From Thermoplasmata archaeon (lineage in GTDB: Archaea; Thermoplasmatota; DTKX01; VGTL01), in assembly GCA_038851035.1 (NCBI GenBank), contig JAWCLH010000018.1, positions 1-55,357 of the forward strand: a stretch of 55,357 nucleotides of DNA, read 5' to 3'. Shown piece by piece: positions 1-55,357 of the stretch. Both the position numbers and the translations under genes were made by a program. The notes under the pieces are model-generated. The model searched no databases. It was given only the letters and a program-made list of their open reading frames with translations, and was not told the DNA's origin. Position 1 is the stretch's first letter, and each line of letters begins with the position of its first letter.

Positions 1-528
1 CCCACCATGAGAACCCCTGGATAGTGGATAAGTGCTCCTTGATGGATTCTGACCTCGGTACGGGCATCAGCCAGGTGAATCCCGCCTGAGTAAGCTCATC
101 GAGGAGAGAGGCACAGAAGAAGCCCCGCTCCATAAGAACGTTATTTATAGTGCATACTGGCTCACTTTAAGGAGCAATCCGAGGATGATTTTCGGACGGT
201 TGGCCAGGGCCGTTATGGGAAGGTTCGCCATGGTCAGCCGTATTCCAGAAACAACGACCTCAATGGATATCATCCGATATGCCGTCCCGGTCCCTTCATG
301 CAGACCGCTCGGGCAGATGAAGGGGAAGTGGAGGCCCATGGCCCTGAGTTTATGTGCTGCATTCTCGATGTCCATGTTCTCGACCGCCGCGAACGCGATA
401 ACCCGGATGATTTCCCGGTCGTTGTACTCGGCATTCGGTCCTTTGGGGAACCGGATTGTCCGGACCAGTTCATCGACGAGATTATGTACTACCCTGACCC
501 TTGGGTAATTGCAGGGCTTTGCGTTCAT
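1..528 (-). pseudogene. Decayed IS transposase (archaeal DDE type), cut by window edge
   Basis: The conceptual product starts like a family of archaeal insertion-sequence transposases: a VDELVRTIRFPKGPNAEY segment, then NDREIIRVIAF. After about residue 70 (around LHFP) it jumps straight to a TAYRMISIEVVVSGIRLT stretch, so some 60-70 central residues look deleted. An in-frame stop follows at about 145. The family's DRGFF-like box continues in another frame (MERGFFCASLLDEL, about 30-135), so there is also a frameshift. The 3' part lies outside the window. This is a dead element. Family membership is from memory of methanogen IS proteins, and the exact IS family was not determined. Confidence 0.7.
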
Positions 529-703
529 GTTCTATCAACATCCGTAAGGCCCTGCCACGCGATTAACCTTCCTCTCGGTCGCCAGGGATTGGCCGACTAA
601 ATGGCAGTATTATCTATCAAGAGCCTGCGTTGGAACTCTAATTATACAAAAGAATATTAAGCATAAAGTTATTCGCAAACGTGCTGTGAACGGGGGAGGA
701 AGG

Positions 704-1225
704 ATGCCAGATGAAGCCGCCGCGGATTGGTCAGTGAAGTACAAGGAGCAGACTGCAAGGCTCGCGAAGCTCTGGGACGCCTATGAGAAGCAGGAGAAGG
801 AGCTCGCCGCGGTAAAGGAGAGGGTCTCTGCTCTGGAGGCGGAGCTGGCGGACAGGGAGAGAATCATCAAGAGCCTAAAGGACGTGCTCGAGGCCCGCGA
901 CCGTCGTGTGAGGGAGCTTGAGATCGAGCTCACGGGCCTGCGCAACGAGAAGAACACCTGGGACCCTAAGCTCAGGAATCTGGAGAACGAGCTCAGAATC
1001 GAGCGGGAGAGGTACGCCAAGCTCTTCGCCCTAGCCGAAGAGCTGGAGGAGGAGGTCAGGGCAGCGAAGAGGGGCATCGAGGCACGGGACGAGTGGTTCC
1101 GGACCCACATAGACATATTCGCGAACTTCTCCAGAGCCATCGAGGAGAGGGAGAGGATGATCGCGCAGGCGGGGAAGGTGGAGGGACCGGGGCGCGCCGA
1201 GCTTGAGAAAATGAAGAGGACCTGA
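704..1225 (+). CDS. Coiled-coil protein of unknown function
   Basis: A 173-residue product made almost entirely of charged heptads rich in Glu, Lys, Arg and Leu from about residue 10 to 150, so a long coiled coil. It has no signal peptide or membrane segment and should be cytoplasmic. I chose ATG 704 over an upstream in-frame GTG at 686 because a GGGGGAGG ribosome-binding site (692-699) sits just before it. It converges on the glycosyltransferase gene with only 5 bp between the stops. No catalytic motif is visible, so no function is assigned; a scaffold-like role would be a guess. Confidence 0.75.
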   Translation: MPDEAAADWSVKYKEQTARLAKLWDAYEKQEKELAAVKERVSALEAELADRERIIKSLKDVLEARDRRVRELEIELTGLRNEKNTWDPKLRNLENELRIERERYAKLFALAEELEEEVRAAKRGIEARDEWFRTHIDIFANFSRAIEERERMIAQAGKVEGPGRAELEKMKRT

Positions 1226-1230
1226 AAACC

Positions 1231-2028
1231 CTACTCGTCGCCTATATAGTCCTCCCGCCTCTCTCGGGCCTTGGCGGTGAGGTAGCCCAAGAGGGCCACG
1301 GAACTCCTTATCAGATACCAGAAAGACATGTCCCTGCGCAGCATGTTCGAGACGCTGTAGTTGCTCCAGAGCGCGCCGTGCTTCAGGGTTAGCTGCTTGC
1401 GGCCGTAGCCGTTCCAGAACGCCTGCTTGAGGAAAGGGACAAGACTGTCCCTCTCCCTGTGGTACACGATCGCATTCTCGTTGTAGTGAATTCTGTGGCC
1501 CCTGTGCACAGCGCGGTAGTTCAGGTCTATGTCCTCCGCCGTCCTGAATCTGGTGTCGAAGCCCCCGAGCTCCTTCAGAATCTCAGTCCTGTAGGCTAGG
1601 TTGCAGCTTGGGTAGGTCACGTCCACGCCCTGATAGAAGAGCTCGACGCGAGAGAGTCGGGCGAATTCGGGCTTGCCGATCCGGACCGTCCTCCCCGCGA
1701 CGATCTCCTTACCGGCCCTCATGTCCTTTCTTATCTCCTTCAGCCAGAAGGCGTTGGCGATGCAGTCGCCGTCGATGAAGGCCACGGCCTCCCCCCGAGC
1801 CGCCTCGATGCCGAAATTCCTCCCCTCGCCCCTCGTCCCGCCCCTCATCAGGAGCCTAACCTGCGGGTGATTCCTGCAATAGCCCTCCACGAGCTCGACC
1901 GTGCCGTCGTCCGAGTAGGCGTCCACGACTATAATCTCGACGGGTCCCTCCTGCGTCACGAGACTGTCGAGCAGATCCCTGATATGGTCCCTCTCGTTCC
2001 TGATGGTGACGACAACGCTTATCAGCAT
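1231..2028 (-). CDS. Family 2 glycosyltransferase
   Basis: A 265-residue GT-A fold enzyme, presumably transferring a sugar from a nucleotide sugar. It begins MLISVVVTIRNERDHI, the usual GT2 first strand. VDAYSDDGTVELV follows at about 35-47, then the metal-binding acid motif FIDGDC near residue 85, and FRTAEDIDLNYRA near 160, which is the ED motif for the acceptor side. Only a weakly hydrophobic C-terminal segment is present, so it may be cytosolic or peripheral. ATG 2028 is preferred because the frame upstream is low-complexity and overlaps the previous gene. It is the last gene of a minus-strand operon with two small proteins. The sugar and acceptor cannot be told from sequence. Confidence 0.88.
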   Translation of the reverse strand: MLISVVVTIRNERDHIRDLLDSLVTQEGPVEIIVVDAYSDDGTVELVEGYCRNHPQVRLLMRGGTRGEGRNFGIEAARGEAVAFIDGDCIANAFWLKEIRKDMRAGKEIVAGRTVRIGKPEFARLSRVELFYQGVDVTYPSCNLAYRTEILKELGGFDTRFRTAEDIDLNYRAVHRGHRIHYNENAIVYHRERDSLVPFLKQAFWNGYGRKQLTLKHGALWSNYSVSNMLRRDMSFWYLIRSSVALLGYLTAKARERREDYIGDE

Positions 2029-2051
2029 GGCCCATCCGCGCCGAGAGCAGC

Positions 2052-2282
2052 CTAGGGTACTGTGGTTATCTCGTACTGAACGTTCATGCCTTTCAGGCGG
2101 CGGTGGACCCGCTCGATGAGGCCCAGCACGACCTCGAGCGCTACCTCCTTCTTCTTCCCCCAATCGTAGCAGAAGTCCTGCTGACCTAGGGACGCCGTGA
2201 AACCGAGCTCCTGAAGGGCCGTGGATATCTCGACGGGGCTCGCTCCCTCGCTATTCACAATCACCCGGATGTAGGTCTTCAG
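2052..2282 (-). CDS. Small ferredoxin-fold-like conserved protein
   Basis: About 76 residues beginning KTYIRVIVNSEGASPVEI, with a beta-alpha-beta rhythm and ending QYEITTVP, which suggests a small ferredoxin-like (ACT-like) fold. No ATG, GTG or TTG sits near the start of the conserved part. The stretch just upstream reads GGGGGTGAGCGCCTG, so CTG at 2282 behind a GGGGGTGA ribosome-binding site is the best start I see. It lies 4 bp after the upstream two-helix membrane protein and 23 bp before the glycosyltransferase, so the three look co-transcribed. Function unknown. Confidence 0.6.
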   Translation of the reverse strand: MKTYIRVIVNSEGASPVEISTALQELGFTASLGQQDFCYDWGKKKEVALEVVLGLIERVHRRLKGMNVQYEITTVP

Positions 2283-2286
2283 GCGC

Positions 2287-2517
2287 TCACCCCCTGCTCC
2301 TAATTGCGAAAAAGGCCGAGATGAGGGCACTGAGACCCACCCCGGCGGCGAGTCCGATAAGGAGGGAGGTGCCAACGTACCAGCCCATCCAGACAGAGAG
2401 GGGCGAGAAGTAGGCGAGCATACCGGCCAGGGGCGCGAAAACGAGGCTCAGGATGAAGAGCCACGCCAGAAAGGCCTTCCAGACAGGGACCGCGGGTAAC
2501 TCTGTCTCGCTACTCAT
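2287..2517 (-). CDS. Small membrane protein with two transmembrane helices
   Basis: A 76-residue product starting MSSETELPAVPVW, with two hydrophobic helices at about 16-38 and 48-70 and a basic end (AIRSRG). Both ends are predicted cytoplasmic. ATG 2517 is preferred over 2541 because GAGG lies 8 bp before it. It is the first gene of a three-gene minus-strand unit with the small ferredoxin-fold-like protein and the GT2 enzyme. It could anchor the glycosyltransferase at the membrane, but only position suggests this. Confidence 0.65.
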   Translation of the reverse strand: MSSETELPAVPVWKAFLAWLFILSLVFAPLAGMLAYFSPLSVWMGWYVGTSLLIGLAAGVGLSALISAFFAIRSRG

Positions 2518-2549
2518 CTTGTTTTCCTCTGGAAAAAGCATATTGACTT

Positions 2550-2561
2550 TTTTTATATTAA
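2550..2561 (-). promoter_or_regulatory. TATA box of the small-membrane-protein/GT2 operon
   Basis: On the minus strand the sequence reads TTAATATAAAA followed by a run of A, about 35 bp before ATG 2517. It is the only AT-rich block in the intergenic region before this operon. Confidence 0.5.
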
Positions 2562-2610
2562 TGCTTTATTGTCGCCCCCAGGGCCCACTCAGTGGAATTG
2601 CGGAGGGGTA

Positions 2611-2620
2611 GCTTTATTAA
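2611..2620 (+). promoter_or_regulatory. TATA box of the radical SAM gene
   Basis: GCTTTATTAA lies about 30-40 bp before ATG 2651, with a GC-rich BRE-like flank (GGAGGGGTA). The predicted transcript would have a leader of only a few bases, a common archaeal arrangement. Confidence 0.5.
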
Positions 2621-2650
2621 CCGCTCCCCCGCATACGACCAACCGGTACA

Positions 2651-3802
2651 ATGGGCGCGCGCTGGGCGTTGTTCAGGCAGGGCCTCGGTGCCTTTAAGGG
2701 GGTAGGCTTCCGGGTGAGCAGGGCGCTCGCGCGCGGATACCTGCCAACATTCCTAATATATCAGGTCACGACCGCCTGCAACAGCCGCTGCAGGATGTGC
2801 GGCCTCTGGAGAACGAAACCGGAGGGCGAGCTTCTTTTAAAGGAATTCGAGGACCTCGTGGCGAGGCCATTCTTCAGCCGGGTCCGATGGGTAAACCTGA
2901 CAGGAGGGGAGCCGTTTTTGAGAAAGGACATCGTCCAGCTCGCTGCGGCGCTCAGGGACAGGCTGCCCTCGCTCGAACTCGTCGCTATACCCACAAACGG
3001 CTTCCTCAGCGAGAGAATCGAGGGTGCGGTCAGAGAGATGCTCGAGGCGCTCGGGGGCCGGGCACTGCTCAATGTGAACGTGTCCATAGACGGAGTAGGG
3101 AGGCTCCATGACGAGCTCAGGGGCACTCCCGGTGCCTACAAAAAGGCGATGAGGACCCTCGACCAGCTGATGAAGCTCCAGCTCGCAAACGAGAGATTCG
3201 AAACGGGCACGGAGACCGTGATCACGGACCAGAATGTGCAGGAGCTCGGGAGAATCTACGCTACCCTCAAAGAGCACACGCCCCACGTCAATATCACCCC
3301 GGCCGCGGTCTCCCCCTATTACAATCAAGAGGAGGGCTGCGGCCTGCTCTCCCCTGAGAGTGCGCGGACGCTCGTCAATTTCCTCGAAGAGCTCAGGCTT
3401 AAGGAGCCCGCCTACGCCTACTACCACTCGAAGGTGATTGAGATCCTGACCCGGCCCGGGCTGACGCACAGGCCCTTCCCCTGCCTCGGGGGATTCAAGA
3501 CGGTTTATATCGATGCGCAGGGCGGGGTCTACCCCTGCCTGATGCTCCCCGTGCCTGAGTTCCGCTTCGGGAACGTCCGGGAGGCGCCGGTCGAGGAGCT
3601 CTGGTTCTCGGAGCGCGCGAGGGATATCCGCAGAAAGCTGAGGAGCCACCCCTACTGCGTCAGGTGCACGAACAACTGCGACATACTGAACAACCTGAAG
3701 GAGGAGGTGCTTGACGTCGCTTTGTTCATGCTGAGAAACGGCGACGTGCGCAGGGCGCTCTACAAGGACCTTGAAGAGGGGAAGATGAGGAAGTACCTTT
3801 GA
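2651..3802 (+). CDS. Radical SAM protein with SPASM-like C-terminus
   Basis: A 383-residue radical SAM enzyme. The [4Fe-4S]/SAM motif CNSRCRMC is at residues 43-50 and the GGEP motif is near residue 94. The C-terminal third carries further cysteines: PCLGGFKTVYIDAQGGVYPC, then CVRCTNNC close to the end. These match a SPASM or twitch-type auxiliary cluster. Such enzymes modify peptides, sugars or cofactors, and the substrate here is not evident. The N-terminus is basic and slightly hydrophobic. It has its own promoter and no obvious precursor peptide gene beside it. It faces the glycosyltransferase operon divergently. Confidence 0.88.
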   Translation: MGARWALFRQGLGAFKGVGFRVSRALARGYLPTFLIYQVTTACNSRCRMCGLWRTKPEGELLLKEFEDLVARPFFSRVRWVNLTGGEPFLRKDIVQLAAALRDRLPSLELVAIPTNGFLSERIEGAVREMLEALGGRALLNVNVSIDGVGRLHDELRGTPGAYKKAMRTLDQLMKLQLANERFETGTETVITDQNVQELGRIYATLKEHTPHVNITPAAVSPYYNQEEGCGLLSPESARTLVNFLEELRLKEPAYAYYHSKVIEILTRPGLTHRPFPCLGGFKTVYIDAQGGVYPCLMLPVPEFRFGNVREAPVEELWFSERARDIRRKLRSHPYCVRCTNNCDILNNLKEEVLDVALFMLRNGDVRRALYKDLEEGKMRKYL

Positions 3803-4261
3803 ATGGAGCGAATATCATGAGTTCACATGCCACGCGCCCATGACGCTTTCAGGAATTTTGCCTGCCCGAACCAGCCGCGCACTCTTACCATCCAGCTTGA
3901 CGAGCTTCATTCGTCCTCGGCACGCCCTCGCCTCAGCCCCAAGACGAGGGCTGGGCAGCGTGGTTTGCGACCAGTCGACCTTCGGTCAGCTTTGACTTCG
4001 CAAGCTTAGTTCGGTTTCAGATACGATGGCCACTCCCCCGAATCTGCTCCGGAGGGCGAATCGGGGGGAGCGGGACTACAGGGCTCCCGAATTAGCGCTT
4101 GAAGTAACCACTTCTCCCGCGTGACCCAGCTGGGCCCGCGTAAGTGACCCACCGCGAAACAGCCGGCCGAGGCTTTCAGAACGCGTAAATGGATTTTTTT
4201 ACAATAAAATAACATCTTTAATTTGAGAAATAGAATGGGCGGGGTTGTGCAAAAACTAGAC
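3803..4261. other. Intergenic region with no supported gene
   Basis: About 460 bp between the radical SAM stop and the IS630-type element. Short open frames on both strands show no conserved motif or plausible codon pattern. The last 60 bp before the element (about 4190-4250) become AT-rich, probably the outer part of the element or its target. No RNA gene recognised. Confidence 0.5.
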
Positions 4262-4564
4262 TTATGTATCTGACCTGAACCGCCAAAGATGGCGACGTCG
4301 CTTCCGTCTTTCTTCCCTTGCTCTCAACATTTCCGCTCTTCTTGAATTTTTATATTGGAGGGCTGCCTGTAATGCGGCATTCATCTCCAGCCATTCCTTG
4401 TAATCAGTTCCCGATAAAGCCAATTCCTCGATATCTTCAAAATGGCATTCAATAGGATTTAGCCATGATGCATTTGTCGGTGTGAATACGAATGATACCT
4501 TATTCATTCTAGCCCAATGACGAATATCTTTCTTTTTATGCGCGGAGAGATTGTCCATGATCAA
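4262..4564 (-). CDS. IS630-type transposase, downstream frame (orfB)
   Basis: About 100 residues carrying the rest of the DDE catalytic domain: LIMDNLSAHKK (second Asp) and TPTNASWLNPIECHF (the NPIE box with the catalytic Glu). In this frame the sequence extends upstream as FNFFKLLRLHYPPEQRIYL, which matches the family and overlaps orfA. Joining needs a -1 shift around the ATTTTTTC run near 4608. Either the element uses programmed frameshifting, as some IS families do, or it has been inactivated by an indel. Confidence 0.75.
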   Translation of the reverse strand: MIMDNLSAHKKKDIRHWARMNKVSFVFTPTNASWLNPIECHFEDIEELALSGTDYKEWLEMNAALQAALQYKNSRRAEMLRAREERRKRRRHLWRFRSDT

Positions 4565-5352
4565 ATAGATTCGTTGTTCTGGAGGATAGTGCAGCCGTAA
4601 TAATTTGAAAAAATTGAAATATACTTTGATCGTTTCCGTCGACGCAATCGTCCAAAGAATGTTCCCTTATGATAGTTAAATGCCACGAGAAATTGTCTCG
4701 CACCTTTCTTCCGAGTGTATGTCCCCGGGACCCTGTTAGGATGTCCTTTCAGCTGCCAATGTCGACCCGAATGAGGCCTTAGTTCTAATGGACCCAATTC
4801 GTCATAGGCCAGGACGACTGGCGGATTGTGCTGCTTACGTGTCAGCCTGTCTATCCTGCGCTTCTTCTTTTCGAAATCCGGGTCCTTGCTCTCTTTCCAG
4901 GTTTTTACCACCTGGTAAGCAAGTACTTCCTCTTCCATTATTATCCGCAGGTTTGACACGCTGATCTTGTCAACAATCCTTTTCTCAATGATAGCATCCC
5001 TGAGCTTTCTTAAAGACCATTGCCTAAATGGGTATCCGAGTTTCGGTGGAGGTGTCAATGCGACATTGACCATCTGGAGGCGGATTTCATCATCGAACAC
5101 TCTTGGACGCCCACCTTTGGCTGGTTTGGGACTAAGAGAGTCAAATCCGGATTTGTTAAACTCACTTATTATATGGCGCACCCACTCAACGGATAGTCCC
5201 AACAGGCTCGCAATCTTGGGTGGTGTAAATCCCTGCGCCGAATGGAGAAGAACTTGGCCCCGACGCAGGATGACGACATTGCTGGTTCGTTTGATGAGCC
5301 GGGAAAGGCGATTTCCCTCCTCGTCCGATATTGGCCTTATGTGAAGCACCAT
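4561..5352 (-). CDS. IS630-type transposase, upstream frame (orfA)
   Basis: About 263 residues. The N-terminal helix-turn-helix region (residues 20-60, with KIASLLGLSVEWVRHIISEF) and a second winged-helix/linker part with a GGRPR motif bind the element ends. The first catalytic Asp lies in VVLAYDELGPLELRPHSG. The frame then runs to ARQFLVAFNYHKGTFFGRL and stops just before the second catalytic Asp, which is in the next frame. ATG 5352 is the first in-frame ATG. A -1 shift near 4605-4620 would join it to orfB. Confidence 0.8.
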   Translation of the reverse strand: MVLHIRPISDEEGNRLSRLIKRTSNVVILRRGQVLLHSAQGFTPPKIASLLGLSVEWVRHIISEFNKSGFDSLSPKPAKGGRPRVFDDEIRLQMVNVALTPPPKLGYPFRQWSLRKLRDAIIEKRIVDKISVSNLRIIMEEEVLAYQVVKTWKESKDPDFEKKKRRIDRLTRKQHNPPVVLAYDELGPLELRPHSGRHWQLKGHPNRVPGTYTRKKGARQFLVAFNYHKGTFFGRLRRRKRSKYISIFSNYYGCTILQNNESI

Positions 5353-5398
5353 CAATAGGGGATATGGTTGTCCTAGGATTCGAATCTCTCGGTCATAA

Positions 5399-6931
5399 AT
5401 GCAGGAGTCGATTTTGAGTCACGGCACTAGTCTATACAATCTCAATCTTAAATTTGAGGACCAAAATCAATTATCACATATTTGCTTATTAACTATTGAC
5501 CCTGATAATTATTTTAATGAAATAGACGAAAATAATAATAATCTTGCCGTCATCGTAATAATAGATTTACCAAAAATAATAGTATGGCCAGATAAGGCTC
5601 TGACAATTGAGGCAATTACTTTTCAAGGTATCACTATTTTTAACGATCTTTTTTTCGATTTTGGCGACGGAAATAATTCAAATTGGATTAAGGACAAATC
5701 GATTAAACATCTATATAATAGGATGGGTAACTATACAGCAAAATTAAAAATTCGTGACGAATATGGGTTAACAAGCAATTGGTGCTATATTAATTTAACA
5801 ATAAACAATAGGTCCCCAGTAATTGAAAGTAGCTCTTTGTCCTTTATTTATTTAGCTAATGAACCCATTTATTTTAATATTTCTATATATAACATTGACG
5901 GTTTCATTACTAAAATATATTGGAACTTTGGTGATGGAAGCATCAGCGAGCTACCCAACCCCGTCCACAGCTACTCCAGAGCCGGCATCTACACCGTCCG
6001 CTTCACCGCCTGGGACGACGACGGCGCGTCCAACTCGACCGAGTTCAAGATATATGTCATGAACCGCGACCCCCTGGCCGATTTCAATATGTCCCTGACC
6101 ACCGCCACGGTTCTCGACGACATCGCATTCACGCCCGAGGCCTTCGACATGGACGGGACGATATCGCAATACTTCTGGGATTTTGGAGACGGCTCCACGA
6201 GCAGCGAGCCAAACCCGGTCCACCGCTACGGGACAAAAGGGACATTCTGGCCCACGCTCTATGTCATTGATGACGGGGGCGCGATGAGCAACATCGCCCG
6301 GAAGCAAATTATCATTGAAAACATCCCGCCACGGGGCGCGATAAACGCCTCCTCCACTTCCCCCCTCACATTCGAGAGGGTCAATTTCACAGCCTCAGGG
6401 AACGACGCAGACGGCGTGGTAAAGCTGTATATATGGGACTTCGGCGATGGACCCACTGCGGTGGGCGAAAACGCGGGCCACGAATACAGGGACGACGGGA
6501 CCTATGAAGTAAAACTGAGAGTCATAGACGATGATTTTGATGAGAACGTGACCAGCATAACGATAAATGTGCGGAACAGAGGCCCTGTGATTGGGCTCAA
6601 ATACGAAGAAAAGCTCATGGCCGGCGCGAGAGTGTGTCTCGACGCCTCAGGCTCCTTCGACTCCGATGGCCGCGTCGAGGCCGTGAGCTGGCTGATTGAA
6701 AATAAGACCATCAACCGCACCGTTGTCAACTATACTTTTACGAAGCCGGGCAAATATCTGGTCAGGGTGACGGTGCGCGCCGACGACGGCGCGCTGACGG
6801 AGAAGAGCTTCGAGATAACCGTGCAGGCTGAGAGAATCTCTCGCGAGACTTTCCTTTTCTGGATGTGGGCCGTCCTGATTGCCGCCGCAGTCGTTCTGGC
6901 AGCGGCATGGAAGAAACGTAGGGAAAGATGA
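5399..6931 (+). pseudogene. PKD-domain surface protein, 5' end apparently lost at the IS630 element
   Basis: About 510 residues remain. The first part ends like a CARDB domain (IDPDNYFNEIDENNNNLAVI), then come about four PKD domains marked by FDFGDGNNS, WNFGDGSIS, WDFGDGSTS and WDFGDGPTA, a further Ig-like domain, and a C-terminal helix (FLFWMWAVLIAAAVVLAAAW) ending in KKRRER. This is a cell-surface protein anchored by its C-terminus. There is no signal peptide: the frame opens in mid-domain beside the transposon, so the true N-terminus is probably gone. Bases 5399-5935 are strongly AT-rich and 5936-6931 GC-rich, with a sudden change inside the second PKD domain. Confidence 0.75.
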
Positions 6932-6967
6932 GGGGCGAAGGTGGGTGGTTGAGCGCTGGCGCGCGGC

Positions 6968-7477
6968 TCAGCGCTTCGCCTGATAGGTCGCCGCCAGCCT
7001 CGAGGTCAGCCCCTTTTTGACCTCGCGGTAATATGCGTAGCTCATCGGCTCCGCCTCGCTGAGCGTCTCGGCCTCTGTGACCTCGCCCAGAAACAGAATG
7101 TGGGTCCCGGCGTCGAGGGTCCCCACCACCATGCCCTCGAGATAGGCCACGGCGTGGTCGGTCACAACGGGCGCCCCGTTCTTCCCCGTCATGTACGCCG
7201 TGCCTGAGAACTTGTCCACGTCCCTACCCGTTTTGAAGCCCCATTTTCCGAGGAACTCCATAGGCGCGTCCCGGCCGAGCACCGAGACAGAGAAGACCCC
7301 GCTCTTCTGCAGGAGCTCGCAGGTCAGGTTCTGTTTGTTCAGGCTCATCACAATCTGGACGGGCTCTGCCGTCACCTGCACGATCGCGTTCACCAGCTGG
7401 CCGGCCTTCCTGCCCTCGTGCGCGGTGCTCACGATGTACATCCCGCAGCCCAGCTTGAACAGCGTCTCGAGGTTCAC
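6968..7477 (-). CDS. Flavin reductase-like FMN-binding protein
   Basis: A 169-residue flavin-reductase-domain protein that should bind FMN and pass electrons from NAD(P)H or a partner. It starts VNLETLFKLGCGMYIV and contains the family stretch VNAIVQVTAEPVQIVMSLNK (FMN binding), then SVSVLGRDAPMEFLGKWGFK and a late TYAYYREVKKG-type motif (here SYAYYREVKKG). It resembles the flavin domain of rubredoxin/flavoredoxin-type proteins. GTG 7477 is chosen because AGGAGGG lies just upstream; the longer frame before it is low-complexity. It lies near the hemerythrin/PAS gene, fitting an oxygen- or nitric-oxide-related role, but this is inference. Confidence 0.85.
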   Translation of the reverse strand: MNLETLFKLGCGMYIVSTAHEGRKAGQLVNAIVQVTAEPVQIVMSLNKQNLTCELLQKSGVFSVSVLGRDAPMEFLGKWGFKTGRDVDKFSGTAYMTGKNGAPVVTDHAVAYLEGMVVGTLDAGTHILFLGEVTEAETLSEAEPMSYAYYREVKKGLTSRLAATYQAKR

Positions 7478-7786
7478 CCTCCATCCCTCCTGTGATTCTC
7501 CGGCGGCCCGGGGCCCCACATAGCCCCCGGGGCACCGTTGAGGCTCCTTCATTCCCCGAACCCATGCGGGGGCGCGAACCATTTCCGGCCCTGGAGCCGG
7601 GAGACATCCGGGGAGCCGGGTCCACCCCGCCTGGCCCGCGGGTCGCGCCGGACCCCGGCAGCCCCCGCTCCCCGGGCATCGCATCGACTCCAGGCCCCCC
7701 ATCGCTCAGGCGGGTGGCGCCTCCCGCCGTCTCCTCGCGCCCCGCCGCGCCGGGCCGCGACGCGCCCTGCTTCGGGGCTGAATTCA
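7478..7786. other. GC-rich spacer with no supported gene
   Basis: About 310 bp between the flavin reductase and the hemerythrin/PAS gene. Open frames on both strands are low-complexity Pro/Arg/Gly strings caused by base composition. Nothing recognisable as RNA or a repeat. Confidence 0.5.
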
Positions 7787-8848
7787 TCAGTCCAGCAGCC
7801 TCTTCTCGCCCCTTATCTTCTGAATTTCAGTGATGTCCTGCGAGACCTCGAGGGTGCCGAGGTACCTCCCGTCCCGCCTGACCGCGAAGTAGCGGATATG
7901 TATCACCCTCCCGCCCATGTTTATCCAGAACTCCGCCACGTCCCTCCTCCCTGCCCTGAACTCGTCCAGAATTCTCTGGACCGCGTGGATCGACTTCTGC
8001 GGGTGGCAGTTCTGGACCTTCCGCCCGATTATCGCAACCGTGCGCGGGAAGATTCTGTGCGGGCCGTCGCTGTAGTACCTGACCGCGTCGTCGACGCCGA
8101 CGAACGTGATGTCCACGGGCAGGGTGTTCAGGACGGTCTCCAGCTCCTCCCTCGAGAACCTGCCCGTCCTCAGCTCGATCAGCTCCTTTTCCGGCTCCAT
8201 TGCCATCCCCCCACCTGAATTCCTGCCCCTGCCCTTCCCCGCGACCTTCCTCTCCCCGGCCGTCTCAGCGCCCTCGGCCCCCGCCCCGGCTCCTCTCTCC
8301 TTTTCTCCCCTCACAGCCCCGCCGGGCCCGCGGGCGCCCGCCGGAGTGAAACAACAGTATCCGATTTCGTCGAAGGAGCTCGCGACCTCGGCCCACTCAC
8401 CTCCGGTCAGCGTGCTCAGGGCCATGGGGAAGAGGACCGAGTTCTCCTTCGTGAAGTGGCTCTCGAGCATCGCCCTGAGCTCGCCCGAGAGGGCCTCCAG
8501 CCCGCCGGCGCCCTTCAGGTCCCCCCTTACCGCCGCCTCCGCCAGCGAGTAGAGCCGCTTCTTCACCTCCCTTATCTCGTTGTGCTCGGTCCACATCTGG
8601 ACCGTCGGGCCGGAGAAGCCGTGCCTCTCCATCACCGGGAAGAGGCCGTTCTCCTCGCGCAGATAGTGCTTCTCCGACTCCCTGAAGTGCTCGATGATGT
8701 CCTGAAGATGCTCGAGCTCCTCTCCGCACGCTTCGGCCCTCCCGGTCTTCCCTATCGCCGAGGCCGTCAGGCCCAGCTCCTCCGCGAGGTCGAGGAGAAT
8801 ATCGTGCTCGGCCATCAGGGTGTGCACTGGGTGGCCCTCGGGCGCCAT
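7787..8848 (-). CDS. Hemerythrin HHE and PAS domain protein (DUF438-like)
   Basis: A 353-residue two-domain sensor. The N-terminal hemerythrin-like four-helix bundle (about 1-150) has the iron-ligand pattern HTLMAEHDILL, HFRESEKHYLREENGLFP, WTEHNEI and HFTKENSVLFP. A low-complexity Gly/Ala/Arg linker follows. The C-terminal PAS domain (about 235-350) contains RRIFPRTVAIIGRKVQNCHP-like text and ends in a DITEIQKI segment. DUF438 proteins share this order and are thought to sense oxygen, NO or redox state through a di-iron site. ATG 8848 and TTG 8875 are both possible starts. The TATA-like CATAAATAATACG lies near 8920-8930. Confidence 0.85.
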   Translation of the reverse strand: MAPEGHPVHTLMAEHDILLDLAEELGLTASAIGKTGRAEACGEELEHLQDIIEHFRESEKHYLREENGLFPVMERHGFSGPTVQMWTEHNEIREVKKRLYSLAEAAVRGDLKGAGGLEALSGELRAMLESHFTKENSVLFPMALSTLTGGEWAEVASSFDEIGYCCFTPAGARGPGGAVRGEKERGAGAGAEGAETAGERKVAGKGRGRNSGGGMAMEPEKELIELRTGRFSREELETVLNTLPVDITFVGVDDAVRYYSDGPHRIFPRTVAIIGRKVQNCHPQKSIHAVQRILDEFRAGRRDVAEFWINMGGRVIHIRYFAVRRDGRYLGTLEVSQDITEIQKIRGEKRLLD

Positions 8849-8985
8849 GGCCTTACCGCTCGGTCTTCCGGACAATCCTCCACCCCATCAATGCCGGCTG
8901 GCCGGGGTTAATGGGGCCCGTATTATTTATGGGTGGCGGGCGGCGTCTCCGGCCGCCTCTTCTTGTAGAGGCGCCCCGCTCCCGC

Positions 8986-10287
8986 TCACCAGAGATAAAC
9001 CCCGAGCGCTCTGGCGATGAACAGCGCACCCATCACCGAGACCGCCAGCCCGAAGACCACGGTCACCACCCTCCCGGCCCTCATGTACCTCTCCGCCAGT
9101 CTCGCGCGCGAGGTCTCGGTGACCATGGCTATCGGGATTATCGGCACCGCGTGCCCCAGCCCGAAGAAGAAAAGGAGCGCTCCTCCCGCCAGAAGGCCGA
9201 CCTTCGATGCGAGCACCAGCACGATGACCGGGAGCACCAGCGATATCGCGCAGGGCGCCCACGCGAGCGAGAACAGCGTCCCCAGCAGCAGCGCGCCCAG
9301 CTCCGGCGAGCGGCCCCAGGCCCTCCGGATGGCCCGGGCCCAGCCCGGCGCGCCCGTGCCCCCGCCCGATCCCCTCCCCACCATTCCACGGACGCGCTCG
9401 AAAATCGAGAATGCGGAGTTCAGGCCGAGGACTATCAGCACCGCCCCGGCGACGGCGAAGAACGCCGGCGAGAGGGTTACGAAGACCTCCAGATAGCCGA
9501 CGAGGAGGCCGAGAAGGAGGAACACCAGCCCCGTGCCGAGGGTGAAGTAGAGCCCGATGGACAGGCCCCGGACTGCGGAGGCGCGGCCGCTCTCCACTAC
9601 CCCGCTTCTCTTCTCGTGCCCGCGGGAGATGAGAAAGGCGAGCATCGTCGCCAGCAGCGCCATGGAGCACGGGGCCAGCGAGGTCAGCGCGCCCAGCGCC
9701 AGCATTCCGGCGAAGCCGATGCTCGATGTCACGGGGGAGGCAGGGGCGCTGCCGGCCCTGGCGGCCTCGACCGCTCTCAGTATCTCGCCGGCGCTCGCCC
9801 TCCCCGTGTGCCCCACCACTCTCCCAGAGGGGTCTATGAAGACGAGCGTTGGGTCTCCGTGGAGGCTGAAGTAGTTCGCGTAGGGCCCGTAGATTCTAAA
9901 ATCCGGCCAGTCGTTGACCAGGGGCCACGATATGTTGTGCTGCTTCCTTACCGCCGCTAGTTCCGTTGTCGGGCAGTTTTCCGAGGTCACGCTCACGAGC
10001 GCGACCCCCTCCCCCCACCGCTCCCGAGCCTCCCCGAGCTGCTCTATCTGGTACCTCCCGGCGTCGGTGACGACGCCGCCGCAGTAGACCACGGTCAGGT
10101 GGAGAACAACGACCCTCCCCCTCAGCTCATCGAGGGATATGGTGTCTCCGTCAATGTCCGTGACGGTAAAGGAGGGGGCAACGCCCCCGGTCGTTGTGCT
10201 CGCGCTCGAGAAAAAAACCAAGACGGCCGAAAGAGCAAACAGCACCGCGGCCCCGGCCGCGGGGGCCGCCCAGCCCCGCGCGCTCAT
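8986..10287 (-). CDS. TlpA/thioredoxin-like domain fused to CcdA/DsbD-type membrane domain
   Basis: A 433-residue fusion. After a signal-anchor (1-30) comes an extracytoplasmic TlpA/SCO-like thioredoxin fold (about 35-185, SFTVTDIDGDTISLDELRG start). The membrane part has about six helices with the two CcdA half-motifs LTSLAPCSMALLATML and SLAWAPCAISLVLPVI, whose Cys pair carries electrons across the membrane. In the thioredoxin part the usual CxxC is replaced by YCGGVVT, so one Cys is missing there. ATG 10287 overlaps the stop of the upstream thioredoxin gene (ATGA), so the two are translationally coupled and probably form one thiol-redox relay. Confidence 0.87.
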   Translation of the reverse strand: MSARGWAAPAAGAAVLFALSAVLVFFSSASTTTGGVAPSFTVTDIDGDTISLDELRGRVVVLHLTVVYCGGVVTDAGRYQIEQLGEARERWGEGVALVSVTSENCPTTELAAVRKQHNISWPLVNDWPDFRIYGPYANYFSLHGDPTLVFIDPSGRVVGHTGRASAGEILRAVEAARAGSAPASPVTSSIGFAGMLALGALTSLAPCSMALLATMLAFLISRGHEKRSGVVESGRASAVRGLSIGLYFTLGTGLVFLLLGLLVGYLEVFVTLSPAFFAVAGAVLIVLGLNSAFSIFERVRGMVGRGSGGGTGAPGWARAIRRAWGRSPELGALLLGTLFSLAWAPCAISLVLPVIVLVLASKVGLLAGGALLFFFGLGHAVPIIPIAMVTETSRARLAERYMRAGRVVTVVFGLAVSVMGALFIARALGVYLW

Positions 10288-10991
10288 TCCCCCAGCCCCT
10301 CGGTCTTGTAGTGCATCGCGTCTCTGAGCCAGCCTTCGAGGTTGGCTCTGCCTGTCACACCCTCCCAGGAGTGCCAGAAGTAGGTGCCAGCGGGGTCCAT
10401 CGCCACAATCACAGTCAGGGGGATGTAGTTCTGCGCCCCCTCGGGGTCGAAGAGGCGGAAGCAGTCCTGCGCCCTCTGGTCGGAGCCGTCCGCCAGAAGG
10501 TCGACGTAGCTTACGGAGGCCGCGAAGGTCGCGTCGCGCATCACGGCCGCGACGTCTGCCTGCTGCTGGATGCAGGGCGCGCAGCCCTCGCTGTGGACCA
10601 GAATCAGGAGCACCTTCGATGCGCTCCCCTCCTGCACCCACGAGGGGAAGGGCACCGGCTTCCCCGCCGAGACATGGCCGGAGGGGTAGACTGTCCAGAA
10701 GTCCTCGGGACCTGAGCCCGGTCTGTGCCTGGGCGCGTATCCCTCCCCGCGCCCTGTCCCCCTCTCCTCCTCTCCCTGTCTTGAGAGAGCGTAGAGGGCC
10801 AGCGCGCCGGCGACGACCGTTACCACGAGCGCGATCGCGATGATGTCGAGCCTCCGGCGTCCTGCCGGGTGGCCCCGGGGCCTCTCCGGAGCCACCCGCC
10901 CGTGCACCTTCCGGATGTGGCTCTCCAGCCTGTCTCGCCTCACCTTCGCCCCGCACCTGGGGCACCTCTCATGTTTGCGGGTCGCGATCAT
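10284..10991 (-). CDS. Membrane-anchored thioredoxin with N-terminal zinc finger
   Basis: A 235-residue protein. It opens with a C2H2-type zinc finger (ERCPRCGAKVRRDRLESHIR then KVH, residues 8-30), followed by one transmembrane helix (about 48-68) and an extracytoplasmic thioredoxin-like domain with the active-site CAPC in LILVHSEGCAPCIQQQADV near residue 140. It likely passes electrons to or from the TlpA-CcdA fusion, whose start codon overlaps its stop. The start also overlaps the stop of the upstream DGC gene by 4 bp. Combining a nucleic-acid-binding-type finger with a membrane thioredoxin is unusual. Confidence 0.82.
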   Translation of the reverse strand: MIATRKHERCPRCGAKVRRDRLESHIRKVHGRVAPERPRGHPAGRRRLDIIAIALVVTVVAGALALYALSRQGEEERGTGRGEGYAPRHRPGSGPEDFWTVYPSGHVSAGKPVPFPSWVQEGSASKVLLILVHSEGCAPCIQQQADVAAVMRDATFAASVSYVDLLADGSDQRAQDCFRLFDPEGAQNYIPLTVIVAMDPAGTYFWHSWEGVTGRANLEGWLRDAMHYKTEGLGE

Positions 10992-11395
10992 CTCACATGC
11001 TCCCTCAGCCGGGACGTCAGGAGACGCACCGCCTCAGCCACGTCCCTCTCCTCGGGGCGGACGTACCCCTTCTTCACTTTAAGCTCGTCCGAAATGACCA
11101 TGTACACGCCCGGGCTCAGGCCCTCGCCCTCCAGGCATTTCTTGACGCAGCCCACGCCGCAGCCGTCGATTCCCACCAGGAGCTTCGCGCTCCTGGCACC
11201 GTCGACCAGGCCCTTCACATGGCCCCCGATGCCAGCGGTGCAGTACATGTTCCCCTTCCCCGCCTCGCGGAGCCTTAGCGCCGCCTCGTTGGCGATCTGG
11301 CCGACGTTCGACGCCCCCGAGCAGGGGAATATCAAAGTCTCCGATGCCTCGCACAGACAGCGTCCCTTGTTCCCGTCTCCTTTTTCATCAGACAT
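10988..11395 (-). CDS. DGC-domain putative zinc-binding protein
   Basis: A 135-residue protein with the Cys pattern of the DGC family: LIFPCSGASNVGQIANEAA near residues 21-40, MYCTAGIGGHVKG, and GIDGCGVGCVKKCLE at about 77-91, the DGC box. Such proteins are small, probably metal-binding, and often sit beside redox or heavy-metal genes. The biochemical role is unknown. It is a diverged paralogue of the gene at 14584-14949. It is followed by the zinc-finger thioredoxin gene with a 4-bp overlap. Confidence 0.82.
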   Translation of the reverse strand: MSDEKGDGNKGRCLCEASETLIFPCSGASNVGQIANEAALRLREAGKGNMYCTAGIGGHVKGLVDGARSAKLLVGIDGCGVGCVKKCLEGEGLSPGVYMVISDELKVKKGYVRPEERDVAEAVRLLTSRLREHVR

Positions 11396-11401
11396 CGTGT
11401 C

Positions 11402-12367
11402 TCACCTCTTTCGGTTTGCATTCGCTCGCCGACCTTTCTGGCGGGCCATCAGAAGGAATATCGCGGCCGCGACGATGATGACGACCGGGATGGCGATGCC
11501 CGCATAGAGGGTGGAGGGGAGCCGGCCCGATGTCGCCTTGGCGGTCGCCGGCGCGACCGAAATGCGCAGGACCTCGTCGCACGCGGGAACGGCCAGCCGG
11601 CCGCCGAAGACATAGACGCTCCCGTTTCCGAGCGCGGCGCTGACACGCTCCCGCGGTGAAGGGGGGACGGACGGGCAGGCCTCCACCTTGCGCGTGGAAG
11701 GATCGAAGCGGAGGACCTGGTCGGTGGGGACATTGTCGTTGGTCATCCCTCCGGAAATATGGATGTCGTCCGAGACGGCGCATATCCCGGCGCCGGCCCG
11801 CCCGAAGGGGAGCGTGGCGTTCATGCGGGTGAGGTTTCCCGTAACCGGGTCGAGCCGGAGTACCTCATCGGTCTCGCGCCCCTCTGACGTGTGCCCCCCG
11901 AAGATGTACCCGAAGCCGCCCGAGAAGGCCGAGAATGTGCCTACTCGGGGCAGCGGATGCCTTGCAGTGAGGAGGGGGGGCCCCATGGTGGAGGGCGAGA
12001 AGCGCAGTATGGTGTCCAGCTCGGACGGCCCGTCGCTCCCGCCGACGATGAACGCCCCGGGACCGGTGTTTATGAGCGACGCCGACATGCGCGGTCCGGG
12101 TAGCTCTTGGGCGCAGACCCTGGTCCGGCCGGTGCTGGTGTTGTATGCCATTATGTCCGACTTGACCTCGGAAAAGTCCCTGCCCCCGACTATGAAGACC
12201 TCCTCTCCGGACGGGACGGCCACGGCGCGGTAGCTGCCGAGCGGGAGGCGGGAGACCACTTTGAGATTCAGCTGCGGGCCGTCGGCGGAAACGGGATGGG
12301 CATTCATCCCCGTTGCCAGCATCACGGCGAGCAGGGCCGCGAGAGCGGACGCGAGTGGCCTCTTCAC
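11402..12367 (-). CDS. Kelch-repeat secreted/anchored protein
   Basis: A 321-residue extracellular beta-propeller. A signal peptide at the start (VKRPLASALAALLAVMLATG) leads into about five or six Kelch repeats visible as EVFIVGGRDFSEV, AFIVGGSDGPSELD, GYIFGGHTSEGRETDEV, DIHISGGMTNDNVPTDQV and VYVFGGRLAVPACDEV. A C-terminal transmembrane helix (TLYAGIAIPVVIIVAAAIFL) and a basic tail follow. GTG 12367 has GGAGGGG 7 bp upstream; the frame upstream lacks signal-peptide character and would overlap the previous gene. The ligand is unknown. It sits between Fe-S and DGC genes of the redox island. Confidence 0.82.
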   Translation of the reverse strand: MKRPLASALAALLAVMLATGMNAHPVSADGPQLNLKVVSRLPLGSYRAVAVPSGEEVFIVGGRDFSEVKSDIMAYNTSTGRTRVCAQELPGPRMSASLINTGPGAFIVGGSDGPSELDTILRFSPSTMGPPLLTARHPLPRVGTFSAFSGGFGYIFGGHTSEGRETDEVLRLDPVTGNLTRMNATLPFGRAGAGICAVSDDIHISGGMTNDNVPTDQVLRFDPSTRKVEACPSVPPSPRERVSAALGNGSVYVFGGRLAVPACDEVLRISVAPATAKATSGRLPSTLYAGIAIPVVIIVAAAIFLLMARQKGRRANANRKR

Positions 12368-12437
12368 CAGAGCCCCTCCATGACCTAGACCGCCATTTCT
12401 TTCTCCATCGAGGACCATCATCCCAGCGGCTTTATTA

Positions 12438-12982
12438 TCATTCAGCATTTGCATATCCCGCCTCGCTCATCAGCTTTTTCAGGGCCGCCTCCTCCTTGGC
12501 CTCCACGCAGTCGCCCGGCTTCTTGCTCCCGGACAGAAGCGCGACCGAGAAAGCCATGCAGGTCTGAAGGCCGCATTTGCCGCAATTCGTCTTCGGGAGA
12601 AGCCGCAAGATATCCAGGGGCCAATGCGCCTCTTCTTCGCATTCAGGTCGATGGTATCCCTTCGGGCCCAGATGTCGTTAAGCTTCCTCTTCAACTCCTC
12701 GAGCCTCTCCATCGCTTCTTCCCGGTTCCCGAGCTGAGTAATGGTCACCTTGCTGGACGCGAATATTGAGTGGGTCCTCAGCTCCTCCTTCCAGGTCACA
12801 GAGCCCATCTCGGCGGAATAGGACGCCCTGGGAATTGCTGCGGCGACATACGGCAGCAACCCGGCTGGGAAAGGGGATGCCTGCGCCATTATCCTGATCT
12901 TGTTCGGGTCCGCGGTGCAGAGCTCGGTCGTCTGTATCTCGATGAATTCTATCCAGCCACCTGTCCCGCATTCTTGCGTCAT
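12438..12982 (-). pseudogene. Fe-S cluster protein with a one-base frameshift
   Basis: The N-terminal part (from MTQECGTGGWIEFIEI through NDIWARRDTIDLNAKKRRIG) is in one frame, and the C-terminal Fe-S domain is in another: LDILRLLPKTNCGKCGLQTC, then SKKPGDC. The four-Cys pattern CxxCxxxxC...C is that of the [4Fe-4S] domain found in corrinoid and CO-dehydrogenase-linked proteins. The frames meet at a CCCC run near 12616-12619, where one extra C would restore a full protein of about 182 residues. This is either a real mutation or an assembly error. ATG 12982 has a GGGAGGG site. The gene precedes the Kelch gene. Confidence 0.75.
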
Positions 12983-13072
12983 GAGGTTTTCCCTCCCACA
13001 TGAGCCCGTCCATGATTCCCGTCCCATGCACCTATCTTGAGCAACTCCTTGCGATATAGACTTTTCTCGCTC

Positions 13073-13092
13073 CGATTTCAAGCCCGAAATCG
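13073..13092. terminator. Hairpin just past the IS1182 transposase stop
   Basis: Perfect 7-bp inverted repeat CGATTTC-AAGCCC-GAAATCG, 11 bp beyond the transposase stop at 13103. It may end the transposase transcript or be part of the element's end. No T-run follows. Confidence 0.4.
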
Positions 13093-13102
13093 CCGTTTAA
13101 GC

Positions 13103-14494
13103 TTAAGTTGCCCTGGCTTTCCAGAGCTCACGCTCGTGCTTCCACAATTTGAGGAGGTTGTGGGTGGCGCACATGAGGGACCACTCCATCGCCACCTTCT
13201 CCTCCCCACGCAGGAGGAACCTATCCAGCTTCCTTGCATCCTTGAGCTGCCCGAAAACAGGCTCGACCGTCTTTCCCCGCAGTTTGTAGATTTCCCTGCC
13301 GCGCTTTGTAAGCAGTTTCCGCTCCATCCTATCCCGGAGGGTAGCCGACCCGGGAATGCGTCCCCTCGGCGCCGGGAGTTCCAGGAGGGCTTTCCTCTGC
13401 TTCCAGTCTTTCTTCGTAGCGATGAACAGCTCCACCCCAGGCGGGGCATTCAATACGCCCTGTTCGCTCCAGTATCCGGCATCCAGCGTTTCCATCGCCG
13501 GCAACGATCCGGTGATGCGTCGGACTTCGTCCAGCATCGGGGCGATCTGATGGACATCGTTCTCGTCCGTCGTTATCGCCTGCGCGACGATGATTTGGCT
13601 GTTGCAATCCACGACGACCTGCCCGTTGTAGCCCTGTAAGTAGCCCGACCGGGTCTTCATGATGCGGCTGTCGGGGTCTGGGGTGTTGGCCTTCCTTTCG
13701 CTGTCAACCACCGATTTCGGCGGGTTCGGTTTGCGCCCTGGAAGCTTCATCCCCGTTTCCTCTTCCTTCCTCTGGCGCTCCTCGATCTTCTTCTCCTGTG
13801 CATCCATCTTTTCCTTTTCTTCCTGGGCGAGTCTCGCGATCCCCTTACGGATAAACTCTCGGCGCTTCCTGGTGTTGCGGATGAACTCGGGAGGCTCGTC
13901 ACCTCGCTTGTCCTTCCCGTACCTTTGGTCCTCTTCCTCGTCGGCATTCATGCCAGCAGTGAGAGCATCGTTTATCTCTTTCTCGAGCCGAGCGTCCTCT
14001 TCGAGAAGGGGGTCCATCGTCTTACTCTTCGACATGCTCGCGTGGGCTTTCATCTTGGTTCCATCACCGGCTACGACATTCAGCTTCACGAGGCCAGCCC
14101 TCTGGCACAGACGGACAACCTGCTTGAAGATTCCCTTGAGCGGTTCAATGTGCGTCCTCCTGAACTGGCAGATGGTTCGGAAGTCGGGCGTGTTCCCGGC
14201 GGCCAGGAATCTGAATGCAATGTCTTCCTCCACGGCCGCCGAGATCCTGCGGGAGCCGGCAATTCCCTTACAGTACGCGTAAAGGAGTATCTTCACCATC
14301 ATGGCGGGATTGAACGGGGGAGCGCCCGCTTCGGCTTTGTCGTAATATTCGTAAATTGACGAGATGTCGAGATCATCGACGGTGTCCGAGATGAACAATG
14401 CAAGATGTCCTTCGGGGAGCCAGTCTCTCGGGTTGGGTGGAAGCAGGTAGTTTTGGTTCGGGTCATAGGAGATGTATTTTCGCGTCATTGTCAT
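13103..14494 (-). CDS. IS1182-family DDE transposase
   Basis: A 463-residue, apparently intact transposase. It has the family N-terminus (YISYDPNQNYLLPPNPRDWL), a DUF772-type segment (FNPAMMVKILLYAYCKGI...SRRI), NVVAGDGTKMKAHAS with the first catalytic Asp at about residue 140, a long charged insertion (about 165-255), the SGYLQGYNGQVVVD box, METLDAGYWSE with the second Asp, and the C-terminal VEPVFGQLKDARKLDRFLLR with the catalytic Glu. TATA-like GGTTTAAATC near 14520-14529 implies a nearly leaderless mRNA starting at ATG 14494. Confidence 0.92.
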   Translation of the reverse strand: MTMTRKYISYDPNQNYLLPPNPRDWLPEGHLALFISDTVDDLDISSIYEYYDKAEAGAPPFNPAMMVKILLYAYCKGIAGSRRISAAVEEDIAFRFLAAGNTPDFRTICQFRRTHIEPLKGIFKQVVRLCQRAGLVKLNVVAGDGTKMKAHASMSKSKTMDPLLEEDARLEKEINDALTAGMNADEEEDQRYGKDKRGDEPPEFIRNTRKRREFIRKGIARLAQEEKEKMDAQEKKIEERQRKEEETGMKLPGRKPNPPKSVVDSERKANTPDPDSRIMKTRSGYLQGYNGQVVVDCNSQIIVAQAITTDENDVHQIAPMLDEVRRITGSLPAMETLDAGYWSEQGVLNAPPGVELFIATKKDWKQRKALLELPAPRGRIPGSATLRDRMERKLLTKRGREIYKLRGKTVEPVFGQLKDARKLDRFLLRGEEKVAMEWSLMCATHNLLKLWKHERELWKARAT

Positions 14495-14532
14495 CGGGAT
14501 GGGGATATAGATGTCTCTAGATTTAAACCTTT

Positions 14533-14546
14533 CTACGCGCGCGTAG
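14533..14546. repeat. 14-bp perfect palindrome upstream of IS1182 transposase
   Basis: CTACGCGCGCGTAG, just upstream of the putative TATA box and about 40 bp before the transposase start. It is a possible binding site for the transposase or a regulator. Confidence 0.4.
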
Positions 14547-14565
14547 AGTATATGATGGCACCACT

Positions 14566-14585
14566 AAAGGTGTATCATCACCTTT
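14566..14585 (-). terminator. Hairpin at the end of the second DGC gene
   Basis: Inverted repeat AAAGGTG-TATCAT-CACCTTT overlapping the stop codon of the gene at 14584. It plausibly ends the operon that runs from the arsenic genes. No strong T-run. Confidence 0.4.
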
Positions 14586-14949
14586 AATTCATGGACAGGC
14601 TCTTGAACGGTCCTATTTTTGGTATCTTCAGATCCAGCAGAAGGTTGAGATATTTGTCTATCTTGAAGCCATCCTTCTCGAGAATCCTCTTTGCACATTT
14701 ATTGTAACAGCCATCAATGACGATAATTCTCTTGGCCCGCTCCGTTGTCTTTCGGTGCTTGGTTACTCCAGCGGCTATGGCCGAGGTGCAGAATAGACCG
14801 TTCCTCTCCTTATCCAGCCTTTTGTACGCCTCCAGCATCGCCACCCCGGTCAGAGTACCGACGCTCGACATGCATCCGAAGCAACAGAATATGGCGTTCG
14901 TCGGAACACGCTCTTCCGTATCCATGCTATCGCCCGCTCCCTTCGACAT
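14584..14949 (-). CDS. DGC-domain putative zinc-binding protein (second copy)
   Basis: A 121-residue relative of the protein at 10988-11395. Cys-rich N-terminal box IFCCFGCMSSVGTLTGVAM, a middle FCTSAIAAGV, and IVIDGCYNKCAKRILEKDG, the DGC box with CxxxC. ATG 14949 overlaps the end of the ferredoxin-DUF169 gene by 23 bp and has GGAG 7 bp upstream; ATG 14925 is the alternative. It probably binds a metal or thiolate. It is the last gene of the unit and ends at a hairpin next to the IS1182 element. Confidence 0.8.
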   Translation of the reverse strand: MSKGAGDSMDTEERVPTNAIFCCFGCMSSVGTLTGVAMLEAYKRLDKERNGLFCTSAIAAGVTKHRKTTERAKRIIVIDGCYNKCAKRILEKDGFKIDKYLNLLLDLKIPKIGPFKSLSMN

Positions 14950-15868
14950 GCCCCTTCTCCAGGGTCCTCATGGCCTTTCCAAGCCCTTTCAGCCCATGCA
15001 CCAGCTTTTCGAGCTGGCCGACCGGCACCCCGACGTACATCTCATCCTCCCCGAGCTTTCCCGCCGACCGGCACCCGTAGCACCCGAGGGAGAAGTTGAC
15101 CTTCCCGGTGATAAAGGGCAGGGCGGTCACGTCCCCGCAGGAGGCCTGCATCCCGGCGAAGCTGGCGGTGAGCCGGGGCCCCCCGTCCTTGAAGAGGAAT
15201 GCGTTTGCCACCCACATCGCCTGCATGGGGTTCACGGTCAGCACCACCACGTCCGGGTCGAAGGGCGCCTTTCCGAGCGGGGCCAGGAGGGTCCCGATGG
15301 TACTTCCCGGCGGGAGCTTCGGAATCTCCGCCATCGTCCTCGCCGCCGCCTCTTGGGTGGCGGCCAGGCCGTGCATGTAGGGCACCTTCCCGCTCCGGAC
15401 CTTCTCCGGGAGCGGCTTGATTCCCAGCGCGGCCTTGGCGGCGCTGCAGGCGTGCTTGTCCGCCGGGAGGTAGAACACTGCCCCGTGGGCGGCCATGTTT
15501 ATCGAGACGCAATGCCTCACCGGGAAATCGAGCTGCATGACCCCGGCGGGGACCTCCCCGGCATCCTTGACGAGCCTTATCGCCACCGGGCTCTTCCTCG
15601 GTTTCAGAATCTTCTCGAGCGCTGCGCTCGCTTCCCTGTACTCCTCCTTTGCCCGAAAATCAATCATGTATTTACCGGTGTCCATCCTGCGCTCGAGCCT
15701 GATCGCGCTCTTCGGGCACTGGTCGGCGCATATCCCGCAGAGGGTGCAGGTCGCTCCGTTGGCGACCACCGCCTTCTTCTCCTTCATCTCGAGCACATTG
15801 GCGGGGCAGAGCTCGGCGCACCTCCCGCAGCCCGTGCAGGCATCCAGGTCTATGTCGATCCCGGGCAT
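14927..15868 (-). CDS. Ferredoxin domain fused to DUF169
   Basis: A 313-residue fusion. Two [4Fe-4S] motifs fill the first 55 residues: CTGCGRCAELCPANV and CTLCGICADQCPKSAI. DUF169 follows (about 75-300), with conserved pieces PVAIRLVKDAGEVP, VRHCVSINMAAHGAVFYLP, HACSAAKAALGI, CGDVTALPFITGKVNFSLGC and YGCRSAGKLGEDEMYVGVP. DUF169 proteins are uncharacterised, rich in conserved Cys, and found in anaerobes, often with redox genes. The ferredoxin head suggests low-potential electron delivery to the DUF169 site. It is downstream of a CMD/AhpD-like gene with 7 bp between them. Confidence 0.88.
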   Translation of the reverse strand: MPGIDIDLDACTGCGRCAELCPANVLEMKEKKAVVANGATCTLCGICADQCPKSAIRLERRMDTGKYMIDFRAKEEYREASAALEKILKPRKSPVAIRLVKDAGEVPAGVMQLDFPVRHCVSINMAAHGAVFYLPADKHACSAAKAALGIKPLPEKVRSGKVPYMHGLAATQEAAARTMAEIPKLPPGSTIGTLLAPLGKAPFDPDVVVLTVNPMQAMWVANAFLFKDGGPRLTASFAGMQASCGDVTALPFITGKVNFSLGCYGCRSAGKLGEDEMYVGVPVGQLEKLVHGLKGLGKAMRTLEKGHVEGSGR

Positions 15869-15875
15869 CCCGCCA

Positions 15876-16253
15876 TCACTCCTTCGTCACGAGCTCCATT
15901 CCTTCAACGGCGGAGGCGAAGACCGTGGAGCCGAGCGCGAACTTCGCCGTCAGGAGGGTCTCCCCGATCTCCTCCTTGGTCGCCCCCGCGCGCTGCGCGA
16001 GGCGGATGAAGGTCTCCGTGCACAGGTGGCTGCTCACGGCCGCCGCGACCGCCGCGCAGATAAGGTGCTTGTATTTCGCGGGCACGGCCGGCAGTTCGAA
16101 GACGAACTTCCTCTCGCCCGCCTGCCTGAGCACCGCCTCCGGGACCATTTTGGACATCAGCACCATCGGCCTCGGCTCCGCGCCCAAGTTCTGCTCCATC
16201 ATCTTCAGGACCTGGTCGACTGATGGCTTTTTTTCCTGTACCAATTCGTTCAT
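15876..16253 (-). CDS. Carboxymuconolactone decarboxylase/AhpD-like protein
   Basis: A 125-residue all-helical protein of the CMD/AhpD type. The core runs YKHLICAAVAAAVSSHLCTE to FIRLAQRAGATKEEIGETLL. The AhpD active site is CxxC plus His; here only the first Cys lies at the site (SSHLCTETF), so it may not act as a peroxidase partner. ATG 16253 follows AGGGGGTG, preferred over ATG 16292, which is embedded at the stop of the upstream ferredoxin gene. It lies between ferredoxin genes, so redox coupling to them is likely but unproven. Confidence 0.8.
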   Translation of the reverse strand: MNELVQEKKPSVDQVLKMMEQNLGAEPRPMVLMSKMVPEAVLRQAGERKFVFELPAVPAKYKHLICAAVAAAVSSHLCTETFIRLAQRAGATKEEIGETLLTAKFALGSTVFASAVEGMELVTKE

Positions 16254-16291
16254 TTCCTGCACCCCCTTTCTTGCCTCATTATCGACATACA

Positions 16292-16585
16292 TTAGTCATT
16301 TGGTTCAGCGCCCTTATTTTTATATTTGATTCTGAGCCCAGCTAAAATCCTCTGGAGTTCCTTCAAATCCGGAAACGATATGGCCCCGGACGGGCAGCCC
16401 TTTGCGCAGCTGGAGCATCCCACCGAACAGTTATACGGTCTCGCTACGATCGGCACTTCATCGAAGTCGTACACGTCGTTCGGGCATTCCTCCGCGCAAG
16501 AGCCGCATCGCGAGCATTTCTCGATGTCCACTTTTGGAAACCAAGCAATCTCATTTCTCGGTATGCCCTGGTAGAGCGCCCCCAA
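16292..16585 (-). CDS. 2[4Fe-4S] ferredoxin
   Basis: A 97-residue ferredoxin-type protein. The first motif is CSRCGSCAEECPNDV, which is standard. The second is spaced differently: YNCSVGCSSCAKGCPSGAI, with an extra Cys. A basic C-terminal tail (IKYKNKGAEPND) follows. It likely carries electrons between the HdrA-like piece, the DUF169 fusion and other proteins of the operon. Gaps to both neighbours are 4-40 bp, so it is co-transcribed. Confidence 0.88.
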   Translation of the reverse strand: MGALYQGIPRNEIAWFPKVDIEKCSRCGSCAEECPNDVYDFDEVPIVARPYNCSVGCSSCAKGCPSGAISFPDLKELQRILAGLRIKYKNKGAEPND

Positions 16586-16589
16586 TCCA

Positions 16590-16946
16590 TCACCCCTTGC
16601 CCTCCACAGCCGTCTTCACCTCTTCGAAGGCCTGCTCGGTGGTCATCTTCGAGGTCCCGAGGGATACCAGGTGCCCCTCCGTGGCGACGCCTGCCCGTTC
16701 GAACCCGTCCCTCAGCAGTTTCTGCTGTTTCTTCGGGTCGCAGGCCACCACGACATAGGTGCCGTCAGCCTTCAACAGCCTTCCCAGGAACCGTTCTCCG
16801 TCCTCGTCGCACAGGAACGGGTGGGCCACCGCGTATTCCACGGGAAGCTCCGTCCGTATCCTCGCCAGCAGCTCCACCAGATTCCTGTCCTTGAACCCCG
16901 GGCAGTCGCTCCCGCAGGTGCACACGAGCACTTCCGGTTTCGGCAA
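16590..16946 (-). CDS. HdrA N-terminal-like small redox protein
   Basis: A 118-residue protein that begins VLVCTCGSDCPGF and contains a VEYAVAHPFLCDEDGERFL to VVVACDPKKQQKLLRDGFE stretch. This pattern resembles the N-terminal part of heterodisulfide reductase subunit A (Cys-containing start, then the A-x-C-x-P-like loop), but the FAD-binding remainder is absent. A stand-alone version is likely an electron-transfer or sulfur-handling module. It sits 4 bp downstream of a small thioredoxin gene and just before the ferredoxin gene. The HdrA relationship is moderate. Confidence 0.65.
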   Translation of the reverse strand: MPKPEVLVCTCGSDCPGFKDRNLVELLARIRTELPVEYAVAHPFLCDEDGERFLGRLLKADGTYVVVACDPKKQQKLLRDGFERAGVATEGHLVSLGTSKMTTEQAFEEVKTAVEGKG

Positions 16947-16950
16947 CCCA

Positions 16951-17187
16951 TCACCCCTGTCTGAGCATCTTCTTTATTTCCTCGACCCCCGGGACCCTCC
17001 CGACGGCTTTCTGCTCGCCGTCGATGATGAGCGCGGGCGTCATCATCACCCCACGGCCGATTATCTGGTCCAGGTCCTCGACCTTGACCACCTCGGCCTG
17101 CACGCCGGCCTCGCTCAGGGCCCTCCTCACGTTCTCCTCCAGCCTCCTGCACTTCGCGCACCCCGTTCCCAGAACCTCTATTTTCAT
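16951..17187 (-). CDS. Small thioredoxin/glutaredoxin-like redox protein
   Basis: A 78-residue thioredoxin-fold protein of the archaeal redox-active disulfide type. Active site CAKC in EVLGTGCAKCRRLEENV at residues 10-13, cis-Pro in GVMMTPALIIDGE near residue 50, ending with VEEIKKMLRQG. It is cytoplasmic with no signal. It is the first gene of a tight group (thioredoxin, HdrA-like, ferredoxin) and lies downstream of the ACR3 gene across a 246-bp spacer. It could reduce arsenate or another thiol substrate. Confidence 0.9.
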   Translation of the reverse strand: MKIEVLGTGCAKCRRLEENVRRALSEAGVQAEVVKVEDLDQIIGRGVMMTPALIIDGEQKAVGRVPGVEEIKKMLRQG

Positions 17188-17433
17188 TCGACACAGCCTC
17201 CTTTTGCATCACGCGAGCTCATTGACCCTTCGACCCCTCCGCGCCTGAGGCGCGGAGCCCCGCTCTCCCTTCCTCCCTCCTCCTCAACCCGTTCTCTCAC
17301 GGCAACCACCTCCACCGCGCCCTCAGCGCCCTGCCCCCGCGCTCCCCGATGTTTCCCCGGCCACCGCGAGAACCTCCCGTGACTATCCGGACCCAATCCC
17401 GCGATCGACTCCCTGTCGCCGTCCCCCCCGACT

Positions 17434-18522
17434 TTACCCCGTCTCCTCCATAACCGCTCCACCCTCATCAAAGTACCTCTCCTTCAGCCAGAGCGAGACA
17501 TTGACCAGCGATATCAGCACGGGAACCTCCATCAGCGGTCCGATGACTGCGGCGAAGGCCTGGAGGGAGCCTATGCCCCAGACCCCTATGCAGACAGCTA
17601 TCGCCAGCTCGAAGTTGTTGCTGGCGGCGGTGAAGGACTGGGTGGCCGTGAGCGCGTAGGAGAACCCCAGCCTGTGCGATATCCAGAACGAGACGAAGAA
17701 CATGAGCAGGAAGTAGGCGACCAGCGGAACCGCCACCCGCGCCACGTCTAGCGGCCGGCCGATGATGTACTCGCCCTTCAGCGCGAACATGACCACTATC
17801 GTGAAGAGCAGGCCGATGAGCGCGAGCGGGCTTATGGCCGGCGCGAACCTGCCGTCGTACCACTCCTTGCCCTTCTTCGCAACGAGCGCGAAGCGCGTGA
17901 CCACGCCCGCGATGAAAGGTATGCCGAGGAAGATGAAAACGCTCTTGGCGATGTCCACCATGGAGACGCTGACCACCGCCGAGGCTGAGGCCCCGCCTAT
18001 CCATCCGGACAGGACGGTGATGAAGAGGTACGCCAGAAAAGAGTACATGAATATCTGGAAGAGCGAGTTGAGGGCGACGAGGACCGCGCAGTACTCCGTG
18101 TCGCCCCCGGCGAGCTGGTTCCAGACCAGCACCATTGCGATGCAGCGCGCCAGCCCGACCATTATCAGCCCCATCCTAAACTCGGGGAGGTCGGGGAGGA
18201 AGGCCCAGGCGAGCCCGAACATCAGGAAGGGGCCGACGAGCCAGTTGAGCACGAGCGAGGTCCCGAAGACCCTCCTCGACTCCCTCGCGCTCACCAGCCT
18301 CCTGAGCTCCTCGTACTTCACCTTCGCCAGAGGGGGGTACATCATCACCAGAAGCCCGACAGCTATCGGCAGCGACACCGTGTCTATTCTGAAGGCGTCG
18401 AGCGCCATTGCGACGCCGGGGAAGAAATACCCGACCGCCACCCCGATGGCCATGGCCAAAAATATCCAGACCGTCAGGAATTTATCCAGAAAGGACAGCC
18501 CGCCTCTCAGCTCCCCGGCCAT
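17434..18522 (-). CDS. arsB: ACR3-type arsenite efflux permease
   Basis: A 362-residue integral membrane protein with about ten helices, matching the ACR3 branch of arsenite carriers. It opens [20 protein letters not shown], contains the family region [19 protein letters not shown] with the conserved Cys used for As(III), and the late [20 protein letters not shown] motif. It exports arsenite using the membrane potential. It is part of an arsenic cluster with a small Cys-Cys protein, an ArsP-like permease and a divergent ArsR. The ATG start gives a standard ACR3 N-terminus. Confidence 0.93.
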
Positions 18523-18679
18523 TCTCTCTCCCTCACAGAACCCGGTTCCTTTGCCTCACTGCCCCAACACCCCTGCGGACCCTGAGGACCCCGCCTCCCC
18601 ACCACTCCCGGCCGCGCCCTCGCGCCCTCCTTTTTCTCCGGCCCACCCTCCTGCCCCTCCATTGACCCCGCTCCATCAA

Positions 18680-18988
18680 TCATGCTCCCCCCTCCCCCGC
18701 TCTGCCTCCGGCCCCCCCGCCGCCCCGGGCCCCGCCGAACCTCGTCAGAAACTCGGCGAAGAGGGCCTCCTCGTAATCCCTTTCAGCGCTCGACGGCACA
18801 TAGTTGTATATCCTGGCGAGGCGCAGGAGCTCCGCGCGGACCGCGGCCTCGCCCTCGCCAGAGCGCGCCCTCGCGCCCTCCAGAATTCCGTCGAGGTTCA
18901 CGATTCCCACCCTGTGCCCGCCGACCACCAGCTGCTTCGTCTGCGCAGCCGCGGCCGCGGCGCAGCATGGCCTCTTTGATTCGCTCAC
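18680..18988 (-). CDS. Small Cys-Cys protein linked to the arsenic permeases
   Basis: About 102 residues, unrecognised as a named family. It starts VSESKRPCCAAAAAAQTKQ, then VVGGHRVGIVNLDGILE and RLARIYNYVPSSAERDYEEA, and ends in a Gly-rich tail. The CC pair near the start could bind As(III) or a metal. I recall short proteins with a YVPSSAE motif near similar permeases but cannot name the family. GTG 18988 follows GGGGTG. It lies between the permease and ACR3 genes. Confidence 0.65.
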   Translation of the reverse strand: MSESKRPCCAAAAAAQTKQLVVGGHRVGIVNLDGILEGARARSGEGEAAVRAELLRLARIYNYVPSSAERDYEEALFAEFLTRFGGARGGGGAGGRAGEGGA

Positions 18989-19049
18989 GGCGACACCCCA
19001 TATTTGCCCCCGAGCTCTCGTCTGGGCTGTCCCTCCCCCCGCATCTCCC

Positions 19050-20090
19050 TCACCCCCCGACCAGTCCGTAGATGAAGCCCGCAAGGGTTGATGTGAGGAC
19101 CACGATGGCGATGTAGGCGGTCGTCTTGCGCAACCCGATAATTCTGTAGAGAACGAGCATGCTGGGCAGGGAGACCGCGGGCCCCGCGAGCAGGAGCGCC
19201 AGCGCCGGCCCCCCGCCCATCACGCCCTGGGAGTAGCCCAGCGACGTCCCCACTATCGGGACCTCGAGGAGCGTGGGCATGTAGAGCAGGGCCCCCACCA
19301 CCGCCCCGACGAGGCAGGAGGCGAGCGAGTTGCCGCCGATGTAGGGCCTGAAGCTCTCCGGGGGGAGGAAGTACGCAATGACGCCCACGAGAAAAGCCCC
19401 GGCCAGAAGGACCGGGAATATCTTCTTCGCGAGGTCCCAGGTCTCGAGACCCCAGTCCGTCACCTCGTCGCGGGTGAAGTGGTATATCAGGAGCCCGGAG
19501 GCGACGAGAATCAGGAGGATTATGGCCGAGAGCCGAATCCAGAGCTCGAGGGGCGATGTGCCGATGACCAGAATCGCAACGAGCGAGACGAAGAAGAGCA
19601 GCGTGGCCCAGCCGGGCCTCTCCTCCCCGCCGGAGGAGGGCGCCGCGGCCGCGCCGCCGGCCCTCCTCTCCCCCTCCTCCCCGCGAAAGAGTAGGGCCAT
19701 CAGCCCGCCCACGACCACCGAGAGGGATATCGCCGCAAGCGCCCTCGCCGCCCCGAGCGCGGGACCGAGGACGCGCGCGGTGTAGACTATGGCGAGTATG
19801 TTTATGGCCGGCCCCGAGTAGAGGAAAGCCGTCGCGGGGCCGATGCCCGCGCCCCTTTTGTATATTCCCTGAAAGAGGGGGAGGATTGTGCAGGAGCAGA
19901 CCGCCAGAACCGTCCCGGACACCGAGGCGACGGAGTAGGAGAGGTGCGGCCTGACCCCGGCCCCGAAGTACCTGAGAATCGCCTCCTTCTTCACAAGCGC
20001 CGCTATCGCGCCCGCGATGAAGAAGGCGGGCACAAGGCAGAAAACCGTGTGCTGGGCTATGTAGTCCCAGAGCGTGAGCATCCCTGCCAT
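19050..20090 (-). CDS. ArsP/DUF318-type permease
   Basis: About 346 residues and roughly eight transmembrane helices of the permease family (PF03773). Diagnostic stretches: HTVFCLVPAFFIAGAIAALV, VCSCTILPLFQGIYKRGAGI (the conserved Cys motif), FLYSGPAINILAI, LLAGAFLVGVIAYFLPPE, LYMPTLLEVPIVGTSLGYSQ and GPAVSLPSMLVL. Some members export trivalent organoarsenicals; the substrate here is inferred from neighbours. ATG 20090 is used, but GTG 20156 is also possible given the TATA box near 20206-20215. Divergent from the ArsR gene. Confidence 0.88.
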   Translation of the reverse strand: MAGMLTLWDYIAQHTVFCLVPAFFIAGAIAALVKKEAILRYFGAGVRPHLSYSVASVSGTVLAVCSCTILPLFQGIYKRGAGIGPATAFLYSGPAINILAIVYTARVLGPALGAARALAAISLSVVVGGLMALLFRGEEGERRAGGAAAAPSSGGEERPGWATLLFFVSLVAILVIGTSPLELWIRLSAIILLILVASGLLIYHFTRDEVTDWGLETWDLAKKIFPVLLAGAFLVGVIAYFLPPESFRPYIGGNSLASCLVGAVVGALLYMPTLLEVPIVGTSLGYSQGVMGGGPALALLLAGPAVSLPSMLVLYRIIGLRKTTAYIAIVVLTSTLAGFIYGLVGG

Positions 20091-20183
20091 CAGCGCCTTG
20101 GCCGGCCAGTCCGTCTTCCCTACCCCCGAGATTTCAAATTTTCTTGAAGCCCCCACTGCGGCCGCGGATAATATATTTTGTGG

Positions 20184-20215
20184 TTTCAAAAAAAATTGAA
20201 ATATCTATTTATACC
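20184..20215. promoter_or_regulatory. Shared arsenic promoter with inverted repeat and TATA box
   Basis: TTTCAA-AAAAAA-TTGAAA (20184-20201) is followed by TATTTATACC (20206-20215), about 25 bp before the GTG start of arsR. On the other strand the same block reads as a TATA box for the permease. The inverted repeat is a good candidate ArsR operator controlling both directions. Confidence 0.55.
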
Positions 20216-20234
20216 TGCCCGCGTATTGGGGGCC

Positions 20235-20657
20235 GTGTGCGCCAGACTGCCCGATGAGATCGAGGAGGAGCTCGGGTGCCTGGGCGGGCTGGAGGGTCTT
20301 TCGAGGCTCCTGCCCGGGGCGGAGGAGCTGCGGCGCCTCGCCCTCCTCCACTCCGCCCTGTCTGATGGGACGCGCCTCCGAATTCTCCTCGCGCTCACGA
20401 GGGGCGAGCTCTGCGTCTGCGTTCTCAGGGAGCTCACGCGCTGCTCCGACACGCGCCTCTCGTATCATCTCTCGGTCCTGAGGCGCGCGGGCCTTGTCTC
20501 ATTCAGGAGGGACCGCTCCTTCCTCAGGTACAGCCTGACGCCCTCGGGAAGGCGCGTGGCCAAGAGAATTCTCAATGAGCTGGCGCGCTCTCCACGCTTC
20601 CCCGTTGGCGGGAGCCGTCAGCCCACCGGGCGCTCCCCCGGCGGACGGAGGCGCTAG
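20235..20657 (+). CDS. arsR: ArsR-family As(III)-responsive repressor
   Basis: About 140 residues, winged helix. The family signature is complete: SDGTRLRILLAL, then ELCVCVLRELTR with the CVC arsenic-binding pair at about residues 60-62, the recognition helix SYHLSVLRRAGLV, and the wing SFRRDRSFLRYSL. It should repress the divergent permease and arsenic genes until arsenite binds. GTG 20235 is about 25 bp from the TATA box, so the mRNA would be leaderless. The C-terminal 30 residues are Pro/Gly/Arg-rich. Confidence 0.88.
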   Translation: MCARLPDEIEEELGCLGGLEGLSRLLPGAEELRRLALLHSALSDGTRLRILLALTRGELCVCVLRELTRCSDTRLSYHLSVLRRAGLVSFRRDRSFLRYSLTPSGRRVAKRILNELARSPRFPVGGSRQPTGRSPGGRRR

Positions 20658-20790
20658 CGGCGCTCCTAGCGCGGGCCGCGCAGCCCGCCGGGGTTCGCAA
20701 CTGCGCGCCAATGGGTCCTCTTTCTCCCCGCCCCCGCGGCGGGACCGCGCGGGTGCTCCCGCTCTCCTCCAGCGTGAGGGCCCACGTCGC

Positions 20791-21219
20791 CTACTTCCTT
20801 GCCTCCTGCGCGGCCCTGTGCATCTTGACGACCGCCTCGACCGCGGCCTTGGCCCTGTCGATTCTGTCCTGGGCCTGAAGGCGCGTCATCCCGGGGCCGG
20901 ATATGCCCAGAGAAACCGGCTTCCCGAACTCCACGGCGAGGTCGGTGATCTTGCGGCTAGCGTGCTGAATCACGATCTGGTCGTGGTCGGTCTCGCCCTC
21001 GATGACCGCGCCGAGCGTCACCACGCCGTCGATGTCGCTCCTTTTCAGGAGCTCCTTGATGACCAAGGGCATGTCGAACACCCCCGGAACGAAGACCTCC
21101 TTCAGGATCTCGACGCCCAGGAACTTCGCGTGTGTCCTCGCCTGCTCCAGCATCATCTGCGTGATGTCGCGGTTGAACTCCGACACCACGATTCCTATCC
21201 TCATTCTGTTGTCAGCCAT
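20791..21219 (-). CDS. ribH: 6,7-dimethyl-8-ribityllumazine synthase
   Basis: A 142-residue enzyme of riboflavin synthesis that condenses the ribityl pyrimidine with dihydroxybutanone phosphate. Motifs: RIGIVVSEFNRDIT (substrate pocket), VPGVFDMPLVIKELLK, VTLGAVIEGETDHDQIV with the His catalytic region, and the C-terminal RAKAAVEAVVKMHR. The short length is typical of archaeal forms. Start supported by GGGGGTGA just upstream. It follows ribC in a minus-strand ribB-ribL-ribC-ribH order. Confidence 0.95.
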   Translation of the reverse strand: MADNRMRIGIVVSEFNRDITQMMLEQARTHAKFLGVEILKEVFVPGVFDMPLVIKELLKRSDIDGVVTLGAVIEGETDHDQIVIQHASRKITDLAVEFGKPVSLGISGPGMTRLQAQDRIDRAKAAVEAVVKMHRAAQEARK

Positions 21220-21426
21220 GCGCTCTCACCCCCGTTTCGACTTCGACTCGACCCTCCATCGTTTCCTTCCCTCCCTCAATCACAGTCAGTGCGCCCGACC
21301 TCACTCCTCCCTCCTTCCATGCGGCCCATCGACCCCCCATTCCACGCCTCATGCCGCCCTCGCCATTCCCATCCACTCTCGCGCCGCGTGCCGCCGACCT
21401 CTCTCAAGAGCCGGGACCGACCCCCA

Positions 21427-21921
<495 letters not shown>

Positions 21922-21939
21922 TCACCCCGGTCCTGGGAC

Positions 21940-22386
21940 TCACTCCTCCACCCCCTCCAGCGCGCCGCCCCCAGCCCTCCGGCCGAAGGCCTCCAGAATT
22001 CTCTCGATGATTCTGCGCGTCGCCATCAGGTCGTGCTTGAGGCAGGGGAGCCTGACCACCTCCGCCCTGAGGCCCCTCTCCGCCAGCTCCCTCTTTATCT
22101 TCTCGGGGTCGTGGGCCTGGTCGTGGCCCAACGCGATGACGTCCGGGTCTATCTCCTTCACGACCCTGTAGAAGTCCTCCCTATCACCGAGGACCGCCTC
22201 ATCCACCGGCTTGAGCGCGCGGACCATCTCGAGCCTCAGATGCTCTGGGACTATCGGCTGGCGCTTGAGCCTGCGCGCGGTCTCGTCCCTCGCAACCACG
22301 ACGACGAGCCTGTCGCCCAGTTTCTTCGCCTCTGTCAGATAGTAGAGGTGGCCGAGGTGGAGGATGTCGAAGACACCCGTCGCCAT
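21940..22386 (-). CDS. ribL: FAD synthase (RibL type, nucleotidyltransferase)
   Basis: About 148 residues from ATG 22386, the normal length of RibL. It has the cytidylyltransferase motif GVFDILHLGHLYYLTEAKKL (the HxGH box), VVVVARDETARRLK and DVIALGHDQAHDPEKIK. It adenylates FMN to FAD. The frame stays open upstream to about 22596, where a strong GGAGGGGG site precedes ATG 22596; that version would add about 70 Gly/Arg/Glu-rich residues. I think the extra part is spacer, because similar purine-rich spacers occur elsewhere. It follows ribB and precedes ribC. Confidence 0.88.
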   Translation of the reverse strand: MATGVFDILHLGHLYYLTEAKKLGDRLVVVVARDETARRLKRQPIVPEHLRLEMVRALKPVDEAVLGDREDFYRVVKEIDPDVIALGHDQAHDPEKIKRELAERGLRAEVVRLPCLKHDLMATRRIIERILEAFGRRAGGGALEGVEE

Positions 22387-22738
22387 CACCGTCCTCGGGC
22401 CCTTCCGGGGAGACTCCGCCGCCGCAACATTTCTCACCCTCCCTCGCGCCCTCCCCCCATCGCTCCTCTTCCCCGTCGCCCGCTCCCCCGCCTTCCCCCC
22501 CTCGCTCGCCTCGCGCGCCACCCCCTCCCCCGCTCCTCTCTTTCCCCTCTCCGGCGGGCTCTCTCCCGCCCCGGAGGGCTTCCGCCCCTTTACCATCAGA
22601 CATTCCCCCTCCTCACCCTCGCCCCCTCCCCCGCTCGCCGTTGCCCCCCGTCTTCTCATTTCCTCTCCCACTCTCCCCCGCTTTGCCTGAATCGCCGCGC
22701 CGGCCCGGCGTCGCGCGCCGCGCCCGGCGACCCTGCCC
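22387..22738. other. Polypurine spacer between ribB and ribL
   Basis: About 350 bp, strongly purine-rich on the minus (coding) strand. It could encode an N-terminal extension of RibL but looks like the other G/A-rich spacers of this operon region. No RNA structure recognised. Confidence 0.45.
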
Positions 22739-23506
22739 CTACTGCCCATTCTGGCACACTCCCGCTCGGCCCCTGAGCCCTTTGGTCCAGGCGGGGAGGC
22801 TCTCCAGGCCCTCCCAGAGTCTCCTGACCTCCGCCCCGTCAACGAAGGCCAGACCCCTCTCCCGCGCGTACTGGAGCGCAGCCTCCCTCGGCAGGGAGCG
22901 GCCGTCGTCGCCCATCATCTCGCATATCGTGGCCGAGGGGGTCAGCCCCGCGAGGCCGACGAGCGCGGTCGCCATCTCCGTGTGCCCCTGCCGGTTCGAA
23001 AGGAGGCCCTCGGCGGCATTGAGCAGGGTCACGTGGCCCGGCGCCCTGAAGAGCCTGCCGAAGGCCCTGCGCAGGTCGTCGTCGGGGCCGCGGTACTCCA
23101 GCGCCTCCCGAATCATTTTGGCGAGCTGGGATATCGTGAGCGCCCTATCCCTATCGGTAACGCCGGTGAAGGTCCTGCGGTGGTTGATGGTTATCGCGAA
23201 GGCAGATCTGGTGTCGTAGGGGATGTCGTCCGGGACGAGCTCTGCGAGCAGTGGGTGCCTCCCACCCGCCTCCTGAAACAGGTCCGCGAGAAAGGGTATT
23301 CCGAGGCGCCGCCACGCGGGAGGGGGGACCGTGGCGCAGACCAGCCCTCCCCCGTCCCTCCTCATCTGCCGGATCGCGGCGGGTGTGATGTGCTGGGAAG
23401 CGATGATGATGTCGGTCTCCCTCTCCCTCCTGTCCGAGTCGTAGACAAGGACGGGCTCGCCCCTCCTGAGGGAGGCCATCGCCGCCTCGACGCCGAGTAA
23501 CTCCAT
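22739..23506 (-). CDS. ribB: 3,4-dihydroxy-2-butanone 4-phosphate synthase
   Basis: About 255 residues. The ribulose-5-phosphate-binding signature VYDSDRRERETDIIIASQHI carries the acidic metal ligands. DTRSAFAITINHRRTFTGVT and DRALTI follow, then FRAPGHVTLLNAAEGLLSNR and RQGHTEMATALVGLAGL. It makes the four-carbon unit of riboflavin. ATG 23506 is preferred over 23533 because a TATA box (AAAAATATATTA on the minus strand, about 23533-23545) would place the transcript start near 23510. First gene of the rib unit. About 45 extra C-terminal residues follow the core. Confidence 0.93.
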   Translation of the reverse strand: MELLGVEAAMASLRRGEPVLVYDSDRRERETDIIIASQHITPAAIRQMRRDGGGLVCATVPPPAWRRLGIPFLADLFQEAGGRHPLLAELVPDDIPYDTRSAFAITINHRRTFTGVTDRDRALTISQLAKMIREALEYRGPDDDLRRAFGRLFRAPGHVTLLNAAEGLLSNRQGHTEMATALVGLAGLTPSATICEMMGDDGRSLPREAALQYARERGLAFVDGAEVRRLWEGLESLPAWTKGLRGRAGVCQNGQ

Positions 23507-23550
23507 AACGCCCCCGGTTATGGGCAGAGCCATAATATATTTTTTGTAAC

Positions 23551-23566
23551 TACCAATTTTTTGGTA
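23551..23566. promoter_or_regulatory. Palindromic operator candidate in the ribB promoter
   Basis: TACCAA-TTTT-TTGGTA is a perfect 6-bp inverted repeat just upstream of the ribB TATA box. A related site, ACCAATTCGGT (24183-24193), sits in the promoter of the winged-helix gene immediately upstream. The archaeal riboflavin regulators known to me use palindromic operators at this position. Confidence 0.5.
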
Positions 23567-23582
23567 TTAGCTTCCCGCCCCA

Positions 23583-24161
23583 TCATATCAGCTTCACCTG
23601 CCTCGTCTCTTGCCTCAGACTCCTGAGCTGCGCCCTCTCGACGAGCTCGTCGCAGACGATGTCGAAAAGCTCCGCGCCAAAGTCGTCCGAGACCAGGTAG
23701 CAGGGGTCGGAGGTGGGGAGGGCGAGCCCAGCGTTCTCGAGCGTCCTCCGGGCCTCCGTCCTCTCCTCAGGCCCCGGTGACCTGTACTTCTTCGGCGGCG
23801 TCAGGCCCGCTCGCCTCAGCTCCTCGAGAAATACCGGCCTCCTGAAGAGCCTCTGGAAAACGAAGACCCCCATCCGCGCGCGCCTGTCCCTCTTTCTCTC
23901 GACCTCCCTGAGCTTCTCGCCCAGCGACTCGTAGATGTCTTGAATTCTCGCCGCTGCGAGGGAGTAGACCTTCGACGGTGGAATGTCCTTCTCCCTCAGG
24001 ACGCCCATGTCGGCTAGAGCCCTCAGATAGCCCGTGAGGACGAGGCGGTGAATTCTGAGACCATCTCTGGAGAGAGCCCTCGATAGCTGGCTTATGGACT
24101 TATCGGAGTCTCCGAGGTGCCTGAATACGAGGGCACGCAGACCCTTCTCTCGCGCGAACAT
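23583..24161 (-). CDS. Winged-helix DNA-binding protein, possible riboflavin regulator
   Basis: About 192 residues. The N-terminal half looks like a winged helix: REKGLRALVFRHLGDSDKSI, RALSRDGLRIHRLVLTGYLR and a wing around LREKDIPPSKVYSLA. The C-terminal half is helical and charged, of no recognised family. It does not resemble the riboflavin-kinase domain of RbkR. ATG 24161 follows GGTGAT. It stops 50 bp before the ribB promoter palindrome, and its own promoter has a similar site, so autoregulation and control of ribB are plausible. Confidence 0.65.
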   Translation of the reverse strand: MFAREKGLRALVFRHLGDSDKSISQLSRALSRDGLRIHRLVLTGYLRALADMGVLREKDIPPSKVYSLAAARIQDIYESLGEKLREVERKRDRRARMGVFVFQRLFRRPVFLEELRRAGLTPPKKYRSPGPEERTEARRTLENAGLALPTSDPCYLVSDDFGAELFDIVCDELVERAQLRSLRQETRQVKLI

Positions 24162-24182
24162 CAAGCATCACCCGACCAGATA

Positions 24183-24193
24183 ACCAATTCGGT
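24183..24193. promoter_or_regulatory. Operator-like site upstream of the winged-helix gene
   Basis: ACCAATTCGGT, an imperfect palindrome resembling the ribB site at 23551-23566. It lies between a TATA-like AT block (about 24203-24222) and ATG 24161. Confidence 0.35.
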
Positions 24194-24224
24194 AACAGAC
24201 CCGATAAAATAAATATTTTATTGC

Positions 24225-24930
24225 TGATGATTTTTTATAGTCCATTAATGGCCCCGCCACACGATGCTGTTGGGAGCTGGCGCGCTCGAGTGTTGTCCAC
24301 TGAATGCGAGAGTAGAAAAACCTCTACTGTCGTGGCCGGGGGCTGTCTCTCTCAATGAATCAATTAATTACTAAAATTTTCGATAATAAACTCATCCGCG
24401 CTACGGCCCGCGCTCCGGAATCAAAAAATTTCATAAGCTATGAGCCCCATGCTGGTTGGTGCCCACGGTTTTCCCGCACTGACTGGGCTCATGGAGCCAC
24501 CTTCGGGAAGACCCGCGGCGGACCCAACCCAGAGACAGAACCGGAGGAGGAGTGGTGGATGATATACCGACGTGACGCAAGGAACAGATGCCTAGAGGAT
24601 TTTGGAGATGGAAAGGTTAAATCGCCCGGAAGGGCAGGAAGGAGGGCGGAGCGGCAGTCCCCTCCACCCCAGAGCCCGGCCGCGGCGCCGGCCGTTAAGT
24701 AGGGCCCCGACAGAGACCGCCCGCGCATGCGGCGGTCCTCCATGGATTCCGCGCCTCCCATACTAGTCGCGGGTCACGCTCTGTTCGAGCATCAAAATTG
24801 AGCCCACGGCACGTCCCAGAGCATTCCCGGGGGCTCCGCCTGCGAAACCCCGGGCCTCACTCTCGGGCGGGTGGGGCCAAGAGGGCGAGCGCGCAGGGGG
24901 GACCGGGGGGCGGAATCGCTCGGGGAGGCC
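24225..24930. other. Long intergenic region with no supported gene
   Basis: About 700 bp. A short frame at 24355-24702 has no recognisable motif. An ATGAGCCC/GGGCTCAT inverted repeat (about 24440-24447 and 24485-24492) encloses about 38 bp and could be a structured RNA or terminator. I tried tRNA, SRP RNA and RNase P signatures by eye and none fit. Confidence 0.4.
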
Positions 24931-25611
24931 TCAGAGCCGCTTGAGCCTCTCTATCAGAACCTCCAGATGGAGCTCGGTTGTGACGAGGGGGATCCTCTCT
25001 ATCTCGGCGAGCCTGAGCGCGAGCTCGTCAACCCTCTCGGGCCTGTGGAAGACTACGATCGCGGGCTTCATCGGATGGGAGCGAATCGCCACCATCGGCG
25101 AGCGGCCGTACTTGACACCAGTGAACACGAGCGCCCTCTCGCTCGTCCACCCGAACACCCGCAGGTAGTCGAAGGCGCTGAGGGAGGTTATCGCTCTCAG
25201 GGAGTCGAGGACTGTGAAGCCGTAGATCATTCTGTCGAGCTTGTCCTCGCACGCCAGAACCTTGCCCTCGATGGAGCGAATCAGCTTCTCCGCGGGAATT
25301 CCTATCGGGAACTCCTGTATGGCGTGTATCGCCTCGTGGGCCCCCATCTGGCTGTAGCGCTTGAGCACCGGGCTGCCTCGCCTCTGGTCTATCTCGAGAA
25401 TGGCGTACACGATTCTCCGCAGGGTCTTTATGCCCGGCGACCTGCGCCTGCCCTTCTCGTAGTCGCTGATTATCGAGGGCGAGCGGCCCAGCGCCCTCGC
25501 GAGGTCCTGCTGCGAGATGTTGAAAGCGTCCCTCCACTTCCGCAGCGTCCGGCCCGGGTCCGACGATAGGACTATCTCGCCCGCGATCTTCTCGGCGATG
25601 CTCTGGTGCAC
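24931..25611 (-). CDS. XRE-type HTH regulator with conserved archaeal C-terminal domain
   Basis: About 226 residues. The DNA-binding domain (about 25-75) reads WRDAFNISQQDLARALGRSP and SIISDYEKGRRRSPGIKTLR. The rest is a conserved archaeal region with EFPIGIPAEKLIRSIEGKVL and ALVFTGVKYGRSPMVAIRSH motifs, whose ligand is unknown. GTG 25611 lies about 25 bp from a TTTTTTATAG TATA box, so the transcript is probably leaderless. It is divergent from the DNA methyltransferase gene with under 200 bp between them, so it may control it. Confidence 0.82.
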   Translation of the reverse strand: MHQSIAEKIAGEIVLSSDPGRTLRKWRDAFNISQQDLARALGRSPSIISDYEKGRRRSPGIKTLRRIVYAILEIDQRRGSPVLKRYSQMGAHEAIHAIQEFPIGIPAEKLIRSIEGKVLACEDKLDRMIYGFTVLDSLRAITSLSAFDYLRVFGWTSERALVFTGVKYGRSPMVAIRSHPMKPAIVVFHRPERVDELALRLAEIERIPLVTTELHLEVLIERLKRL

Positions 25612-25798
25612 GGAAGAATATCCCGTTGCGGCTATAAAAAAGTTGTCCGCTCCGCTCACTTCCCGGAGCCGGCGCGGTCCGATTGCGTCTGTGGAGGGTG
25701 CGCGCGGCGAATTCCGGGAAGCACAGCGGTCGAAAGCCTCAATAGCGCCGGGGCGGTTCGGGGGTTCGGGGCGCGACCGCGCACCCAAGGGTGCAGAG

Positions 25799-26872
25799 AT
25801 GCCCGGCACTGAGCCGCGCGACTACAAGAGCCGCACCTACCTCTCCGCGGTCGAGGCCGCGCGCTATCTGGGCACGACGGTGCGGGCGCTGCACAGGCTC
25901 GTCAGGAGAGGAGCGCTCCCGGCCACGGTCTCAGCGAGCGGCCAGCTACGCTTCGACATCGGGGCGCTGAAGGCCTACGAGTGCGCCCACGGGGCCGCTG
26001 CCGGACCCACCGCCGAGATTCCCCGCGTGAACACCGTCGAGAGCAATGGGACGGTCCAGAGGCTCTATGTCGGCGACGCATCGAGGATGGAGGAGCTGCC
26101 AGACGGGAGCGTCCACCTGATGGTGACCTCGCCGCCCTACTTCGACACGAAGATGTACTCCCGAGAGCCCCTCCCCGGCGACCTCGGGAACGTCCACGAC
26201 GTCGATGAGTGGTTCCGGAGAATAGGGGAGGTATGGAGGGAGGTATTCAGGGTCCTCCAGCCCGGCAGGAAGGCCTTCATCAACATCATGAATCTGCCCG
26301 TTAGACTGGAGGGTGGGGGCTTCAGGACGCTCAATCTGGTGGGGAGGACCATTGACCTGTGCGAGAGCATCGGCTTCGTGTTCAAGAGGGACATCGTCTG
26401 GCAAAAGAGCAACGCCGTCAGGGCCCACTTCGGTACCTATCCATACCCCGGGGGAATTCTCATCAACAACATGCACGAGTTCATCCTGGAGTTCGAGAAG
26501 CCCGCGCCCAAGGGCTTCGACAAATACGGCCACCTGACGCGGGAGCAGAAGGAGGCCTCGAAGATTGAAAAGGAGTTCTGGCTGGAGCTGAAGAAGAGCG
26601 ACGTCTGGGTGATGAGGCCCGAGGGCAGCGGGGACAGGAGGAGCCACGTGGCGCCCTTCCCCTACGAGCTCCCCTGGAGGCTCATCAAGGCCTACAGCTA
26701 CGTCGGCGAGACCGTTCTGGACCCCTTCGCGGGCTCCGGGACGACGCTGAGGGCGGCGAGGGACTTGGGGCGCAACGGCGTCGGATACGAGCTTGACCCA
26801 ATCATCGCTGCCGGGGCGCTGAGGAGTCTGCGGAGCCTCCAGACGAGAATTGACGGCGGACCCATCGCCTGA
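25799..26872 (+). CDS. DNA methyltransferase (N4-cytosine/N6-adenine, beta order)
   Basis: A 357-residue protein. A small excisionase/MerR-like HTH at the front (LSAVEAARYLGTTVRALHRL, about 13-55) is followed by a methyltransferase in beta order: catalytic TSPPYFDTKMYSREP near residue 105, then the SAM-binding VGETVLDPFAGSGTTLRAAR near 310. It should methylate an exocyclic amino group in a specific DNA sequence. No nuclease gene lies beside it, so it may be an orphan enzyme. ATG 25799 begins the conserved part and sits divergently from the HTH regulator. Confidence 0.88.
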   Translation: MPGTEPRDYKSRTYLSAVEAARYLGTTVRALHRLVRRGALPATVSASGQLRFDIGALKAYECAHGAAAGPTAEIPRVNTVESNGTVQRLYVGDASRMEELPDGSVHLMVTSPPYFDTKMYSREPLPGDLGNVHDVDEWFRRIGEVWREVFRVLQPGRKAFINIMNLPVRLEGGGFRTLNLVGRTIDLCESIGFVFKRDIVWQKSNAVRAHFGTYPYPGGILINNMHEFILEFEKPAPKGFDKYGHLTREQKEASKIEKEFWLELKKSDVWVMRPEGSGDRRSHVAPFPYELPWRLIKAYSYVGETVLDPFAGSGTTLRAARDLGRNGVGYELDPIIAAGALRSLRSLQTRIDGGPIA

Positions 26873-27021
26873 CTCGCGATATCGAACCGGCCGTCCTCCC
26901 GATGCGCGACCCCGGGCCCTGTGAGGAGGCGCGCCTTGTCTGGCCCCGCGCCTTCGCAGACGCTGATGGCCCGTTTGCCCCTTGCCCCCACAATAATAAA
27001 CCCCCTGCGCGTTCCGGATGT

Positions 27022-28140
27022 GTGGACACGCGGGACTTCGACTACGAGCTGCCCCCCGAGCTGATCGCACAGGAGCCCTCGGCATCGAGGGGGGAGGATA
27101 GGCTCCTCGTCCTTTCGCCCTCGGGCATAGAGCACAGGCGCTTCGCGGACCTGCCCGGGTATCTCAGGCCCGGCGACGTCCTCGTCCTGAACGACACGAG
27201 AGTTCTCCCAGCGAGGCTTCGCGGCAGGAGGGCAACGGGAGGCGGGCTCGAGCTCCTCCTCTTGGGCCTCGGGGACGCGAGCGGCGCTGTCGAGGCTCTG
27301 GTCAGGGGAAAGCCCTTGAGACCGGGAGAGCTATTCCATCTACCCGAGGGGCGCGGCCGGGTTCTACGGAGGATTGCGGGCTCGCGCTACCTCATTTCCA
27401 TCGAATTCCGCAAGTCCCGGGAGGGGGACGGGAGAGCCGGGCCCCTCTGGGGCGCGCCGCTCCTCCGCTATCTCGAACTCCACGGCGAGATGCCGACCCC
27501 GCCCTACATTAAAAAAAGGCTGGAGGCGCCGGAGCGCTACCAGACCGTCTATGCGAGAGAGGTGGGCTCGGTGGCGGCGCCAACCGCCGGCCTCCACCTG
27601 ACCCCAGAGATGCTCGCCTCGCTCAGAAGAGAGGGCGTTGGAATCGCGTACCTAACCCTCCACATCGGCCTCGGCACATTCGCTCCTGTGAGGTCCCACA
27701 GCGTCGAGGAACACAGGATGGAGGCGGAGTACTTCCGCGTCCCGCCCGAGAGCGCGGAGCTGATCAACCGCAGGACGGGGAGGCTGGTCGTGGTCGGCAC
27801 GAGCACCGTCAGGGCACTGGAGAGCGCGGCGGTCCCAGCGGAGCCGCGCCCGCGGCCCTCCGGGCCGGAGGAATGGGGCGGGGGCACAACGGATGGGGGC
27901 CGCCCCCGGGCCCGCGTCATGCCCATCGAGGGCTGGACGGAGCTCTTCATCTATCCCGGATACGAGTTCAGAGTCAGGCCCGATATGCTCCTGACGAACT
28001 TCCACCTGCCCCGCTCGACGCTCATAATGCTGGTGAGCGCTCTGGTCGGCAGGGAGAGGCTGCTCGCGGCCTATTGCGAGGCCGTCAGGGAAAAGTACCG
28101 ATTCTACAGCTTCGGGGACGCAATGTTGTGCATTCTATAG
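27022..28140 (+). CDS. queA: S-adenosylmethionine:tRNA ribosyltransferase-isomerase
   Basis: About 372 residues of bacterial-type QueA. Motifs: FDYELPPELIAQEP, VLVLNDTRVLPARLRGRR, SVAAPTAGLHLTPEML, LTLHIGLGTFAPVRSH and a final NFHLPRSTLIMLVSALVG. It turns preQ1 in tRNA into epoxyqueuosine using SAM. Start GTG 27022 is about 25 bp from ACAATAATAAAC, so probably leaderless. An extra Pro/Gly-rich loop of about 25 residues sits near position 280. The tgt gene follows after 12 bp. Bacterial-type QueA is unexpected in archaea, which normally make archaeosine. Confidence 0.93.
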   Translation: MDTRDFDYELPPELIAQEPSASRGEDRLLVLSPSGIEHRRFADLPGYLRPGDVLVLNDTRVLPARLRGRRATGGGLELLLLGLGDASGAVEALVRGKPLRPGELFHLPEGRGRVLRRIAGSRYLISIEFRKSREGDGRAGPLWGAPLLRYLELHGEMPTPPYIKKRLEAPERYQTVYAREVGSVAAPTAGLHLTPEMLASLRREGVGIAYLTLHIGLGTFAPVRSHSVEEHRMEAEYFRVPPESAELINRRTGRLVVVGTSTVRALESAAVPAEPRPRPSGPEEWGGGTTDGGRPRARVMPIEGWTELFIYPGYEFRVRPDMLLTNFHLPRSTLIMLVSALVGRERLLAAYCEAVREKYRFYSFGDAMLCIL

Positions 28141-28152
28141 GCCGGTGAGAGG

Positions 28153-29268
28153 ATGTTCGAACTTGAGGCGATTGACGGGAGGGCGAGGGCGGGCGTGCTC
28201 CGGACGCCGCACGGTGTGGTGAGGACCCCCGCGTTCATGCCCGTGGCGACGAAGGCCGTTGTGAAGACGCTCACGCCCGAGGAGCTGAGAGCCGTGGGGG
28301 CGCCCGCGCTGATATCAAACTCCCTCCACCTTCACCTCCGGCCGGGCGAGGAGGTGATTCGGGAGCTCGGCGGCCTCCACTCTTTCATGGGATGGGACGG
28401 GCCCCTCTTCACCGACAGCGGTGGCTTCCAGCTCGTTCGCAGCGGCTTCGACCTGAGAATTCGGGACGGAGGCATCCGCTTCCGCTCGCCCCTGACGGGC
28501 GAGGTCGAGGAGCTCACGCCCGAGAGGAGCCTTGAGATTCAGAGGGCGCTTGGCGCGGACGTTGCGATGGCGCTCGACCACTGCCCGCGCTATGGGGCGC
28601 CCCCAGAGGAAATCGCGAGCGCCGCGAGAAGGACGGTCGAGTGGGCCAGGAGGGCCATAGACGCCGGCGCGGGCGAGGGAGAGCTATTCTTCGGAATCGT
28701 CCAGGGGGGCCTCGACGAGAGGCTGAGAAAGGAGTGCGCCGACTCCCTCGTCTCGCTGGATCTAGACGGCTATGGCATCGGGGGGCTCTCCCTCGGGGAG
28801 CCCAGGGAGAGGATGCTCGAGGCGCTTGGCTGGTCGGTCTCCTGCCTTCCTCTTTCCAAGCCCAGGTACATGATGGGTCTGGGCTCTGCGGCCGAGCTGC
28901 TCGATGCGGTCTCCGCGGGTGTGGACCTGTTCGACAGCGCATTTCCAACGCGCAACGCGCGCCACTGGACGGTGATGTCACGCTCCGGGGGCTACAGCCT
29001 CAGGAGGCCGGATAGCGCGCGCGCCCGCGCTCCTCTGGACGAGGGCTGCGTATGCCCCGTCTGTAGGCGCTTCACTAGGGCCTACCTCCACCATCTCGCG
29101 AGGGAGGGGGAGATGCTCGGGATGAGGCTCGTGTCCATCCACAACCTCTTCTTCGTTGAGTGGCTGATGGCCGAGGCGCGGGAGGCGATAAGGGCGCGAA
29201 GGTTCGAGAGCTTCAGGCAGGAATTCGCGGCCGGTCTGGTGGAGAGCGGGGAGGGGGAGGAGGAGTAG
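28153..29268 (+). CDS. tgt: Bacterial-type tRNA-guanine transglycosylase
   Basis: A 371-residue enzyme that swaps guanine 34 for preQ1. Bacterial-type features: active-site DSGGFQLV (Asp88), GIGGLSLGEPRERML (base-recognition loop), FDSAFPTRNARHW with the nucleophilic Asp, and a zinc site C299-x-C301-x2-C304...H330 with the exact spacing of bacterial enzymes. It lacks the extra RNA-binding domains of archaeal archaeosine TGT. GGTGAGAGG precedes the ATG. It is paired with queA 12 bp upstream. Confidence 0.94.
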   Translation: MFELEAIDGRARAGVLRTPHGVVRTPAFMPVATKAVVKTLTPEELRAVGAPALISNSLHLHLRPGEEVIRELGGLHSFMGWDGPLFTDSGGFQLVRSGFDLRIRDGGIRFRSPLTGEVEELTPERSLEIQRALGADVAMALDHCPRYGAPPEEIASAARRTVEWARRAIDAGAGEGELFFGIVQGGLDERLRKECADSLVSLDLDGYGIGGLSLGEPRERMLEALGWSVSCLPLSKPRYMMGLGSAAELLDAVSAGVDLFDSAFPTRNARHWTVMSRSGGYSLRRPDSARARAPLDEGCVCPVCRRFTRAYLHHLAREGEMLGMRLVSIHNLFFVEWLMAEAREAIRARRFESFRQEFAAGLVESGEGEEE

Positions 29269-29418
29269 CGGCGGCGAGGAATGAGGCCCCGCTGGTCCCT
29301 ATCCCTCTGGAGGGTCGGCGTTGTGGGGGAGACCCCGCGTGTTTGGCGGCGCCAGAAGGGGGTCCACCGTGTCGGTCGCTTTCGGATTGGGGCGGTGGAG
29401 GGGCATCGGAGCGCTTGC

Positions 29419-32400
29419 TCACCCCGCCGGGGCCTCCTCCGACTCAGTCGCGAAGCACTGGGTCTCCCTCCCCACGCGCTTCACGTATATCTTCCGGGCC
29501 GCGGTCAGAATGTCGATGTGGTAGTGGACCGTCGGGGCGCTCAGGCCTATTCGAGACGCGATCTCTTTCTGTGAGATGCCGGGGTTCTTGGCGATAATGT
29601 CCAGAAGCTCGCGCTGGATGCGCGTCATCCTGAGCACGAGCTCGTCCGAGGGCTCGGGTATCTTCATCTCCACGGGGTAGAAGCGCCTGAACCTCCCGTC
29701 CATCACCGACTTGATGAAGTTCTCCCTCTCGAGCGTCTTGAGGTGGTAGACGAGCGTCCCGTTCTTCAGGCTCAGGGCCTTGCGAATCGAGTTGTAGTGC
29801 TCGCCGGGGTTGGCCTTGATGTATCCGTAGACCTGCCCCCGGACGAAGTGGTCGAGCACGTCGTCCCTCTTTATCTTGGTGTAGAGCGGGACGAGCAGGA
29901 ACGAGAGCAGGCCGTACCTCCCGCTCTCTGTCCCCGCCCCAAGGGCCCCCAGCGCCCCGAGCGCTATTGCCGCTGCGCCCGCGGCCGCCGCCGCCGGAAT
30001 CGACGGCATTGCCGCGGGCCCCCCGCCGATTCTCACCCTCTCGATGAAGACGTTGTTGGTCTCGTCCCTCTCCACGACAGCGTTTTCTGGGTCGACCTCG
30101 AACCTGAGGGTGTGGGGGCCCGCGGTCGGCCTCCAGGCGAAGTAGGCCGTCGCCTTCGAGCCGCCAGGGAGGACCAGAATCTCCTCGAACTGGGCGCCTT
30201 CACCGTCGACCTTCAGGCTCACACGGACGTTGCGCGCCGGCACTTCTCCCGTGTTGGTCACAGCGACGGCGGCCAAGACCCGCCTACCCTCGGTGAATCT
30301 GTCGGGCGAGTAGCGCACGCTCAGGGAGAGCTCCGGGAGGAGGTAGCGCAGAACGAGGCCCAGGCGCTCCGTGAGGCCTCCGCGCGAGACGGCGGTGACG
30401 AAAATCTCCGGCCGGCCCTCGCCCGGCGCGAGCGGGGCCCTGAGCTCGAGCACAAGACCGGCGGTTGCGCGCGGTTCGAGGCTGACTCCGCGGACCTCGC
30501 GCATCTCCGCGTCCCTCAAGACGGCCGTCCAGCCCTCCGGCGCCTCGACTCCCAGCAAGACATTGTCCGGGGCGTTACCTAAGTTCCTGAGATGGACGAG
30601 GGCGACGGCGACCTCGCCCGGCGCCATCCTGAGCACTGGCGACGATGTGGTCAGGGAGACTCCAAAGACCTCCTCCACAGCGGCGATGAAATCCGCCTCC
30701 GCGCGAGCGCCCGAGGGGGCGGTGAAGACGGCCCTGAGGTTGTACTCCCCAGCGAGGGCGCCGGGGTGCGTGTGGACAAATACCCTGAATGAGAGCTCGG
30801 CCCCGGGTCCAAGGAGCAGAGGCTCCGGGAGCCCGATGAACTCCGCACTCCAGCCGGGTGGGAGCTCGATTCCCACTCTCGCCTCCTCCGCGGCGCTCCC
30901 GCGGTTGCGGAGGGTCAGGAGGACAGGCAGCGCGGAACCGGGTCGGGCCGTGGGCCTCTCGGGAATTGCGTGGGCTAAGAGAGAGTGGGTCTCCCTCACC
31001 GAGACGGTGACGGTGGTCCCGGCCGAGGTGCCCCACTCCCTCGAGAACGCCCAGAGCCTCGCGACAAAACGGCCCGGGGTGCTCTCGGGGGCGCGGACAG
31101 TGAGCCGGAGCATGCCATCCTCGCCGGGCGCGAGGATGAGTTGGTCGGGCGAGAGGGAGTGGGCCCAGCCGCCGCTGCCGGAGACAACCTCGACGGCTGC
31201 CCCTACCTCGCCGGTAAGGGTCCCGGCGTTGCCCACAGTTATATTGAAGTCGGCAGTGCCCCCGGGCTCCACCTCAGCCTCGCTCGCCGAGGGCTGAATT
31301 CGGAGGAGGACGGGCGGCGCCACCAATACCGCGCCCGATAAGGTGGCCGCCTCGCCCGCGGATGGCGTCACGAACCTTAGGGTGAAGGGGAGGACGCTGC
31401 CGGGTGGGGCCAGAGGGTCGGGCGAGGCCGTGAGAAAACGCCTCTCGGTCCCGCCGCGATGAATTATCAGCTCGCTCGTGTCGAGAGAGATGGAGAGGAG
31501 GGGGCCGGAAGAGGCTGTGATCTCGAGCTCCTCGTCGGAGTCCCCACCATTCCTAAGCTCGACAACGAAGCGCGCGGGCGAACCCGGCGCGGCAGCCTGC
31601 TCAGAGGGCTCGAGGAGCGCGGTTACCCTGTGCCTGACCTCGAGCCTTAGAGGGATTTCGACGGCGCGGCTGAGCGAGGAATTCGATGCGGAAGAAATCA
31701 CGACACTTAGCATTGCCCTCCCGCCGCTTGCCGACGCGGGCGGGGTGACCAGGACAATGGCGACGGCTGTCCCGTCGCCGGGGAGGAAGAGCTCGCTGGT
31801 CTCGGGGACCGCTCTCCAGCCGGCCGGGACGGAGGATGGCTCAATGCGCACGAGGAGGGTCTCGGGGGCGCCCCCCGTGCTCCTGACCACGACTGGAATT
31901 CTCGATGCGACGTAGGGGTGGACCACCGCTTCGTCGGCCGGGAAGCCGGTCCCGTGAATTCTGAAGCCCGCCGTGAGGCCCCTCGCGAGCCTGAGCTCTG
32001 GGCCCTCGGCCCAGACGGCGTGGAGCCTGCCGCCCGCGCTGACCGACAGGAGGGGCGGGGATGTGGCGCAGGCCGCGGGCCCTAGCCTCAGGTTGGGCGG
32101 GTAGGCCCTCCACTCCCCGGCCCTGAGGACGGCATAGAGTGCCTCCGGGGTTCCGTAGCGGCCGTCGAGCCAAGCCACGACCAGTTCCCCGCCGGCGCCG
32201 AATGCCAGGGAGGGGTCCGAGATCGCCTCGGCCGGTCCCGTGATGAGAATGACATCGAAGCCCTCTCCCGCAACCACATGGCGCCCGAGGGCTATTCTGC
32301 CCTTCTCGCCGGGACCGCCCGTGTTCCAGGCGAGGACCGCACACCCATCCGTGTCCCTTGCGATCCCGGGCAGGGTACCGGCGGGCAGCAGGGGGACGTG

Positions 32401-33156
32401 GGCCGAGAGCTCGACCCCTCCCGTGGCCCCAAGGCGCAGATAAATTCCGCCGGAGGTCGTGCTCAGGACGAGATCCACGGTACCGTTTTCAGACGGTAGG
32501 AAGGCGCCGTCGAGCACCTGGGCCCCGCCTGGGGCTTCGAAGGAAATGGGGGGCCCCGACGGGGTTCCGCCGGAGCCGAGGGGCTGGAGGAGATATAGGT
32601 AGCGGCCCGCCAGCGGCTCGAAGGACACATAGCCGACCAGCAGCCCTTCGCCCACGGCAACTATAGAAGGCCCGTGGACGCCGAAGGGGTTGCTGCGGAC
32701 GAGCCTATCCACCGACGGCAGTCTCCCGGAGGGGTCGTGGCTCGTCAGGTATATCTCGGTCCCGCCTGAGGCGCGGACGAAATGGATATAACCGAAGGAA
32801 TCACGCGCCGCCTGCGGCGCTCCGCCCCGCGAGGCCCAGAGCTCCCGAGCCGCCGGGCCGAGATATTTCGGGGACTGCAGGGGGCGGCCCTGTGGGTCGA
32901 GAAGGACGTGCCAGACCCCCCCGCTCTCCCATATCAGGCTCTGGGTGCCATCGCTGCTCGAAATCAGGGAAAGGGGTGTGGGACAGAAATCGGAGGCTAT
33001 GGTTTCGGCCCGCGTCCACAGGAGGCCCTGTGCGCGCTCCAGCGAGCCCGAGTCCTCAGGGCAGGGCCCTGCCGAGGCGGTCGGAAGCGGGGCTGAGAGC
33101 AGCCAGATAGCGGCCGCTGCCGCGCAGACCGGCCAGATGCGCCGGGGGACCACCAC
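29419..33156 (-). CDS. Membrane-spanning sensor with double winged-helix cytoplasmic end
   Basis: A 1245-residue protein. A signal peptide (about 10-35) leads to a propeller-like region (about 50-420), then several NEW3/CARDB-type Ig domains (about 420-1030; motifs such as SAEFIGLPEPLLLGPGAELS and FEVDPENAVVERDETNNVFI). A hydrophobic segment follows near 1045-1090. The last 155 residues hold two winged helices: DHFVRGQVYGYIKANPGEHY with SLKNGTLVYHLKTLEREN, then ISQKEIASRIGLSAPTVHYH. This is a one-component transmembrane transcription regulator. The start GTG follows GGAAGGAG. The ligand is unknown. Confidence 0.85.
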   Translation of the reverse strand: MVVPRRIWPVCAAAAAIWLLSAPLPTASAGPCPEDSGSLERAQGLLWTRAETIASDFCPTPLSLISSSDGTQSLIWESGGVWHVLLDPQGRPLQSPKYLGPAARELWASRGGAPQAARDSFGYIHFVRASGGTEIYLTSHDPSGRLPSVDRLVRSNPFGVHGPSIVAVGEGLLVGYVSFEPLAGRYLYLLQPLGSGGTPSGPPISFEAPGGAQVLDGAFLPSENGTVDLVLSTTSGGIYLRLGATGGVELSAHVPLLPAGTLPGIARDTDGCAVLAWNTGGPGEKGRIALGRHVVAGEGFDVILITGPAEAISDPSLAFGAGGELVVAWLDGRYGTPEALYAVLRAGEWRAYPPNLRLGPAACATSPPLLSVSAGGRLHAVWAEGPELRLARGLTAGFRIHGTGFPADEAVVHPYVASRIPVVVRSTGGAPETLLVRIEPSSVPAGWRAVPETSELFLPGDGTAVAIVLVTPPASASGGRAMLSVVISSASNSSLSRAVEIPLRLEVRHRVTALLEPSEQAAAPGSPARFVVELRNGGDSDEELEITASSGPLLSISLDTSELIIHRGGTERRFLTASPDPLAPPGSVLPFTLRFVTPSAGEAATLSGAVLVAPPVLLRIQPSASEAEVEPGGTADFNITVGNAGTLTGEVGAAVEVVSGSGGWAHSLSPDQLILAPGEDGMLRLTVRAPESTPGRFVARLWAFSREWGTSAGTTVTVSVRETHSLLAHAIPERPTARPGSALPVLLTLRNRGSAAEEARVGIELPPGWSAEFIGLPEPLLLGPGAELSFRVFVHTHPGALAGEYNLRAVFTAPSGARAEADFIAAVEEVFGVSLTTSSPVLRMAPGEVAVALVHLRNLGNAPDNVLLGVEAPEGWTAVLRDAEMREVRGVSLEPRATAGLVLELRAPLAPGEGRPEIFVTAVSRGGLTERLGLVLRYLLPELSLSVRYSPDRFTEGRRVLAAVAVTNTGEVPARNVRVSLKVDGEGAQFEEILVLPGGSKATAYFAWRPTAGPHTLRFEVDPENAVVERDETNNVFIERVRIGGGPAAMPSIPAAAAAGAAAIALGALGALGAGTESGRYGLLSFLLVPLYTKIKRDDVLDHFVRGQVYGYIKANPGEHYNSIRKALSLKNGTLVYHLKTLERENFIKSVMDGRFRRFYPVEMKIPEPSDELVLRMTRIQRELLDIIAKNPGISQKEIASRIGLSAPTVHYHIDILTAARKIYVKRVGRETQCFATESEEAPAG

Positions 33157-33252
33157 GGGAACTCCTTCCACCTGCTGCTAAATAAAGCTTCTGGAGAATA
33201 TATACTCTAATTGGTATGCTTGTCTAATTGATTTATAAATATAGCGGCGGGC

Positions 33253-33534
33253 CTACCTCTGGTTGCACTCGGGCATGTTCCCGCCGGAGGTGGACTTGTG
33301 GACGATGAAATGGTTGTTCAGGGCGCTCTGCCACTTGTCCACGTACTCGAATCTAAAGTGGGTCGCCTTGCGCAAGCAGGGGTTCCCGGCGAAGCCGGTG
33401 TTGTACATGTTCTGGAGGGTCTCGCGGATGTTGTTGCTGCCGTCGATATAGATGATGAACTCCAGACTGTCGTAGAACTCGAACACCCCAGGCCTGGGCT
33501 CGACCTTGTTGATCGACTCTTGCCTCCACTCCAT
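33253..33534 (-). CDS. GIY-YIG-like small protein
   Basis: At least 93 residues with a GIY-YIG-like core: RPGVFEFYDSLEFIIYIDGS, then NNIRETLQNMYNTG and RKATHFRFEYVDKWQSALNN. The first motif is GVFEF rather than GIY, so nuclease activity is uncertain. The frame is open upstream of ATG 33534 as ALPISGFQRPL, which looks conserved, so the true start may be a rare codon near 33570. A TATA-like ATTTTATAAC lies near 33600. Confidence 0.6.
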   Translation of the reverse strand: MEWRQESINKVEPRPGVFEFYDSLEFIIYIDGSNNIRETLQNMYNTGFAGNPCLRKATHFRFEYVDKWQSALNNHFIVHKSTSGGNMPECNQR

Positions 33535-33920
33535 CAGCGGCCTCTGGAACCCCGATATCGGCAGAGCAATCCCTCCAGCGGGTGATGGAGCTGCGCTGTT
33601 ATAAAATTATTGCTGGCCCGAGCGGCCGCTGGGAGAATCAGCATCACCACACGCGGCATCGAATCGGCGTTCTCGGACGGTTGCGGATTGAGCGGCCCGG
33701 CGCGGCCCGCAAGCCCGGTCCCGCGCTGTTCACTTCCTCCTCCGGCTCGTGGGTCCGGGGAAGAGCCGTGTCTCCGCCCCGCCCCGGGCGATGGATGGGG
33801 CATAGAATCCGGTCCGGCGGAAATCCATGGTGGTAATTGTAAATATAAACTACAAATATTTATTCGAAATTTGTGTTTTAAATCACAAACTTTTTAATCA
33901 CCACCGTTAATGCACTCAGC
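33535..33920. other. Intergenic region between GIY-YIG-like gene and ATPase
   Basis: About 385 bp. It carries the probable extra N-terminal codons and promoter of the GIY-YIG-like gene (33535-33610), a GC-rich middle part, and an AT-rich promoter of the ATPase gene with inverted repeats (33838-33899). Confidence 0.5.
33870..33899 (+). promoter_or_regulatory. Inverted repeat and TATA box before the DUF4143 ATPase
   Basis: TTTGTG-TTTTAAAT-CACAAA (33870-33889) abuts ACTTTTTAATC (33889-33899), which is about 25 bp before ATG 33921. A second, weaker repeat TTGTA...TACAA lies near 33838-33855. A repressor here would block the TATA box. Confidence 0.5.
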
Positions 33921-35231
33921 ATGCAGGTCGAGGCCATCAAGCGCGTTCTCGTGAGCCAGAGGGAGGAGATCGACGAGCTCTTCAGGACAGAGAGAATTGT
34001 GCCCCGCAGGACCCCCGACCTCCTGCGCTTCCTCGCCCGCCCGAACATACTTGCCGTACTGGGCGTCCGGCGCTGCGGGAAGTCGGTGCTCTCAAACCTT
34101 CTGCTGAGGGGAATGGAATATGGATTTGTGAACTTCGACGACGAGAGGCTCTCGGGCATCAAAGCGAGAGAGCTCGACTCCGTCCTGGAGGCGATGTACA
34201 GCCTCCACGGGCCGGGCCTGCAGTACATCGTCATCGACGAGGCCCAGAACGTTCCCGGCTGGGAGCTCTTCGCGAGCCGCCTCAGGAGAACAAAGAGGCT
34301 TCTCGTGACGGGCAGCAGCGCCGGCCTCCTGTCCGGGGAGCTCGCGGCGCGCCTCACCGGCAGGTACATAGACTTCACCCTCCTCCCCTTCTCTTTCGAC
34401 GAGTTCATGCTGGTCAGGAACTTCAGAGTCTCGGACGAGGTCATCTACTCAACGAAGGGAATCGCCAGCCTCAAGAGCCTCCTCCAGAGCTACATCTCCA
34501 CCGGCGGGTTTCCCGAGGCCGCTCAGCTCGGGCAGGGCATCCTGAGGAGAATCTATGACGACATTGTCACCAAGGACGCCATTCTGAGATACGGCGTGCG
34601 CTACCGCGCAACCTTCAGGGACATGGCGAGGTATCTCATGGCGAACTCGGGTCACGAGATCACGTTCAGCGGCCTGGGCAGGCTCTTCGGCCTCAGGGAC
34701 GTTCATACAGTAAAGAACTATGTGGAGTTTTTATCCTCTGTCTATCTTATTTTTACTCTTGAGAGATTCTCTAGAAGGCTGAAGCAGCGCGCGCTCGCCC
34801 CTAGAAAGCTCTACGCCATAGACACGGGACTCGCGGGGGCCGTGGCCCCGCCAGAGAGCGAGGCCCGGGGGCGGATGATGGAGAACGCTGTCGCGGTGGA
34901 GCTCCTGCGGAGGGCCCAGCTCTCTGACAGGCCCCGGGAGCTCTTCTACTGGAAGGACCACCAGCAGCGCGAGGTGGACTTTGTTGTCGTGGAAGGGGGC
35001 AGGGCCACCGAGCTGATTCAGGTCTGCCACCACTTTGAGGACGAGAGAACAGAGAGGCGCGAGCTCGACGCCCTCGCCAGAGCGTCGCGCGAGCTCGGCT
35101 GCCGCAGGCTCACGGTGCTGAGCTGGGAGATGGAGGACGTGCTCAGGCACGACGGAAAGAGAATTCATGTGACGCCGCTCTGGAAGTGGCTGCTCGGGCG
35201 CGGGCCCGGGCGGACCGTGAGGGGACCATGA
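33921..35231 (+). CDS. AAA-type ATPase with DUF4143 C-terminus
   Basis: A 436-residue protein. AAA_14-type P-loop ATPase: Walker A GVRRCGKS near 50, Walker B YIVIDEAQNVPGWELF near 105, sensor LLVTGSSAGLLSGE. Then the conserved FDEFMLVRNF and GGFPEA segments, a winged-helix-like region, and the DUF4143 end with FYWKDHQQREVDFVVVEGGR, which resembles a PD-(D/E)xK nuclease fold. The family is abundant in archaea; its role is unclear, possibly linked to mobile or toxin-like activities. It has its own AT-rich promoter and a leaderless-like start. Confidence 0.88.
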   Translation: MQVEAIKRVLVSQREEIDELFRTERIVPRRTPDLLRFLARPNILAVLGVRRCGKSVLSNLLLRGMEYGFVNFDDERLSGIKARELDSVLEAMYSLHGPGLQYIVIDEAQNVPGWELFASRLRRTKRLLVTGSSAGLLSGELAARLTGRYIDFTLLPFSFDEFMLVRNFRVSDEVIYSTKGIASLKSLLQSYISTGGFPEAAQLGQGILRRIYDDIVTKDAILRYGVRYRATFRDMARYLMANSGHEITFSGLGRLFGLRDVHTVKNYVEFLSSVYLIFTLERFSRRLKQRALAPRKLYAIDTGLAGAVAPPESEARGRMMENAVAVELLRRAQLSDRPRELFYWKDHQQREVDFVVVEGGRATELIQVCHHFEDERTERRELDALARASRELGCRRLTVLSWEMEDVLRHDGKRIHVTPLWKWLLGRGPGRTVRGP

Positions 35232-35309
35232 CGCCTCCGGGCCGGCTCCGACCGGCCCGATCCAGCCCGGAGCCGCTCGGGACTGGACAGGCCCGGGGGT
35301 CGGGCTGCA

Positions 35310-35412
35310 CTATCTCGGCCTCCTCCTTCTCAGCGCAAGATAGCCCGCCGCAGCGGCCGCCGCGAGGAGAATAATGACTTCGACCGCCAAGAGCCGGTAA
35401 TTTCTCTCAGAC
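35310..35412 (-). pseudogene. Orphan membrane-anchor remnant
   Basis: A short open stretch ends at the TAG at 35310 and encodes AVEVIILLAAAAAAAGYLAL followed by RRRRPR. This is a typical C-terminal anchor, like those of the surface proteins in this region. It has no attached ectodomain and lies just past the stop of the FG-GAP/FN3 gene, so it is probably what is left of an earlier anchored gene. Confidence 0.55.
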
Positions 35413-35424
35413 GGGAGATTGCGG

Positions 35425-38400
35425 CTACTGCCGCGGCACACTCAGCCCTCGATAGACTCCAGCCCTTCCGCAGCTCGGGCACGTTACTCTGAGAGGGTAT
35501 GATGCTGGCTGGATATAGAAACGGGTCCGGCATCCCGTGCACTCTATTTGCTTCAGTGCCGTAGGCGGAGAAGGTAGTGGCGATGGCGGTTGCGCCGGGG
35601 CTTCCTCAATCCAGCCCTCAGGAGGCCCGGGGGGGCCGGGTCCGAGGGGCGCTCCGGGAAGAGCCTCCTCCATCTCGAGCGTCTCGATTTCCTCCACCGG
35701 GGGCTGCGGCGCAGCTCCTGGAGTTCCGGGAGGGGCAGGAGGCGATCGCGCTCCCTTCCTCCTCCATCCGCAGACAGCGAGCAACGCTCCGATAACAGCA
35801 AGCCCGAGAGGGAGCCAGAGCAACAGGGGGGTTCCGGCGGTGGTAATTCCAGCCCCCCTAGCCGGAGGGGGAGGGGCGGGGCCGGGCCCGGCGCCCTTCA
35901 GGGTCGTGAAGGTCATGTCCGCGCTCCAGGGCGCCCAGTTCCCGCTGGCGTCCCTGGACCTGACCCTGAAGTGGTAAGTAGTACCCTGCGTCAGGCCCGC
36001 GAGCTGCATGGAGTGGTTGCGGACGAGAACACCGGAGCTCAATACCTGGCCGTAGTGGACGTCCGTTCCGAACTCGACCAGACTGTCCGAGAGCTCGTCC
36101 GTGACCCAGCTGACGACCGCACTCGTGTTGGTTATATTTAGCACAACAATGCCCGTTATGACTGGCGGAGCGCTATCCGGCGCGGCGCTCGTGTTGAAGA
36201 CGATGTCCTCGCTGACGGACGGCCCGTTGCCGAAGACGTCGGTTGACTTGACCCTGAGGTGGTATCTGGTCGATGGCGAAAGGTCCCGGAGCATTACACT
36301 ATGGAAAAGGACATGGCCGGGGTCGCGGGCGCTGAGGCCGTATTCTGCAGAGAGGCCGTAATCCACCTCGCTGTCCGCGAGCTCGTCGGTGCGCCAGGTC
36401 ACGACGGCCCTGTCGGTTGATATTCCCTCGACCCGGACATCGGATATCACGGGTGGAGCCCTGTCCGGCGGAATCGGCGTCTCCATCGTCCTGAACGTGA
36501 GGTCGGGGCCCGTGGCGGCGTTCCCGGCACGGTCCTGTGAGCGGGGCCGGACGTGGTAGCTGGCGCCGGGCGAGAGCCCCGAGAGCAGGAGGCTGTGGCG
36601 GAGGACGAGCGTGCCGTCGGAGGCGCTGAGTCCGTACGAGGTTGTTGGACCGAAGTCGGCGCGGCTGTCCGAGGGCTCGTCGGTCTCCCAGACCACAACG
36701 GCTGAGTTCCCGGTTATCCCCTCAACACCCGCGTTAAAAATAACGGGCGGCCTCAGGTCGGGCGATGAAGCGGTGGTGAACGTGTGGTCCTCGCCGGTTG
36801 CCAGCGCCCCACCCCCGCTCCTCGACACAACCCGGAAGTGGTATGTCGTCGAGGGCGAGAGGCCGGAGAGCTCGATGCTGTGGCTGAGAACGAGGCTCTC
36901 GTCGGACACAAACCGTCCGTAGGATGTGGTGGGGCCGTACTCAACGCGGCTGTCGGCGGGCTCGCTGGTGCGCCATGTAACCACTGCCTGTGTGTCTGTT
37001 ATGCCGGAAACGCTCACATCGGATATGACCGGCGGATTCAGGTCCGGAGGGGTGCCGATACATATTGGGCCGAAGTGGGCCGCGCTCGAGTTCCACCTCA
37101 GGTTCCTGCCCCGCGCCCGGATGTGGAAGTACCACTTACCGGGCTCGAGGGGCGAGCTGGTGGCGTCATGAATGCTGGCTTCCACATCGATTTTGTCGTC
37201 GGGAATTGTGGACGGTGAATTGTCCCAGACGAGGGAGTAGCCGCTCGCCTCCGAGATATTTGTCCAGAGCACATGGACGATGTTGTTCGTGTACCATGTT
37301 CCCGGCTGGGGGTGTGTGTCGCTCCAGACGACGGGGTTCGCGGGGGCGGGCCTCTCCATTATCAGCTGGTAGGCGTGGCCATCGCTACAGGTTACATAAA
37401 TCTCTTTTTGTGATGGGTCGCCCATGGCGCTTCCGGTTGCTATCTCAAAGAATTTTTTATCTTTAATATTCCCGATGTGCGAAGGAGTCCAATCGCCACT
37501 CATTTTATCTCTAGAAAGTTTATAAATTCGACCATCAACAAACAATTCCCGGTTAAAGCCGCTAATATATATTTCATTCGAGCCGTCAGCGTCGATATCA
37601 GCCATTGCAAGTCCCATTATGCTGAATCCATTATTTTCTAATGAAAATATTGTATTATTTATCCAAGAAGAAGCATTCTGGTCATATATAAACTTTTGAA
37701 TTACATCACAGGAGGATACATATATTTCATTTTGGTTATCATGATCCAAGTCGTCAATTTTAATATTTATTTTATAACCAAGAGTATTACTCGTTTTAAC
37801 TTGTCCCAATAGTGTTCTTGTCCAAGAAAATGTTAATGTTGAATAGCTGAATTGATATATATCTCCAGATTCTGAAGTTACATAAATTTCGTTGCTTCCA
37901 TCATTATTCCCATCGGCAATTGCAAGTCTATGTATCGGATCTCTTCTGTTTGGACTTATCTCTTCAGAAGAGCCTATATGAATACTTTTCCAGTTATCAC
38001 TTTTATAAATCATATTTATATTTTGTTCTCTAGTTATTTCAATTAGTTCAATCCGGCCATCATTATTAATATCTCCCATATATATGTCATCTGCGAATGA
38101 TTTTGTCTGATTTATCTCAATATCATATTTGATCCATTTATTATTTTCATATTGGATCTGCATTAAGTAAGAGGGGAGAGATGGCTGAGCCGTTCCTACC
38201 ACATAAAACTCATTCTTATCATCATTATCTCCATCACCAAATATCATTTTAATTATCTTAAGTTCGTCCCCCATAATCTTTCTTGTTGACCAATTATAGG
38301 TCGAAGATTGATAAATATATTGATAAAAACCTGCCATATTATTGTAGTTGTCTTCAATTGGAAAATAGATTTCAGGAATTCCATTATTGTCTATATCACC

Positions 38401-38604
38401 TATTTCTAGTCCAGAAAAATATGAGCTGGAAGACCCTTCGGGTCCACCCATATCGTTGATCAACCAAATTTCTGTTTCCAAGGATGAATATAATGGCATA
38501 TATAACAATAAGATAATTAGAATTAATGTAATCGCTCGGAATTGATTAATAATTAATGATATTGAGACATCTTTTTTTAATAATTTTATTTGATAAGTAT
38601 TCAT
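35425..38604 (-). CDS. FG-GAP/VCBS and FN3 surface protein with cytoplasmic zinc ribbon
   Basis: About 1059 residues. After a hydrophobic N-terminus (ITLILIILLLYMPLYSS) come about six FG-GAP/VCBS-like propeller repeats with calcium-loop text such as GLEIGDIDNNGIPEIYFP, IYMGDINNDGRIELIEI and GLAMADIDADGSNEIYISGF. Four FN3 domains follow (each with a VVTWRTSEPADSRVEYGPTT-like core), then a transmembrane helix (LLLWLPLGLAVIGALLAVCG), a Pro-rich stretch and a C-terminal zinc ribbon (CTGCRTRF...CPSCG). 37,400-38,604 is AT-rich and 35,425-37,380 GC-rich. It begins 16 bp after the preceding gene's stop, so they are co-transcribed. Confidence 0.85.
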   Translation of the reverse strand: MNTYQIKLLKKDVSISLIINQFRAITLILIILLLYMPLYSSLETEIWLINDMGGPEGSSSSYFSGLEIGDIDNNGIPEIYFPIEDNYNNMAGFYQYIYQSSTYNWSTRKIMGDELKIIKMIFGDGDNDDKNEFYVVGTAQPSLPSYLMQIQYENNKWIKYDIEINQTKSFADDIYMGDINNDGRIELIEITREQNINMIYKSDNWKSIHIGSSEEISPNRRDPIHRLAIADGNNDGSNEIYVTSESGDIYQFSYSTLTFSWTRTLLGQVKTSNTLGYKINIKIDDLDHDNQNEIYVSSCDVIQKFIYDQNASSWINNTIFSLENNGFSIMGLAMADIDADGSNEIYISGFNRELFVDGRIYKLSRDKMSGDWTPSHIGNIKDKKFFEIATGSAMGDPSQKEIYVTCSDGHAYQLIMERPAPANPVVWSDTHPQPGTWYTNNIVHVLWTNISEASGYSLVWDNSPSTIPDDKIDVEASIHDATSSPLEPGKWYFHIRARGRNLRWNSSAAHFGPICIGTPPDLNPPVISDVSVSGITDTQAVVTWRTSEPADSRVEYGPTTSYGRFVSDESLVLSHSIELSGLSPSTTYHFRVVSRSGGGALATGEDHTFTTASSPDLRPPVIFNAGVEGITGNSAVVVWETDEPSDSRADFGPTTSYGLSASDGTLVLRHSLLLSGLSPGASYHVRPRSQDRAGNAATGPDLTFRTMETPIPPDRAPPVISDVRVEGISTDRAVVTWRTDELADSEVDYGLSAEYGLSARDPGHVLFHSVMLRDLSPSTRYHLRVKSTDVFGNGPSVSEDIVFNTSAAPDSAPPVITGIVVLNITNTSAVVSWVTDELSDSLVEFGTDVHYGQVLSSGVLVRNHSMQLAGLTQGTTYHFRVRSRDASGNWAPWSADMTFTTLKGAGPGPAPPPPARGAGITTAGTPLLLWLPLGLAVIGALLAVCGWRRKGARSPPAPPGTPGAAPQPPVEEIETLEMEEALPGAPLGPGPPGPPEGWIEEAPAQPPSPLPSPPTALKQIECTGCRTRFYIQPASYPLRVTCPSCGRAGVYRGLSVPRQ

Positions 38605-38620
38605 TGTATCACAGTTAATT

Positions 38621-39901
38621 TTATTGATCAAATCTTATTTGATCCCAATACATTTCACCATGATTAACATTACTTTGTGTATCGATACCCATTTGCAAAT
38701 ATGTGAGGTCATTTTCATCTTTAACTATATTAAGATACATAAGGTCTATTTTCGAATCTGATAAGCCTGGAGGTATAATTAGATTACCATTAATATATAT
38801 TTGATAATAAGGTGAACCAGATTGAGGTTGTGTAGTTACTTTAATATTTAATTTATACCATTGATGGATATTCAATTCGCACACAGGATGATCAGCTGAT
38901 GTAAGAACATAATTCAATTTTACTGTATTCTCTATTTCCTTATAAATAACAAGGTTTATGTGACCATTATAAATCACATGGAAAAAATTACAATTCGGAT
39001 TATCTATATAAATCCACATTGAGACCCAATACGCGCCATAACTCCAGCTCTGTGGATTATAAGAAAAATGGGGCGTTTCTGCCCAAGCCTTTTTATACGG
39101 GGGGCAATTTATATATATATTATTTTTATTATTCCTCCATGATGGGACATTTAAAATGGCATTAAAAACTGTTTGAACGTTCCCATTTCCATTAGATTGG
39201 GCAGTCCAGAAGTCCCTTGCATCGGCGCCTCCATTTTGATAATCTTTCCCCATCCCGAATTCCTCAGATAAATCATAATCATTGACGGTTGTCGATGGTT
39301 GAGGCGTATGATATATTCGAATATTGTCAAAATAGCAATGACCATAATTTTGTTGATTTCCTACTTGACCAATCTCATCATCCCCCATTCGAATAGAATC
39401 GCCATTGGATTGCTCGTCATTAAACTGGCAATTTACCCTGTTCCCCTGATTCAGTGTGACTTGAAAATCAATTCCGTTTCCTGGATTTGCATGAATTTTT
39501 ACAGAATTCCATTGATTAAAAGATAATGAGCCGATAAATCCGCTAGATTGACCATCATAATAATATACCAATGGTTTCCCATCTTGTACATGATCAATTA
39601 CTATCGTTATCCGACGGCTGTCATAAATATAAAACCAATGGAAAGGTCCATTGATAGGGTAAACATATAATTCAGCATAATATTCTTGATCTCCTTGAAA
39701 TGGAATCATTCTATGAGAATCAATATATGCATTATTCTGTTGTCCTTGTGGTGAATTAATTTCTAAAATATATTCATTATGCTGTAATTTATGGAATAAA
39801 AATGGATAATAATTCATATGTAAAATAGTATCGTCATCGTGGGGTGGGCTCTGCCAGCCGTCTAAGTTGACGTCAGACGACTCAAATGCTACATTCCCCA
39901 T
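38621..39901 (-). CDS. Extracellular protein with two LamG/ConA-like domains
   Basis: About 426 residues from ATG 39901, without a membrane anchor. Two jelly-roll domains of the laminin-G/concanavalin type are seen. The first ends GHCYFDNIRIYHTPQP and the second ends GEMYWDQIRFDQ at the C-terminus; both have Trp/Tyr-rich strands such as WSYGAYWVSMWIYID. A likely carbohydrate- or ligand-binding secreted protein. A signal-peptide-like stretch (SASVVLIILIQTSAMG) is encoded just upstream in frame, but its expected first codon is ATA (39946), behind AAGGAGGAG. Strongly AT-rich. First gene of the operon with the FG-GAP protein. Confidence 0.78.
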   Translation of the reverse strand: MGNVAFESSDVNLDGWQSPPHDDDTILHMNYYPFLFHKLQHNEYILEINSPQGQQNNAYIDSHRMIPFQGDQEYYAELYVYPINGPFHWFYIYDSRRITIVIDHVQDGKPLVYYYDGQSSGFIGSLSFNQWNSVKIHANPGNGIDFQVTLNQGNRVNCQFNDEQSNGDSIRMGDDEIGQVGNQQNYGHCYFDNIRIYHTPQPSTTVNDYDLSEEFGMGKDYQNGGADARDFWTAQSNGNGNVQTVFNAILNVPSWRNNKNNIYINCPPYKKAWAETPHFSYNPQSWSYGAYWVSMWIYIDNPNCNFFHVIYNGHINLVIYKEIENTVKLNYVLTSADHPVCELNIHQWYKLNIKVTTQPQSGSPYYQIYINGNLIIPPGLSDSKIDLMYLNIVKDENDLTYLQMGIDTQSNVNHGEMYWDQIRFDQ

Positions 39902-40093
39902 CGCGCTCGTCTGGATAAGAATGATAAGAACAACTGAGGCAGATATCCCTGCGCTCCTCCTTACGGACGTTTCAATATACCCCCGCCGGGTTTAGTGTAT
40001 CCGCAGTCATCGCACAATCAATCGCCATTGCATCCAATAAAACTTTCGCTCCTCTGACCCTTTGCGCGCGCCTCATATCCCTTTCCCCCTTTT

Positions 40094-40109
40094 CCGGCCC
40101 ACGGGCCGG
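40094..40109 (-). promoter_or_regulatory. 5' leader hairpin, copy A
   Basis: CCGGCCC-AC-GGGCCGG, a 7-bp stem between the TATA box and the ribosome-binding site (GGGGGAAAGGG). The same position in copy B has a CCGGC...GCCGG stem with a changed loop. Confidence 0.55.
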
Positions 40110-40170
40110 CATTACCTATATCGTTTTTCTAGTATTTTTTTTTCGATGAGTTTCGGAAATCCGGCCGCGG

Positions 40171-40180
40171 TTTATATAGC
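40171..40180 (-). promoter_or_regulatory. TATA box of the LamG/FG-GAP operon
   Basis: GCTATATAAA on the minus strand, with a second TATAAA just upstream. It is conserved base for base in copy B at 43994-44003. Confidence 0.6.
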
Positions 40181-40282
40181 CTTTATATCCCATTTAAATA
40201 CTCTGAAAATAGTTATTTTTTAACCCGCCCGGCTCTTCACGAGCGGACCCGCGTTTTATCCCGCCGGCTTGCAGCTGCCTCA

Positions 40283-43012
40283 TCACGGCGGCCCCGGAGG
40301 CCCGGGCCCCTCGCCCATTCTTCTCTTCCTCAGCCTCAGGATGATGTATCCGGCGCCGGCGGCCGCGATGAGAACCAGTATCACCACAGGCAGGAGCCAG
40401 TCAGTCTTCTCAGACGGGGTTGGAGGCGGCGGCTTCGGGGGTAAATAGCTCAGGACCAGCTCCGTCCTGTTCAAATTCCAGGCCGCATCGCGGGCCTCGA
40501 TAACAAATCGATTCTCTCCCCTCTCCAGGACCACGGAGAGCGCAAAGATTCCACCCGTCCCGCTGACGGGCTCGCCGTTGATGCTCACAGTTGCCCCCGG
40601 CTCGCTCTGAACCCTAAGCTCGACATTCGCAATCTTCAGGACCCTCTCGACGGGCGCGAGAATAATAATCGGAGGCGGAGTCGTGTCCAACGTAACCCTG
40701 ATGGTTGCCTCTGCCCTGTTCCCGGCGCGGTCGAGCGAGACGGCCGTTATTTTGTTGGCGCCCTCATTCAGGTCAACCATTAGGCTGAAGCTACCGTCGT
40801 CAACGGCCGCATCTATGCCATTAACGCTCACAGCCGCTCCGGTCTCAGTCCTGCCGCGGACCACAACATTGCTCGTGTTGAGCAATGCGCCTTCCTTAGG
40901 CTCCAGAATCTCGATGAAGTTCCCGGTATCAAGATAAACTATGAGCGTCGTCGAGTTCTCGTTCCCGGCCGCGTCGCGGGCGTCGATTAGGAATATATTC
41001 TCTCCCTCCATCAATTCTACAGGGTGCTCGAACGCGCCGTCCCTGCGCAGGTCGAGGGGAACGCCGTTGAGCGTGGCCACGGAGGCCCCGACCACCTTCC
41101 CCTTAATCTCAAGATTCTTATTGTTCGTCAGGCTCCCGTTCTGCGGGCTATCGATTTCAATGGCCGGCGGCGTCGCGTCCCACTCGACCCTGACCCTGTG
41201 CATTCCGGTATTGCCCGCGTCGTCCCACGCCACGGCCATTATGCTGTGCTGGCCTTCGAACGGGAATGTGAAGGTCGTGGAGAAGGTGCCATTGGGACTT
41301 ATCTCAACTTCCCTGCCCGCAACTTCAAGTCTCGTTCCGTTGGTCCTTCCCCTCACCTCAATCGGGTTTTTGTTGGTCACGAGGCCGTCGGGCGGCTCGA
41401 CAATCGTAACATAGGGGCCGGTCTGGTCGAGGGTCACGTTTCTTATCACTTCCGCGACGTTTCCGGCCGCGTCGCGGGCCTGAATGACGAGCGTGTTCAG
41501 GCCTTCATTGAGCCACCAGGTCTGGTTGATGACGCCGTCAATATTGTTGATGGCTTCGTCATTAACGGTGACGCGCGCGCCGGGCTCGGTGGTGCCGATG
41601 ATATTAATCTGAGATGAATTTGTTATGAGGCCCTCGGGCGGGTAGGTGATCTCGAGCGGGGGCGGGACGTCGTCCAAAATGATGCGCACGAATTGATTCT
41701 GGCTCATGTTGACGCCGGTGACGGTGGCGGTGAGGTTGCGCCATTGGGCAACGATTTTGTGGGGGGTGAAAGTAGAGATTAAGTCTGTCGTGATTTGCTT
41801 CCACATCACCGGCAGCCAGGAAATGCGACCTTCATTATCGGTTGTGCACTGGGCAATTAGTTTGTCCTTTACATCATATATTTTCACATCGGCGCCCTCG
41901 AGACCGGACATGTAACTCTCACGCAGAATTTCAAGATTTAAAAACATTGATATGTTAATTTTACTTAGTTTATTCTGAATCGAATAAGTGGAATATGAAG
42001 TGTTTATTAAATTGAGAATTCCATAAACTATATTGTCAGATCCGACCTCAATATCTAGTCTTTTACTTTGAATGCTACAATTAACAAATGTAGCAATGCT
42101 ATTGTAATCAGATAGAATTGCACAACCTCTAGAAATATTGGTGTGGATAAAATTACATTTTTCGATATATCCCCCATAAGACATAATATCGAGTAGCCAA
42201 TCACCAGTATCACTCACGAATGAAGAATTATATATATGTACTTTTCCAAGAGAGAGGGATGTTTCTATAAATGTTGAGTTTTCGATAATCACAAAACCCT
42301 CGGGATTATTAATTGCTACATCAAAAAAACCTAGATCATTATCTTGATTTAAAATGTCGCCATAAAATGTTGAATTTTTTATTATCAAATTTAAACATTG
42401 ATAGATATATACTGGACCCCAACTAACTAGTCCCTCTTCTTTTCTTCTTGTGTTATTCGAATAAAAAGTACTATCCAGAATGGTCGTCGATATATCGATT
42501 ATTTCATCAGTTTTAGTAAGAATTCCAATACCTTCGTAGTAAATCGTCGATTTGGAAATGGTAAAATTATTGGATTCTGTTATTATTCCATTGACTTTAT
42601 GTTCTGGTAATGAATATGCAATATTGCGAATCTCAGTCTCGAAAAAGAGACAATTTGATTTCTGTTTCAATATCACATTATAACCAAATGAATTATTACT
42701 TGCTATTTTTGAATTATAGATTTCAAGAGTTCCTCCATAATCAATAATAATCGCGTGTGAACCATTATATATTGGATTCATTAGAATTATGGAATCTGAT
42801 ATCCACAACAATCCTCCCATTTTAATTGTTAAATTCTTATATATTATTAAAATGCTATTTTCGACTACTATATAATCATCTATTATTTTATCATCCCAGA
42901 TTATCAAGTGATATTTTTCTCCATCATAAGTTTTAAAAGGAAAGACATAATGATTAATTGATATATTAAAAAGGCAACCCAAAATGAGTAGGTAATGAAT
43001 ATATGTTTTCAT
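40283..43012 (-). CDS. Beta-helix and Ig-domain surface protein with membrane anchor
   Basis: About 909 residues. A signal peptide (YIHYLLILGCLFNISINH) precedes a right-handed parallel beta-helix (about 30-340) of the pectate-lyase-like type, seen as repeated short strands with Asn and Ile ladders (IIIDYGGTLEIYNSKIASNN, GFVIIENSTFIETSLSLG). A carboxypeptidase-regulatory-like domain (about 370-440) and about five Ig-like repeats follow (each with an EARDAAGN-like turn), then an anchor helix LLPVVILVLIAAAGAGYIIL and a basic GPGPPGPP tail. It changes from AT-rich to GC-rich around 41,830-41,870. It follows the upstream gene by 8 bp. Confidence 0.83.
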   Translation of the reverse strand: MKTYIHYLLILGCLFNISINHYVFPFKTYDGEKYHLIIWDDKIIDDYIVVENSILIIYKNLTIKMGGLLWISDSIILMNPIYNGSHAIIIDYGGTLEIYNSKIASNNSFGYNVILKQKSNCLFFETEIRNIAYSLPEHKVNGIITESNNFTISKSTIYYEGIGILTKTDEIIDISTTILDSTFYSNNTRRKEEGLVSWGPVYIYQCLNLIIKNSTFYGDILNQDNDLGFFDVAINNPEGFVIIENSTFIETSLSLGKVHIYNSSFVSDTGDWLLDIMSYGGYIEKCNFIHTNISRGCAILSDYNSIATFVNCSIQSKRLDIEVGSDNIVYGILNLINTSYSTYSIQNKLSKINISMFLNLEILRESYMSGLEGADVKIYDVKDKLIAQCTTDNEGRISWLPVMWKQITTDLISTFTPHKIVAQWRNLTATVTGVNMSQNQFVRIILDDVPPPLEITYPPEGLITNSSQINIIGTTEPGARVTVNDEAINNIDGVINQTWWLNEGLNTLVIQARDAAGNVAEVIRNVTLDQTGPYVTIVEPPDGLVTNKNPIEVRGRTNGTRLEVAGREVEISPNGTFSTTFTFPFEGQHSIMAVAWDDAGNTGMHRVRVEWDATPPAIEIDSPQNGSLTNNKNLEIKGKVVGASVATLNGVPLDLRRDGAFEHPVELMEGENIFLIDARDAAGNENSTTLIVYLDTGNFIEILEPKEGALLNTSNVVVRGRTETGAAVSVNGIDAAVDDGSFSLMVDLNEGANKITAVSLDRAGNRAEATIRVTLDTTPPPIIILAPVERVLKIANVELRVQSEPGATVSINGEPVSGTGGIFALSVVLERGENRFVIEARDAAWNLNRTELVLSYLPPKPPPPTPSEKTDWLLPVVILVLIAAAGAGYIILRLRKRRMGEGPGPPGPP

Positions 43013-43020
43013 AATCTTAT

Positions 43021-43893
43021 TTACTCTATAAATCTAAATTTGATATTATATAGATAAGCACTTTTATTAACAAAAACTTCATTAGAATCATAAAGATTTC
43101 TTGAATATATATTGAAATGAAAATCCCATCTTCTATTAAAGTTTTCTTGTTTTGTTATTTCGAAATTTATATTTGGAGGATTCGATTGAGTACTACGACC
43201 GTAATAGACAGTATAATATCCACTTGTTACGTCATTGTGATATCCCCATTGCACGGTCCCATTTACACGACTTTCTAATGTATAAACATAATATACATCT
43301 AAAGATTGTCCTGGAGATAAGTCGTTGGTTCCATCGTCTTGATAACAACATGAACATACAATAGACACACTTTTAAACTTTTTATCAATAAGCTTTTCTT
43401 GACCGTCAATAAGTGTTTTGTAAATATAACTACTGTTCTGGTCATGATTTTTCAACCACATTGAACCCATATCAATTATATTGGAATCTTCAGAAATAGG
43501 TGTAGCCGATAAATCTATATGAAATTGATAATCTGGTGCCATTACACTGCTGATTTCTAAATATGGATGGCAAACATAGTAGCCATCAATCTGCCCCGGA
43601 ATTATCCAGACTATATCCCCCGGCTGCCATCCTCCCTGAAAGTCATCAAGTAAAACTTCAAAATGCCCTTGCTCATCTGTTTGAGCGTAGATCTCAGCCA
43701 TTGTCCTCTGGAGCTGAAATGTTATGTCCAGATTTACAATAGGTTGTCCTGTATTTTCTGCAGTGACGAATCCTTCAATTGAGGGGCCACCTGTGCCGAA
43801 AGTTGGAACTGGAATAGTCGTCATGACCAGAATCCCAATGACCATCGCCCTCCATAAAACTTTCGCCACTCTGGCCCTCTGCGCGCGCCTCAT
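43021..43893 (-). CDS. Secreted protein with carboxypeptidase-regulatory-like domain
   Basis: About 290 residues. MRRAQRARVAKVLWRAMVIG starts a signal peptide encoded inside repeat copy B. A CarboxypepD_reg-like domain follows (SIEGFVTAENTGQPIVNLDI, then DEQGHFEVLLDDFQGGWQPG), and the remaining ~170 residues are AT-rich-encoded and unrecognised, without an anchor. GGGGGAAAGCGAT precedes the ATG. It forms an operon with the beta-helix protein (8-bp gap), so the two may work together outside the cell. Confidence 0.78.
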   Translation of the reverse strand: MRRAQRARVAKVLWRAMVIGILVMTTIPVPTFGTGGPSIEGFVTAENTGQPIVNLDITFQLQRTMAEIYAQTDEQGHFEVLLDDFQGGWQPGDIVWIIPGQIDGYYVCHPYLEISSVMAPDYQFHIDLSATPISEDSNIIDMGSMWLKNHDQNSSYIYKTLIDGQEKLIDKKFKSVSIVCSCCYQDDGTNDLSPGQSLDVYYVYTLESRVNGTVQWGYHNDVTSGYYTVYYGRSTQSNPPNINFEITKQENFNRRWDFHFNIYSRNLYDSNEVFVNKSAYLYNIKFRFIE

Positions 43894-43917
43894 ATCGCTT
43901 TCCCCCTACCCCTTTTT

Positions 43918-43933
43918 CCGGCCCTCCAGCCGG
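43918..43933 (-). promoter_or_regulatory. 5' leader hairpin, copy B
   Basis: CCGGC-CCTCCA-GCCGG, a 5-bp stem at the position equivalent to the copy A hairpin. The loop differs but the stem is kept. Confidence 0.5.
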
Positions 43934-43993
43934 CACTTCCTATAACGCTCTTCTAGTATTTTTTTTCGATGAGTTTCGTAAATCCGGCCGCGG

Positions 43994-44003
43994 TTTATAT
44001 AGC
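43994..44003 (-). promoter_or_regulatory. TATA box of the CarboxypepD_reg/beta-helix operon
   Basis: TTTATATAGC on the plus strand, GCTATATAAA on the minus strand, about 100 bp before ATG 43893. Same as 40171-40180. Confidence 0.6.
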
Positions 44004-44046
44004 CTTTATATCCCATTTATATCCCGCCGGATTTCAGCCATCCGCC

Positions 44047-44360
44047 TCACGGCGGCCCCGGGGGCCCGGGCCCCTCGCCCGTCCTCCTTTTCCTCGCCCT
44101 CAGGGCGATGTATCCGGCCCCGGCGGCCGCGATGACAATCAGTATTGCGACGGGCAGGAGCCAGTCGACTTTTTCAGACGGCTCTGGCAGGTGCGGCTTT
44201 GGAGTGGCGTGGCTCAGGACTAATTTTATGCTGTTCACATTCCCTGCCGCGTCCCGGGCCCTCATGAATAGCCCGCTCCCGCCCCTGTGCGGGCCAATAG
44301 GGAGCGCAAAAAAGCCTCTGATACTGACCGCTCACGTTAACGCTCACGATTACCACACCC
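44047..44360 (-). pseudogene. Truncated Ig-domain plus anchor remnant
   Basis: The open part from MRARDAAGNVNSIKLVLSH through the anchor LLPVAILIVIAAAGAGYIAL ends in RKRRTGEGPGPPGPP, matching the end of the beta-helix protein. Further upstream the frame keeps similarity (GFFALPIGPHRGGSGLF) and then breaks near 44320 into another frame (VSVNVSGQ). This is the leftover end of a third anchored gene, truncated beside the toxin-antitoxin pair. Confidence 0.8.
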
Positions 44361-44390
44361 CGCCCGGGAGAGATTTAAAAAGCAGGGGCA

Positions 44391-44722
44391 TCACTCAATC
44401 ATTGTGGAAATCTTTTCAAGCAGAGGCGGAATGTGTTTGGTCATCACATCCCAAACGATTCTGTAGTCGACACCGAGATAGTCATGAATAAGGACATCCC
44501 TCATGCCCGCCATCTCCCTCCAGTTGACTTCGGAGTGCCTCATCCGGAACTCCTCAGGAATTCTCTTGGCTGCCTTCCCGATTATCTCGAGGCTCCTCAC
44601 CGAGGCTCTCTTGAAATCTTCATCAGCCAGGAACTCCTCCAGATTCGTTTTTTCGTGAGATTGACCAGATACTCGCATTCGTCCCGGATGTGCCTGAGGT
44701 ACTCAATGCAATCCTTCGGCAT
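44391..44722 (-). pseudogene. HepT-type toxin gene with a one-base frameshift
   Basis: The first 22 codons ([20 protein letters not shown]) are in one frame and the rest in another ([20 protein letters not shown]). The joint is an AAAAAA run near 44656-44661, where one extra A would restore about 110 residues. The HEPN RNase motif RDVLIHDY (RxxxxHxY) is intact in the second part. The start lies inside the end of mntA. Frameshifting suggests an inactive toxin or an assembly error. Confidence 0.75.
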
Positions 44723-45026
44723 ATTCAACCTCGCGGAGGATGTGCGGACCAAGATAGGGGCTGAGGCCGCCCACGGTAACTAGGTCTATTTTCCCTCTCA
44801 GCAGTTGCGTCAGGAAGGAGTGAAGGCCCATCAGGTCGGCGAAAGTCTCCCGGCCGGGCTCGAACTCGACCAGAAGATCAATATCACTATCTTCACGAGC
44901 GCGGCCCGCCCTCACGGAGCCGAAGAGACCGATTCTCCTGACCCCGAACTCTCGCAGCCTCTCCGCACTGGAGGACAGCTTCCGGAGGACCGCCGATTTA
45001 CTCGGTGGGCCCTTGTTGTCTGTCAT
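44703..45026 (-). CDS. MntA-type minimal nucleotidyltransferase antitoxin
   Basis: About 107 residues. The nucleotidyltransferase motif GLFGSVRAGRAREDSDIDLL (GS...DxD) is intact. MNT proteins of this type neutralise HepT by adenylating it. ATG 45026 follows GGAG 6 bp upstream. It overlaps the hepT start by 20 bp. Confidence 0.85.
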   Translation of the reverse strand: MTDNKGPPSKSAVLRKLSSSAERLREFGVRRIGLFGSVRAGRAREDSDIDLLVEFEPGRETFADLMGLHSFLTQLLRGKIDLVTVGGLSPYLGPHILREVEYAEGLH

Positions 45027-45313
45027 GCCGGACTCCTGCATTCGCAGCGATTATTAAATGAATGTGTTAGAAGATAAATTTTTCATTGGAGCACCGGTGA
45101 GGCGTCGCAACCACCGCAACAGTAATCGAGTACCTCAGCCCTCGCAATGAGTAATTCCGCCCCGCCCACCCACAACCAGACCCGCCCCCCTCCCGCCGCC
45201 GGATTCCAGTCATCGTCCTCACGGCGGCCCGTCCGGCGAGCGCCCGCCCGCTCTCCCCCTCCATGAGCGGACGCGAGGGTGGTGGGGGTGGCCGGCCCGG
45301 GAGATTTCGGGCC

Positions 45314-45718
45314 TTACCTCACGATCAGCACCGGCCTACTTGCGTAGCGCACGACGCGGTCCGCAACGCTGCCTATCGCGAACCGGCCGATCTTGCTCAG
45401 GCCCCTGTGGCCGATGACGATGATGTCCGCGCTAAGCTCCGCGCTCAGGTTGAGAATCTCGTCCGCGATGTCGCCCTCTCGCACCACGCCCCGCGCGCTC
45501 ACGCCCCTGCCCCTCAGCTCCTCCACGGCCGCCTCGACCATCGCGCGGGCCTTTGAGGTCGATACGTCGGGCGGGACGTCCGCGAACTCCTTGATGACCG
45601 CCGTCGGGACGACCATGACCAGAACCAGCTCGTCGCCCGGTTTCATGAGCCCCGCGGCCTGCTGGAGGGCCTTTTTGGAGGCCTCGGAGCCGTCGTAGGC
45701 GACCAGCTTGACTCCCAT
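45314..45718 (-). CDS. Universal stress protein (UspA family)
   Basis: A 134-residue single-domain protein. MGVKLVAYDGSEASKKALQQ starts the fold, and the nucleotide-binding tail reads IIVIGHRGLSKIGRFAIGSV and ADRVVRYASRPVLIVR, the usual G-2x-G-9x-G(S/T) ATP motif. Cytoplasmic. It sits 4 bp downstream of the small zinc protein gene. It likely binds ATP or AMP in stress response; the partner is unknown. Confidence 0.92.
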   Translation of the reverse strand: MGVKLVAYDGSEASKKALQQAAGLMKPGDELVLVMVVPTAVIKEFADVPPDVSTSKARAMVEAAVEELRGRGVSARGVVREGDIADEILNLSAELSADIIVIGHRGLSKIGRFAIGSVADRVVRYASRPVLIVR

Positions 45719-45722
45719 CGAA

Positions 45723-45884
45723 TCACTCGTGCCATGGCTTGCACTTCTTGTGCCAGTACTTCGTTAGAGAGCCGAAGCGCGTGGGCGCGGCCTCGCCCCT
45801 CTCGTACATCATGATTCCGTCGTACTGGACCACCACCTTCTCCCCGCTCCTGATCTCCTCTCCGCACTTCTTGCACTTCACCAT
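45723..45884 (-). CDS. Small zinc-binding protein
   Basis: A 53-residue protein: MVKCKKCGEEIRSGEKVV, then LTKYWHKKCKPWHE. The CxxC and HxxC pairs suggest a single treble-clef or LIM-like zinc site. It is too short for a standard database domain to be certain. It directly precedes the UspA gene. Confidence 0.75.
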   Translation of the reverse strand: MVKCKKCGEEIRSGEKVVVQYDGIMMYERGEAAPTRFGSLTKYWHKKCKPWHE

Positions 45885-46035
45885 TTCGCTCACCGTTAGG
45901 CGCTCTTTACAATGGGCATCGAAGCGATTCCCCTATTCCGGTTTGCCTATATCTAATTAACTTTCGACGGGCGCCCAGGGAGGTCTCATGCCCGGACCAA
46001 TATATTTATCTCCGACGCCGGAGATGTTCTTCCAG

Positions 46036-49032
46036 ATGTTCTCGAGTGGGCGGCGAGGCCCCGGGGCCGCGGCCCTAATCTCTCTGCTCCCCCTCCTACT
46101 CCAGAGCGCTGCGCCGCTCGCGGGCAGTGCCGGCCCCAGCGCTGCGGAATTCGGGGTTTCCTCCCCGGCGCCGGGAGGGGGCGAAGTGACAGTGCTCGGG
46201 AGCGGGGCGGTTCAGGCCCTGCGCGCCTTGGACTGGGGCCCTTCCGGGGTGGCTCTGCTCGCGGGCGAGGGAGGGGCGGTCCTCCTCCACACGCCCCCGG
46301 ACGCTTTCTCGGCCATCGCGGCGGACGCGGGCTGGAGCTTCCACGCGGTTGGCTTCAGGCCCTCGGGGCCCCTTCTGGCCCTACTAGCTGGCGTCGAGCG
46401 CGACGGGGCCGTGGAGAGGGGGCTTCTGGTCGCGTGGGACGGGAGCGGGCTCACACGGCTGGACATTCCCCTCTGTCGCGAGCTCCGGGGTATCGCGTGG
46501 GCCCCGGACGGCTCCGCGGCCTACATCGCCGGCAACGAGGACGACGGCGCTCTGGTGCTTGAGTTCAGGGGGGGGTTCGTCACGGAGGCCCTCTCCGACG
46601 GGGCCCGGCGCTTCACTGCGATGTGCAGGGGTAGGGGCCTCTACTTCATCGGTGGACAGGAGCGCTCGACGGGGGCCCCCTGCGTCATTGCATTCGATGG
46701 GAGGGAAGTGGTGGGAGGGGTTTCGATTCCCGGGGCCGGTGGCACCGGAGTCTCGTCGATTGCGTGGAGCGAGAGGAGCGGCGTGGGCCTCTGCGCCGCC
46801 GGGGGCTCTCTATACAGCTTCAACCAGAGCTCGGCCTCTGAAGTGCCCCTCCCCTTTAACTGGAGCGTCTCATCAGTGGCCTGGTCCCCCAGACGTGAGC
46901 TAGCGCTCCTCGCCGGGAGGGACGCCGAGGCGCAGGGCGGGGGCGACGGTCTCCTGTGCGGTCTGAACTCGAGCTGCTCTTGGACGGTCTCCTCCGGCCA
47001 CCCGGCGCTCCTCGCGCTCGCGTGGGAGCCGTCGGGGAGCTGCGCGCTCGCGGCGGGGGAGAACGGCACGGTGCTCAGGTACGTTCCGCCGAATAGCCCG
47101 CCCGTCTGCACCATATCGTCGCCCGGCGCGGGCGATGTCATCGGCGGCGTCGTCCTTGTCTCGGGCGCGGCCGCGGACCCGGACGGCGACCTGCTCGACC
47201 CCGTCGAGGTGAGGGTCGATGACGGCCCGTGGGAGCTCGCGTCCGGGGCGGAGGGCTGGAGCTTCCTTTGGGACACCACGAAGGTGCCAAGCGGGGGCCA
47301 CACGATATTCGCGAGGGCCTTCGACGGCATCGCGCACTCGGTCGAGGACAGCAGGCTCGTCATCGTCAGCAACCCCAACCGGCCGCCCTCGGTGGCGATT
47401 CTCGAGCCCGCGGAGGGCGCGGGCGTCGCGGGCGAGGTCATCGTCAGGGGTTGGGCCCGGGACCCCGACGCTGGGGACGGAGTCGAGGAGGTCCGGGTCT
47501 CGATCGACGGGGGCCCGTGGGCGGCCGCGAGCGGCGCGGAGAGCTGGAGCTACGTGTGGAACACCACAGCCCTCCCCGACGGCCCTCACACGATACGCTC
47601 AAGGGCGTGGGACGGCGAGAGCTGGTCGGAGGAGGCGGTGAGGAACGTGACCGTCCAGAATCTGGGCCCCAACTCGCCGCCCGTCTGCACCATCGCCACC
47701 CCCTCGCCCGGCGAGGTCGTCACGGGCGTCATGAGGGTCTCGGGCACCGCGAGGGACGAGGAGCAAGGAGTGAGGGCGGTTTGGGTTAGGTTGGACGAAG
47801 GCGAGTGGAGGGCGGCGGAGGGGGCGGAGAGCTGGCACATCGACATCGACACGGAGCCTCTCCCCGCCGGCCCGCACGCGGTCTTCGCGAAGGCGAGCGA
47901 CGGCATCGTCAACTCCTCGGAGGCCCGCGTTACCTTCACTGTCAACCACCCGCCGGTCTGCGGAATTCTCCGGCCCTCTGAGGGGGAGACGGTCGTGGGC
48001 GAGGTGGAGCTCTCAGGCTACGCCTCGGACCCCGACCCCGGGGACTCGGTGGTCTGGGTCGAGGTCAGGGTGGACGATGGCCGGTGGCTGAGGGCGACGG
48101 GGGCGGAGAGCTGGTCCTTCGTTTGGAGGCCCTCGTCCGAGCCCGCGGGCTCCCACACGCTCTGGGCGAGGTGCTACGACGGCCACGCACTGTCGGTCCC
48201 GGCGCGCAGGAGCGTGACGCTCGAGAAGCCGCCGCAGGCGGTTGCGCTGATGTTCCCGGTGGACGTGGGCGAGGACTATGTGTTCCTGCAGTGGAGCCAG
48301 AATCTGGACGCGGACTTCGCGCGCTACGAGGTCTTCTGCTCCGAGACGGAGGGCGCCCCGCTCTCCGGCCTGACGCCGAGGGTCGTGCTGGCGCAGTCGG
48401 TCACCGTCTACAACTACACCGGCCTGAGGCCGGCGACGGGGTACTGGTTCAGGGTTCGCGTGGTCGATACCTACGGCCTGAGCTCGGTCTCGAACGAGGT
48501 CTGGGCGAGGACGCTCGAGCCCAACACGCCCCCCGTGGCGCACCTGAGCGCCTCGAGGACGAGGGTGCGCACGGGGGAGACTGTCACATTCAACGCCGGA
48601 GGCTCCTACGACCCAGACAGGGGAGGGAGAATCGTCAGGTTCGAGTGGGACTTCGAGGGCCGGGGCCGCTTCCCGGTCGACACCGGCCTCGTGCAGGTCG
48701 TCAGGCACTCCTTCGGCAGGGCCGGGAGGTACTCTGTCCAGCTGCGCGTGACGGACGAGAGGGGAGCCTCCTCGATGGCTTCGGTGAACGTGACGGTACT
48801 CGAGAGGGAGGAGGGGGGCGTCACCCCGTGGCTCGCCGCCTCCGCGGGCGCGCTGGTCGCGGCGCTCGCGCTCGCGGCGCTGGGCTGGAGGTATCTGGCG
48901 GCGCGGGCCGGGCCGGCCGCGGCTCGCAGCGCCTACGAGAGGCTCGTGCGCGCACCGGCGGAGGAGAGGCGGAGGCGCCACTGGGGGGCGAGCGCGCGGA
49001 GGAGGGAGAGAAGAGGGCGGGGGCCGGTTTAG
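46036..49032 (+). CDS. Propeller, Ig-like, FN3 and PKD surface protein with C-terminal anchor
   Basis: About 998 residues. A signal peptide (GAAALISLLPLLLQSAAPLA) leads to a beta-propeller (about 40-350; repeats such as RGIAWAPDGSAAYIAGNEDD and VLRYVPPNSPPVC). About four Ig-like domains follow (each with VRVDDGPWELASGAEGWSFL-like text), then an FN3 domain (GLRPATGYWFRVRVVDTYGL), a PKD domain (GRIVRFEWDFEGRGRF), a transmembrane helix and an Arg-rich end. TATA near 46000-46010 favours ATG 46024 or 46036. GC-rich throughout, unlike the 38-44 kb genes. Confidence 0.83.
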   Translation: MFSSGRRGPGAAALISLLPLLLQSAAPLAGSAGPSAAEFGVSSPAPGGGEVTVLGSGAVQALRALDWGPSGVALLAGEGGAVLLHTPPDAFSAIAADAGWSFHAVGFRPSGPLLALLAGVERDGAVERGLLVAWDGSGLTRLDIPLCRELRGIAWAPDGSAAYIAGNEDDGALVLEFRGGFVTEALSDGARRFTAMCRGRGLYFIGGQERSTGAPCVIAFDGREVVGGVSIPGAGGTGVSSIAWSERSGVGLCAAGGSLYSFNQSSASEVPLPFNWSVSSVAWSPRRELALLAGRDAEAQGGGDGLLCGLNSSCSWTVSSGHPALLALAWEPSGSCALAAGENGTVLRYVPPNSPPVCTISSPGAGDVIGGVVLVSGAAADPDGDLLDPVEVRVDDGPWELASGAEGWSFLWDTTKVPSGGHTIFARAFDGIAHSVEDSRLVIVSNPNRPPSVAILEPAEGAGVAGEVIVRGWARDPDAGDGVEEVRVSIDGGPWAAASGAESWSYVWNTTALPDGPHTIRSRAWDGESWSEEAVRNVTVQNLGPNSPPVCTIATPSPGEVVTGVMRVSGTARDEEQGVRAVWVRLDEGEWRAAEGAESWHIDIDTEPLPAGPHAVFAKASDGIVNSSEARVTFTVNHPPVCGILRPSEGETVVGEVELSGYASDPDPGDSVVWVEVRVDDGRWLRATGAESWSFVWRPSSEPAGSHTLWARCYDGHALSVPARRSVTLEKPPQAVALMFPVDVGEDYVFLQWSQNLDADFARYEVFCSETEGAPLSGLTPRVVLAQSVTVYNYTGLRPATGYWFRVRVVDTYGLSSVSNEVWARTLEPNTPPVAHLSASRTRVRTGETVTFNAGGSYDPDRGGRIVRFEWDFEGRGRFPVDTGLVQVVRHSFGRAGRYSVQLRVTDERGASSMASVNVTVLEREEGGVTPWLAASAGALVAALALAALGWRYLAARAGPAAARSAYERLVRAPAEERRRRHWGASARRRERRGRGPV

Positions 49033-49343
49033 GCCCGGGGTCAGGCCCGCTCCTACGCGCGCGGCTGCGGCTGCGGGCCGACTGCGGAGGGGAGTCTGGA
49101 GGGCCGGGAGGGCTGATGTTCGTTGGCTCCGGGGGAGGAGGGACGGGTGGAGGGAATGGATGGGCGCGGGGAAAGCCGGTGGAGCGGCGGAGGGGGGGCA
49201 GCGGAGGAGCGATAGAACCCGCTGGGGGCGTGGCGGGGGCGGGCTGTGGCGGTGGCGGGGCGCGGGGGAGGAGCCGGTGCTCTCCGGGGAGGGTTCGGGG
49301 GAGCCGTTCGGTCCCGGCGCTCGCGGGGCGGAACACAGGGAGT
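49033..49343. other. Low-complexity spacer
   Basis: About 310 bp of G-rich plus-strand sequence between converging genes (surface protein and prenyltransferase). Apparent frames are composition artefacts. No RNA gene or terminator recognised. Confidence 0.5.
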
Positions 49344-50339
49344 CTACGAGAACGGCCACGGGAGTGGGAGGACGAAGACGGCCATGAAGCCGAGCTGCAT
49401 GGCGAGCAGCATCAGGTACATGTGCTTCCAGACGGGGCTGTTCTCGAGGTGCGGGTCCTGCTCGAACCTCGCCTCCCTGAGCAGGTGAATCAGGTAGAGC
49501 GCCCAGGGGAGCAGGAGGACGAGGTAGTTCGCCTGCATCTTCAGAACGTCGAGGTATGTGGCGGCGGGAATCAGGGCGAAGGGGAGGACGAGGAAGGGCG
49601 AGGAGAGGAGAGCCGCCTTGCGGGGCCCGTAGACAACGGGGAGCGTCCTGACGCCGAACCTCCTGTCGCCCTCGACGTCCGTGAAGTCCTTCGTCGTCGT
49701 GGCTCCGGTGAGGAAGACGCTCATGATGCCCCCGATAACGAAGGGCGCGGGGTCGAACGGCAGGGGGCCGTGCGGGAGCAGCGGGTCGTCGAAGATGGAC
49801 CAGGCCGCGACGAAGCCCAGCGTGCCCCGGGTGATCGCGATCACAATGTTGGAGACCCAGAGCCTCTTCTTGAGCCTGAGCGGGGGCATCGAGTAGGTGA
49901 TTGTTATCAGCATTATCAGGAGAACGAGGAAGCTGAATGTGAGCCTGAAGGCCGTGGCGGCCCTCCAGATTGTGACGAGGTAGAGAATCCAGGCGATGGA
50001 CCTCGCCTCGTCCTTTGTCACGACGCCCGAGGGGACGGGCCTGTAGGGCTTGTTGATTTTGTCAATCTCAGCGTCGTAGGCGGCGTTGAGGGCATTGGAG
50101 GCGGCATTGACGAGCACGAGCGCGCTCACGCCCCAGAGGAGCTCGGTGGCGTGGTCGATTAGAACGGCCCTCGAGACGGCCCCGCCATTCGAGACAGAGA
50201 GGCCGATGAGCGCGGCCGCGGTCCCGCCGATCGCGGGCGCCAGCAGCGTGAATGGCCTGACGAGGTCGATGTAGCCCCTGAGCTTTCGCGGGACGAACTC
50301 GACCCTGTCGTAGCCCTCCCGGATTGTGAGCTTGGCCAC
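49344..50339 (-). CDS. UbiA-family prenyltransferase
   Basis: About 331 residues and eight or nine membrane helices. Two acidic motifs place the prenyl diphosphate: NALNAAYDAEIDKINKPYRP (about 85-105) and TTTKDFTDVEGDRRFGVRTL (about 210-230). In archaea this family includes digeranylgeranylglyceryl phosphate synthase of ether lipid synthesis, as well as quinone- and chlorophyll-type enzymes; I cannot choose from sequence. Probable leaderless GTG start behind CAAATAAGTA, with ATACCAA elements further upstream. Confidence 0.85.
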   Translation of the reverse strand: MAKLTIREGYDRVEFVPRKLRGYIDLVRPFTLLAPAIGGTAAALIGLSVSNGGAVSRAVLIDHATELLWGVSALVLVNAASNALNAAYDAEIDKINKPYRPVPSGVVTKDEARSIAWILYLVTIWRAATAFRLTFSFLVLLIMLITITYSMPPLRLKKRLWVSNIVIAITRGTLGFVAAWSIFDDPLLPHGPLPFDPAPFVIGGIMSVFLTGATTTKDFTDVEGDRRFGVRTLPVVYGPRKAALLSSPFLVLPFALIPAATYLDVLKMQANYLVLLLPWALYLIHLLREARFEQDPHLENSPVWKHMYLMLLAMQLGFMAVFVLPLPWPFS

Positions 50340-50375
50340 GCCGACCCCGCCGACCCGTATCCGCTTCTACTTATT

Positions 50376-50397
50376 TGGTATTAATCATTATTGGTAT
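50376..50397. promoter_or_regulatory. Paired ATACCAA elements upstream of UbiA
   Basis: On the minus strand CATACCAATAATGATTAATACCAA holds two copies of ATACCAA just before the TATA-like AAATAAG. The same heptamer lies upstream of the TATA box of ribB and of the 1245-residue regulator gene. Confidence 0.35.
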
Positions 50398-50472
50398 GAT
50401 TTCCGGCGGGCCGGGCGGCGCGCCGGGGGCGCGAGGCCGGGGCTGCCCGTGGGAGGGCCGCGCGCGACATCC

Positions 50473-50670
50473 GCGCCGGACGGCGCGGCCCTCGAGACGC
50501 ATGGCGCGGCCCCTGCGCCGGACGGCGCGAACGGCGCGCCGCATGGCGCGGCCCTCGCGCCACGTGGCGAGGCCAGCGCGGCGCACGGCGCGGCTCTCGC
50601 GCCAGATGGCGCGGCTCGCGGGCAGGGTGGCGCGGCTCCCGCGCCGGCTGGCGCGCGTCCCGCGCGGGCT
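50473..50670. repeat. 21-bp GC-rich tandem repeat, about 9.5 units
   Basis: Unit consensus CGCCGNATGGCGCGGCCCTC plus one base, with a strict 21-bp period over about 200 bp. Copies differ at several positions, mostly in the middle. Junctions such as CTCGCGCCACGTGGCGAG are palindromic, so single strands can fold. Lies between UbiA and the small helical-protein gene. Plus-strand translation gives an Arg/Ala heptad (RRMARPS type) that is likely incidental. Confidence 0.8.
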
Positions 50671-50785
50671 CGCGCCGCCGCACGAATTCGTGCGGAGGGT
50701 CCCGCGCCCCGCGGCCGGGGGCCCGGATGTCGTTGCGGGGCCCAAGAGGGCCGAAGGCGGAGCGCCGCCGTCTGTGGCCGGCTCC

Positions 50786-51130
50786 TCACTCCTTCGCGGG
50801 CGGGCTCCTGACGGTGCCCTCGGTCGCGGGGACGAGCTCCCTGAGCCTTGGAGAGCGGGGGCCGTACTTCGCCTCCCAGCGCCTCTTGAGCATCGAGGCG
50901 GTCCGGGCCGCCTCTCGCATCGAGGCCACGAGCGCCTTCGTCGTCGCCTTCAGCTCCGCCTTAAGGTTCTCCTGCCTCTGATTGGTCGCCTCGATATCGT
51001 TCACCTTGGCCTCGAAAGCGTCGAGCGCTTCCTTTAGGTCCGGAAAGTCGCTCAGGTTCCTCCTCGTCGCAGCAATGTAGTGACGCCACTGCGTCAGCAG
51101 CTGGCGCGTCGCGCGGCTCCTCCTCGGCAT
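50786..51130 (-). CDS. Small helical protein of unknown function
   Basis: About 114 residues, mostly helical and charged: MPRRSRATRQLLTQWRHYIA, then ALDAFEAKVNDIEATNQRQE and a conserved-looking AKYGPRSPRLRELV end. It resembles uncharacterised bacterial proteins with a YGPRSxxL motif, but I cannot name a domain. Cytoplasmic. A TATA-like AAGTATTAAATAACC lies upstream on the minus strand. Confidence 0.65.
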   Translation of the reverse strand: MPRRSRATRQLLTQWRHYIAATRRNLSDFPDLKEALDAFEAKVNDIEATNQRQENLKAELKATTKALVASMREAARTASMLKRRWEAKYGPRSPRLRELVPATEGTVRSPPAKE

Positions 51131-51311
51131 TTCAGACCACCAGCGAGTAATCGATGTGGCGGTTATTTAATACTTGAGGCCGGGGGAGCTCGCCAGCACT
51201 GCCCGAGCGCACTCGGGCCCACGCACCCGCCGGCCGCCAATTCACTCGCGCCTCCGTCGCCCGGGCCTCCCGGCCCCGCGCCCCTCGCCCCCCCGGCCGC
51301 GCGGCGGCGAA

Positions 51312-52082
51312 TTAGTCCTTCGTCAGGTCCTCGCCCGCGAAGAAGTGGGCCTGCACCGCGGCGTAGATGTCCTCCATCCCGCTCATCTCCTCAGCGGAGG
51401 CGGTGATGAAGTTCCTGAACGCGCCCACGCTCTCGAGCGCCCTGAAGAGCTCGACGTTGAACTGGACCTGAGCACCCGCGAGCTCCTCCTGCGCTGCCGC
51501 CTGGAGGCTCAGCCCGTCCTCGGCCCAGCGCCTGAGCCTCGCAAGCTCCTCCTCCTCGAGGAGGTCGGCCTTGCTGACCACGTTCATCATCGGCATCGCG
51601 AACCTGAACTGGACCGTCGCGCTGAGCATCAGCTGCGATATGAACCCCGAGGGGACTTTCGCCAGAACCGGGTCTATGAGGAACGCAAGCGCCGAGCGCT
51701 CTCCTGTCAGCGCATCGACCACGCGCCGGCTGGACCTCCGGAAGGCGAAGAGCTCGAGCTGGCCGGGTGTGTCGATGAGGATGTAGGGGCTCCTGAAGCC
51801 GTCGAGTATCTCGCGAATCTCGCCGACCCTCATCGCCAGCATGTCGGCGCACGCGATCTGGGCTCCGTTGGGCCCGAGGCCGTATTCCTCCATCACGTCC
51901 CTGAGCGAGAGCCACTCGCGGATGTCGTACTCGGGTGAATAGGGGAGACTCTCCGCCCCCGGGTCGAGATTGACGGTCACGCTGTCCAGACCCTTGAGCT
52001 CCATCCAGGCCTGCATCGCGCGCGTGAGCGAGGTCTTGCCAGCTCCGGCGGTTCCAACGAAGTAGATTCCCACGGGGTCCAT
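51312..52082 (-). CDS. GPN-loop GTPase
   Basis: A 256-residue GTPase of the GPN family. P-loop GTAGAGKTS, the invariant YGLGPNGA (GPN insertion, about 66-73), DTPGQLELF switch, NVVSKADLL (base specificity, near 165). Eukaryotic relatives assist RNA polymerase II assembly; the archaeal role is less clear. Strong ribosome-binding site AAGGAGGTTG before the ATG. Lies between the helical-protein gene and the HEAT protein gene, on the same strand. Confidence 0.94.
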   Translation of the reverse strand: MDPVGIYFVGTAGAGKTSLTRAMQAWMELKGLDSVTVNLDPGAESLPYSPEYDIREWLSLRDVMEEYGLGPNGAQIACADMLAMRVGEIREILDGFRSPYILIDTPGQLELFAFRRSSRRVVDALTGERSALAFLIDPVLAKVPSGFISQLMLSATVQFRFAMPMMNVVSKADLLEEEELARLRRWAEDGLSLQAAAQEELAGAQVQFNVELFRALESVGAFRNFITASAEEMSGMEDIYAAVQAHFFAGEDLTKD

Positions 52083-52158
52083 GACAGAGCAACCTCCTTA
52101 CCCGCACCCCCTCCTGCGCGCTCGCCCCAACCCATCCCCCCAGTCCCCCCGCCCCTCC

Positions 52159-53379
52159 TCAGAGCTCGCCCCTCTCCCCTCCCGCGGCCCCGGCCTCCAG
52201 AATCGCCGTCTCCTCCATTATTCTCAGGAGGTCCCTCCTCACCTCCTCTGGAATTCTGTGGGCGTAGGTCTGAATCTCAACCCTGACCTGCTCCCTCACG
52301 CTCGCTTTCTTGTCGGCCGCCAGCGCGCGCAGCAGGCCCTGAATGTGGGGTGGGTGCTGGTCGTAGTAGGCCGCTATTGCGGCGACGATGTCCTCGCGCA
52401 CCTTGGCGTCGACGTCGCGGGCGAGGAGCGGAATCAGCTCGTTCCTATACTCCGGAGGTATCCGGGCGAAGCTACGGTTGAGCTCGAACGCAACCTCCTC
52501 CCTCACCCGGGAATCCCGATCGTTCGCGAGCGCCCTGAGGAGCGCCTGAACGTCGGGCGGTAGCTTGTCGAAGTTGCTCGCCGTCGCTATCACAACGTCC
52601 GCCCTGACCTTCGGGTCGTCCGTCCTCGCCAGCGTCTTGACGAGCTCGTTCCGCATGTTGGCGGGCAGCTTGTCGAACTCTCGCCCCAGCCTCTGCGCCA
52701 CCCTCCTCTCCCGCTGCTCGCTGTCCCACGCCCTCGACGGTGCAGGTGGGGCAGGCGCGGGCCTCGGCGGAGGGGGAGAGGGGGGAGGCGGGGCGGATGC
52801 CGGGGCCTCGGGGGTTTGCGGGGGGGCTGCGGGGCCAGGTGCCCCGCGGGGCCGGGGGGGCGGGGGAGGCGCGGGCGGCGCCGGCGCGGTGGGCGCGCCG
52901 GTCGGCTGTTCCGCTCCGGGCTCACGCTCGGATGGCTCGGACGCCAGTAATTCCCCCAGCTCGCTCGTCAGCGTGCTCAGGATGTTCTTCTCGAGCTCCT
53001 CGGTCAGCTTGTCGATGTCGATCGTGGATAGATAGCCCGTTGAAGGCCTCGAGCCGGCGGCCTGCGGCGGGGCCGGGGGCTCCGGCGGCGACGGCGCCGG
53101 CGGCGGTGGCTGCGGCGCCGAAGGTGTGGGAGGTGGAGGCGGGGGAGGGGGCGGGGGTGTCTGGACGACCGGAGGCTGGGCCTCAAGTCGAGCCGGGGGC
53201 GCGGGCGTGGAGGGGGCGAGCGGTGTGGGCGGCTGCCCGGGACCCGGAGGGGGCGGGGGCTGGGGGAGGGGTCCAGTGCCAGCGGAAGGCGCAGCCGCTC
53301 TCTTGACCTTCTTGACCTTCTTAACCGCTTTCCCGTTCCTTCCGGGTCCCGGACCCCCGGAGCCCTCGTCCGCCGTCAT
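52159..53379 (-). CDS. Proline-rich protein with HEAT-like repeats
   Basis: A 406-residue protein. Residues 1-210 are low-complexity, Pro/Ala/Gly-rich, with a Lys-rich start (KAVKKVKKVKRAA) and a short helical patch (STIDIDKLTEELEKNILSTL). From about 215 come HEAT-like repeats with a steady 37-residue rhythm: ELVKTLARTDDPKVRADVVI, ALLRALANDRDSRVREEVAF, PLLARDVDAKVREDIVAAIA and GLLRALAADKKASVREQVRV. Likely a cytoplasmic scaffold. It has its own TATA box (AAAATATATATC near 53409-53419) and AAGAGGG site. Confidence 0.82.
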   Translation of the reverse strand: MTADEGSGGPGPGRNGKAVKKVKKVKRAAAPSAGTGPLPQPPPPPGPGQPPTPLAPSTPAPPARLEAQPPVVQTPPPPPPPPPPTPSAPQPPPPAPSPPEPPAPPQAAGSRPSTGYLSTIDIDKLTEELEKNILSTLTSELGELLASEPSEREPGAEQPTGAPTAPAPPAPPPPPRPRGAPGPAAPPQTPEAPASAPPPPSPPPPRPAPAPPAPSRAWDSEQRERRVAQRLGREFDKLPANMRNELVKTLARTDDPKVRADVVIATASNFDKLPPDVQALLRALANDRDSRVREEVAFELNRSFARIPPEYRNELIPLLARDVDAKVREDIVAAIAAYYDQHPPHIQGLLRALAADKKASVREQVRVEIQTYAHRIPEEVRRDLLRIMEETAILEAGAAGGERGEL

Positions 53380-53459
53380 TCCCTCTTACCTTATCCCCAG
53401 TTTACGATATATATTTTCCCCGGCCTTCGCCCGCGTGGCCGCTCCCGCGCCGCGCGCCG

Positions 53460-54224
53460 CTACCCGATGTACCTGAGGTCCTCGGCCCGGGACTCCGCCA
53501 TCGCCTTCTCCGCCTCTTTGAACTGGGCCGTCAGCCTCTCGATCTGCTGGGCCTTCTCCTCGAGGGCCGTGTAGTCCACCTTGATGCCGAGCAGTGAGGA
53601 GAGAACTTCGAGCACCATGCGGGCGCTCTTCGGGTCGACGAAGTAGCCCGAGGTCTCTCCCATCAGACACACGCCCGGAATCTTCCAAAGTGCCGCGAGC
53701 CCGAGCAGGAGGCCGCTGGCGCCGATGATGCCGCTCCCGGGCTCCCCGCTAGAAAAGACCACGCCCGCGCGCTTCATCTCCTCGACGAGCTCGGGGGAGG
53801 TCGCGGCGCCAAGGACCCTCGGCTTCTCCACGATGCGCCCGACGCCGTAGCCACCGAGGGTATAGATTCTGCTGAGCTTGTATTTCTCTAGTAGCTGGAG
53901 AGCCTTGAAGGAGAGCTCGTACTGCCCCTCGGGTGTGATTCCCTGATAGTCTCCGACCAGAAATATCAGATCCGGAACTTCGCGCCCCTTCCTCTTCACA
54001 TAGTAGAGCTCGTTGCTGACCAGGCGAATTACGCCGTCATCCCCGACCAGGACCTGCGGGGGCAGGTGCTTGCTCCATATTGTGATGAATTTCTTCGCTC
54101 TGAGAACGTCGACGAGGTGGTCCGCCGCTAGCTTGCCCACGTTCCCGACGCCCGGGAGACCCTCGATGAGCACGGGGTTGTTCAGCTCGGGCTTCTCGTG
54201 ATGAATCACAAGCGCCTCATCCAC
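53460..54224 (-). CDS. PAC2-family proteasome assembly chaperone homologue
   Basis: A 254-residue PAC2-family protein. Starts DEALVIHHEKPELNNPVLIE, with GLPGVGNVGKLAADHLVDVL (family signature), RIYTLGGYGVGRIVEKPRVL and GIIGASGLLLGLAALWKIPG. Archaeal members are related to proteasome assembly chaperones, though direct evidence in archaea is limited. GTG start overlaps the nop10 stop by 8 bp. Last gene of the translation operon. Confidence 0.92.
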   Translation of the reverse strand: MDEALVIHHEKPELNNPVLIEGLPGVGNVGKLAADHLVDVLRAKKFITIWSKHLPPQVLVGDDGVIRLVSNELYYVKRKGREVPDLIFLVGDYQGITPEGQYELSFKALQLLEKYKLSRIYTLGGYGVGRIVEKPRVLGAATSPELVEEMKRAGVVFSSGEPGSGIIGASGLLLGLAALWKIPGVCLMGETSGYFVDPKSARMVLEVLSSLLGIKVDYTALEEKAQQIERLTAQFKEAEKAMAESRAEDLRYIG

Positions 54225-54393
54225 TGCTCTCGCCCTCCAGCTCCCTCTTCAGCCGCCTCCTGTAGACGCCGTAATGGTCCTCGGGGGAGAACCGCGCCGG
54301 AGCCGCGACGCGGGTGGCCGCGCCGCAGGAGCCGCAGGATGCCTTCAGGGTATAGAGCCCGCAAGCGGGACACTTCCTCAGGTGTGAGCGCAA
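54217..54393 (-). CDS. nop10: H/ACA ribonucleoprotein protein Nop10
   Basis: About 58 residues from TTG 54393. RSHLRKCPACGLYTLKASCG and SCGAATRVAAPARFSPEDHY carry the two CxxC pairs of the zinc ribbon, followed by the basic GVYRRRLKREL tail. It is part of the H/ACA pseudouridylation particle with Cbf5. The TTG start has GGGGAGGGAG upstream and lies 16 bp inside the end of the aIF2-alpha gene. The gene is easily missed because of its size. Confidence 0.92.
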   Translation of the reverse strand: MRSHLRKCPACGLYTLKASCGSCGAATRVAAPARFSPEDHYGVYRRRLKRELEGESSG

Positions 54394-55181
54394 CTCCCTC
54401 CCCTCTCCCTAGTGAAGCTCGCGCGGCCGCCGCACTTCTTTACGTGCTCCAGAACGCGCTCCACCGCTCCCTTGAGAGATTCCTCCGCAGTCCGGTAGTC
54501 CAGCGCGGAGACGGTGATTCTGTACCGGGGAGCGCCGAGGTACTGTATCGTGACCTCCCCTCCCCCATGGGAACCCTCGGCCAGCATGAGGGCCTCCTTG
54601 ATTTTCTTAACGCCGTCTGGGCCCTCCCACACGAGCTCGAACTGGCCGTGAATCTCGACCCTCGGCGGTACTATGTTCTCCTGCGCAACGCGCACGAGCG
54701 CCTTCACCCAAGGGCCCTTGAAGCCCTCCTTCTCCAGCGCCCTCTGGTCCACCGCGCACTCCTCGAAAACCGCGTAGAGGCTCCCGAACCTCTCCACCAG
54801 CGCCCTCCCGAACTCCTCGTAGCAGGCCTCGACCGGCTTCTTCAGGGCCTGGGCCACGAGCTCGAAGAGCTTCTCGGCCCTCTGCTCGTTCTTCCACTCC
54901 TGTATCTTCTCCTTCCTCTGGTGGTCGTTGACCTGCTTCAGGGAGAGGTCTATGTGCTGCTTGGATGGGTCGACGCGGAGGACCTTGCAGACCACCTTCT
55001 GACCCTCGCGCACGTGGTCCCTGATGTACTTGACCCAGCCCGTCGCCACCTCGGCGATGTGTATGAAGCCCTCCTTCCCCTTGTACTCGTTCAGCTCGAC
55101 GAAGGCTCCGAAGCTCTTCACCTCCTTCACGGTGCAGACCACCAGCTCCCCCTCTTCGGGGTAGGGCGAGAGTTTGACCAT
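54378..55181 (-). CDS. Translation initiation factor aIF2 subunit alpha
   Basis: A 267-residue factor. The N-terminal S1 domain reads PEEGELVVCTVKEVKSFGAF, EYKGKEGFIHIAEVATGWVK and SKQHIDLSLKQVNDHQRKEK. The helical middle is KPVEACYEEFGRALVERFGS, and the C-terminal alpha/beta domain contains RYRITVSALDYRTAEESLKG. It is the tRNA-stabilising subunit of aIF2. The ATG follows the eS27 stop directly, and nop10 starts within its end. Confidence 0.95.
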   Translation of the reverse strand: MVKLSPYPEEGELVVCTVKEVKSFGAFVELNEYKGKEGFIHIAEVATGWVKYIRDHVREGQKVVCKVLRVDPSKQHIDLSLKQVNDHQRKEKIQEWKNEQRAEKLFELVAQALKKPVEACYEEFGRALVERFGSLYAVFEECAVDQRALEKEGFKGPWVKALVRVAQENIVPPRVEIHGQFELVWEGPDGVKKIKEALMLAEGSHGGGEVTIQYLGAPRYRITVSALDYRTAEESLKGAVERVLEHVKKCGGRASFTRERGGSCAHT

Positions 55182-55357
55182 CTAGTCCGTCACCCTCCCT
55201 AGCACCTCGCACTCCTCCCGTATTTTCGCCTTCCCGCCCGTCGGCGTCGCCACCGTGGCGCCGCACACCAGACAGTTCACGGGAGTTGAGGCCCTCTCGA
55301 AGACCATCTGGGTGTTCCCGCAGTCCTTGCACCTGACTGTTATGAAGCCTGTGTCCG
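55182..55357 (-). CDS. rps27e: Ribosomal protein eS27, N-terminus outside window
   Basis: The C-terminal 57 residues are seen: [20 protein letters not shown], then [20 protein letters not shown] and [15 protein letters not shown]. Two CxxC pairs form the zinc site of small-subunit protein eS27. The gene is complete only beyond position 55357. The stop directly precedes the aIF2-alpha ATG. Confidence 0.93.

Follow-up and report, generated by a model that had tools for sequence, protein, structure and literature searches.

On balance we consider it likely, though by no means certain, that the gene analyzed here encodes a type-I membrane one-component transcription regulator that works without a kinase and monitors the surface layer by means of an ectodomain that the two have in common. 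The new element is that this ectodomain is, by sequence comparison, collinear with anchored surface-type proteins of the same organism, over its full length with a protein of contig C38 and over about two thirds with one of C40b; this homology is a stronger fact than the resemblance of its propeller to those of lectins and sialidases. Little is known of how archaea bearing large anchored surface proteins perceive their surroundings and adapt that surface, and the regulator suggests a route by which an archaeon monitors its own surface and adjusts its genes.

Anatomy and probable topology of the gene product

In the window (the whole stretch of 55,357 nucleotides that was analyzed), the regulator gene and the parts of its product lie as follows.

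29419..33171, (-) strand: regulator gene, longest open reading frame, 1250 aa from GTG 33171 or 1245 aa from GTG 33156
33070..33156, (-) strand: signal peptide (to ...PTASA), by eye from the sequence
31957..33024, (-) strand: beta-propeller, about residues 50-405, from AlphaFold model and Foldseek, boundaries approximate
30352..31944, (-) strand: NEW3/Ig-type domains, about residues 410-940, from Pfam (PF10633) and, up to residue 600, the model
30046..30336, (-) strand: CARDB domain, residues 946-1042, from Pfam (PF07705), matches to PDB 2kl6 and 3idu, and the model
29935..30000, (-) strand: transmembrane (TM) helix, residues 1058-1079, from the model and family hydropathy
29812..29928, (-) strand: conserved juxtamembrane helix, residues 1082-1120 (ESGRYGLLSFLLVPLYTKIKRDDVLDHFVRGQ...), from alignments and the model
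29665..29841, (-) strand: winged helix 1 (HTH_HVO_0163_N), residues 1111-1169, from Pfam, 93% identical to the G001 orthologue
29452..29628, (-) strand: winged helix 2 (HTH_24/MarR-like), residues 1182-1240, from Pfam and the model

The initial annotation had chosen the 1245-residue frame, and GTG 33156, which has AAGGAG just 5′ of the codon, is indeed at least as likely a start as GTG 33171. It had also placed a signal peptide, a propeller, Ig-type domains, a membrane segment and two winged helices in one chain, an arrangement that was confirmed. Three stretches matched NPCBM_assoc/NEW3 (6e-17) and one matched CARDB (2.7e-16), both above the curated cut-offs, while HTH_HVO_0163_N (PF24266) was matched at 1.2e-13 and 51.4 bits, passing the gathering cut-off of 31, and HTH_24 (PF13412, residues 1182-1224) at 1.3e-16 and 60.4 bits versus a cut-off of 21.9. 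The propeller had no Pfam match. In the model of residues 36-600 (pLDDT 77.6, pTM 0.65, from only 4 sequences), it matched sialidases and integrin alpha in Foldseek with E values down to 6.6e-15 at poor overall superposition (query TM 0.28-0.40), and PLL-type lectin propellers with a target TM of 0.61-0.69; as modelled, it resembles lectin and sialidase propellers. The model of residues 942-1250 (39 sequences, pLDDT 86.8, falling to 62-79 in the TM region) consists of a CARDB sandwich, the TM helix, one long helix (1082-1120) and two winged helices. Since a relative from a different genus within the family is 46% identical across residues 12-1250, this architecture is not due to chance.

Topology was counted across the family, leaving out the 10/70 members without the core motif. 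A hydrophobic helix precedes that motif in 59 of the 60 members having it, and the mean net charge is −0.95 before the TM helix and +1.7 after VPLY, with 47/60 members biased in that direction. An N-terminal hydrophobic segment is present in 51/56 complete family frames, and no further such segment in 53/56. This charge bias and hydropathy pattern places the C-terminus of the regulator inside the cell, and a type-I topology is therefore probable, with some doubt left by another hydrophobic run, roughly 12 residues long. Gene calls behind the family-topology, neighbour, pairing and promoter counts came from an untrained custom script, and the PGF pattern used below was also custom. No histidine kinase or receiver domain was listed by Pfam up to E 1. 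Combined with the signal peptide, the single TM helix, the basic residues after the membrane part and the two winged helices, this makes a kinase-free membrane regulator, as first proposed, a well-supported prediction.

The family module and its ectodomains

This Thermoplasmatota genome encodes six paralogues, the regulator being one, that have a common TM-winged-helix module and differ in their ectodomains; a short seventh paralogue, C34, has nearly no ectodomain. Module matches occur in 62/81 genomes, and both winged-helix families were matched in all 49 members scanned (E ≤ 0.001). The family was aligned as A2 (the regulator and 48/50 loci, without L117 and L126) and A3 (the regulator and 38/50 loci). 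Among six orthologue pairs, identity was 81-93% in winged helix 1 and 53-81% in winged helix 2, but 39-49% in the ectodomains, pointing to a conserved output and a faster-evolving input. A single-sequence query found no viral relatives. With so many members built from one conserved membrane-to-DNA module and interchangeable ectodomains, the family could provide the phylum with a main way of sensing and adjusting its surface.

That the protein is instead structural, its cytoplasmic winged helices serving as an anchor or protein-protein contact with no part in gene control, seems very unlikely. Collinear surface relatives without winged helices do exist, and the fold serves elsewhere too (Foldseek lists ScpB and SelB), but both winged helices strongly match DNA-binding families, soluble two-winged-helix relatives are encoded in the genome (open frames of 209-237 aa), and the wing end FYP is kept beside basic residues (of 39 rows, all have F and at least 90% have Y and P). 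Another reading is regulated proteolysis, in which the ectodomain would be shed or bound, an intramembrane protease would cut the TM helix and the freed winged-helix fragment would regulate genes in the cytoplasm. The TM helix is rich in small residues (on average 8.1 of 19 residues are G, A or S in 60 members, with no comparison set), the C-terminal module is about the size of the soluble relatives, and RsgI of Clostridium thermocellum is described as cut by RseP inside its TM segment (PMC12203970). However, orthologues are 68-82% identical in the juxtamembrane part, whose spacing is near-constant (15-21 residues in 56/60 members), and this exceeds the needs of a passive leash; we regard proteolysis as rather doubtful.

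The ectodomain relatives favor a regulator that reads the surface layer. Residues 10-1050 align with a PGF-ended protein from contig C38, 1122 aa long (26%, E 2e-72), and residues 360-1060 with the C40b protein (28%, E 7e-65). Both are unlinked to the regulator gene, have no winged helices and end in a PGF-type anchor. The genome encodes an archaeosortase (111 bits versus a cut-off of 75); the PGF_CTERM model listed neither protein at E 0.1, so the anchor call rests on motif and context. In an unrooted tree of 13 ectodomains, for which the software flagged long branches and compositional heterogeneity, four regulator and nine surface ectodomains were split across one branch (100/99), and the split persisted when one or both long regulator rows were removed (80/90, 100/100, 100/100). 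The tree left out the partial matches L070, L071 and L138-L140 and CARDB-only matches.

Two other paralogues have as neighbour a PGF-ended protein whose ectodomain is homologous to theirs, and one of these pairings is found again in two further genomes; the C12 paralogue is followed by such a protein here and at its counterparts in G001 and G002. Ectodomain relatives of the C20 and C30 paralogues are partial matches only, and the twin of the C28 paralogue carries a TM segment and DUF4129 in place of the PGF anchor; judged by these comparisons, some paralogues lack an ectodomain twin. In the discovery set, a homologous ectodomain was found in 7/73 same-strand adjacent genes versus 3/460 other genes (p 6e-5), which amounts to about four independent types (C12-type, C14-type, L097/L099 and L091) because orthologous pairs and near-identical genomes are included. 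Replication on 20 loci from nine further genomes, yielding 13 usable regulators, gave 1/15 versus 0/74, which is not significant (p = 0.17). Of the genes downstream of regulators, 9/40 were PGF-like, versus 35/587 other genes (p 0.001), in a set that includes orthologous pairs and near-identical genomes and omits seven loci repeating G001 or G002 stretches. By genome, the counts were 3/5 versus 10/153 in G000 (p 0.004), 2/8 versus 7/105 in G001 (p 0.12) and 2/7 versus 3/87 in G002 (p 0.04), and the remaining sets gave 2/20 versus 15/242 (p 0.38), one of the two (L093) reading PAL, not PGF.

Candidate targets and proposed signal path

Promoter comparison with the G001 orthologue revealed one conserved block.

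33191..33243, (-) strand: promoter block shared with the G001 orthologue (TATA + AATTAGAyAAGCrTACCAATyAGAGTATATA..CTCCAG)

The block ranks fifth among 39 orthologous pairs, the four higher ones looking by eye like coding sequence, and it is consistent with autoregulation. Its 22-base core (33206-33227) has no second genomic site at up to 3 mismatches. Pattern searches, alignment of promoters to the regions upstream of 156 and 114 genes, and palindrome and 8-mer counts yielded no operator common to the regulator and surface genes that was separable from background. The best non-self match of the G001 regulator promoter was the C38 promoter, scoring 27 versus 26 for the next gene; across ten comparisons of regulator promoters with those of surface relatives, ranks ran from 2 to 106 and scores from 12 to 27, with no standout. 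One apparent shared motif, TATA+CAATTAGA in the regulator promoter and in that of a G001 surface gene, was discarded, since the pattern had been derived from those same two promoters.

The initial annotation had proposed the protein as a likely sensor of a polymer or cell-wall component, with the nearby surface-protein array (35425-49032) as a candidate target. The lectin- and sialidase-like propeller and the start of the array about 2.3 kb away favor that reading, but an AAA_14/DUF4143 gene intervenes, the promoter core has no second site, and in a check along the suggested lines the regulator promoter had no more palindromes or 8-mers in common with array promoters than shuffles did. Moreover, array proteins did not match the regulator ectodomain at E 1e-3, and had no tblastn match (E 1e-8) in the flanks of about 4-8 kb around the regulator gene in G002 and G003, the two genomes compared, as the G001 contig ends there. 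Control of the array is thus not supported, and the reading as a whole is unlikely. At least two unannotated neighbours in the G002 and G003 flanks begin with a signal-like segment.

In the favored reading of a surface-reading regulator, the signal peptide would export the propeller-NEW3-CARDB ectodomain, one helix would span the membrane, and the conserved juxtamembrane helix would hold both winged helices close to the membrane on its cytoplasmic side, in a position to bind promoters without a kinase. Because the ectodomain appears to be of the same stock as the PGF-ended surface proteins of the lineage, the most probable input is the condition of the surface layer, perceived perhaps through packing with surface relatives or through a ligand common to them and the regulator. 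The signal may pass the TM and juxtamembrane helices as a changed dimer or helix geometry, and the likeliest outputs, whether activated or repressed, would be the regulator's own promoter and the unlinked genes of its ectodomain relatives. These relatives name candidate targets: C38 and C40b for the regulator and, for the C12 paralogue, its PGF-ended neighbour. More tentatively, ectodomain shuffling may copy anchored surface proteins and replace the archaeosortase anchor with a TM helix and double winged helix, making each regulator a 'mirror sensor', a reporter copy of one surface protein, placed within or next to that protein's layer and tuning its gene. The 1250-aa protein would then exemplify the unlinked arrangement, and C12-type regulators, with a PGF-ended gene next to them, the linked one.

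Comparison with known systems

Transmembrane transcription regulators (TTRs) act from the membrane (Demey et al. 2023, PMC10269533), and the regulator has two features expected of them, a predicted transmembrane region and a predicted DNA-binding domain in one chain. It differs in carrying two such DNA-binding domains, both at the C-terminus of a type-I chain that starts with a signal peptide. Its family reaches 28 module matches per genome, some of them short or interrupted frames and therefore not all TTRs, versus an archaeal mean of 4 in the TTR survey, whose main text does not contain the string 'Thermoplasmat' (PMC10269533).

ToxR/CadC and the archaeal ArnR resemble the regulator in having a membrane-tethered winged helix or HTH. 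In ToxR and CadC, the chain begins with a cytoplasmic OmpR/PhoB-type winged helix, followed by a TM segment and an ectodomain. By contrast, the winged helices of the regulator are C-terminal and of another family, and Pfam listed no DNA-binding domain related to those of ToxR, CadC or ArnR. ArnR likewise carries its HTH N-terminally (PMC13286277).

Foldseek match 25 to the propeller was 4a2l, an exported propeller sensor of the BT4663 kind. Hybrid two-component systems such as BT4663 combine an exported propeller sensor, a membrane segment and a C-terminal HTH, as does the regulator, which has no histidine kinase or receiver match. RsgI is also a membrane sensor bearing outer sensory modules, and these resemble parts of the enzymes under its control. 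It differs in being bacterial and an anti-sigma factor, not a DNA binder; its role as such a sensor is described for the RsgI/SigI systems of cellulolytic clostridia (PMC6056542).

The PGF-CTERM/archaeosortase surface proteins are related through the ectodomain. The C38 and C40b proteins end in the PGF signal, whereas the regulator, ending in winged helix 2, has no PGF motif, hydrophobic stretch and basic tail, and its TM-winged-helix module occupies the place of the anchor.

Domain structure and probable membrane orientation of the regulator

The domain assignments of the regulator, with all Pfam matches above cut-off, were as follows.

29419–33171, minus strand: regulator open reading frame, 1250 aa
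Residues 743–816: best stretch of the NEW3-type domains (Pfam)
Residues 946–1042: CARDB (Pfam)
Residues 1111–1169: HTH_HVO_0163_N, first winged helix (wHTH1; Pfam)
Residues 1182–1224: HTH_24, second winged helix (wHTH2; Pfam)

The alternative start at 33156, used in the initial annotation, is preceded by AAGGAG and plausible. The propeller was absent from the Pfam listing and was visible in an AlphaFold model of residues 36–600 (pLDDT 77.6, pTM 0.65; built on four sequences). By E-value, its best PDB matches were sialidases and integrin alpha chains, with loose superposition, followed by PLL-type lectins (target TM 0.61–0.69), and the propeller sensor BT4663 ranked 25th. The C-terminal 309 residues were modelled at pLDDT 86.8 in the order CARDB, transmembrane (TM) helix (1058–1079), long helix (1082–1120) and two winged helices. 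Pfam and the models together bear out the propeller, Ig-type domains, membrane segment and winged helices initially read from the sequence.

A hydrophobic helix lies ahead of the core motif in 59 of the 60 family members having that motif, with a mean net charge of −0.95 before the TM and +1.7 after the VPLY of the motif. Among 56 complete ORFs, 51 possess an N-terminal hydrophobic segment and 53 lack a third one. Behind the TM, at a near-constant distance, sits the motif TExGrYxxLxxxxVPLYtkIKk+xVLDhfvRG. The hydrophobic part of this motif, at about 12 residues, is short and does not reach the hydrophobicity of the TM, which makes a hairpin placing the winged helices outside the cell unlikely.

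The TM–double winged helix module in the genome and the phylum

The source genome, 99% complete and assembled into 50 contigs totalling 2.69 Mb, encodes the C-terminal module in five more proteins with an ectodomain and in one nearly without, named here by contig.

C20 paralogue: PQQ propeller and PKD
C12 paralogue: PPC and cadherin-like/Ig
C28 paralogue: CarboxypepD_reg-like
C14 paralogue: NEW3
C30 paralogue: Big_7
C34 paralogue: 278 aa, nearly without ectodomain

Soluble relatives with two winged helices are also encoded. Close to the end of contig C3, a module copy is split over two frames (L032/L033, 133933–134356), possibly through gene decay or misassembly.

A phylum search with the module at E 1e-15 gave matches for 62 of 81 genomes, the source genome included, with 0 to 28 matches per genome, counts that include short or interrupted frames and, for the richest genomes, only 39 scored candidates. 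Some part of the full regulator was matched in 36 of 41 genomes in a search of relatives, again counting the source. In a sample of 50 loci from named genomes, drawn with a single peptide pattern, 49 were compatible with Thermoplasmatota by source name (Euryarchaeota, Thermoplasmata, Thermoplasmatales, Methanomassiliicoccales, Marine Group III), and the remaining one, a weak match, was from Bathyarchaeota. Both winged-helix families were matched in all 49 members scanned; their ectodomains differ (PKD in 9, FG-GAP in 8, CARDB in 7, NEW3 in 7, NosD in 6, and others).

Ectodomains shared with surface proteins

The full-regulator search also found proteins whose match stops at about residue 1071. 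In the source genome, the C38 protein (1122 aa) aligned to regulator residues 10–1050 (26%, E 2e-72), C40b to 360–1060 (28%, E 7e-65) and C40a to 49–1043 (26%, E 7e-34). C38 and C40b end in PGF, a hydrophobic stretch and RRRR or RRRK; C40a lacks a PGF-type ending. A matching archaeosortase is also present in the genome, scoring 111 bits against TIGR04125 (cut-off 75). As the PGF_CTERM model listed neither C38 nor C40b at E 0.1, their predicted PGF-type anchor rests on motif and context.

In a tree, one branch separated regulator from surface ectodomains (100/99), and it stayed when the long rows of G002, G003 or both were left out (80/90, 100/100 and 100/100, respectively). This fits one ancient exchange between anchor and TM–winged helix part, in either direction on the unrooted tree; the regulator ectodomain and the surface proteins would come from a shared stock. 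The C28 ectodomain has a twin, L208:2475–6767 (32% over query residues 65–922), joined to a TM and DUF4129, so that a shared ectodomain here carries a different output. The C20 and C30 ectodomains had only partial matches within the source genome.

Between the source genome and G001, another genome with orthologues, the ectodomains of six regulator pairs were 39–49% identical (40.5% for the 1250-aa regulator), compared with 81–93% for wHTH1, 53–81% for wHTH2 and 54–71% for five pairs of PGF-ended surface proteins.

Neighbouring genes, candidate targets and known systems

The same-strand gene after C12 encodes a PGF-ended protein, and the ectodomains of the two align over most of the length (E 4e-49); the counterparts of C12 are paired in this way too (G001, E 4e-42; G002, E 8e-15). 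The PGF-ended protein after C14 has weak ectodomain similarity (E 2e-7), and that after C30 has none. The C14-type arrangement recurs at L107 and, one gene further on, in G001, and the C30-type in G001 and G002; among the recurring pairs compared, no within-pair homology was found at E 1e-4. PGF-like proteins made up 9 of 40 same-strand downstream neighbours versus 35 of 587 other genes, a signal that comes from the source genome, G001 and G002 (elsewhere 2/20 versus 15/242, p 0.38). A homologous ectodomain occurred in 7 of 73 adjacent same-strand genes versus 3 of 460. Adjacency of regulator and ectodomain twin is not shown to be a general rule, because nine further genomes with thirteen regulators gave 1/15 versus 0/74. 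At L093, L101, L104, L109 and L111, a regulator of about 340 aa precedes a surface-type protein of about 970 aa with a C-terminal TM and basic tail; four of the latter are 36–76% identical, L104 being judged by size and C-terminus only.

The regulator promoter has a block that is kept in its G001 orthologue; with a score of 66, this promoter pair ranks 5 among 39, and the scores of the remaining five regulators that have orthologues are 16–25. The 22-base core of the block was found nowhere else in the genome at ≤3 mismatches. The surface-protein array, initially proposed as a candidate target, is not supported as such: its promoters lack the conserved block. Among ectodomain relatives, the C38 promoter was the top non-self match to the G001 regulator promoter, not separated from the next gene (27 versus 26). 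Autoregulation is possible, and the regulator may control surface genes. Directly upstream of the regulator, a 93-aa ORF (33253–33534, minus strand) is 80% identical in G001, with adjacency kept, and has no Pfam match at E 0.01.

Within the array, 38001–40000 and 42001–44000 are AT-rich (33% GC, versus 55–71% in other 2-kb steps from 36 kb). Upstream of 43893, ahead of the 43021–43893 gene, lie GC-rich inverted repeats of the GGGGCCCGGGCCCC type, with 15 overlapping matches where mononucleotide shuffles gave 1 on average.

In searches of open-access literature, covering mostly titles and abstract openings, we found no account of a C-terminal double winged helix behind a signal peptide, of an expansion of such regulators in Thermoplasmatota, or of ectodomains that regulators have in common with anchored surface proteins. 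One-component membrane regulators are already known (PMC10269533). The closest working analogues of the regulator are hybrid two-component propeller sensors and the RsgI anti-sigma factors (PMC6056542).

Follow-up and report, generated by a model that had tools for sequence, protein, structure and literature searches.

Paired surface-protein operons of a Thermoplasmata archaeon with a low-GC interior between a native start and a native stalk

Introduction

In a contig of 55,357 nucleotides from a Thermoplasmata archaeon (GenBank assembly GCA_038851035.1, contig JAWCLH010000018.1; this whole stretch is called the window here), two operons each place a small gene without a membrane anchor upstream of a large gene for an anchored surface protein. 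A preliminary description, made from the sequence alone, took this common plan as a sign of a two-component surface system, and the locus raises the question of whether the pairs reflect a joint function, a particular mode of change at surface loci, or only the chance neighbourhood of the small genes. The analysis presented here suggests, with a probability that we put at roughly 0.58, that each operon is a native surface locus in which the interior, as one unit, was replaced or underwent rapid remodelling.

Genes of the two operons

All four open reading frames were found where the preliminary description had placed them, on the minus strand, with intra-pair gaps of 8 nt in operon 1 and 16 nt in operon 2 (Table 1). 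A domain search identified the large protein of operon 2 as an FG-GAP and FN3 protein, as described, and bore out the Ig assignment for that of operon 1 with four Glucodextran_B/Ig domains; the sequence itself shows a C-terminal transmembrane anchor in each large protein and, in the FG-GAP protein, CxxC pairs within the zinc-ribbon-like cytosolic tail. The head of the operon 1 protein appears beta-helix-like when judged from sequence. The domain names given to the small proteins were not confirmed, as the "LamG-like" product of operon 2 gave no match in Pfam, NCBIfam, PHROGs or PDB, and the CarboxypepD_reg domain proposed for operon 1 (aa 38-80) reached 22.8 bits, below the cut-off of 32.3. 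No convincing homologue of either small gene was found among 60 relatives, nor of the operon 2 ORFan in 390 genomes of the phylum. Searches of viral contigs with the small proteins, of plasmids with the operon 2 protein and of phages with the operon 1 protein returned no relative, and a viral or plasmid source was set aside on the basis of these collections. A defence system was likewise dismissed, since PADLOC matched only the neighbouring MNT and none of the four operon proteins, for which Pfam, NCBIfam and PADLOC also gave no toxin domain or immunity gene.

The small gene of operon 1 is intact in both its reading frame and its signal peptide. Operon 2 had been described as opening with the same signal-peptide start, but no working shared signal peptide begins there: translation from the leader ATG at 40076 gives MRRAQRVRGAKVLLDAMAIDCAMTADTLNPAGVY and a stop after 34 codons, and this shared signal-peptide start is out of frame with the ORFan. 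A hydrophobic run, VRRSAGISASVVLIILIQTSA, directly precedes ATG 39901 in the ORFan frame, in which no ATG, GTG or TTG occurs between the upstream TAA and ATG 39901. A frameshift, an error of assembly or a start codon outside the canonical set accounts for the missing signal-peptide start.

Table 1. Coordinates of the features discussed, in the window unless contig C17 of the same genome is named.
Position	Strand	Feature	Similarity or composition
43021..43893	-	Operon 1, gene 1: anchorless 290-aa ORFan, predicted to be exported, N-terminal signal peptide	
40283..43012	-	Operon 1, gene 2: low-GC, repeat-rich head (aa 1-361), four Glucodextran_B/Ig domains, C-terminal TM anchor	
38621..39901	-	Operon 2, gene 1: 426-aa ORFan, earlier "LamG-like", lacking an in-frame signal peptide with canonical start	
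35425..38604	-	Operon 2, gene 2: low-GC FG-GAP propeller head (aa 1-408), SDTHP domain, FN3 stalk, TM, cytosolic zinc-ribbon tail	
41900..43780	-	Low-GC block 1: gene 1 body and gene 2 head	31% GC
37440..39960	-	Low-GC block 2: LamG-like ORFan and FG-GAP gene head	33% GC
43836..44022	-	Promoter/leader copy 1: TATA-like element, GCCGG hairpin, first signal-peptide codons	
40019..40199	-	Promoter/leader copy 2: signal-peptide ORF from ATG 40076, 34 codons	
44050..44322	-	Orphan 3′ end of a Glucodextran_B/anchor gene, partly degenerate, directly upstream of leader copy 1	64% aa identity, 1.3e-30
35319..35420	-	Orphan anchor 3′ end downstream of operon 2, PSERNYRLLAVEVIILLAAAAAAGYLALRRRRPR-stop	62% aa identity, 6.3e-6
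45196..45230	-	Short trace of the anchor 3′ end/intergenic repeat	89% over 35 bp
44391..45041	-	MNT/HepT-type toxin-antitoxin pair (PF01934) between two anchor-end traces	
C17:30072-30419		Orphan anchor 3′ end just after the Kelch/anchor gene	

Composition of the operons

The window as a whole has 61% GC, and both low-GC blocks cross the border between the two genes of their operon. GC3 is 0.2-0.3 in the body of the small gene and in the head of the anchored gene, and native, about 0.75, in the leader and in the stalk and anchor. Change-point analysis placed a step in the second gene of operon 1 at codon 362 (0.22 to 0.73) and in that of operon 2 at codon 408 (0.27 to 0.77). A third gene in the window, a PKD/anchor gene at 5399-6931, has its step, 0.28 to 0.73, within codons 178-182, in a PKD repeat and at its W-N-FGDG motif. 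Weaker steps were found in an FG-GAP gene on contig C17 (0.41 to 0.76), in a gene on contig C28 of a second genome, G001 (0.57 to 0.88), and in a Kelch gene on C17 with an intermediate GC3 of 0.53. A single change-point of large likelihood was obtained in five of these genes (the two operons, PKD, C17 and G001), and a step is slight or lacking in the FG-GAP/FN3 paralogues that stand alone. The families of the low-GC heads also occur with GC-rich codons in the same genome, and the bare notion of a foreign cassette was softened for this reason.

The duplicated gene junction

The duplication of promoter and leader noted earlier was confirmed, with 97% identity over 64 bp around the TATA-like element and 87% over 146 bp. 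The repeat is wider than the leader, and comprises the 3′ end of an anchor gene, the intergenic promoter and leader and about 20 codons of the next gene; 40019-40496 and 43836-44260 are 71% identical over 485 columns, well outside what chance would give (blastn E = 3e-73). The two operons start alike because a gene junction was duplicated and not because they belong to a dedicated regulon. Just two copies of the leader exist in the genome and its DNA matches in relatives are short and chance-like, so that its use as a regulon mark was rejected as well. The leader hairpin is kept in both copies, as described, but is no more stable than shuffled sequences (z of -0.24 and 0.49), which removes it as a candidate for a special RNA. 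In the orphan anchor end upstream of operon 1, the degeneration lies in its upstream part. The preliminary description had missed both the GC mosaic and the anchor 3′ end inside the repeat.

Pairs at other loci

The plan of a small exported ORF followed by a large anchored gene was found once more in this genome, at C17:48423-55420, where an exported ORF of SBBP type, interrupted by a single in-frame TGA, precedes the FG-GAP/FN3 anchor gene, again with a head of lower GC. Two of the three partners in this genome thus look broken, that of operon 2 by its signal peptide and that of C17 by its TGA. G001, a genome of the same family (VGTL01) that we take to be a lake MAG, holds two tandem pairs, each of a 353-aa exported ORF and an FG-GAP/FN3 anchor, on contigs that we joined through an overlap of 127 bases between the end of C149 and the start of C28. 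From the SDTHP codon through the stop codon, the stalk and anchor of the two copies are 100% identical over 2778 bp; outside this stretch the copies differ right to its edges, with dense mismatches to the last base before it and renewed ones from the first base after it. The stalk is shared between the copies or homogenised, although the identity comes from a metagenome assembly, in which a collapse of near-identical copies may exaggerate it. The partners differ with a dS of 0.56 and a dN/dS of 0.18, and the heads with a dS of 0.76 and a dN/dS of 0.21; with dN/dS near 0.2 in both, both members of the pair are therefore maintained. These data suggest that partner and head change together as a unit and that the stalk is kept.

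The partners are mutually non-homologous, and outside G001 the 353-aa protein has weak, partial matches only. Anchors of the same FG-GAP/FN3 family, with GC-rich heads, stand without a partner at six loci; pairing is therefore not obligate. An upstream exported, anchorless neighbour accompanies 4/6 anchored genes with a low-GC head as against 0/~46 others (Fisher p = 5.5e-5; p = 0.005 without the two operons of the window), in a table of about 53 anchored genes that samples the stretches around stalk homologues in both genomes, with the C17 gene entered by hand and operon 2 scored as having an exported partner despite its broken signal peptide. The counts are approximate because export and anchors were judged by hydropathy.

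In trees, the stalk of operon 2 groups with the C29/C19 type (support 94/91), and so does its full head (92/84), but the support for the head drops to 46/0 when its last 45 residues, the GC-rich end, are removed. This loss of head support with stalk support kept would fit a hybrid, short of proving one, on a branch that is very long. The best tree does not unite the paired FG-GAP heads, whose monophyly was not rejected (p-AU 0.14); the heads sit on long branches, and that of operon 2 has a skewed amino-acid make-up.

Origin of the pairs

We propose that the native 5′ end of each locus would consist of the promoter, the leader and the signal-peptide start, and the native 3′ end of the Ig or FN3 stalk and the membrane anchor, with the body of the small exported protein and the outward head of the anchored protein forming the interior low-GC block. 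Such blocks may have been swapped by recombination, with the 3′ junction in or near the conserved motifs that close the head, and their putative donors are lower-GC relatives or mobile DNA. The stalk would present a changeable head outwards, the small protein, if still exported, would work with or near it, and head and secreted companion may serve adhesion or recognition. In favour of replacement we count the within-gene GC3 steps as against the near-uniform stand-alone paralogues, the existence of GC-rich versions of these head families in the genome, the duplicated junctions, the orphan anchor 3′ ends at 44050, 35319 and C17:30072, the recurrence of the pair, the near-identical G001 stalks on diverged partners and heads under purifying selection, the association of partners with low-GC heads, and the tree support of the operon 2 head as compared with its stalk. 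Against it we count that the low-GC heads share families with native heads, which is compatible with AT drift in situ, that the grouping of the full operon 2 head with C29/C19 also suits vertical descent, and that assembly collapse may have sharpened the identity of the G001 stalks. No close relative of the partners or heads that would mark a donor was found in viral contigs, phages and plasmids (where searched) or in the genomes of the phylum, and no recombinase or integrase was identified, with no recombinase seen in the operons. The genome, 99% complete, has no RVT_1, which was detected in control genomes, and variation driven by a reverse transcriptase, as in a diversity-generating retroelement, was rejected on this ground. 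On a bolder reading, which is rather improbable, these loci would form an archaeal system for surface diversification that trades exported partner and head together, as a two-gene unit, against a fixed stalk. Such exchange would be delimited by the head/stalk border and the stop codon, might depend on machinery of its own, and would serve to recognise kin, partners or viruses.

For the composition step, the chief alternative is AT drift in situ, in which the outward domains and partners would be vertically inherited and fast-evolving and the stalk would be kept GC-rich by gene conversion and selection. Homology of the low-GC heads to native heads, the long branches, the skewed make-up of the operon 2 head, the intermediate GC3 at C17 and in the Kelch gene (0.41 and 0.53) and the homogenised G001 stalks would all suit drift, but the heads of the stand-alone paralogues are equally exposed and match the GC richness of their stalks, the PKD step falls within about five codons of the repeat array, and 30% GC lies far under the 61% of the window. 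We regard drift as unlikely. A lower standing still is given to the view that the small genes are hitchhiking or decaying ORFans, by-products of insertion or duplication without any role tied to the anchored genes: the broken look of the operon 2 and C17 partners and the lack of convincing relatives of both small proteins of the window speak for it, but the operon 1 gene is intact with its signal peptide and both G001 partner copies are under purifying selection.

In the two-component reading, the small exported protein would attach to its mate's head or undergo processing together with it, and the pair would form the functional unit; this reading is compatible with recombination and with AT drift alike. 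The recurrence of the plan at C17 and twice in G001, the retention of G001 partner and head at similar dS, and the occurrence of partners only beside low-GC heads speak for this part of the preliminary description. It is weakened by the six anchors of the same family that stand alone, by a leader confined to two copies, by small genes that have no convincing homologues and are unrelated to one another, and by partners that lack an in-frame signal peptide (operon 2) or carry an in-frame TGA (C17). Single-sequence structure models gave pLDDT values of 34 and 39 and were unusable. A physical two-component function would be possible, and we hold the reading as a tentative one that we would not favour.

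Relation to known systems

Mosaic multi-gene surface loci with Ig/PKD domains have been described in Methanosarcinales and Methanomicrobiales, with mosaic proteins whose domains differ in origin and C-terminal Ig domains that are conserved or homogenised by recombination (PMC8416519). The present loci share with them neighbouring large surface proteins of Ig fold whose domain organisation overlaps and of which some are mosaic, and the C-terminal homogenisation is seen in the identical G001 stalks, whereas the window has junction repeats only, of about 71-74%. The upstream small exported gene, the low-GC block of partner and head and the orphan anchor 3′ ends are not reported in PMC8416519, and the present loci fit this kind of mosaic archaeal surface locus with a partner gene added. 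Polymorphic toxin systems (PMC3482391) resemble them in a constant carrier, a swappable end, an adjacent small gene and orphan gene ends beside the locus, but their polarity is the mirror image, and no toxin, immunity or trafficking domain of such systems was found here.

The closest named archaeal analogue is VARTIG, a hypervariable Ig module of Thermococcales (PMC8416519), in which a large exported Ig-like protein likewise shares a putative operon with small lineage-restricted genes and recombination yields one hypervariable region. In VARTIG the large gene lies at the 5′ end of the operon and the small genes follow, whereas the large anchored gene is second in both operons here, and the hypervariable part is the C-terminal Ig domain, whereas here variation sits in the N-terminal head, with stalk and anchor at the C-terminus constant. 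If a replaced or remodelled interior is the right reading, little-known archaea would vary the exposed part of a surface protein on an unchanged stalk and anchor, and the head would bring its small exported partner along, with a polarity reversed relative to both VARTIG and polymorphic toxins; it would predict binding of partner to head, exchange of heads from strain to strain, and junctions where the head stops. The DNNxxxGG motif found near the C-terminus of many VARTIG members is absent from the present proteins, which end in MGEGPGPPGPP and VYRGLSVPRQ. The several Ig domains of the large VARTIG protein have their counterpart in the four Glucodextran_B domains of the operon 1 protein and the FN3 domains of the operon 2 protein.

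In G001, a same-family relative, the tandem stalk/anchor copies are identical over a segment whose first codon is precisely the SDTHP codon and whose last is precisely the stop codon, with divergence being immediate outside both borders; these sharp borders coincide with a domain edge and the stop codon. The orphan Glucodextran_B and anchor 3' end, whose frame has no start codon, is directly preceded by the stop of the Kelch/anchor gene. The GC content at third codon positions of the PKD-repeat/anchor gene, which lacks a signal peptide, rises from 0.28 to 0.73 across about 5 codons within the PKD array, and the IS630-like transposase ORFs lie directly beside this composition-switching gene (4262-6931 for ORFs and gene together).

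The 816-codon frame of the SBBP-type exported gene is open except for one in-frame TGA, which may reflect a pseudogene, a consensus error or readthrough. The winged-helix domains of the 1250-aa protein are of HVO_0163 type and HTH_24; by its layout the protein looks like a membrane-bound transcription regulator that senses at the surface, and a comparable layout is found in G001 (L090:12376-15351). The MNT protein matched the PADLOC candidate models PDC-S09.

Coordinates of the features (C17, another contig of the same genome)
Feature	Position	Remark
SBBP-type exported gene, C17	L072:10971-13421	
IS630-like transposase ORFs	window 4262-5355	identity judged from sequence
PKD-repeat/anchor gene	window 5399-6931	
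Tandem stalk/anchor copies, G001	L091:1-2778 and 6007-8784	
Orphan Glucodextran_B + anchor 3' end	L005:8070-8420	open frame
1250-aa protein	window 29419-33171	NEW3/CARDB ectodomain, membrane segment, two cytosolic winged-helix domains
MNT/HepT toxin-antitoxin pair	window 44391-45041	flanked by two anchor-end traces
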